Of a stretch of 34,432 nt of DNA, positions 1 to 34,432 are shown one piece after another (position 1 is the first letter of the stretch; each line of letters begins with the position of its first letter). Made by a program: the position numbers and the translations under genes. The notes beneath the pieces are model-generated. The model saw nothing but the letters and a program-made list of their open reading frames with translations, had not been told where the DNA came from and searched no databases. The stretch is from Myxococcales bacterium (GTDB lineage: Bacteria > Myxococcota_A > UBA9042): positions 1 to 34,432 of the forward strand of contig PBTG01000027.1 of the NCBI GenBank assembly GCA_002726535.1, written 5' to 3'.

Positions 1-1
1 T

Positions 2-2350
2 GTAGCGCAATCTCTGGCACTAAACGGCTACTTCAAAGATGCCAACCAAGTGCTGGCCGACGCGAACGAAGCGATCGGCACGCGATCGGAGCGCAAACGC
101 GTCGAGCGCGCCTGGGGAACTGTATTTCTGAGCAAATACAATTTCAAAGAGGCGGACATCGCGTTTCGAAAAGTCCTGGCCATCGACCCGACCGACATCG
201 ACGCTATCGCCGGGATGCTCCGAATTGATCTAGACAGCGACCGCGATCCACGCAAAGCGAAAAAGCGGCTCCTTGCTGCGCTCAAGCGGCGCCCAAACCA
301 GCCGATGCTCCTGAGCTTGAGAGCAGAAGTCGCTCTGCATGATGAAGACCTTCAAGCCGCCCTCAAATGGACAAGGCAAGCTCTCAAGGTCGCTCCGTCA
401 CATCGTCACGCACTGGCCATTGAGTACACCATATTTTGCCTGCTCGATGACCGCCGCAGTCTCAAGCGTGCGATCGCCAAATACAGCAAGCTCAACCCTT
501 CTGACGCTCGTCCTCATGTGATCGCAGCGCATTATTTGGAAGTCGCCCATCGCTACGACCGAGTGGTTACAGAGTTGAAAACCGCTCTGAAGCGCAATAT
601 GGAGTCGGCGACTGCGCACGCCGCCCTCGGCATGAGCTACGCTCGCCTCGCCGATGACGTTCGCGCATTCAAGCACCTCGAGATCGCTTTCCGTCTCGAC
701 CCCTTCAACGTCCGCACAGCCAACGTCTTGAACGTTTTGTACGATGGCGTCCTCAAACATATGCCGGTCTTGAAGGGCCGAGTGGTAGACCTGCGCGTTC
801 ACCGCCGCCACAAGCTCGCTATGCAGCGAACTTTACTGCCGTTTTTGCAAGAGAGTTATGACATTCTGTCGAAAAAATATGCTATGCGACCGAGACCACC
901 GCTTCGTGTGGAGGTGTTCCCGACGACCGAACAATTCAGTGTTCGTACGGTTGGGTTACCGGCATTAGGAGCCCATGCCGTATGTTTCGGTCACTTGATC
1001 ACAAGCCGGTCGCCCACGGACAAAGCGTTTAACTGGAAGATGGTGCTGCACCACGAGATGGCGCATGTCTTTCACCTCCAAGCGACCGAGGGACGTGTGC
1101 CGCGCTGGCTAACCGAAGGGCTCGCGATGATGGAGAGTGCGTGGCTCAATCCGCGCTATCACATGCGCGCCTATCGCCGACTGTATCGACGTATGAAGGC
1201 CAACAAACTGTCGAAGATTCGTACCTTCAACCTCGCCTTTTCACAGGCTCGGTCGATGCGAGAGATCGCTGATGCTTATTACCAAGCGATGATGCTCACT
1301 GCGTATCTCAACGAAGCCTACGGCTTCGACAAACTCCGTAAGCTTGTCTTTGCTCACAAAAGTGCGAAGCCAACTGCGATATTGGTGACCAAAGTCTACG
1401 GTCGCTCTCCTGAGAGAATCGATGAAGAGTTTCGACAATGGTTGCGCACCAAACTGGTGCGATATGCCGATGATTTTCGTCCATCGCGCAAGCACATACG
1501 AGCGCTTTGGTCCAAATCGAAATCCAAAGACCTCAACTCTGCAGCAGCCGCATTGCAGCGCGGTGGTGTCAAAGGGATTATCGAGCAGCTCCGGCGAGCC
1601 GTCACTCCTGGCAAAGCGGAGCCCAAAGCTCGATGTGCGGCTCAATTCGTGCTGATGGAGCACGCCCTTGCAAATCAAGACTGGCGGGCTGCTCTGAGAG
1701 CGAGCAGGGCGCTTTGCCAGCAAAGAGGTTGCGATGGTGTAAAGCAGCGTCTGGTGATGGCCAAGGCGTTAAAAAAGCTTGGGAAGCCTGGTACAGATGT
1801 GCATCTGAAAGCTGCGCTGAACAAAGACCCCGAAGATCCGAGCACGTTGGCTTTGGCTCGTCAGTGGGCATCGACAGACGCAGACAAAGCTCGGTGGCTC
1901 AGGCAGACCATCATGATCTCTCCCAATGACGTGGGCTCCGCCATTCGATTGGCAACCTTGAGTTGGAAGCAATTGTGGCCCAATGGCCTGCGAAATGACC
2001 CGCAAGGTACGAAGCGCTCATCGATGAGGAAATCGGCTATCGACGACCTCCAATTCGCGGCAAACCAACTCGAAGAGACGACACCACACACGGCCAACCA
2101 AGCTCTCTGGGAGGCCCGCGCTCTGGTCGCACAAGGGCGATGGCGCGCAGCGAGTCTGGTCTATCCACTGGCGGCGGATCGAAGCGTCCGAGCCGAAATG
2201 CGTCAGTTGATTTGGTGTGAGTTGGCCGATGTTGCAGCACACATCAAAAATGCAGCGCTCAAAGAGCGAGCTGCACGAAAGTGCCGCAATCGTGCTCAGC
2301 CTAGCTCAGCGAAGCAGTCGCCAGGGTTGCCTGAATCCGTTAGACTCTGA
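2..2350 (+). CDS. TPR-repeat protein with gluzincin (peptidase MA-like) HExxH domain; 5' end truncated by window start
   Basis: The frame is open upstream of the listed GTG at 50 back to base 2 (VAQSLALNGYFKDANQ...). N-terminal TPR-like helices; HHEMAHVFHLQ...WLTEGLAMMES matches HExxH plus downstream E. Confidence 0.85.
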   Translation, partial: VAQSLALNGYFKDANQVLADANEAIGTRSERKRVERAWGTVFLSKYNFKEADIAFRKVLAIDPTDIDAIAGMLRIDLDSDRDPRKAKKRLLAALKRRPNQPMLLSLRAEVALHDEDLQAALKWTRQALKVAPSHRHALAIEYTIFCLLDDRRSLKRAIAKYSKLNPSDARPHVIAAHYLEVAHRYDRVVTELKTALKRNMESATAHAALGMSYARLADDVRAFKHLEIAFRLDPFNVRTANVLNVLYDGVLKHMPVLKGRVVDLRVHRRHKLAMQRTLLPFLQESYDILSKKYAMRPRPPLRVEVFPTTEQFSVRTVGLPALGAHAVCFGHLITSRSPTDKAFNWKMVLHHEMAHVFHLQATEGRVPRWLTEGLAMMESAWLNPRYHMRAYRRLYRRMKANKLSKIRTFNLAFSQARSMREIADAYYQAMMLTAYLNEAYGFDKLRKLVFAHKSAKPTAILVTKVYGRSPERIDEEFRQWLRTKLVRYADDFRPSRKHIRALWSKSKSKDLNSAAAALQRGGVKGIIEQLRRAVTPGKAEPKARCAAQFVLMEHALANQDWRAALRASRALCQQRGCDGVKQRLVMAKALKKLGKPGTDVHLKAALNKDPEDPSTLALARQWASTDADKARWLRQTIMISPNDVGSAIRLATLSWKQLWPNGLRNDPQGTKRSSMRKSAIDDLQFAANQLEETTPHTANQALWEARALVAQGRWRAASLVYPLAADRSVRAEMRQLIWCELADVAAHIKNAALKERAARKCRNRAQPSSAKQSPGLPESVRL

Positions 2351-2352
2351 GC

Positions 2353-3762
2353 ATGTTGCAGCGACTGCAAAAACTCGGCGCAGGACTCACCCGCTGGACT
2401 ATTCGCTGGGTTCCAGATGCCTGGATCGTCGCCATTTTATTGACTCTCTTGGTGTGGATTTTGGCGGTGTGGCTCGGTGGTGCAGCCTGGGGGGTCGGCG
2501 AACAGCCCTTGCCTGTATGCGGCGCTACGAAAAGCTGCGGTGCTTTCGATGCTTGGTCGGGAGGAATTTGGAGACTCCTGAAGCTCTCGGCTCAATTCGC
2601 TCTAGCTTTGGTCGCGGCGCAAGCGTGCGCGACCTCAAGACCTCTATATGGCTTAATGAATCGCCTCGCCTCTCTGCCCGACGCCAGTCGCCCTCGCCAG
2701 GCGATCGTCTTGATGGCGCTCTTTTCAGCCCTAACCGCCTACCTGAACTGGGCCGTCAATTTGGTGATGTGCGCAGCCTTTGTTCCGATTGTGGCGGCGC
2801 GCAATCCACGAACGGATTGGCGTTTGTTAGTGGCCACAGCCTACCTAGGTATCGGTGTCGTATGGCACGGTGGACTCTCAGGCTCTGCTCCCCTGGTGGC
2901 CGCTACTGCCGATAGCTTTCTCATCAAGCAGGGAATTTTGGCGCAACCTTTGTCCATTTCCGAGACCTTATTGGCTCCTTTCAATCTCATCTATTTGGTG
3001 ATCATTACGGCTGTTGCGACCACGACGATGGCGCTACTGCACCCTGAGGCCGCAGACACCAAAGCGCTACCAATCGAGCAGGCCGAGGCATTGGTCAGCC
3101 CGCCAGGGCCTCGCCCCTCGCCAAGCACTCCAGCGGAGCGTCTCAATATGTCACGGTTGATGAGCATGGCGGTAGGCTGTCTTGTCCTCGCCCATTTGGT
3201 GACTCGCTTCATCCGCGAGGGCAGCGGTGGTTGGGATATCAACGGCTACAACGCAGCCTTCGTTGGATTGGCATTGGTGCTCCACGACTCTCCTCAATCC
3301 TTTCTTCGAGGCTGCGAGCAAGGCGCCAAAAACGCTTGGGGAATCATCGTTCAATTCCCACTCTATGCCGGAATCTTTGGATTGATGACTCTGACCCCTT
3401 TAGCGAGCCAACTCAGCGATGGCTTGGCCTCTTTCGGAAGCGCCCAAAGCTATCCAGCAGTGGTTTATGCGCTCAGTGCGATGGTCAACTATCTGGTGCC
3501 CTCCGGGGGCTCACAATTTGTGATTGAAGCCCCCTACATCCTCAGCGCCGGTGCTAGCCACGGTCTTGAAGCCGGAGCGACTGTGTTGGCTTTTGCTTAT
3601 GGCGATATGAGCACCAATCTCATCCAACCCTTTTGGGCGATTCCTTTGCTGAGCGTTACCGGTGTGTCATTTGGCGAGATCATGGGCTACTGCTTACTGC
3701 TCTTCGCTGCGGTAACCACGGTCACTCTCGGAGCCGTATGGTGTATGCCGCTCTTTTTGTAA
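2353..3762 (+). CDS. atoE: Short-chain fatty acid transporter, AtoE family
   Basis: 469 aa polytopic membrane protein; N-term WIVAILLTLLVWILA and C-term NYLVPSGGSQFVIEAPYIL typical of the AtoE/SCFA transporter family; starts 2 nt after the previous stop. Confidence 0.8.
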   Translation: MLQRLQKLGAGLTRWTIRWVPDAWIVAILLTLLVWILAVWLGGAAWGVGEQPLPVCGATKSCGAFDAWSGGIWRLLKLSAQFALALVAAQACATSRPLYGLMNRLASLPDASRPRQAIVLMALFSALTAYLNWAVNLVMCAAFVPIVAARNPRTDWRLLVATAYLGIGVVWHGGLSGSAPLVAATADSFLIKQGILAQPLSISETLLAPFNLIYLVIITAVATTTMALLHPEAADTKALPIEQAEALVSPPGPRPSPSTPAERLNMSRLMSMAVGCLVLAHLVTRFIREGSGGWDINGYNAAFVGLALVLHDSPQSFLRGCEQGAKNAWGIIVQFPLYAGIFGLMTLTPLASQLSDGLASFGSAQSYPAVVYALSAMVNYLVPSGGSQFVIEAPYILSAGASHGLEAGATVLAFAYGDMSTNLIQPFWAIPLLSVTGVSFGEIMGYCLLLFAAVTTVTLGAVWCMPLFL

Positions 3763-6700
3763 ATCGACACGCGCACACTTGGCTGGCGACGCTCTGCCTC
3801 ATGATGTTTTGGGGTTGCTCGACGAGCAGTGAGCCTGCGAAGCAAAGTTCGACTAACCAGCCATCGTTACGCTCTGATGTCGGGCTCGATGGCGCCCTGA
3901 GTATCGAGGCAGACCGTAGCGGCTTGGTAGATATCGAAGAGGTTGTAGACATCGCAACCGACACCACGATAACGAGCATCGATCTCGACATCATTCAATC
4001 TGACGGCGCTCCAGTCGACGTCGACAATCCGTTGGAAGACAGCACTGGAGAGACACACAGCGACGATGTGGTGGATGCAACGATTCAATTGGACGCTGTC
4101 GGAGATACATCGCTGCCTTCATCAGATGGTGGCTCGATGGTCGATGCAAGTATCGATAGCGGCAGTATCGACACCGCAGTCAATGACACGGGACCTGTCG
4201 ACACAAAAGTATGCCCATTCGGTCTGACCCCTTCGCTTATCAACTGCGGGTTTCAAGGGGTTTGCGCCGGCACCGTGAAGGTCAAGTGTGTAGCCGATCA
4301 ACCCACTTGTGATTACACAAAGGTGCCCAACTACGAGGTCGTCGAACTCACCTGTGACGGTCTAGACAATGACTGCAACGGAGCGACAGACAACAACCTC
4401 GCTCGCCCGATCGCTGTGAGTTGGCCCAATGTTGGGGTCTGTAAGAAGGCCTTGAAGGTCTGCGATGCAAGCAACGGCTGGAAAGAACCAAAGGGAGTTG
4501 AGATTGCTGGCTATCAGAGCGTCGAGACCCAATGTGACGGACTGGACAACGATTGTGATGGCGTGACGGATATCGACATTACAGGCAAGCCGCCGATGAG
4601 TTCCGCCCTCGGGGTCTGCAGTTCGCTGAGCAAGGTGTGTTTGTGGGGCATGTGGTTAAACCCAAACCCCCAACAAGCCCCGAATTATCAAGCCGTCGAG
4701 ACCCTTTGTGACGGGCTGGACAACGACTGTGATGGACTGACCGATGAGAGTCTTTCGCCGCCTAAACTGCCCTCCGGCGGGTTCAAGGTCCTTCAATCCG
4801 GTGTCTGCACTGGCGCTAAAGCGAGTTGTGTCAAAGGTGTGTGGGTCGCACCAGATTATGCCAAATACGTCAGTTCAATTGGACTGAGCGGGCTATACGA
4901 GCCCATTGAGCAGACCTGCGATGGGCTAGACAACGACTGCGATGGGCAAACAGACGAAGGATTAACCGGGCCGCCAGCGTCGATTCAATTTGGCGTCTGT
5001 GCCGGGCTAAGGAAAGTGTGCAAAGGCATCAATGGGTGGATGGATCCTCCGCTGCAGCAAGTCGCAAAGGTCTCGCTGGGACCAGAGATCTCTTGCGATG
5101 GACAGGACAACGATTGTGACGGCAAGACAGATGAGGAGGCCATATGTCCGCTCTGGCAGCTCGGAGGCCGAAATCAAGCGGGTGCAGCCGTACGAGGCGA
5201 CACTGTGGTCATCGCCGCGGGCTCGTCTATGCAGATATTCAAAGCCGCAAAGTTGGTCAGACAAGACTTTCGTCACTCACAACCAGTCGTAGCTTTGGCG
5301 CTATCATCTGACGGAAAACTACTCGCCTCTTGCAGCACCAACGAAGTCTTACGAGTTCAGTCGGTCAACGATGGCGTCATGGTCGACAAAGTCGATGCCC
5401 CCGGAAAAACCTGGCGCTCTGTCAGTTGGGCCCCGACCAACAAAGCGGTCGCCGTGGGAGACTCCGTCGGATGGGTTCGAGTCGTTCCCATCGGGTCAGG
5501 TCCGGGCGCTTTCGCGAAAAAACTCTTCAGTGGTGTGGTCAGACCCATTCGATGGGTTCAGTCAGGATCATTGACAGGACTTCGCGTGGTCGCCGCCGGT
5601 GGCAACGGGCAGGTCAAAGCCATTCATCCCTACACAGGGGTGACGTGGACCTACGAGCCAAAGCCTCTTGCCAAGGGCGTTGTCACGGACATCGCCATCG
5701 ACAAGCGATATGCGGCTGTCTCTTGGAACCAAGGTGGTGTGGCGGTCTTTGACACCAAAGATGGCGCGACTTTGGGTGCAACCTTCGCCCTGACAGTCGC
5801 CGCTCAAGCATTGAGTTTCGACGAAATGGGGCGCTTGTGGGTGATCGACAAGCAAGGCGACGTACGTCGTTATGACCCTCAAGGAGATCCGCCCAGCAGT
5901 TGGAAACTCAGTTGGTCCTTTGTTGGTACAAGCGCGCCTGGTCCAGTCGTGAGTCTCGATTGGTTGCCACCGAAGATTTTGTTGGCCAGCGGGTCACAGG
6001 CTACGGGCACGCTCTCCGACAAGGGAGCTTGGAGCTTGTTGTGGCAAGGCTCAAACGCGTTGACTGCATCCCTGAGCATCCAACCACCTCTTTGGGCACG
6101 AGCTCTTGGCGGTCCACAAGTGTATTTCGGTGACGCCTCAGGACCCCTCGGAAGCCTGTCTCCTCACGGTAGCGGCAAAGTCGCGGAGCTCGCACTTTCG
6201 CCAAACAATGCCTCTACATTGTTGAGTCGCAGTCAAAAAGGAGCTCTTGTGTCTTGGCCGTTGCCGGGGGCTAAAGGCCCGCTTTGGTCAGTCAACACCG
6301 CAGTGACTGGTTCACTCGCATGGAGCCCTGATGGGAGCGCTCACTGGCGCGCTCAAAAGAGCCAGCTCTGGCGGACATCGGTAGCGGACGGCAAAAGCAC
6401 CCTGTGGTACAGCCATCCAAAGGGAGCAAAGATCGATGCAATCTCTGTCTCTGCTCAACATGATCGTCTCGCCTTTGCATGCCAGGACTCCACCGAACAA
6501 TTGGTGATGATGGACCTAAAGAAGAGTTCCATTTTGTGGAGTCGGGATAAACTCGTTGCACCCCGACACGCACTCGCATGGCGACCCGATGGCAAGGAAA
6601 TATTGGCATCGGGAGGCAGTGCGAAGCTCGCCCTAATCGACACGCAGCAAGGCAAGACAATCGCCTTGTTACCCGGACACTTTGGATACGTCAGTGCTTT

Positions 6701-6932
6701 GGCCTGGATGAGCGAAGGCAAACGCTTTGTGAGCGCTTCCGATGATGGACTCGTCCGCTTATGGCGCCGAACCAGCAAAGGAGCGATAGGAGAGATGACC
6801 TCGGTGAGGCATTGCAACTGGCCCTGTCTCGGGAACGGCGGTGTTGTAGGAGTCGGTCAGATCGGAGCCAACCGGTGGGTATCTCTCGGTAGCGATGGAG
6901 GACAAATTCTTTGGAGTCTTCCGCCTCTGTAA
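3738..6932 (+). CDS. Lipoprotein with Asp-rich linker, five MopE-type CDGxDNDCDG repeats and C-terminal WD40-like beta-propeller
   Basis: Likely start at ATG 3738 (MVYAALFVNRHAHTWLATLCLMMFWGCSTSS, lipobox-like) inside the longer ORF 3633-6932, overlapping atoE by 25 nt. Five CDG(L/Q)DNDC(D/N)G repeats; WD-type repeats ending GHFGYVSALAWMSEGKRFVSASDDGLVRLWRR. Confidence 0.85.
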   Translation: MVYAALFVNRHAHTWLATLCLMMFWGCSTSSEPAKQSSTNQPSLRSDVGLDGALSIEADRSGLVDIEEVVDIATDTTITSIDLDIIQSDGAPVDVDNPLEDSTGETHSDDVVDATIQLDAVGDTSLPSSDGGSMVDASIDSGSIDTAVNDTGPVDTKVCPFGLTPSLINCGFQGVCAGTVKVKCVADQPTCDYTKVPNYEVVELTCDGLDNDCNGATDNNLARPIAVSWPNVGVCKKALKVCDASNGWKEPKGVEIAGYQSVETQCDGLDNDCDGVTDIDITGKPPMSSALGVCSSLSKVCLWGMWLNPNPQQAPNYQAVETLCDGLDNDCDGLTDESLSPPKLPSGGFKVLQSGVCTGAKASCVKGVWVAPDYAKYVSSIGLSGLYEPIEQTCDGLDNDCDGQTDEGLTGPPASIQFGVCAGLRKVCKGINGWMDPPLQQVAKVSLGPEISCDGQDNDCDGKTDEEAICPLWQLGGRNQAGAAVRGDTVVIAAGSSMQIFKAAKLVRQDFRHSQPVVALALSSDGKLLASCSTNEVLRVQSVNDGVMVDKVDAPGKTWRSVSWAPTNKAVAVGDSVGWVRVVPIGSGPGAFAKKLFSGVVRPIRWVQSGSLTGLRVVAAGGNGQVKAIHPYTGVTWTYEPKPLAKGVVTDIAIDKRYAAVSWNQGGVAVFDTKDGATLGATFALTVAAQALSFDEMGRLWVIDKQGDVRRYDPQGDPPSSWKLSWSFVGTSAPGPVVSLDWLPPKILLASGSQATGTLSDKGAWSLLWQGSNALTASLSIQPPLWARALGGPQVYFGDASGPLGSLSPHGSGKVAELALSPNNASTLLSRSQKGALVSWPLPGAKGPLWSVNTAVTGSLAWSPDGSAHWRAQKSQLWRTSVADGKSTLWYSHPKGAKIDAISVSAQHDRLAFACQDSTEQLVMMDLKKSSILWSRDKLVAPRHALAWRPDGKEILASGGSAKLALIDTQQGKTIALLPGHFGYVSALAWMSEGKRFVSASDDGLVRLWRRTSKGAIGEMTSVRHCNWPCLGNGGVVGVGQIGANRWVSLGSDGGQILWSLPPL
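4353..5140 (+). repeat. Five in-frame MopE-type repeat units (C-D-G-x-D-N-D-C-D/N-G)
   Basis: Units begin at about 4353, 4533, 4707, 4917 and 5094, spaced about 174-210 nt; each encodes CDG(L/Q)DNDC(D/N)GxTD. Confidence 0.85.
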
Positions 6933-6995
6933 AGGCAGATTGACCCCACCGAAAAGCCGCGCCCATACTGCCGACCAGCCCTGAGGAGACTCCGA

Positions 6996-8138
6996 ATGAA
7001 CACAGCCCTGACCGACAACCAAAGATTGCCCCTTGAGTTGGTGTACGAACGACATCGTCCGCTCGTCCAAGTGGATCGAGATGTCTCCATTCGGCTGAGG
7101 GTCGCCAAGGGACAGCTTCCTTCAAGCCTTGGAGATCTGGTCCCGACGTTGACCTATCTCATCAGCGATCCTGATATCGAGGTTCGCCGTGAGGCAATCA
7201 AGACACTATCTGATGCCCCCGAAACCGAACTCTCACAGGTTCTGAGCGGCCCGCAGAGTTCCAGACTTCTTGAGATCTTAGCCCAAAAGCTCACTGCTTC
7301 TGCAGCCCTCGTCGCTATCGCCCTCAATAGTAAAACGGTCGTGTCGACTTTGGTCGATCTCGCCGGGCGCGGAGATGCGCAGGTCTGCGACGTCATCGGC
7401 CGGAACGCACAGCGCGCCTTGGACAACCCGAGCATCATTGAAGCGCTCTTCTTTAACCCACTCGCTCCACAGGGATCCGTGCAGAACCTGATGGAATTGG
7501 CGGTACGTGAAGGGCTCCCTCTCGATCATATGCCGGGTTTTGTAGAGATTCGAGAGGACCTGCTCGGCCAAGTCGCTAGCGGTCAGAGCGCGGCTCCGCT
7601 GGCTTTGACGGACATCGATTTTCTCAACGTCGTGGAGTTGGCCACCAACGCCAATGATGGCCAAGTCACTGGCGGCAAAGCCTTCGAGGAGCAAGAGGAG
7701 GTCAAGCGTAGCCTCCAGGCGATGATTATGAATATGTCCGTGGCCGAGAAAATCAGGCTGGCTTTGATCGGTGATGCGAACGCTCGTAAGCTATTGATTC
7801 GTGACCCGAAAAAGATGGTTTCGCTCGCCGTACTAAAATCTCCACGACTAACAGATGGTGAAATTCGGCTCTTCGCTGCCAACAAAAACGTCGCCGACGA
7901 GGTCATCTCCAGCATCTCACGAAACCGTACTTGGACACGGGACTACATGGTACGAAAAGCCCTGGTGATGAATCCTAAGACCAAACTCACCGCAGCCATG
8001 GGGTTCATGCGTACGTTGATTGCCAAAGACATCAAGTCGGTCAGCAAAAGTCGGGAAGTCTCCACCGTTGTTGCTCGCGCAGCAAAGACGCTTTTGGAGA
8101 AGATTGAAATGGGTAAAAAGAAAAAGAAGAAGAAGTAA
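6996..8138 (+). CDS. HEAT-like repeat protein with poly-lysine C-terminus; function unknown
   Basis: 380 aa, mostly helical with HEAT-like segments (LISDPDIEVRREAIKTLSDAP); ends EMGKKKKKKK*. Confidence 0.75.
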   Translation: MNTALTDNQRLPLELVYERHRPLVQVDRDVSIRLRVAKGQLPSSLGDLVPTLTYLISDPDIEVRREAIKTLSDAPETELSQVLSGPQSSRLLEILAQKLTASAALVAIALNSKTVVSTLVDLAGRGDAQVCDVIGRNAQRALDNPSIIEALFFNPLAPQGSVQNLMELAVREGLPLDHMPGFVEIREDLLGQVASGQSAAPLALTDIDFLNVVELATNANDGQVTGGKAFEEQEEVKRSLQAMIMNMSVAEKIRLALIGDANARKLLIRDPKKMVSLAVLKSPRLTDGEIRLFAANKNVADEVISSISRNRTWTRDYMVRKALVMNPKTKLTAAMGFMRTLIAKDIKSVSKSREVSTVVARAAKTLLEKIEMGKKKKKKK

Positions 8139-8148
8139 GCCTTGTTGC

Positions 8149-9786
8149 TCAGGGCTCACCGAAGGTCCCAGCCCGCACAGCCTCTTCGACCACATCAGCG
8201 AGAGTGGGTAGATGCCGACAGCGGCGTCTCTGAAAATCTTCTCCGTCCGCACAGCGACGACGTAGTTGAGTCACCCACCAGTATCCACTGCCACCTCGTG
8301 CAATGTAGTCATTGGTTACGATCCCATAGCGCCCTTCGGGATCAATCTTTTTGCCCGCCACTTCGAGTCTCTGCACTCGTTGACCACGCTGAGCAATGCC
8401 GACGACTTGTCCCTTGCTCTTGCGGTAGCGAACTCGCGGGCGCTCGCCATTGCAGCGCATATCGATTCCAGCCAAAATCGCACGGCTACCCAAATGGCCT
8501 CGATGGCCTTTGGTACATGCGTGCTCAAGCATCTCTTTGAGCTCAGCGCCGCTGACATCCAAATAAACTGGGCGATTCCGAAAGGGATGAATCGAGCGAA
8601 TCTCCAAGTCTGTAACTGGCCCCGCAGGATAGATACTGTTGGTCCGTAGGCCGCCCATGTTCAACACCGCGCCGGCGACCTTGTCGGAAAGTCCAGACTG
8701 GGTTCGCATCCACTTCATCGCAGCTTGGGCGACCAAACGACCGTAGCGACGACGTTCACGCCCTTTTAAGTTCCAGGCTTTGGTGCGATGACCAACGATC
8801 TGCTCGACGGCGTAGTCCGCTCTAAATCGGGAAACGATGGTTTTCATTCGCTCATCGGGACTCATGTGTTCGTCGATTGGACGAACACGCCAACTAGACG
8901 CGGCGCGAATAATGCCGCCGCCTGGACGTCCTTTGATGTCGAGATATCCCAAGTGACCGAAACGTTCGCCGGACTGGACCACCACACTCTGACCGGCGAT
9001 CTTCCACTTTCGGAGCAGGGTGTGACTGTGACCGCCGATGATCAAATCAATCCCGGAGACTGCTCGAGCCAAACGCAAATCGGCGCGCAAGCCAAGATGA
9101 GTCAACGCAACGATGACATCGACTCGCTGAGCACGAAGTGCGGCCACTGCACGACGAGCGGGAGCCAAGACTGGCTCTTGCGGGTCTGAGAAGCGAGTGT
9201 CTCCGAAGTCAGAAATATTTCGCGTCGTCGGGGTCAACAACCCGAAAAAACCCAGCTTTAAGCCGCCGCATCGACGTGTCCACAGGGTCTTGTAGAGTCT
9301 CTCTTTGGGATTATGCAGTGTCGGACTGTGTGGATCTAAGTTACTGGTGACGATTTGAAAGGTCTTCAAGCCGCTGAGCGCATAACGAAGCACAGCGGGT
9401 CCAGCATCGAATTCATGATTTCCCAGGACGCCGACATCATATCCAGCTTGCTCATACAAACGCCAAGCCCGACGTGCCGCTTGCCGTCGGTCTCGATCTT
9501 TACGTGCCATGTAGCGACCCTGCAAAACATCGCCCGCAGAGACCAGCAACACGCCCTGAGGTCGCTGTCGGAGCTGCCGTCGCTTCTCAGCAGCGATCCG
9601 ATCCAAGGTGCCTTGATAATGAAATCGAAGGGGTGTGCCAACACGTGGACCATCAAGATGGCTCTCGCTGTCATTGGTGGTCAGCAAAAGACAACGATGA
9701 TGTAAATCGTCACGATTGAGATTTCGCTGATGAACTCCACAGCCAGTGAACAACACAAACGCTAGGAGCAAGCTAGCTTGCCTCAA
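8149..9786 (-). CDS. 5'-nucleotidase / UshA-like metallophosphatase lipoprotein
   Basis: Signal peptide with lipobox-like LFTGC; TTNDSESHLDG, SAGDVLQG, LGNHEFDAG, THLG and GGHSH motifs; C-terminal 5'-nucleotidase-like domain (NMGGLR...YIARGGSGY). Confidence 0.88.
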   Translation of the reverse strand: MRQASLLLAFVLFTGCGVHQRNLNRDDLHHRCLLLTTNDSESHLDGPRVGTPLRFHYQGTLDRIAAEKRRQLRQRPQGVLLVSAGDVLQGRYMARKDRDRRQAARRAWRLYEQAGYDVGVLGNHEFDAGPAVLRYALSGLKTFQIVTSNLDPHSPTLHNPKERLYKTLWTRRCGGLKLGFFGLLTPTTRNISDFGDTRFSDPQEPVLAPARRAVAALRAQRVDVIVALTHLGLRADLRLARAVSGIDLIIGGHSHTLLRKWKIAGQSVVVQSGERFGHLGYLDIKGRPGGGIIRAASSWRVRPIDEHMSPDERMKTIVSRFRADYAVEQIVGHRTKAWNLKGRERRRYGRLVAQAAMKWMRTQSGLSDKVAGAVLNMGGLRTNSIYPAGPVTDLEIRSIHPFRNRPVYLDVSGAELKEMLEHACTKGHRGHLGSRAILAGIDMRCNGERPRVRYRKSKGQVVGIAQRGQRVQRLEVAGKKIDPEGRYGIVTNDYIARGGSGYWWVTQLRRRCADGEDFQRRRCRHLPTLADVVEEAVRAGTFGEP

Positions 9787-9795
9787 GGGTCGCTC

Positions 9796-10506
9796 CTATT
9801 TGCCGAGTCGAGCTCGACCGGCCACACCGAGGCCCGCTGAAGTTCGTTTTTCGAGCAAGCGAGTGACATCTGCGTCAGGCAGTACTTTTAGTGCGCCCAA
9901 TTGCATCGATTGAAGCTGAATTTTAGCCAGATGCTCTACCAACTCCATACGTAAAAACGCCTGCTCCAAATCATCACCCCAGGACAAAGCGCCATGATTG
10001 CCTAGGGTCACCACATCGAATCGGCCGGCTGCCTCGGTCACCTCGGCGAGATAATCTGCGCTATTGGGGAAACGATAAGGCAGAAGCGGCACCCTGGCCC
10101 CCAAAGACACGATTGGCTCAGCCATCATCTTGGGCTCAACCTCGTGCCCCTGGATGGCCAATGCAGTCGAGCAGGGAGGGTGCGCATGAACCACGGCGCG
10201 CACATCTGCTCTGGTATTGTAGACCGCCATATGCATCTTAAATTCCGAAAATGGTCGCCGCCCACCCTGTAAAACACGTCCGTTTCTATCGACGACGATC
10301 AGGTCTTTTTCATCGATGACACGCTTGCTCAGAGCGGTCGGTGTAATCAAAAATCGTCCTGCTTCCAAACGTACGGACACGTTTCCGTCGTGATTGGCTA
10401 CCCATCCGGCGCTGTGCAACTCATGGGTGATCTCGAGTAAGGCTCGTTTGAGTACCGGCAAGGGCACATCTCGACCATGGAGTTGATGGATCGCTTTGGC
10501 GCTCAC
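9796..10506 (-). CDS. Class II aldolase/adducin family protein (fuculose/rhamnulose-phosphate aldolase-like)
   Basis: GWVANHDGNVSVRL, VVHAHPPCSTALA and VTLGNHGALSWG motifs; GTG start overlaps the stop of the upstream BMC-P gene (GTGA). Confidence 0.9.
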   Translation of the reverse strand: MSAKAIHQLHGRDVPLPVLKRALLEITHELHSAGWVANHDGNVSVRLEAGRFLITPTALSKRVIDEKDLIVVDRNGRVLQGGRRPFSEFKMHMAVYNTRADVRAVVHAHPPCSTALAIQGHEVEPKMMAEPIVSLGARVPLLPYRFPNSADYLAEVTEAAGRFDVVTLGNHGALSWGDDLEQAFLRMELVEHLAKIQLQSMQLGALKVLPDADVTRLLEKRTSAGLGVAGRARLGK

Positions 10507-10787
10507 TTGCGCGCCTCCACGTCTCGAGTCACGGCATCAACCACGCCAACGATCAAACAACGAAGGGGAGATTGAGATCGCCCGAGGACCTGGCGAATTC
10601 CACTGCCCTCTCTCAAGACGATGACGGTATCGCCAGGGCCTGCTTGAACGTTATCGACTGCGAGGAATGTAGCGCCTACGTCTGATCCTTTCTCGTCGAC
10701 TGGTTGCATGACGAATACCGCTCGAGCTTGGAGTTCTTCATGCTTGATGGTGGAGACCACGGGCTCAACGACACGGGCAAGGATCAT
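10503..10787 (-). CDS. EutN/CcmL family bacterial microcompartment vertex protein (BMC-P)
   Basis: Start at ATG 10787 (MILARVVEPVVSTIKHEELQARAVFVMQPVD...AVDNVQAGPGDTVIVLREGSGIRQVLG...IVGVVDAV) preceded by GGGAGGA; the ORF track extends to 10826. ATGA overlap with the upstream gene. Confidence 0.88.
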   Translation of the reverse strand: MILARVVEPVVSTIKHEELQARAVFVMQPVDEKGSDVGATFLAVDNVQAGPGDTVIVLREGSGIRQVLGRSQSPLRCLIVGVVDAVTRDVEARK

Positions 10788-11110
10788 GTGGTCCTCCCTC
10801 GTTTTCCCTGAGCTTTGCTGGGCCACTTTGCGTCTATTTGGGCGTTTCTACCGCCCACAGAATCGACGATCGCCAAAATCGCATGATCGACGGGGACGAA
10901 CGATTGCTCGAGGGAAACCGCAGCCTCACGAGAGGAGGTCAGATGAACCAAATCCCCCGGACCCGCTTGGGTTGTATCGACGGCGACTACCGGATTGTCG
11001 CGATCAACCCCGGCTTCAGTCACAGGCTGAACAACGACCAGCCTTAGGCCTTGAAGACCTTCAACCTTCCTCGTGGCAACGACGTTGCCGATGACTCGCC
11101 CCAAGAACAT
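10784..11110 (-). CDS. EutN/CcmL family bacterial microcompartment vertex protein (BMC-P), second copy
   Basis: Start at ATG 11110 (MFLGRVIGNVVATRKVEGLQGLRLVVVQPV...AVDTTQAGPGDLVHLTSSREAAVSL...ILAIVDSV), same fold signature as the neighbour; the ORF track extends to 11146. Confidence 0.87.
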   Translation of the reverse strand: MFLGRVIGNVVATRKVEGLQGLRLVVVQPVTEAGVDRDNPVVAVDTTQAGPGDLVHLTSSREAAVSLEQSFVPVDHAILAIVDSVGGRNAQIDAKWPSKAQGKRGRTT

Positions 11111-11167
11111 GCTCTGCTTGTGGCATGTAGGCCCCTGCAGGGTCAAGCGCTCCCATCTCGATGTGCC

Positions 11168-11773
11168 TCACAGACGACGAAAAATCACCGTGAGATTGTT
11201 CGCAGGCATCGCTGTGACCTCTTGGAGCTGCAAACCCACCTGCTGAGCCTCACGCTCAATCTCGTCGAGGTCTCGAATCCCCCACGTAGGGTCCTGCACC
11301 TGTAGATCGGCGTTGAATGCGAGGTTGCTCGGAGCCGTCGGGACCGCGGCTTGGATAAAAGGTCCATAGACAAAGAGTTGACCTTGCGGCCGCAGCGCTG
11401 CAGCCGCGCCGCTGAGCAATGCCTTCGCAGCCGACCAGGGCGCGACGTGAATCATATTGGCGCAAAATATCGCGTCGAGTTCAGATACAGGCCATGGCTG
11501 ATCATGAACGTCGAGCAAAAGGGCCTCCGCGCAGTTCGATGGTCCGAGCTGCTCGCGCCACGCGTTGATGCTCTGCACATGTGCTGGTTGAGCGTCGCTA
11601 GGAAGCCATTGCCACTGAGGCAAGCGCGCCGAAATGGCCACCGCATGCTGACCTGAGCCTGAAGCGATCTCCAAAAGGGTCCCGGCGGCTGGTAGATGTG
11701 ATGAAAGCACGGCGAAGATCGTCTCTCGATTGCGACGCGTAGCCGGAAAATCGAGCATTCTTGGATTGTTCAT
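11168..11773 (-). CDS. DUF938 family SAM-dependent methyltransferase-like protein
   Basis: MLDFPATRRNRETIFAVLSSHLP...LLEIASGSGQHAVAISARLPQWQWLPSDAQ...FCANMIHVAPW, typical of DUF938. Confidence 0.85.
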   Translation of the reverse strand: MNNPRMLDFPATRRNRETIFAVLSSHLPAAGTLLEIASGSGQHAVAISARLPQWQWLPSDAQPAHVQSINAWREQLGPSNCAEALLLDVHDQPWPVSELDAIFCANMIHVAPWSAAKALLSGAAAALRPQGQLFVYGPFIQAAVPTAPSNLAFNADLQVQDPTWGIRDLDEIEREAQQVGLQLQEVTAMPANNLTVIFRRL

Positions 11774-11788
11774 GACCGAGCGTTGTCC

Positions 11789-13981
11789 TCAGGGTTTGTC
11801 GTTGGTGGAACAAAGGTACTTGCTCGTGCTGTACGAGCAGTAGCCATCATTGAAGGCAAATGAGTTGGGGTTGTGGCCAGACATTCCCAACCAACAATTC
11901 GCCGTGTAGTCGCCGTTTGGCTCACCGTAGTTTGAATCTCGAACCCACCAACGACCACCGTCAGCAACGCGCCAATCACCGCAGCCTGAACCGTACGACT
12001 TTGGATTTCGCATCATACAGCTGGTGTAGTTGCCGCCGTCATTGGGTTTGGTAACTCCGGGGATGACGGAGAAATAGCTCGAGCCAAACTTATTGATCAT
12101 CCACGTCCACTGAGCCTTACTCCGCGGATAGACGATATCGAGTCCATAGGACTTACATGTATTGTTGTCGGTCGACCGGAAGGTTTTGAGCCCGCTGTTG
12201 ACCGCAAAATATGTGTAGCCTCCGCCCTCTGTACTCATGTCACACTGGACTTCAACGACCTGCCCTTTGGGAGCTTGAATCCAATAGCTCCCATCTTTGA
12301 GGGTCACTCCCGCTGTCTTGAATAGGGTAAAGAGTTTCAAGCAGGACTCCGCCGGTTCAGCTTTCGACTTCCCGTAGGTCGTATTGATTTGGCATTGCGT
12401 ATCGCAAGCATCTCCTGCTTTGGTGTTGCCATCGTCACATTGCTCGCTGCCAGCGACGATTTTGTCTCCGCACACGGTCTGGCACGTACTGGTACAGCCG
12501 TCGCCGTTGCTGTTGTTGCCGTCGTCGCATTGCTCCCCTGGCTCAATAACGCCATTGCCGCAACTGTCGACCAAAACACGCCAAACGCCGCCGTCGCAGT
12601 AGCGGATCGACTTGAGCGTCGAGTCGAAATACATCGATCCCATGTTGGGATTGGTACATGCGAAGGGCGCTTTGGCTTGAGGCATGAGTTGTAAAGCACT
12701 GGTTGCGGCAACTTTTTTGGTCGACAACGTATCGACCTCAACCAGCCAATTGATGACCTTCCCATCTAACTTTTTGGTCAGATCGCACAAGGTATTGTTG
12801 CCCGGTTTTTGGGGTGCACAAAAGGCGCTGTCGGTCACCTGCAGAGTCCAATTTCCTTTGACGTTGGAGCCAATCAGAGCTTTGAGGCTGCCGGATTTCG
12901 GGTTGGCGTCTTTGGGCCATGTCAGATCCAAGGTCTTGGCGTCAGGTTTTCCACAGGGCTCGCAGAGCGTAATACCGATCTTTTTGTCGTCGGGAGCAAA
13001 GACTTTAATCGAGACATTGCTCAAATCGCTGTTGGTGAGCTGCACGCGGACGCGAACGCCTCGAGCTATGCCCCAGTCTGGCAGGGTGAGGCTACCATTG
13101 GCCGCTTGCCCGGTGTTGTCGGGAATCGTCAAGACCTCTGCGCCTTGAGCGACGTCGGTGAACTCATTGCTGAGCAAGTCATTGCTGATCTCATTGAGTC
13201 CGTCTTTGGGTAAGGCAGACGCGGCGCTCGCACACTGTAAAGAGCCATCAGCCGCGACTCCTTTGACCAACTCACCGGATTTGCAGGTTCCCTTGGGCAG
13301 TTGGATGCCAGTTAACTGACTGCCGTCACCGACAAAACTCGTCGCGAGTATCGAGCCGGCAGAGACCGTTCCGGTAAAGGTCGCGTTCTTTGCCTTGATG
13401 CTGTTCGCTCCAAAGTCGACGTCTCCGTCGAACTTCAACTCGCTCACTGAGACGCAGCCGGTACAGGCCAGGTCTGACGCGGGGCCTCCCTTGCTCGAGG
13501 AGCCTGCATAGCTAAAATCAACCTTCGCGCTCGATACACTGCCTTCGCCTAATGCGGCGCTAGTCAAACAGCCGGTACAGGAGAGCTTTTCGGCCACCAA
13601 CGCGTAAGGAACGGCACTCAAGGGCGTCGATGGCAACGCTCCGGAGCCCGCGATACTCAGTCGTAATCGAGGCTCTTTCGCCGTGCTGAGCACCTTGAGG
13701 TCGAGTTTTTTAGTTGAGCCGAGAGCGTGACTCCAACGCCCTGCTGTGACCGAAATCTTGACCGGCCCTTCGCTCCACAGGGCTTTGGTCGCTTTGACGC
13801 CGTCGAGGAGTTCAAAAGTGACGCTGTACTCACCATCAGCGGCTGGACCGCCGCCAGATGACTTCAACAGCCCTTCTGCTTGAATCACCTGGGGTACGGC
13901 TGCTTGGCCAACTGCAACCCAACAGAGCAGGGTTGTAAACAAAGCGAGTGCACCTAATGACCGCTGTGTATCTACAAACAT
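11789..13981 (-). CDS. Mosaic exported protein: P-domain-like region, Myxo-type disulfide repeats (CGNGxxExGExCDDGN), C-terminal fibrinogen/GON-like domain
   Basis: N-terminal signal peptide; LTLPDWGIARGVRVRVQLTNSDLSNVSIKVFAPDDKKIGITL...GNWTLQVTD resembles proprotein convertase P-domain; CGNGVIEPGEQCDDGNNSNGDGCTSTCQ and a second unit; Cys-rich, aromatic-rich C-terminus GGGYTYFAVNSG...NYTSCMMRNP...CGDWRVADGGRWWVRD. Confidence 0.8.
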   Translation of the reverse strand: MFVDTQRSLGALALFTTLLCWVAVGQAAVPQVIQAEGLLKSSGGGPAADGEYSVTFELLDGVKATKALWSEGPVKISVTAGRWSHALGSTKKLDLKVLSTAKEPRLRLSIAGSGALPSTPLSAVPYALVAEKLSCTGCLTSAALGEGSVSSAKVDFSYAGSSSKGGPASDLACTGCVSVSELKFDGDVDFGANSIKAKNATFTGTVSAGSILATSFVGDGSQLTGIQLPKGTCKSGELVKGVAADGSLQCASAASALPKDGLNEISNDLLSNEFTDVAQGAEVLTIPDNTGQAANGSLTLPDWGIARGVRVRVQLTNSDLSNVSIKVFAPDDKKIGITLCEPCGKPDAKTLDLTWPKDANPKSGSLKALIGSNVKGNWTLQVTDSAFCAPQKPGNNTLCDLTKKLDGKVINWLVEVDTLSTKKVAATSALQLMPQAKAPFACTNPNMGSMYFDSTLKSIRYCDGGVWRVLVDSCGNGVIEPGEQCDDGNNSNGDGCTSTCQTVCGDKIVAGSEQCDDGNTKAGDACDTQCQINTTYGKSKAEPAESCLKLFTLFKTAGVTLKDGSYWIQAPKGQVVEVQCDMSTEGGGYTYFAVNSGLKTFRSTDNNTCKSYGLDIVYPRSKAQWTWMINKFGSSYFSVIPGVTKPNDGGNYTSCMMRNPKSYGSGCGDWRVADGGRWWVRDSNYGEPNGDYTANCWLGMSGHNPNSFAFNDGYCSYSTSKYLCSTNDKP

Positions 13982-13996
13982 GGACGAGTCCTCAAG

Positions 13997-16234
13997 CTAG
14001 GGCTTATTTACGCCGACCTTCGCCGAAAAGGCGATGACCGACTTGGCTGGAAGGATCAAATCAAAAACCACCCGTGATCCGGAGATCTCAACGGTGCTCG
14101 ACGTGTTGTGTTGGAAATCGATGATGTGGTCGCCGAACTCAAGACTCAACTTGCGTGCCTGCGCTTCGCCAACGATCAATTTGCCAGCGTATGTACCATC
14201 GGAATAACTCACATCGGTCAGCTTAGTGCCTTGTCTACCACGCCAAAATTCCCCGAGTTTGGCGATACTATCGATGTGCATCCCCAGTTTTTTCGCCTCT
14301 CGAATGGCCCAGCGCACAGCCTCAACTTTCACCTTGAGGTTGTTCGGTGTGATCTCCGGTCCAACGCCGTAGGAAGGATGAACGAGCAGTGTACTCCACC
14401 CTCCATTGCCGGCGTTGCCGTGCAGGTTTCGGCGCCAACGAGCGCGAAACTCTGGCCACGTCTTGGCTGAGAGTTCGGTGCGGGTAAATGCGCCCAAGTC
14501 ATCGACGCCTCCAATGCCATCTTCAAGCCCCATGGGTAACACCCACATCTCATCGACATCCGAGAGGTCTTCGAGCGAAAAATAGGCATATCTTGGCAGG
14601 TCAACTGGCAAGTTCACCCGCAGATCCCCAACCGCTAGGCTTGAGTCATAGCGGACACCTTGAGCAGCCAGGACGTGATACTGCCGAGGATTGGGGTTGA
14701 GATATGGCGTACGCCAAGCGTCAAGACGAGCGGAAGAGTCCACCGCCTTTTTCAGCATCTCAAGATTCACCAACACCTCTCCGCAGAGCGTCGGTGCAGA
14801 GGTGACGTAGGTCTTTTGCGTCTCGGTGCACGTCCCCTCCGGGAACTGGCCCCAGAGCAGATGCTGAACCGAGTGTCCACCAGCAGGACACATATCGAGT
14901 TGACACAACCGTTTGACCACGGCGCTATTGTAGTAGTCCTGTACATAATCTGTGGTGATGAAAAAGCTGCCGACGACCCCTTCGTAGCGCTCCATCTCAG
15001 CCATCTGAGTCGCGCCAGGGTCGCCCCAAGAGCCCGCGTGATTGGCGTCTGGTGCGTCAACGTCATGGCTAGGCACAAAGACAGCAGACTCGACTCCAGG
15101 GACCGTGTGTTTGACCACGTAGTGTCCCTTGCTCGCCTCCCGCCATGCGCCCTTGATCAATTGAACCGCAACGTCGAGCCCCGGATCAAAGCAGTTTACA
15201 TAACAATCGCCCCTCGAGTAGGTCGTCGGGTCGAAACCGAGCGTATAGACGGCCCCTGAGCCGAAGGGTCTCTGCAGCCAACAGGCTCCTTGTTCAACTC
15301 CCGCTGAAACAGCCGAACCGATGACCTGCGCATCACTGGTTGCCTCATAGGTAAAAACCTCCACCTGCTTGGCGATGTCGCTGCCCTTTGGGTTGATGCG
15401 AAGCTGGCGCTCTTCGATGACGTCGAGCCAATGGGTGGCCTCGGCTGTTGCATTGAGGCGAATCTGCTCAATCTGCATTCGTTTGGTGTGCTTTTTAAAA
15501 CCAGCGAACTCAGCGATCCCTTGCCACCAAGGATCGAGTCCTGGGACCTGATTGATATCGGGTCCTAAAACTTTGCTCCAGATGAGCACGCCTCCTTTGG
15601 CCACCCAGGCTTTGAGCAACTCTTGTTGAGCCAGATTAACGAAGGTGGGGTTGATATAGCCGGGCATGATCACCAGCCGATAGTTGTCCAACTCTGTGAA
15701 CAATAACTTCCATTGAGTCTTCTCTTGTCCCGCCTGCGGTCTTTTGAGTTCAAATGGCAGCCCGACCCATCGCAGGACCGTCTCCATGATGCGAATCGAA
15801 ACCTCACCCTCCTCCCACAGGTAGGGCGGTACAGCGATGCGCGCAAGAGCCGGTAACGAGGCCGTCGCGGAAACCTCATCGGTCTCGCCATCGCAATCGT
15901 TGTCGATACCGTCGCTGACCTCTGCGACCGCTGGCGGTGCGAGGCAAACCCGTTGAGCGGCTACGCAGGCCGCAAAACCGAGGTGGCAGCTGTCGCCCTG
16001 ACAGGAGTTCGCCTCATCTTTGGGCAGCAAATCGGTTAGGCCATCGCAATCGTTGTCGATACCATCGCAACGAGTCTCCACGACTTGGCGATCAGGGCTG
16101 TCTTTGGCCAGCGTGCAAGTGGGTCTCAAAGGCTCGTGCTCTGAGCAGCCAATCGCGCCAATGAGGCCAAAGACCACAAAGTAGCGAGCCAATCGATATC
16201 GATCGAAAACAACACTCGGCGAGCAAAGGCTCAT
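13997..16234 (-). CDS. Lipoprotein with two MopE-type repeats, amidotransferase-like domain and polysaccharide deacetylase (NodB-like) domain
   Basis: FGLIGAIGCSE lipobox; CDGIDNDCDGLTD and SDGIDNDCDGETDE repeats; LVIMPGYINPTFVNLAQQELLKAWVAKGGVLIW (GATase1-like); PSHDVDAPD, GGHSVQH and DAWRTPYLNPN match NodB-type motifs. Confidence 0.82.
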   Translation of the reverse strand: MSLCSPSVVFDRYRLARYFVVFGLIGAIGCSEHEPLRPTCTLAKDSPDRQVVETRCDGIDNDCDGLTDLLPKDEANSCQGDSCHLGFAACVAAQRVCLAPPAVAEVSDGIDNDCDGETDEVSATASLPALARIAVPPYLWEEGEVSIRIMETVLRWVGLPFELKRPQAGQEKTQWKLLFTELDNYRLVIMPGYINPTFVNLAQQELLKAWVAKGGVLIWSKVLGPDINQVPGLDPWWQGIAEFAGFKKHTKRMQIEQIRLNATAEATHWLDVIEERQLRINPKGSDIAKQVEVFTYEATSDAQVIGSAVSAGVEQGACWLQRPFGSGAVYTLGFDPTTYSRGDCYVNCFDPGLDVAVQLIKGAWREASKGHYVVKHTVPGVESAVFVPSHDVDAPDANHAGSWGDPGATQMAEMERYEGVVGSFFITTDYVQDYYNSAVVKRLCQLDMCPAGGHSVQHLLWGQFPEGTCTETQKTYVTSAPTLCGEVLVNLEMLKKAVDSSARLDAWRTPYLNPNPRQYHVLAAQGVRYDSSLAVGDLRVNLPVDLPRYAYFSLEDLSDVDEMWVLPMGLEDGIGGVDDLGAFTRTELSAKTWPEFRARWRRNLHGNAGNGGWSTLLVHPSYGVGPEITPNNLKVKVEAVRWAIREAKKLGMHIDSIAKLGEFWRGRQGTKLTDVSYSDGTYAGKLIVGEAQARKLSLEFGDHIIDFQHNTSSTVEISGSRVVFDLILPAKSVIAFSAKVGVNKP

Positions 16235-16345
16235 GAACCCTCTCTAAACGTACGGCGTGCAACGCACATCACGGATGTGTGATCATGCCTTTTCTACCGC
16301 AGAGCGTCTATGATGAGCAGCGATTTGCAACCTGCTCGGAGAGCC

Positions 16346-17155
16346 ATGACAACCCCCGAAGCCTTAGCTGACTTCTCCAAAGAGGTCTTCACCGTTGAAC
16401 AGGTGAGTCGAGATGTGTTCTTGCGTGGTCATGGACCCGCGGTGCTGATCGTCCACGAGGTCCCTGGCATCACCCCAGAGGTGGCTCACTTTGCCCGACA
16501 AGTGGCCGACAAAGGCTTCACTGTGGCGCTACCATCTTTGTTTGGGCGACCGGGCAAGCCTCGCTCAGCGCTGTACTTAGCAAGCTCCCTAGCTCGCGCC
16601 TGTATCCGCCAAGAGTTTTTCGCATTCGCCCGTCACACAAGTTCGCCCATCACCGACTACCTCCGCGGGCTTGGCAAGCTCCTTCACGATCGTTGCGGTG
16701 GCCCGGGAATCGGTTTTGTCGGGATGTGTTTCACAGGTAATTTTGCCCTCGCGATGATGGCCGACCGACGGGTGTTGGCTCCCGTGTTGAGTCAACCCTC
16801 TTTGCCCCTCGCCATCAGCCCAGCGCACGGGCGCGCCCTGCACGTTAGCCCACAGGAGCTACAGATCGGGCGTCAACACGCGATAGAGAACGGCTGTAGA
16901 CCCCTGGCGCTGCGATTTACTGGGGATCCGACGGTACCGGCTAGCCGATTTGCCTCTTTACACGAGCAATTCGGCGACGCGGTCGAACTCATTGAGATCG
17001 ACTCCAGCCTTGGCAATCCTCATGGTATCGCACCGTGGGCCCACTCGGTATTGACCAACGACCGCCAAGAAGATCCGGATCATCCGACGCAAAAAGCATT
17101 CGAGCGCGTCATCGAACTCTTCCAACAACGTCTGATCGACACCCAACCAATTTGA
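16346..17155 (+). CDS. Dienelactone hydrolase family protein
   Basis: GPAVLIVHEVPGITPEVAHFARQVADKGFTVALPSLFG and IGFVGMCFTGNFALAM (nucleophile Cys). Start may be 16310 or 16346 (both in frame). Confidence 0.85.
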   Translation: MTTPEALADFSKEVFTVEQVSRDVFLRGHGPAVLIVHEVPGITPEVAHFARQVADKGFTVALPSLFGRPGKPRSALYLASSLARACIRQEFFAFARHTSSPITDYLRGLGKLLHDRCGGPGIGFVGMCFTGNFALAMMADRRVLAPVLSQPSLPLAISPAHGRALHVSPQELQIGRQHAIENGCRPLALRFTGDPTVPASRFASLHEQFGDAVELIEIDSSLGNPHGIAPWAHSVLTNDRQEDPDHPTQKAFERVIELFQQRLIDTQPI

Positions 17156-17191
17156 GCGCCCCCTGAAGCGGCGCCCTCACAGGAGAGAACC

Positions 17192-17467
17192 ATGTCCTTA
17201 GAGCCCTTAGCCTGTCCTGGCTTGACTGAAACTCAACGGATCGAGGCAGAAGCCGCGGCGTTTCGAACGCTGGTGGCTCACCTACGAAAGCGACATGATG
17301 TCCAAAATATCGACCTGATGAATCTCGCGGGATTTTGCCGCAACTGCCTGTCGAAATGGTACGCGAGTGAGGCCAATGAGCGCGGAGCCTCTTTGGACAA
17401 AGCTTCCTCGCGTGAACTTATCTACGGCATGCCCTATGCACAGTGGAAAGACCAACACCAGATATGA
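17192..17467 (+). CDS. DUF1244 family protein
   Basis: LVAHLRKRHDVQNIDLMNLAGFCRNCLSKWY...ELIYGMPYAQWKDQHQ; RBS-like AGGAGAG upstream of ATG 17192. Confidence 0.88.
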   Translation: MSLEPLACPGLTETQRIEAEAAAFRTLVAHLRKRHDVQNIDLMNLAGFCRNCLSKWYASEANERGASLDKASSRELIYGMPYAQWKDQHQI

Positions 17468-17958
17468 AGCGCGCTCGACCCCAACGAATATCTCCGAACG
17501 ACGACAAGACTCCTCGAAGTGATCGAGCCTTATGGAATCGAGATCGAAAGGTAAACCAACGCATCGCACGACCTTGGATGGCGTTAGGGTTCGGCGCGGC
17601 GATTTTGGTCGGCGCCGAACACGTCGTCGGCAGACTGTGGGCGCTGAGCGGCGCTCGCTTCGATCAGCTGGTCGATTTTAGCTTGGTCTCATTTTTGTCT
17701 GTGGGCTTGATCTGGGCGCCGATGTGGTCGATGCGGTCCGCACGAATTTTGTGGCGTGGGCTGTCATTACAACAGCGCAGATCTATCGCCAGACAAGTGC
17801 TGGTTCAAGGCGCCCTAGGCGCTCCTGCCATCTGGAGTACTGCGAGCTGGTTGACGCGCGACATCGAAGGCGGCTCGCTGCTCGTGGCCTCAGCCTTCGG
17901 CAGCGCCCTAATCAGCCTCGGCGCCTCTCTAAGTTTGTGGATGAAGACCAGGGGTTAA
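17464..17958 (+). CDS. Hypothetical membrane protein
   Basis: ATGA overlap with the DUF1244 stop; several hydrophobic segments (WMALGFGAAILVGAEHVVG, LVSFLSVGLIWAPMW). ORF track start 17443 is probably too early. Confidence 0.65.
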   Translation: MKRARPQRISPNDDKTPRSDRALWNRDRKVNQRIARPWMALGFGAAILVGAEHVVGRLWALSGARFDQLVDFSLVSFLSVGLIWAPMWSMRSARILWRGLSLQQRRSIARQVLVQGALGAPAIWSTASWLTRDIEGGSLLVASAFGSALISLGASLSLWMKTRG

Positions 17959-18956
17959 TCTGGCCAGGTCACCCCGCAGAGCCGCTCGCACAGAGCCCAC
18001 AACGCATCGATATCCTCCTCGGCGGTTTGAGTCCCGCTCCAGGGAATGTGCTCCGAGCGTGGCACTCGATCCAAATACAAACGACCACCGGCCTGTTTCG
18101 CTTCGGCTGATAACGCCAGCCAAAGCGCCGTATCAGCGCCTTGGGCGGCATCTCGTAAAAACCAACGAGTGAGCTGTCGAAAACGCGGCAAGGACTCTCG
18201 CACACCCCGAGTATCGGCCCAGCCAGGGTGCATCGCGCTGATCACCAACCCATGCTTATGCTCCCCTTCATGCATCCGTTTCATCACCTCAATCTGAGCT
18301 CTTTTGCACTGCGCATACGCGACGACACCATCGAAGCGATCTGCTCCCTTGGCCAAGTCACGAACCTTGAGACGTTGGGTGTACATCCCGCCAGAACTGA
18401 CCCAAATGACCCGAGCTCGGCGATGCTCACGAAAGGGTTTGAGCAATAGCGCCGTCATCAAAAAAGGGTTGAGCACGTGCAAGGCGAAGGTCTGCTCGAC
18501 TCCTTGTGGGCTCAATATCCGTTGGCTAAAGAGCGCTCCTGCATTGTGCACAAGCGCCTCGATCGGAGTTGGATCCTGAGCCAGCTGGACACAAGCAGCC
18601 CGCGTCGCCTGCAGGTCGGTCAGATCGGCCAACACGACATTGAGTTGAGCCTCTGGGCCGTATGGAGTTGACCGGACTGAGTTCGACACCGTCTCAATGG
18701 CGTCTGTGGCTCTGAGCTGGTCTCGACAGACCAAATCCACCTGAGCGCCTTGACGGGCCAGGGCGGTAGTAATCGCCAGACCAATACCCGCGTTGGCTCC
18801 GGTCACGATGAACCGTTGGCCTCTCAAATCAACACGACCAAGATCTTCGGTCCAGCCCTGAGAGCGGATCAAAATCCCGGGCGCACCGAAGGCTGGGACA
18901 ACCAAAGCATCCATCACGCCTGCAACTGCTTTGGACCAATGAAACCTGTCAGTCAT
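17955..18956 (-). CDS. Short-chain dehydrogenase/reductase (DHRS12-like)
   Basis: FIVTGANAGIGLA, HNAGALF and YAQCK motifs; probable start MTDRFHW at 18956 (the ORF track's 19166 start would overlap the divergent PhyH gene). Confidence 0.85.
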   Translation of the reverse strand: MTDRFHWSKAVAGVMDALVVPAFGAPGILIRSQGWTEDLGRVDLRGQRFIVTGANAGIGLAITTALARQGAQVDLVCRDQLRATDAIETVSNSVRSTPYGPEAQLNVVLADLTDLQATRAACVQLAQDPTPIEALVHNAGALFSQRILSPQGVEQTFALHVLNPFLMTALLLKPFREHRRARVIWVSSGGMYTQRLKVRDLAKGADRFDGVVAYAQCKRAQIEVMKRMHEGEHKHGLVISAMHPGWADTRGVRESLPRFRQLTRWFLRDAAQGADTALWLALSAEAKQAGGRLYLDRVPRSEHIPWSGTQTAEEDIDALWALCERLCGVTWPD

Positions 18957-19007
18957 CACATCTCCACCATGGTCAGATGGCGGCAATGCCATCAGGGGTG
19001 CGTTTGA

Positions 19008-19952
19008 ATGTACGAGGCCAGCCACGTGGGTAAGTTGGAGCCAACCCTCGCTCAGGTTACACTGCTCGACATCATCAGGTGCTGTGTGCGACAGAGATCC
19101 CAGCTGGAGGCAAGCTTGGAGCAGGTCAAACGATGGAAAGAGCTTGGTTTCGTTGTGCTGCGTCAAGCCTTTGAACCAGCCGCGGTCCAGACGCTAGCGA
19201 CATCTCTCGAACGCAATGTTGCTGCTCACCAACGACGACGCGAGGGAAGACTCAAAGCGTGGTCTCGACGTATGGAGCCCAAGCGCGCGCGTTGGAGCGC
19301 CCAACTCTTAGCTCATAGCGGCATCTTTCGGGGTCTTCATGAGGGCTTGGAGACAGCTTGGGCAAACCAATGTGACCGCTGGGGAATTGGTCCAGATTGG
19401 GGCGGTCTGTGTTGTAGTTTTCGACAAGATTCGGAAGAGCGATCATTGCTCCTCGGTAGTTCGGCTATGCGCCAAGCTCAAGCGATCTGTGATCAAGAGT
19501 TGGTGTTGTTCTTTAGCCACTATTGGAGCGCTTGTCCGGGCTATGAGATCCATGTCGACGACTTTCGCGCCGAAGGCCTCGCAGCGCACAACTTCATCGG
19601 CATGTGGACCGCGCTCGACGAGATCAACGCAGACAACGGGTCGTTGATCGTGTTACCGGGCAGTCATCTAAGCGATGAGCGTGTCGAGGCTGAAATTCTC
19701 GAACTCAACGCTGGTGATGTGGTCATCTGGGACGGCCGTCTGCGTCACGGCAGCGGCCAACCGCGAGTCCAAGGGCTGTCGCGACGCGCGATAGGTTGTC
19801 ACCTCGCTCACCGAAAAGCACAAACTTGGCCTGCCGGAGCGATTGAAGCTCAATCCACCGGATACTGGCTCAAAGCGAGACTGCGGACACAAATTCCGAC
19901 CTTGAGTTTGGCGTGGCATCGAGCCAATGGATCTCAAGGCGTCCACCGGTGA
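19008..19952 (+). CDS. Phytanoyl-CoA dioxygenase (PhyH) family protein
   Basis: YEIHVDDFRAEG (HxD), IGMWTALDEINADNGSLIVLPGSH, GDVVIWDGRLRHGSG...SRRAIG (distal H and R). The start codon is uncertain; the PhyH-like part begins near EQVKRWKELGFVVLRQAF. Confidence 0.82.
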   Translation: MYEASHVGKLEPTLAQVTLLDIIRCCVRQRSQLEASLEQVKRWKELGFVVLRQAFEPAAVQTLATSLERNVAAHQRRREGRLKAWSRRMEPKRARWSAQLLAHSGIFRGLHEGLETAWANQCDRWGIGPDWGGLCCSFRQDSEERSLLLGSSAMRQAQAICDQELVLFFSHYWSACPGYEIHVDDFRAEGLAAHNFIGMWTALDEINADNGSLIVLPGSHLSDERVEAEILELNAGDVVIWDGRLRHGSGQPRVQGLSRRAIGCHLAHRKAQTWPAGAIEAQSTGYWLKARLRTQIPTLSLAWHRANGSQGVHR

Positions 19953-19972
19953 TGCGCTACCTGGTTCGATAC

Positions 19973-21706
19973 TCAAGGTCGATGGACGGTGAGTTGCACG
20001 GCTGTCAATGTCGTATCTATCTGCGCGTTTAGGGTCAGTTGCTGACGTCCATCGGAGCGCGGTAAAATATCAATTCGCACGCCCGATTGCTGAACTGCCG
20101 TGACGGGGCCCACTCCCTCAGGAAGCGTCCAAACAAGCCGTTGTTGTGCTTTGATAGGTAGACGCATCGAGCCCGAGGCTGTGAGTTGGCTGACAGGTCC
20201 TGCGCCGCCCGCAATCAACCAAGGCTGCACCCGCCAACCGGTCTCAGTCCGAGCGACGCCAAAGGCCGGACTATCGACTCGGATGTAGACGAGGGCCCGA
20301 CTTGTCCTGTGAATTTGCAGTTGGACCAGCCGATATCGATCGACAAATCCAGGCAGTCCTTTGAGCTCTTTACCGGAAGCAAAACAAGGCTCAACGGCGC
20401 CCTGTGGTCCGCAAAACTGGACCAAATCTGGCTGTCTTTTCAGTACATAGACGCCGTCACCTCGTTCATGTGAAGCCCAGCCTGAGCCAGCATCGGCGAT
20501 GGGAGATCGAGCGATATGCCGGTCATTGACACCTCCCATATCGAGCGCGCGAAGACGACTGAAAAAAGGCAGACAACCAGCCATATTGACGGCGATAAGG
20601 GGGTCTTGCTGCTGGGCCATTTTCGCGAGCGATTGTCCGAGTGCTGCACAAGGCGGCACGATCGCCTCGAAGCGTTGCGAAGAGACCAGCGGATCTCGAG
20701 TCTGCAAGCCGATTTGACCGACAGCCAACGCAAGCAAGATCATCGCCCACACGGGCCCTTTGCGCATCAGTCGCTTGACCTCAGCGTGTGCAATGAGTGC
20801 AAACAGAGCCAGAGCCGGCACAAAGAATCGGTAACCTGGCATGAAGTCGCCACCGGCTACGACCACATGAACGAGCCAGACCGAGACCATGGTCAACGCT
20901 ACGCGCTCGACCGGTGTCAAGGAACGTCGAGCCAAGGTCACGAGCGCGAGTACTGGCAACAGCGGCGTAGCGGCCAGCGCAGAGCACACGTAACCGGCCC
21001 CGCGAAGCGTAGAGGCGATGTTCAAATCCATCTTCAGGGCGACGGTGTTCGGGAGCCATTGGCCATAATACCAGCCACGAAATCCAAACCACAAAATCGA
21101 GATGATGCAAGCGGGCAGAACCAATCTAAAGAGCTCTTTGCGCGTCGAAGAGTCCCAGATCCACTGTCTGAATTTGCTCCCAACGACTCCCAGGATGGCG
21201 CCGAATACAAAGATCAGCCCGTCTGCCCGCAACAACGCCAGAGCAGCCAGAGCAGCCGCGCCTCTCCAGTTGCGGTGATGACGAGCAGCAAGCAGCGCCA
21301 ATGCCGCGACCCACGTGGTCTCAAGACCCGCTACCGCAGCGACTGAAAAGGGTAGCGCGCTCGCCATGATCACCATCAAGACGACTGCCGTTTGAGTGCG
21401 CTCAGGCCGACCTGGCGTGGCGGTACGATAGAGCAACACAGCTCCCGTCATAGACAGCGCGCGCGCCACTCTCAAAGGCGCCATCCCCAACGAGATAAGG
21501 CCTGCTTCGAAGAGGACCCACAAAGGATTGCTGAACCCTTCCACCGGCGCGTCTGTTGGATTCCAAATAAGTCCTACGCCTTCAGCCAAATGCCTCGCAT
21601 ATTGCAACGAAATCAACGCGTCATCTGACACATAGGGCCACAATCCAAAAGCCCCCAGCCCAACGAGCAAGCAGCAAAGAGACCAAAGCAGCAAAGAGGG
21701 GCTCAA
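19973..21706 (-). CDS. Polytopic membrane protein, GT-C glycosyltransferase-like
   Basis: N-terminal YVSDDALISLQYARHLAEGVGLIWNPTDAPVEGFSNPLWVLF (DD motif and loop typical of GT-C enzymes), many TM segments; TTG start overlaps the upstream stop. Confidence 0.75.
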   Translation of the reverse strand: MSPSLLLWSLCCLLVGLGAFGLWPYVSDDALISLQYARHLAEGVGLIWNPTDAPVEGFSNPLWVLFEAGLISLGMAPLRVARALSMTGAVLLYRTATPGRPERTQTAVVLMVIMASALPFSVAAVAGLETTWVAALALLAARHHRNWRGAAALAALALLRADGLIFVFGAILGVVGSKFRQWIWDSSTRKELFRLVLPACIISILWFGFRGWYYGQWLPNTVALKMDLNIASTLRGAGYVCSALAATPLLPVLALVTLARRSLTPVERVALTMVSVWLVHVVVAGGDFMPGYRFFVPALALFALIAHAEVKRLMRKGPVWAMILLALAVGQIGLQTRDPLVSSQRFEAIVPPCAALGQSLAKMAQQQDPLIAVNMAGCLPFFSRLRALDMGGVNDRHIARSPIADAGSGWASHERGDGVYVLKRQPDLVQFCGPQGAVEPCFASGKELKGLPGFVDRYRLVQLQIHRTSRALVYIRVDSPAFGVARTETGWRVQPWLIAGGAGPVSQLTASGSMRLPIKAQQRLVWTLPEGVGPVTAVQQSGVRIDILPRSDGRQQLTLNAQIDTTLTAVQLTVHRP

Positions 21707-22839
21707 GAATGTACCTCTGGATCAAGCTCGAGGGGTAAGAGTCCTGCATTGACGAGAACTGTATTGATGCGCATCAAAGTCGGTTCATTGAACCATTCGC
21801 GCAATTGCGGGCTCAACGTGATCAACTGCGTACCAGGCTGAGCTGCCAGAGCATCAACAGCGAGCCAATGAGCCGCTAACAAAGTCCGTTGAGCGTGTGG
21901 ATCATCGGGAATGTCTTCGGCAGCAACTCGCCACAGATGTACGACAATAGAGGTGCCTACCAGGGCCCCTGAAAGCATTTTGGGCAGTTGTGTCGCGACT
22001 TCGAGCCCTCTGTGGGCAACGAAGATAAGGTCAGCGCCTTGTGATTGAGCGAGCAGAGCCAAAGCGCCTTGTCTCAATGGCGGCAGGGTATGCTGCAGTC
22101 GCTGCGCATACAGAGCCTCTTGTTCTGTGCCGTGTTCGGCCATCCTTTGCTGAACGCGCAGACGCTTGGCCTCGGTGACTCTCGTGCCTTCCGGGAAGAG
22201 TACGACGGCGTCTCTTGAGCTCAACCCATCGAGCAACGAGGTCACGTTTTGGATCTGTGCCTGACGATCTGCACCGCCGCGCTGAACGAAAGCGTTGGGA
22301 ATTCGTCTGCCGACCAAGTCCAGACAAGGATCGAAGAGTAGTTGTTCTTTGAGGACAAAACGCAGGTGACGACTCAAACCCCGCAGCAAGTGAACCGGCA
22401 GCAACGTATCGGCGTGGCTGGCATGACGAACCAACATCAAGATCGGCCGATCGGTGCGGAGACTCTCGAGACCTTGGATTTCAATGTTGACGGCCAAAAT
22501 GGCTGCACTCCAGCGCCAGAGGCTATCTGCCCACCACTGCTGCAGCCGATGATTGGCATCAATAAATCTGTCTCTGTAGCCAAACCTGTCGATCATCGGA
22601 CCGCCGTAGCGCAGCCAGAGCCATCCGCCTCGCAGCAGTCCAATCGTCTCCATTAGCACCAAAACAGTGCCTGCCAACAAACCTCGGCTTGCGCCAAGGC
22701 GAGCTCCGACCATCAAGTCCCGAACGAGCGTCGCGAAGAGCAAAGGAACCAAGGCCACCATAAGCACGGCCGTCACGCATAGCAGCAGTGACCAGACTAA
22801 CCCTCGTCGAATCACATGTGAACGCAGTAACCAATCCAT
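21703..22839 (-). CDS. 1-acyl-sn-glycerol-3-phosphate acyltransferase-like (PlsC family)
   Basis: LVRHASHADTLLP (HX4D) and VVLFPEGTRVTEAKR (FPEGTR) with N-terminal TM segments. Confidence 0.85.
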   Translation of the reverse strand: MDWLLRSHVIRRGLVWSLLLCVTAVLMVALVPLLFATLVRDLMVGARLGASRGLLAGTVLVLMETIGLLRGGWLWLRYGGPMIDRFGYRDRFIDANHRLQQWWADSLWRWSAAILAVNIEIQGLESLRTDRPILMLVRHASHADTLLPVHLLRGLSRHLRFVLKEQLLFDPCLDLVGRRIPNAFVQRGGADRQAQIQNVTSLLDGLSSRDAVVLFPEGTRVTEAKRLRVQQRMAEHGTEQEALYAQRLQHTLPPLRQGALALLAQSQGADLIFVAHRGLEVATQLPKMLSGALVGTSIVVHLWRVAAEDIPDDPHAQRTLLAAHWLAVDALAAQPGTQLITLSPQLREWFNEPTLMRINTVLVNAGLLPLELDPEVHS

Positions 22840-23030
22840 GAGTTGCCTTCATCAACCCGCCAATGAACCAAAGTGCGGCGGGTCCCCGAGTTCATATGAT
22901 CCCACCGAGCCGACGGATGCAAGGCTCAGGGCTTCTGGCTACGATGTTTTTGCCCTCGCTTTTGACAAGGCCTGCGTGCTCAAGCGACGGTCTCAGCCCG
23001 AGCCTCAACCTGAGCAAGTGCACAACCGCT

Positions 23031-24158
23031 ATGGCCAACTCCCACACTAGGATCAAAGACGACTGTCTCAATCTGCTCATCGTCGGCGGTGGCGTGATTG
23101 GACTCGCATGTGCGAAAGAACTCGCCGAGTCCGGTCATGATGTGGTTTTGATCGAGCGCCATCGCATGCTGGGCAGTGAGACATCGAGCCGCAATTCAGA
23201 AGTCATTCACGCCGGGATTTATTATCCTCCCGAGAGCCTTAAGACCGAGTTGTGTATTGAGGGACGAGCGCGCATGTTGGCTTTTAGTCGCGCTCGTGGC
23301 GTCCGATTTTCTCTCTGCGGCAAGCTCATCGTCGCCTGTACGGAGGCGGAAATCAGTGCCCTCGATCAAATCGAAGAGCGCGCGGCACAAGCGGGCCCTG
23401 AGATTGCCCTGCAGCGATGGAGCCAAACCAAAGTCCGAAGCAAAGCTCCAGCGGTTCGAGCCGTACAAGCGCTTTGGAGCGCAGGGACAGGCATTGTCGA
23501 TGGTCACCAATTCATGCACCAACTCCGCGTCGCGGCGGAACAGGCCGGAGCGCTGATTTTACCCGCGCATTCGATGATGAGCGCTCACTCGACAGACCCT
23601 GGATTTGAGATTGAACTGACTTTGCAGCAAGGCCCATCGGAGCAGCATTACTTCGACGCGGTGGTCAACGCCGCTGGACACGGCGCTGTTCAAGTCGCCA
23701 GGCATGTCTGCGACGCAGTCCCAGAACAGATCGCAGTCAAAGGCAACTACTTTGCCATCTCAGGGCCCGCTCCAGCGGACACCTTAATCTACCCAGTCCC
23801 TCGGCCGAACTTGGTTGGACTCGGCACTCATCTCACCATTGATCTGGCCGGCAGGGCCCGACTGGGACCAGACGTCGAACTTGACGCCGATAGCAATCAG
23901 ATGGCTGTGTCCGCCGATCGGCTCGATGCTGTGTGGAGCGCTGCACGACACTTCTTGCCTTCGCTGAGGCGCGACCAACTGATGGCCGATTATGCGGGCT
24001 TTCGTCCAAAATTGGCGGTCGATCGCTTTGCTGACTTTCATATCGGCGGAGATGACGCACCAACGGGTTGGATCAACTTGCTGGGGATCGAATCCCCCGG
24101 ATTGACCGCAAGCTTAGCGATCGCCAGGCGGGTCAGAGCTCAGCTCGATCAGCTCTAA
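23031..24158 (+). CDS. lhgO: FAD-dependent oxidoreductase, L-2-hydroxyglutarate dehydrogenase-like
   Basis: LLIVGGGVIGLACAKELAESGHDVVLIER (FAD-binding), SSRNSEVIHAGIYYPPESLKTELCIEGR. Start 23031 preferred over the ORF track's 22863. Confidence 0.8.
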   Translation: MANSHTRIKDDCLNLLIVGGGVIGLACAKELAESGHDVVLIERHRMLGSETSSRNSEVIHAGIYYPPESLKTELCIEGRARMLAFSRARGVRFSLCGKLIVACTEAEISALDQIEERAAQAGPEIALQRWSQTKVRSKAPAVRAVQALWSAGTGIVDGHQFMHQLRVAAEQAGALILPAHSMMSAHSTDPGFEIELTLQQGPSEQHYFDAVVNAAGHGAVQVARHVCDAVPEQIAVKGNYFAISGPAPADTLIYPVPRPNLVGLGTHLTIDLAGRARLGPDVELDADSNQMAVSADRLDAVWSAARHFLPSLRRDQLMADYAGFRPKLAVDRFADFHIGGDDAPTGWINLLGIESPGLTASLAIARRVRAQLDQL

Positions 24159-24212
24159 AAAACCGCATCAATCTCAGGGGTATTTTGTCGCGCATCGTCA
24201 CGCTTTTCACTG

Positions 24213-24240
24213 TTGACGTGCCTTGGGTGAAGTGTAAGGC
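24213..24240 (+). promoter_or_regulatory. Possible sigma70-like promoter upstream of the sugar operon
   Basis: TTGACG at 24213-24218, 16-nt spacer, weak TAAGGC at 24235-24240, about 100 bp before the GTG start at 24344. Weak -10 match. Confidence 0.25.
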
Positions 24241-24343
24241 TCCGCCGCGCGTGCCAATTGAGTTGATCTTCGCGACTCAACGCTGCAACACAAGGCCGGG
24301 CGATCTCGCGATCTATCCTTCGTAGGCTGCCCTTGGAGGACAC

Positions 24344-25360
24344 GTGCAAAATCTCAACGTTGCCGTTATCGGTGCTGGGTATTGGGGCCCCAATTTGGTG
24401 CGCAACTTTAGCGCTTGCCAGAGCACCTCGGTCGCAGCCATCTGCGATCTAGATCTTGCTAAAGCTCAAAAACTCGCCGATCGCTTCGGCAGTCCCAAAG
24501 TGACCGCTGATGTCCAAGAACTCTTGGCCGACTCCGCGATTGAGGCTGTGGCCATCGCAACGCCCGTACACACCCACTATCCTTTGGCCAAAAGAGCTCT
24601 ACAAGCGGGCAAACACGTGCTGGTCGAAAAGCCCCTGACGATGTCCAGCCAACAGGGCCAAGAGTTGGTTGATTTGGCCGCCTCGAAAAATCTTCGGCTG
24701 ATGTGTGACCACACCTTTTGTTACACCGGCCCGGTCAGAAAAATTCGCGAGTTGGTCCACAGCGGCGAGTTGGGAGAGGTGCTCTACTTTGACAGCGTTC
24801 GAGTCAACCTGGGGCTCTTTCAAAGTGACGTCAACGTGTTGTGGGACCTCGCGCCTCATGATCTATCGATCCTCGACTTCATCCTTCCCGATCACATCAA
24901 ACCGGTAGCGGTCTCTGCAACTGGCCTGGACGCCATGAACACCGGCTTCGAGTCCATCGCCTACCTGACGGTGCACTACGACGACTCTTTGATTGGTCAT
25001 GTACACGCGAACTGGCTCAGCCCGGTCAAGGTGCGCATGACTCTGGTCGGCGGCACACAAAAGATGGTCGTTTGGGATGACACCTCCGCTTCTGAGCGGA
25101 TCAAAGTCTACGACAAGGGCGTCGACGTCGATGAGTCCAAACGAGAAGATCTCCTGGTCAGGTATCGCCACGGTGGAGCGCACATCCCAGTGCTTGAAAA
25201 CACTGAGGCGCTGCTGTTGATGGTCTCGGAATTCGCCGACGCCATCGCGCAAGGCCGTAAACCATTGACGAGCGGAGAGGACGGCCTGCTCGTTGTGAAG
25301 ATCCTCGAGGCTGCCAACAAGTCTATCGCCCAGGGCGGCGCGAAGGTTGATCTCGCGTAG
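24344..25360 (+). CDS. Gfo/Idh/MocA family oxidoreductase (WlbA/WbpB-like nucleotide-sugar 3-dehydrogenase candidate)
   Basis: VAVIGAGYWGPNLVRNF, KHVLVEKPLTMSSQQGQEL; GTG start preceded by GGAGGA. Confidence 0.88.
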   Translation: MQNLNVAVIGAGYWGPNLVRNFSACQSTSVAAICDLDLAKAQKLADRFGSPKVTADVQELLADSAIEAVAIATPVHTHYPLAKRALQAGKHVLVEKPLTMSSQQGQELVDLAASKNLRLMCDHTFCYTGPVRKIRELVHSGELGEVLYFDSVRVNLGLFQSDVNVLWDLAPHDLSILDFILPDHIKPVAVSATGLDAMNTGFESIAYLTVHYDDSLIGHVHANWLSPVKVRMTLVGGTQKMVVWDDTSASERIKVYDKGVDVDESKREDLLVRYRHGGAHIPVLENTEALLLMVSEFADAIAQGRKPLTSGEDGLLVVKILEAANKSIAQGGAKVDLA

Positions 25361-25402
25361 ATTGCCATCCACCAAGACCGCTTCGAAGCGGCGGAGGAGT
25401 CC

Positions 25403-25879
25403 ATGGAGCCAAAGTTCTCGTTAATCGCTCCGAGCGTCGAGCTCGGCGAAGACGTCAAAATCTACTCTTTCGTCAATCTGTATGGCTGCAAAATCGGCGA
25501 TCAGACCAAAATTGGCACCTTCGTGGAGATCCAAGCTGGGGCCTCCGTTGGCAAAAGGTGCAAAATCTCGAGTCATACTTTTATCTGTGAGGGTGTTCAC
25601 ATCGGCGACGGCTGCTTTGTGGGTCATGGGGTCATGTTCATCAACGACAGATCTCCCAAAGCTGTCAATGCTACAGGCGAGCTTGCAGGCCCTGATGACT
25701 GGACCATGGAGACCACACAAATCGGAAACAATGTCTCGATCGGCACCGGGGCGATCATTATGTGCGGTGTACAGGTCGGTGATGGAGCGATGATCGGCGC
25801 CGGCGCTGTGGTGACCAAAGACGTGGCAGCAGGGGCGATTGTGGCCGGTGTGCCTGCTCGGGTGCTGCGCCGCGACTGA
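25403..25879 (+). CDS. Left-handed beta-helix N-acetyltransferase (WlbB/WbpD-like)
   Basis: Hexapeptide repeats (IGDQTKIGTFVEIQAGASVG, IGTGAIIMCGVQVGDGAMIGAGAVVTKDV, PARVLRRD). Confidence 0.88.
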   Translation: MEPKFSLIAPSVELGEDVKIYSFVNLYGCKIGDQTKIGTFVEIQAGASVGKRCKISSHTFICEGVHIGDGCFVGHGVMFINDRSPKAVNATGELAGPDDWTMETTQIGNNVSIGTGAIIMCGVQVGDGAMIGAGAVVTKDVAAGAIVAGVPARVLRRD

Positions 25880-25884
25880 TCCGC

Positions 25885-25941
25885 TGGACGCGACGGGGGC
25901 ATCGCGTCTAGGCTCATTTTCGCGTCCGCGACGCTCGCGGA
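25885..25941. other. Two adjacent perfect inverted repeats (hairpins) in the intergenic gap
   Basis: GACGCGA(25887-25893)/TCGCGTC(25902-25908), loop CGGGGGCA; TCCGCGA(25925-25931)/TCGCGGA(25935-25941), loop CGC; a TTTT lies between them. Confidence 0.6.
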
Positions 25942-25975
25942 GCGAACATCGGTTTATGTCCTGCTGGAGACTGAG

Positions 25976-27082
25976 ATGAACGTGCCTTTCCTTGACCTAC
26001 GGGCCCAACATGCCCCGCTCAAAGAAGAGATCCTCGCCGCTTGGTCGAACATCCTCGACACCTGCGGCTTCGTCAACGGCCCTCACGTCCAAGGCTTTGA
26101 GAGCGCATTCGCCAAAGCTTGCGATGTCGGTCACGCCGTAACCTTGTCAACGGGAACAGACGCGTTGATTTTGCCGCTCAAGGCGCTGGGCGTCGGACCA
26201 GGTGACGAGGTCATCTTGCCGGCCAATACCTTTTTCGCGACCGCAGAGGGCGTCAGCCAAGTGGGTGGAACGCCGGTTTTCGTGGACTGCCTGCGAGATA
26301 CATGGAACATCGACCCAGCGGCCATCTCCGCGGCAGTGACGCCGCGTACCGTCGGCGTTATCGGTGTGCACTTGTACGGTCAACCCTTTGACTATGACGC
26401 CGTCAAAGCCGTCGCCGACAAGCATGACCTGTGGGTGATGGAAGACAGCGCTCAGGGCCATTTGGCCACCTACAAAGGTCGCAAGTGTGGTTCTTTGGGC
26501 GTCGGCGCGGGCTTTTCCTTTTATCCTGGCAAGAACCTCGGTGCCCCAGGCGAAGGCGGGGCCTTCACGACTGCAGACGAAGCCTTAGCGGCGAAGGTCC
26601 GCATGCTCCGCGATCATGGCTCGTCGAAAAAATATCACCACGAGCTCGTCGGCTACAACGCGCGGCTTCCCGCAGTGATGGCCGCCGCTCTGGAGATCAA
26701 ACTCGCGCATCTACCCCGGTGGACGCAGGCACGTCGACACAACGCAAAACGCTACCTGAGTAATCTGGAGAGCATCGCCAACGTATCGGCTCCGGTCGAG
26801 GCTCAATGGGCTGAGAGCGCCTGGCACCTCTTTGTGGTGCACGTCGACGACCAGTCGGCAGTTTTGACCAAGCTCAAAGAGGCTGGCGTCGGAGTCGGGA
26901 TGCATTATCCAGTCCCAGTTCATCTGCAGCCCGCCTACGAAAGCCTAGGCTACAAGCTCGGTGACTTTCCGAACGCGGAGTACAACGGCGCCCACTGCGT
27001 GAGCTTGCCGATGTTCGCTGAGCTAAACGACTCTCAAATCGACTATGTCTGTGAGCAGCTCGACCGCGCAGTCAACGGCTAG
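25976..27082 (+). CDS. DegT/DnrJ/EryC1/StrS aminotransferase (WlbC/WbpE-like)
   Basis: VPFLDLRAQH, LSTGTDALILPLKALGVGPGDEVILPANTFFATAEG, EDSAQGH, FSFYPGKNLGAPGEGG (catalytic Lys). Confidence 0.92.
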   Translation: MNVPFLDLRAQHAPLKEEILAAWSNILDTCGFVNGPHVQGFESAFAKACDVGHAVTLSTGTDALILPLKALGVGPGDEVILPANTFFATAEGVSQVGGTPVFVDCLRDTWNIDPAAISAAVTPRTVGVIGVHLYGQPFDYDAVKAVADKHDLWVMEDSAQGHLATYKGRKCGSLGVGAGFSFYPGKNLGAPGEGGAFTTADEALAAKVRMLRDHGSSKKYHHELVGYNARLPAVMAAALEIKLAHLPRWTQARRHNAKRYLSNLESIANVSAPVEAQWAESAWHLFVVHVDDQSAVLTKLKEAGVGVGMHYPVPVHLQPAYESLGYKLGDFPNAEYNGAHCVSLPMFAELNDSQIDYVCEQLDRAVNG

Positions 27083-27138
27083 ATACGCTTTTAGACGTGC
27101 GCTCGTTGGGCGCAAGCGACTCATCAAGGAGCCCAAAG

Positions 27139-28167
27139 ATGAAAAAGGACGCTGTGTACGCTCAGCCCATACGAGACCAAGTGGCCTTGGTCACGGGCGG
27201 TGCTGGTCTCGTCGGCTCTCACATCTGTGATCTACTCCTCGCTGAGGGCATCTCAGAACTTCGGGTCCTCGACGACTTCAGCCGCGGCACGATGGCCAAC
27301 TTGCGAGACGCAATGGCGGTCGCTGGCGATCGCCTCCAGATCATCCGAGGTGATATCCGCAACCAAGCGACGGTCGACCAAGCCGTCGCCGGCTGTGATT
27401 TGGTGTTTCATCAAGCCGCGATTCGTATCACCCGCTGCGCACAAGAGCCGCGCGAAGCCTTTGATGTGCTGGCGACCGGTACGCTCAATATCCTCGACGC
27501 GTGCGTCAAACATGACGTGAAAAAGCTCGTCGCCGCCTCGAGCGCGTCGGTCTATGGTCCCGCGGACGTCTTTCCAACCGACGAGCAGCACCACCTCTTT
27601 AACAATCGGACCATGTACGGCGCCTGCAAAGTCGCCAACGAGCAGATGATGCGCGCGTACAATGAGATGTATGGGCTGCCCTTTGTTGCGCTGCGCTACT
27701 TCAACGTCTATGGGCCAAGGATGGACGTCTACGGCGTCTACACCGAAGTGCTCGTCCGTTGGCTCGATCGACTCGATGCAGGTGATGCGCCGCTGATCTA
27801 CGGCACCGGCGATCAGACCATGGACTTTGTCTTCATCGGAGACATCGCGAGAGCCAACTTGCTGGCCGCAAAGGCAGACGTCGCCGACGCCTATTACAAT
27901 GTCGCTCGCGGCGAAGAGACCAGCCTCAAAGAGCTTTGTGCCTCTTTGTGTCGCGCTCATGGCTCAGCCGATGCTTCACCCGATTTTATCCCCTTGCCTT
28001 CGGAGCGACGCGGCGTCGAGGTGGTCCGAAGGTTGGCGGTCACAGACAATGCCTCTCGAGACCTTAACTTTCAGGCCGAAGTCGGTCTCGACGATGGATT
28101 GATGCGATTTGTTCGCTGGCGAGCAGCAGAGTTGGCGCGAGTCAAAGCAGAGCAGGAGGGATCATGA
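27139..28167 (+). CDS. NAD-dependent epimerase/dehydratase (nucleotide sugar epimerase)
   Basis: VTGGAGLVGSHI, SSASVYG, YGACK, LRYFNVYGPRMD; start at ATG 27139 (MKKDAVYAQP) preferred over 27097. Confidence 0.88.
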   Translation: MKKDAVYAQPIRDQVALVTGGAGLVGSHICDLLLAEGISELRVLDDFSRGTMANLRDAMAVAGDRLQIIRGDIRNQATVDQAVAGCDLVFHQAAIRITRCAQEPREAFDVLATGTLNILDACVKHDVKKLVAASSASVYGPADVFPTDEQHHLFNNRTMYGACKVANEQMMRAYNEMYGLPFVALRYFNVYGPRMDVYGVYTEVLVRWLDRLDAGDAPLIYGTGDQTMDFVFIGDIARANLLAAKADVADAYYNVARGEETSLKELCASLCRAHGSADASPDFIPLPSERRGVEVVRRLAVTDNASRDLNFQAEVGLDDGLMRFVRWRAAELARVKAEQEGS

Positions 28168-29294
28168 TCCCAATCATCAAACCCTGGCTGGGCGAGCAAG
28201 AAGCCGAAGCAGCCCGCGATGCGATCTTGAGCGGCTGGGTCGCCCAAGGTCCACGAGTCGGACAATTCGAGCGCGCAGTTTGCGACAGAGTGGGCGCCAC
28301 CGAAGGGCTCGCTGTATCCTCTTGTACCACGGGACTGCACCTCGCTCTGATCGGCGCTGAGGTCGGGCCGGGAGACGACGTAGTGGTGCCCTCATTGTCT
28401 TTCATCGCGACGGCCAATTCGGTGTCCTACTGCGGAGCGAACTCGGTATTTGCTGACGTCTGTCCAGTGACTCAAAATGTAACGGCGCAAACGGTCTCAG
28501 ATGCAATCACACCCAAAACCAAAGCGGTCTTGTTGGTCCATCAAGTCGGGATGCCAGCGGACATTGACGCAATTCGCGCGGTCTGCGACGCCGCAGGAGC
28601 CGTGTTGATTGAAGACGCCGCGTGCGCCATCGGCTCGACTTACAAAGGAGCCGAGATCGGCGGACACAGCCCCTTTGTCGTCTACAGCTTCCATCCACGC
28701 AAGGTCATCACCACCGGTGAGGGCGGCATGGTGATGGTGCAGGACAAAGCGATCGCAGATCGTCTGCGTATCCTTCGTCAGCACGCCATGAGCATCAGCG
28801 ATGTGGCCCGCCACAGCAGCGAAGAGTTCGTGTTCGAGAGCTACCCGGAGCTCGGGTACAACTACAGGATGACCGACATCCAAGCCGCTATCGGTATGGT
28901 CCAACTGGGCAAGCTCTCCGCGGTCGTCTCCCGGCGTCGACAACTCGCTCAGAACTACCACCGAGCGCTCGAGCACTATGAGATTTTGCAGTTGCCTGTC
29001 GACCCGAGCTACGGCACGACCAACTACCAGAGCTACTGCATCAAACTGCGAGACGGCGGACGCAAACTGCGAGATCGGATCTTGCAGGGCTTCAAAGACC
29101 GTCAAATCGGTGGCAAGAGAGGCATTATGGCCGCTCACCTCGAGGGCGCGTTCTCGACCCATCGCCAAGCGGGGCGAGGTTCATTGCCTGAGAGCGAAAG
29201 ATGGACAGACGAGAGCTTTGTTCTTCCCATGTACCATCACATGACGCAGAGCGAACAGGCTCAGGTTGTCGAAGAACTTAGAGTGCTCCTGTAG
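28164..29294 (+). CDS. DegT/DnrJ/EryC1/StrS aminotransferase, second copy
   Basis: IIKPWLGEQEAEAARDAILSGWVAQGPRVGQFE, SSCTTGLHLALIGAEVGPGDDVVVPSLSFIATANS, EDAACAIGS, YSFHPRKVITTGEGG; ATGA overlap with the epimerase stop. Confidence 0.92.
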   Translation: MIPIIKPWLGEQEAEAARDAILSGWVAQGPRVGQFERAVCDRVGATEGLAVSSCTTGLHLALIGAEVGPGDDVVVPSLSFIATANSVSYCGANSVFADVCPVTQNVTAQTVSDAITPKTKAVLLVHQVGMPADIDAIRAVCDAAGAVLIEDAACAIGSTYKGAEIGGHSPFVVYSFHPRKVITTGEGGMVMVQDKAIADRLRILRQHAMSISDVARHSSEEFVFESYPELGYNYRMTDIQAAIGMVQLGKLSAVVSRRRQLAQNYHRALEHYEILQLPVDPSYGTTNYQSYCIKLRDGGRKLRDRILQGFKDRQIGGKRGIMAAHLEGAFSTHRQAGRGSLPESERWTDESFVLPMYHHMTQSEQAQVVEELRVLL

Positions 29295-29357
29295 CCTAAG
29301 TCGTCGACCCCGGAGCCATCATGATCGAGCGAGACGTCGCTCTGCAAGAGGTTACTC

Positions 29358-30467
29358 GTGAATATGCGCTATGCCGAGGCCATTGCTCGCTCTATCCAAA
29401 GACGAATCGAAGCATGCTCATTGGATCTCTCTGGGTTGGTGGTAGCCACAGAGTGCGCCAATGACGCGTATGCCACGACCGCCGCCGCCGCATTGGCTGC
29501 CGGCGCCAAAGAGGTCTGGGCCTACGGACGAGATAGCTCTTGGGCAACCTTGCAGCAGAGCGCAGCTGATGTTCAGGCTCTCGCTCTCGCCCTGGGAGCC
29601 AAAGTCGAGCGGCTCCATGTGGTTCAATCACGACAGGCGATCCCATGGCCAAACGTCGATTTGGTGACCAACTCTGGTCACTTGCGCCCGCTAGACGCCG
29701 AGATTCTCAGCGCCATCCCATCATCTGCCGTGATCGCATTGATGTTTGAGGCCTGGGAGTTGCGAAATGGAGACATCGATTTAGATATCGCTCGCTCGCG
29801 AGGCATCTCCATCTTTGGTGTGGATGAGCATCACCCTGCCTGCGGCTCTTTTGAATTCGTTGGAGCGCTTGCAGTCAGTGAAGTGATGCGACAAAGATGG
29901 TCTTTGGGCGACGCAAAAGTCGCAGTGATCAGTGACAATGCATTCATGGGGCCAGTGTTGCGAGCGATGACAGCCATGGGAGCACAAGCCATCGCGGTTG
30001 ATCCCAACCCCAACAGACGATCCAACTCTGAACTCCAATCTCACCTTCGTCTGTCATCTGACAAGATCCTCTCTGGTCAGGGACCCGCTTTCGACCTTGC
30101 TGTGGTTGCGACCACCCCCGCAGCTGTCGCCGAACAGAGCGGACAAGTCGCAATCGCCCCCAAAGCGCTCGCTGAACTTGTCGCTGCTTGTGGTGTTTAC
30201 GGTTGTATCCAACTCTGGGGAGACATCGATCGCGGCAGCGCCGAGGCGAAAGGTGTGAAATTTGGGCCCAATGACACTCCCAAACCAGGACATCAAGCCA
30301 TCGCGATGAATGCGGCAGGCTATGAAGCTACCGTACGACTACAGGTGGGAGGACTCGCTGCCGCCCTGCACGGTTTGCGACAACGACAAGGCGTCCCGAC
30401 ACCTGAGCATCTCATTGGGCTGACTCAATCGCTCAGTCTCACAGAGTCTTCTACTCAGGAGAGCTAA
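29358..30467 (+). CDS. Uncharacterised Rossmann-like protein in nucleotide-sugar operon
   Basis: 369 aa ORF in the operon direction with intact frame, GTG start; alternating beta/alpha pattern (GDAKVAVISDNAFMGPVLRAMTAMGAQAIAVDPNP) without a clean GxGxxG; no family confidently recognised. Confidence 0.75.
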   Translation: MNMRYAEAIARSIQRRIEACSLDLSGLVVATECANDAYATTAAAALAAGAKEVWAYGRDSSWATLQQSAADVQALALALGAKVERLHVVQSRQAIPWPNVDLVTNSGHLRPLDAEILSAIPSSAVIALMFEAWELRNGDIDLDIARSRGISIFGVDEHHPACGSFEFVGALAVSEVMRQRWSLGDAKVAVISDNAFMGPVLRAMTAMGAQAIAVDPNPNRRSNSELQSHLRLSSDKILSGQGPAFDLAVVATTPAAVAEQSGQVAIAPKALAELVAACGVYGCIQLWGDIDRGSAEAKGVKFGPNDTPKPGHQAIAMNAAGYEATVRLQVGGLAAALHGLRQRQGVPTPEHLIGLTQSLSLTESSTQES

Positions 30468-30468
30468 C

Positions 30469-31485
30469 ATGGCCGAACTCTACCCCGCCCCTCTTGGCCT
30501 TCAAGGGGTCTCATTGTCCGGTCTTGCTAATGAGTACGGCTTCGAGCTCATGGGTCCAGATGGTCCCGTTAAGTTCTTTGGGCGAATCAAGATGGGCCGT
30601 GAGGGGATTGAGCACGTGCTGTCCTACGTCACTGCGCCTGAATATTTGGACGGTTTCGCACAGAGTCCACATGAATACGCACTGATCGAGCGTCGCTTCG
30701 TAACGGAGTCTCTGCCCTCCAATAAGTCGTGGCTGATCTGTGACGAAATGGCCGATGAGTGGTTGTTCAAAATGCATATTGATGCGGTCGCTCAGGGTCG
30801 CTTTCACCGAGTCAGCCCTTTTGTAGACCCAAGCGCAATCGTGCACCCATCTGCTGTGGTGATGGACAATGTTCATCTCGGTGCAAACACGCGAATCGAC
30901 GCGAACGTTGTGCTCTACCCAAATACTTTTGTTGGCGAGGGCTCGCACATTATGGCCAATAGTACGCTGGGGGGAGAAGGTTTTGAGACCAAATATGTCT
31001 TTGGTGAGCGCAAACTGATCCCACATACCGGTGGGGTGATCGTCGAGTCTGGAGTGACCATCGGCTCGTCGACCTGCATTGACTGCGGGTTATTTGGCAC
31101 TTTTACGCGCGTGCGAGCTGGCGCCCACATCGACAACCTCTGTCACATCGCCCACAACGCAGACATTGGTGATGATGCGGCCATTGTCGCTTGCGCTCTC
31201 GTGGCAGGCAGCGTCACCGTCGGTAAGGGTGCCTGGTGGGGACCCGGTGCTGTAAGCAATCATGAGGTCGTTGTGGGGGATTATGCATACATCGGCACCG
31301 GCGCAGTGCTTACGCGTGACATCCCCGCTCATGCTCTAGCGTTTGGAGCGCCTGCTAAAGTTAGAGGCTGGGCCTGCAGATGCCGCAATAAACTCAATGT
31401 GATTGATGGACGAGCAACCTGTAGCAAATGCGGCGCGCAACTGATCAGCAATGACCAAGAGCAGTTGGTGCTTGTCGACGAGTAA
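30469..31485 (+). CDS. LpxD-like left-handed beta-helix acyltransferase with C-terminal Cys4 zinc-ribbon-like tail
   Basis: Hexapeptide repeats (VHPSAVVMDNVHLGANTRIDANVVLYPNTFVGEGS, DNLCHIAHNADIGDDAAIVACALVAGSVTVG) and tail GWACRCRNKLNVIDGRATCSKCGAQL. Confidence 0.85.
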   Translation: MAELYPAPLGLQGVSLSGLANEYGFELMGPDGPVKFFGRIKMGREGIEHVLSYVTAPEYLDGFAQSPHEYALIERRFVTESLPSNKSWLICDEMADEWLFKMHIDAVAQGRFHRVSPFVDPSAIVHPSAVVMDNVHLGANTRIDANVVLYPNTFVGEGSHIMANSTLGGEGFETKYVFGERKLIPHTGGVIVESGVTIGSSTCIDCGLFGTFTRVRAGAHIDNLCHIAHNADIGDDAAIVACALVAGSVTVGKGAWWGPGAVSNHEVVVGDYAYIGTGAVLTRDIPAHALAFGAPAKVRGWACRCRNKLNVIDGRATCSKCGAQLISNDQEQLVLVDE

Positions 31486-31498
31486 AGACAGCGACTGA

Positions 31499-32470
31499 CT
31501 ACGACATCAACGAGCGGCCTTCACCCATAAAGCCAAGACGTTTGCTTTGCGCCAGTTTCGACGCCCTTTTGGCCACTCGCGACGCCAAGGTCTCCATCAA
31601 CATGGACAGGGTGTCCCAACCCGGGCGGGATGATACGACGACCCATGGGAGTTGACCCAACGATGCGTGCCGAAAACGAGCGCGTCTGCGCCCTAACATC
31701 AATCGTTGCTTGTCGGCCTTACCGAGCTCCGAGAGTTGCAGCAAAGCCTCATAGCCATCATCGATGAATTGAGCAACGGCCCGAGCCGCGGCATAGTTGA
31801 TGCTCATGTTGCCACCGTGAACACGGTAACTCAGCACATCGCGTTCAATCCGAGCAAAATCGCCATAAAATGTGAACCAATACCACTGCAGCCAATCTCC
31901 ACAGTGACGGTTTAGCAGTGGATAAGCAGCGACATGGTCATGCACACTCGTACGCACCAAAGCGCAAATCGCGGGCACAGTATTTTCAATGGCCAGTTCA
32001 TCGCGCAGGGTCTGCGATGGCAATACAGTAACCTGCCGTTCGCGACTATGTTGTCGTACCTGAAGAATATGGCCCTGCTCATCAACGGGTCGGTGATACC
32101 CATAGACCGTCACCAAGGACGGATTGTCAGCCATGAGGCGAGCGGCATCCGCGAGGAACTCCGGATCCACAAGATAATCATCCGCAGACATGAGCAAATA
32201 CGAATCGGTTGTGATCTCTGAGACTCGCGCACGGTAATGCTCAATATTGCCAAGATTTTCTGGATTCCGGATGACTTCAACGTCCTCGAAGCCAGCACAA
32301 GCGGCCTGCACATCTTGTAAGCTTTCATCCGGAGAACAGTCGTCGCTCACGACAATTCGAGCAGGGCGCAACGTCTGCGCAGCGATACTGCTGAGTACAT
32401 CGTTGAGGTAACGGCTGTAGTTGTAAGTGAAGATCACTACGGTGACGGTCGGTAAGGTCGCGTTCATCAC
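31499..32470 (-). CDS. Glycosyltransferase family 2
   Basis: PTVTVVIFTYNYSRYLNDVLSSIAAQTLRPARIVVSDDCSPDESL and LLMSADDYLVDPEFL (DxD-like). Confidence 0.92.
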   Translation of the reverse strand: MMNATLPTVTVVIFTYNYSRYLNDVLSSIAAQTLRPARIVVSDDCSPDESLQDVQAACAGFEDVEVIRNPENLGNIEHYRARVSEITTDSYLLMSADDYLVDPEFLADAARLMADNPSLVTVYGYHRPVDEQGHILQVRQHSRERQVTVLPSQTLRDELAIENTVPAICALVRTSVHDHVAAYPLLNRHCGDWLQWYWFTFYGDFARIERDVLSYRVHGGNMSINYAAARAVAQFIDDGYEALLQLSELGKADKQRLMLGRRRARFRHASLGQLPWVVVSSRPGWDTLSMLMETLASRVAKRASKLAQSKRLGFMGEGRSLMS

Positions 32471-32826
32471 ATCCCGCTCTTCATGAAGCCATCTCCTGCG
32501 ATGCGCAGCAGTCGTGAACCTCTCGATGATAACGATCTATGACTGTATCGTCACCAAGGACAACAAAAGAACGCCTCGCTCGACCCGCGAAATAGACGCT
32601 GTCAGTCTGTGATTAGACCAATCAAGGCATCTGTTTTCAGTCCCTAGCGCTCCAAAGTCCAATCAAAGCCTACGAGCGCTCCATAGATCTCGCTGCAGGT
32701 CAGATCTGATAGTGTGCAGCGCTGGACCATCATGGCAAACTCGCTCCGAACCGCCGCGCCACGCCGAGACTGCTTGAGACATTCACGGCGCTTGCCGGTT
32801 GGCGATAACCCTTTCGGGAGAGACGC

Positions 32827-34383
32827 TTGAGCACTATCCCCCCCAACCATTCGGAGGCCAGTCACACAAGACGTCAGGTCGCGTGGTCCATGGTTGGGTT
32901 TGCCTTTCCCGCTCTGAGCGCTCTATTTCTGACGCCCTGGGTTATTCGAGGCCTAGGAACATCTCGATACGGCCTCTTTTTGCTGTGCATGACGACCATT
33001 GGCTTTATGTCGATGCTCGAGCTCGGCCTCGCATCGGCTGCTGTTCATGAACTTAGTCGAGCGCGTGTTCAAGGTGAGTCCAAGCACGCGAGCATCGTGT
33101 ACTCGACCGTCGTCTGCCTATTTGTTGTCCTTGCGACCATCGGCGCCGCGATTGTGTTCTTTGGAGCAGATTTCGCCGTCACCGCGATCTTCAATATTTC
33201 AATCGAAGAGCAAGCCGAGGCCATTGTTTGCGTGAAAATGGCGGCAATCGGGCTCTTTTGTAACTTGGCGGTCGCTCCGTCAGTGTCTGCGATTCGCTCG
33301 GCCGAGCGCTTCGACGTACAGAGCAAAGTGGGCGTTGCGGTTACGACCTTCGCGACGCTTGGCACATTTTGGCGAGGCAGCCAGGGAGACTTGATTGGGG
33401 CGTTGGCCTTTAACCTCGCTGGATCTGTAACGACATTGGCGCTCCTGAGCACGCTCGCGCGACGGCTCGATCCTGCTCGCACACGGCTGGTTTCTCCAAC
33501 TCGAGCTGTCCTATCGGAGTTGTGGCGTTTTGCCTCTTTTCAAATGCTCTCGCGCGTGGCCGCTGCGATCGGACAAGAGATTGGAAAGCTCGTCTTGGCA
33601 AGCACTCTGGGCACACGGGAGCTGGCCTGGTTTTCAACGCCTTTTTCAATGCTACAACGCGTTCAACGACTGCTAGGAACGGCTTCGGGCATCATGTTTC
33701 CACGCATCGCACGATTGTCTGGCGCTGGAGAGCGTGATGCGGTGGTTCGTACCTATCGGCAAGCACAAAAGGCGCTGATCCCAGTCGCAATGGCCATGAC
33801 ATTGCCGCTGGGAGCTGCAGCAAAGCCATTTCTGAGCGCTTGGATCGATCCTGAGTTTGCTGAGCAAGCGTGGCAACCGATGATCATTGCAGCGATCGCT
33901 TTCGCCATCAGCGGCGCCGGTGTCGGGTTCGTTCAGACTCTGTTGGGACTGGGTCGCTCACGTGCGGTGTTTAAGGTAGAGGTCGCCCATGTGCTCATCA
34001 ACACGAGCTTATTGCTACCTTTTACCGGGATGTTTGGCGTCACAGGTGCAGCGCTGTCTTTTCTGTGTGGTTGGCTCAGCTTGGCGATCGGTCAGATGGC
34101 CATTGAACGAGAGCTCGGTTCGGCTGCGAGCCGAGGTATTGCAACCATCCTTTTCGCCACCACAGCTCTAGCTCTACCGGTTTGTTTTGCTGTTCATTGG
34201 CTTGCTCTGTCATTGGTCGATATTGGAGTCTTGGGGCCTCTTTGCGTCTGCGGCCTTGGTACATTGACCATTTTGACTGGCTTGGCCTGGATTCCCGGTG
34301 TTTTTGGGGAAGATGTGGAAGTCGCAGCAGAGCTGCGAGGCGCGCCCCGCCGTCTACTCTCTCGAATCCGTCAGTCTCGATAG
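32827..34383 (+). CDS. Polysaccharide flippase, Wzx/MATE-like (MVF/PST family)
   Basis: 518 aa, about 12-14 hydrophobic segments; ALFLTPWVIRGLGTSRYGLFLL N-terminus and a position beside sugar genes; TTG start preceded by GGGAGAG. Confidence 0.82.
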   Translation: MSTIPPNHSEASHTRRQVAWSMVGFAFPALSALFLTPWVIRGLGTSRYGLFLLCMTTIGFMSMLELGLASAAVHELSRARVQGESKHASIVYSTVVCLFVVLATIGAAIVFFGADFAVTAIFNISIEEQAEAIVCVKMAAIGLFCNLAVAPSVSAIRSAERFDVQSKVGVAVTTFATLGTFWRGSQGDLIGALAFNLAGSVTTLALLSTLARRLDPARTRLVSPTRAVLSELWRFASFQMLSRVAAAIGQEIGKLVLASTLGTRELAWFSTPFSMLQRVQRLLGTASGIMFPRIARLSGAGERDAVVRTYRQAQKALIPVAMAMTLPLGAAAKPFLSAWIDPEFAEQAWQPMIIAAIAFAISGAGVGFVQTLLGLGRSRAVFKVEVAHVLINTSLLLPFTGMFGVTGAALSFLCGWLSLAIGQMAIERELGSAASRGIATILFATTALALPVCFAVHWLALSLVDIGVLGPLCVCGLGTLTILTGLAWIPGVFGEDVEVAAELRGAPRRLLSRIRQSR

Positions 34384-34432
34384 TTCTATTTAGCGCCGCA
34401 AACGGCGATACAACTCTTGAACGCGCTCGTAA

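What the first reader, a model, noticed from the sequence alone, without database searches (positions are those of the whole stretch)
9796..11110. Two microcompartment vertex genes coupled to a class II aldolase, with no hexameric shell gene in the window
Seen: two consecutive EutN/CcmL-type ORFs share an ATGA overlap, and the second overlaps the class II aldolase by GTGA, so the three are probably translationally coupled. Established: class II aldolase next to BMC-P genes is a hallmark of PVM-type (fucose/rhamnose) and related microcompartment loci. Unusual: no BMC-H or BMC-T shell gene, aldehyde dehydrogenase or PduL is seen anywhere in these 34 kb. This may be a satellite locus of a BMC elsewhere, a remnant, or a pentamer-only assembly with a different role.
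Basis: partly seen in the sequence, partly recalled or inferred. Interest (0 to 1): 0.72.

Follow-up and report, generated by a model that had tools for sequence, protein, structure and literature searches.

The report
Satellite genes of Haliangium-type bacterial organelle
The two genes encode corner proteins of a bacterial protein organelle and sit beside a sugar-phosphate-splitting enzyme; they are the separately placed "satellite" part of a known microcompartment type (HO, from Haliangium ochraceum), whose main gene cluster lies elsewhere in the genome and falls largely in an assembly gap here, so the find is ordinary.

Summary
Two EutN/CcmL (BMC-P) genes (10784-11110 and 10503-10787, minus strand) overlap by ATGA, and the second overlaps a class II aldolase gene (9796-10506) by GTGA. 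No BMC-H, BMC-T, aldehyde dehydrogenase or PduL gene lies in the window. But the window is one contig of a MAG that is 67.5% complete. The same genome carries a full BMC-T (C146, closest to H. ochraceum BMC-T3, PDB 5v76) and a BMC-T cut by the end of contig C91, followed by ribBA and a kinase gene. In all six relatives read, the main locus is BMC-T, BMC-H, BMC-P, aldehyde dehydrogenase, BMC-T, with ribBA next in five. So the main locus very probably exists and is lost at the assembly break. Sutter et al. [quoted passage not shown] "Satellite" is right; "pentamer-only" and "remnant" are not supported. Small additions: the genome encodes a deoxyribose-phosphate aldolase with an encapsulation-peptide-like N-terminus; a secreted 5'-nucleotidase gene follows the trio in this family; the class II aldolase here lacks the C-terminal peptide seen in Haliangium-like genomes.

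The parts
10784..11110 (-). BMC-P1, shell vertex protein (EutN/CcmL family), 108 aa
   Evidence: Pfam PF03319 3.2e-25; P1 clade separates with support 0.99 in a tree of 135 BMC-P domains
10503..10787 (-). BMC-P2, second shell vertex protein, 94 aa, ATGA overlap with BMC-P1
   Evidence: Pfam PF03319 5.8e-23; P2 clade separates with support 0.93
9796..10506 (-). Class II (FucA-like) aldolase, 236 aa, GTGA overlap with BMC-P2; intact metal ligands E88, H107, H109, H171
   Evidence: Pfam PF00596 5.9e-46; nearest solved structures are L-fuculose-phosphate aldolases; ligand alignment
8149..9786 (-). UshA-like 5'-nucleotidase, predicted lipoprotein (MRQASLLLAFVLFTGC), 9 bases downstream of the aldolase; family-specific neighbour, probably in the same transcript (inferred)
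   Evidence: Pfam 5_nucleotid_C 5.4e-21 and Metallophos 1.2e-06; follows the trio in 17 of 19 same-family genomes with enough flank, none seen outside the family

Best explanation
This is the satellite locus of a type I HO (Haliangium ochraceum-type) bacterial microcompartment in an uncultured myxobacterium-like organism. BMC-P1 and BMC-P2 are two of the three vertex paralogues (the 'BMC-P triplet'); the third sits in the main locus with BMC-H, two BMC-T genes and an acylating aldehyde dehydrogenase. The class II aldolase most likely splits a ketose-1-phosphate into DHAP and a small aldehyde, which the aldehyde dehydrogenase turns into acyl-CoA inside the shell. A deoxyribose-phosphate aldolase with an encapsulation-peptide-like N-terminus, encoded elsewhere in the same genome, would feed acetaldehyde to the same enzyme, fitting the published idea that HO compartments break down nucleic-acid sugars. 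Shown: domain identities, gene order, conservation, other shell genes in the genome. Inferred: assembly into one shell, substrates, cargo status of the aldolase.
For: Domains. Other shell genes in own genome: C146 BMC-T, 4e-77 to PDB 5v76, and a C91-edge BMC-T like 5dih. Main-locus synteny BMC-T, BMC-H, BMC-P, AldDH, BMC-T in all six relatives whose main locus was read; ribBA follows in five, and the kinase directly after it in G001, G002, G004 and further along in G008; C91 starts inside that last BMC-T and continues with ribBA and the kinase. Same-family relatives: 3 BMC-P in 20 of 21, and 2-9 BMC-domain matches each. The P1-P2-aldolase trio recurs across the class and in seven genomes with BMC-T3 70-79% identical to H. 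ochraceum's. P1, P2 and main-locus P form three separate clades. Published description of exactly this satellite (PMC8217296). EP-like N-terminus on own DeoC and EP-like C-termini on six of seven Haliangium-like aldolases.
Against: BMC-H, main BMC-P and the BMC aldehyde dehydrogenase were not seen in this genome itself: the MAG is 67.5% complete, and its AldDH hits are not the BMC enzyme (best 21% identity). The window's aldolase has no recognisable encapsulation peptide, so its cargo status is not shown. No genome identical to H. ochraceum was among those read.
Confidence: 0.94

Rival explanations
1. Remnant of a decayed BMC: the genome has lost its main locus and the pair persists without function.
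For: No BMC-H, main BMC-P or PduL was found in the assembly.
Against: The assembly is fragmentary; C91 breaks inside the main locus. All three same-genus genomes have the complete main locus. The trio is intact with overlaps and active-site ligands kept.
Confidence: 0.03
2. Pentamer-only assembly with a role unrelated to a shell, for example a scaffold for the aldolase.
For: Only pentamer genes are next to the aldolase, with likely translational coupling.
Against: BMC-T genes are in the same genome, and every same-family genome has BMC-domain matches besides the pair. The pair belongs to the known BMC-P triplet (PMC8217296).
Confidence: 0.01
3. Satellite of a PVM-type (fucose/rhamnose) compartment rather than an HO-type one.
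For: The aldolase is FucA-like and the nearest solved pentamer is PDB 4i7a, which from memory is a planctomycete PVM vertex protein. Planctomycete loci also carry three BMC-P genes with an aldolase.
Against: Shell trimers match H. ochraceum BMC-T3 and BMC-T1. Gene order and the split main/satellite layout match HO type I. The aldolase motif VANHDGN is shared with Haliangium-like genomes; the planctomycete loci read have (I)VGADGN or IAGADGN.
Confidence: 0.02

Closest known systems
Type I HO BMC satellite locus (Sutter et al. 2021, PMC8217296)
   Same: Two BMC-P genes plus an aldolase, away from the main locus; main locus (in relatives) with AldDH, BMC-H, BMC-P and BMC-T.
   Different: In this family the aldolase lacks the C-terminal encapsulation-peptide-like tail of Haliangium-like genomes, and a secreted 5'-nucleotidase gene follows it.
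PVM-type BMC locus (Planctomycetes/Verrucomicrobia)
   Same: BMC-P genes and a class II aldolase.
   Different: In the planctomycete loci read, three BMC-P genes and the aldolase are contiguous, and the aldolase motif differs.
ACI-type BMC (Acidobacteria, PMC8217296)
   Same: BMC-P triplet, class II aldolase, AldDH encoded away from the aldolase.
   Different: There the AldDH is on the satellite and the aldolase has a C-terminal EP; here the aldolase is on the satellite and has none.

Membership tests
BMC-P (EutN/CcmL) vertex protein | Match to PF03319 over the whole domain above cut-off | tested here: met
   88.9 and 81.6 bits, full profile 1-83, cut-off 25
HO-type BMC | BMC-P triplet | tested here: inconclusive
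   Two of three present in own genome; all three in every same-genus relative; main-locus P expected in the gap at C91
HO-type BMC | HO-like double-stacking BMC-T | tested here: met
   C146 209-aa BMC-T, 4.2e-77 to PDB 5v76, 56% identity
HO-type BMC | Main locus with BMC-H and AldDH | tested here: inconclusive
   Present in all six relatives whose main locus was read, three of them same-genus; in own genome only the flanking end is on C91
HO type I satellite | Two BMC-P plus aldolase, distal from the main locus | tested here: met
   description; in G001-G004, G006 and G008 main and satellite loci lie on different contigs
HO type I satellite | Orthology with the pair in Haliangium-like genomes | tested here: met
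   P1 and P2 clades include those genomes; same order
Encapsulated cargo aldolase | Terminal encapsulation peptide | tested here: not met
   Window aldolase ends SAGLGVAGRARLGK; no EP-like terminal segment in a profile test. EP-like tails do occur in Haliangium-like homologues and in G024
Class II zinc aldolase (FucA-like) | Metal ligands Glu, His-x-His, His | tested here: met
   E88, H107, H109, H171 align with PDB 4c24 L-fuculose-phosphate aldolase
PVM-type BMC | BMC-P triplet and aldolase in one contiguous main locus | tested here: not met
   Only two BMC-P here; the third is in a different locus in relatives
L-fuculose-phosphate aldolase (substrate) | Equivalog-level match | tested here: not met
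   Best NCBIfam scores about 107 bits against cut-offs of 250 or more; substrate unknown

The most novel reading that the evidence does not exclude
In this family the HO compartment is a two-aldolase organelle for scavenged nucleotides: a secreted 5'-nucleotidase co-transcribed with the vertex/aldolase trio releases nucleosides, an EP-tagged deoxyribose-phosphate aldolase and the class II aldolase both make aldehyde for one aldehyde dehydrogenase, and the class II aldolase, which has no peptide here, is loaded through its vertex partners instead.
Probability: 0.15. Interest if true: 0.5.

Novelty: new member of a known kind. Interest (0 to 1): 0.15.

Why it matters
The HO shell is the main structural model of bacterial microcompartments, yet its natural function is unknown. 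The conserved satellite trio, the linked 5'-nucleotidase and the EP-tagged DeoC give testable hints in favour of the published nucleic-acid-sugar hypothesis. As a finding in itself, the locus is an ordinary member of a described type.

Tried and rejected
A regex suggested that most same-family aldolases had lost the HAH metal-binding motif; the alignment showed HTH, HSH or HCH instead, ligands intact, so that lead was dropped. Hydrophobic-moment tests did not separate EP-like tails from the window aldolase's ends. A profile built from aldehyde-dehydrogenase EPs recognised the DeoC N-terminus of G001 well (3e-6 per segment) and that of the own genome weakly (3.5e-4), but the Haliangium-like aldolase tails poorly; the EP reading of those tails rests on their anatomy (variable linker, then a conserved terminal helix such as DLAAIVRDELLAALR). 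No genome identical to H. ochraceum was among those searched (best 79% BMC-T3 identity). Own AldDH hits were tested as the BMC enzyme and rejected. No structure was predicted: the family assignments did not need it.

Full report
What is there. Three minus-strand genes overlap end to start: BMC-P1 (10784-11110), BMC-P2 (10503-10787, ATGA overlap) and a class II aldolase (9796-10506, GTGA overlap). Pfam confirms the families far above cut-off. Nine bases further lies a UshA-like 5'-nucleotidase with a lipoprotein-type signal (8149-9786).

Why the absence is not unusual. The window is one whole contig (C202) of a MAG of 2.72 Mb in 202 contigs, 67.5% complete. The same genome has a 209-aa BMC-T on C146, E 4e-77 to PDB 5v76 (H. 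ochraceum BMC-T3; organism and name from memory), and the C-terminal half of a second BMC-T at the first base of C91, similar to PDB 5dih. On C91 that fragment is followed by ribBA and a protein kinase gene. In same-genus genomes G001, G002 and G003 the main BMC locus reads BMC-T, BMC-H, BMC-P, aldehyde dehydrogenase, BMC-T, ribBA, and in G001 and G002 the same kinase (G003's contig ends in ribBA). The main locus of this genome therefore very probably lies where C91 breaks.

Relatives. All 21 same-family relatives have BMC-P, 20 of them three copies. BMC-H-grade matches occur in 18 of 21; G005 and G018 have their main-locus BMC-P within 250 bases of a contig start, and G019 (81% complete) shows only the pair. 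The P1-P2-aldolase trio was found in families f1, f3, f4, f5, f6, f7 and f12 of the class; in the one f8 pair read (L120) no aldolase was recognised beside it. Of eight genomes most similar to H. ochraceum by BMC-T3 (69-79% identity), seven carry the same trio; the eighth, G367, shows only its main-locus P. In a tree of 135 BMC-P domains, P1, P2 and main-locus P form three groups (53 of 54, 53 of 53, and 28 of 28 plus one stray; supports 0.99, 0.93, 0.84), each of the window's genes in its own group.

Known description. Sutter et al. 2021 (PMC8217296; [quoted passage not shown] They call the function enigmatic and suggest catabolism of nucleic acid, because some HO genomes have a pfam01791 enzyme elsewhere with an EP-like N-terminal extension. 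The present locus is such a satellite.

Mechanism. The aldolase keeps the metal ligands (E88, H107, H109, H171), so it is probably active; its substrate is not resolved. The main-locus AldDH of G001 is of the PRK15398 subfamily, with an EP-like N-terminus (MDDVRIEAIVAEVVRRLG). The window's own genome encodes DeoC (TIGR00126, 7e-78) with the N-terminus SAKEREFEQLVSTITAMVREQLG before a Cys-rich linker, as the published suggestion would predict. Six of seven Haliangium-like aldolases end in a linker and a helix such as DLAAIVRDELLAALR, which suggests cargo; the window's aldolase and most of its class lack that tail, so how it is loaded, if it is, is open. Quantitative EP tests were weak.

5'-nucleotidase. 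It follows the aldolase in 17 of 19 same-family genomes with enough flank, own genome included (absent in G016 and G021; contig ends too near in G002, G013, G018), and in none read outside the family. This is consistent with nucleotide scavenging but is only an association.

Verdict. It is an ordinary member of a described locus type with a few details worth recording.

Noticed in passing
L205 (G000:C113) 7666-8586, minus strand: Deoxyribose-phosphate aldolase with EP-like N-terminus and a Cys-rich linker (CSTDEGDCGGCGPC); several relatives have a similar linker (for example CSAGKGQCTGCGWS in G001).
   Followed up: partly
L201, L202, L203 (G001, G002, G003) and L204 (G009): Acetate kinase fused to a PduL-type phosphotransacylase in one protein of about 600 aa (TIGR00016 2e-138 plus PRK15070 7e-79 in L201); L204 has a TAG inside the matched stretch. 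No PduL was found in the window's own genome.
   Followed up: partly
L089, L091, L093, L095, L097; own genome L005 324-1460: ribBA (riboflavin synthesis) lies directly after the last BMC-T of the main locus in five of six relatives read, and in the window's genome.
   Followed up: no
window 24344-34383: Polysaccharide biosynthesis cluster: MocA-type oxidoreductase, hexapeptide transferases, two DegT aminotransferases, epimerase, glycosyltransferase, flippase-like protein.
   Followed up: no
window 3633-6932: Large protein combining MopE metal-binding motifs with WD40-like repeats; it and the HEAT-repeat gene at 6996-8138 stay near the satellite in several relatives.
   Followed up: no
window 2353-3762: Short-chain fatty acid transporter (PF02667, 7.7e-93), possibly relevant to acetate or other acyl products.
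   Followed up: no
L009 (CAMDBH010000026.1): Record titled Klebsiella pneumoniae MAG matches the myxobacterium-like genome G004 (C26) in contig length (42892 bases) and gene layout; the title appears to be a mislabel.
   Followed up: no
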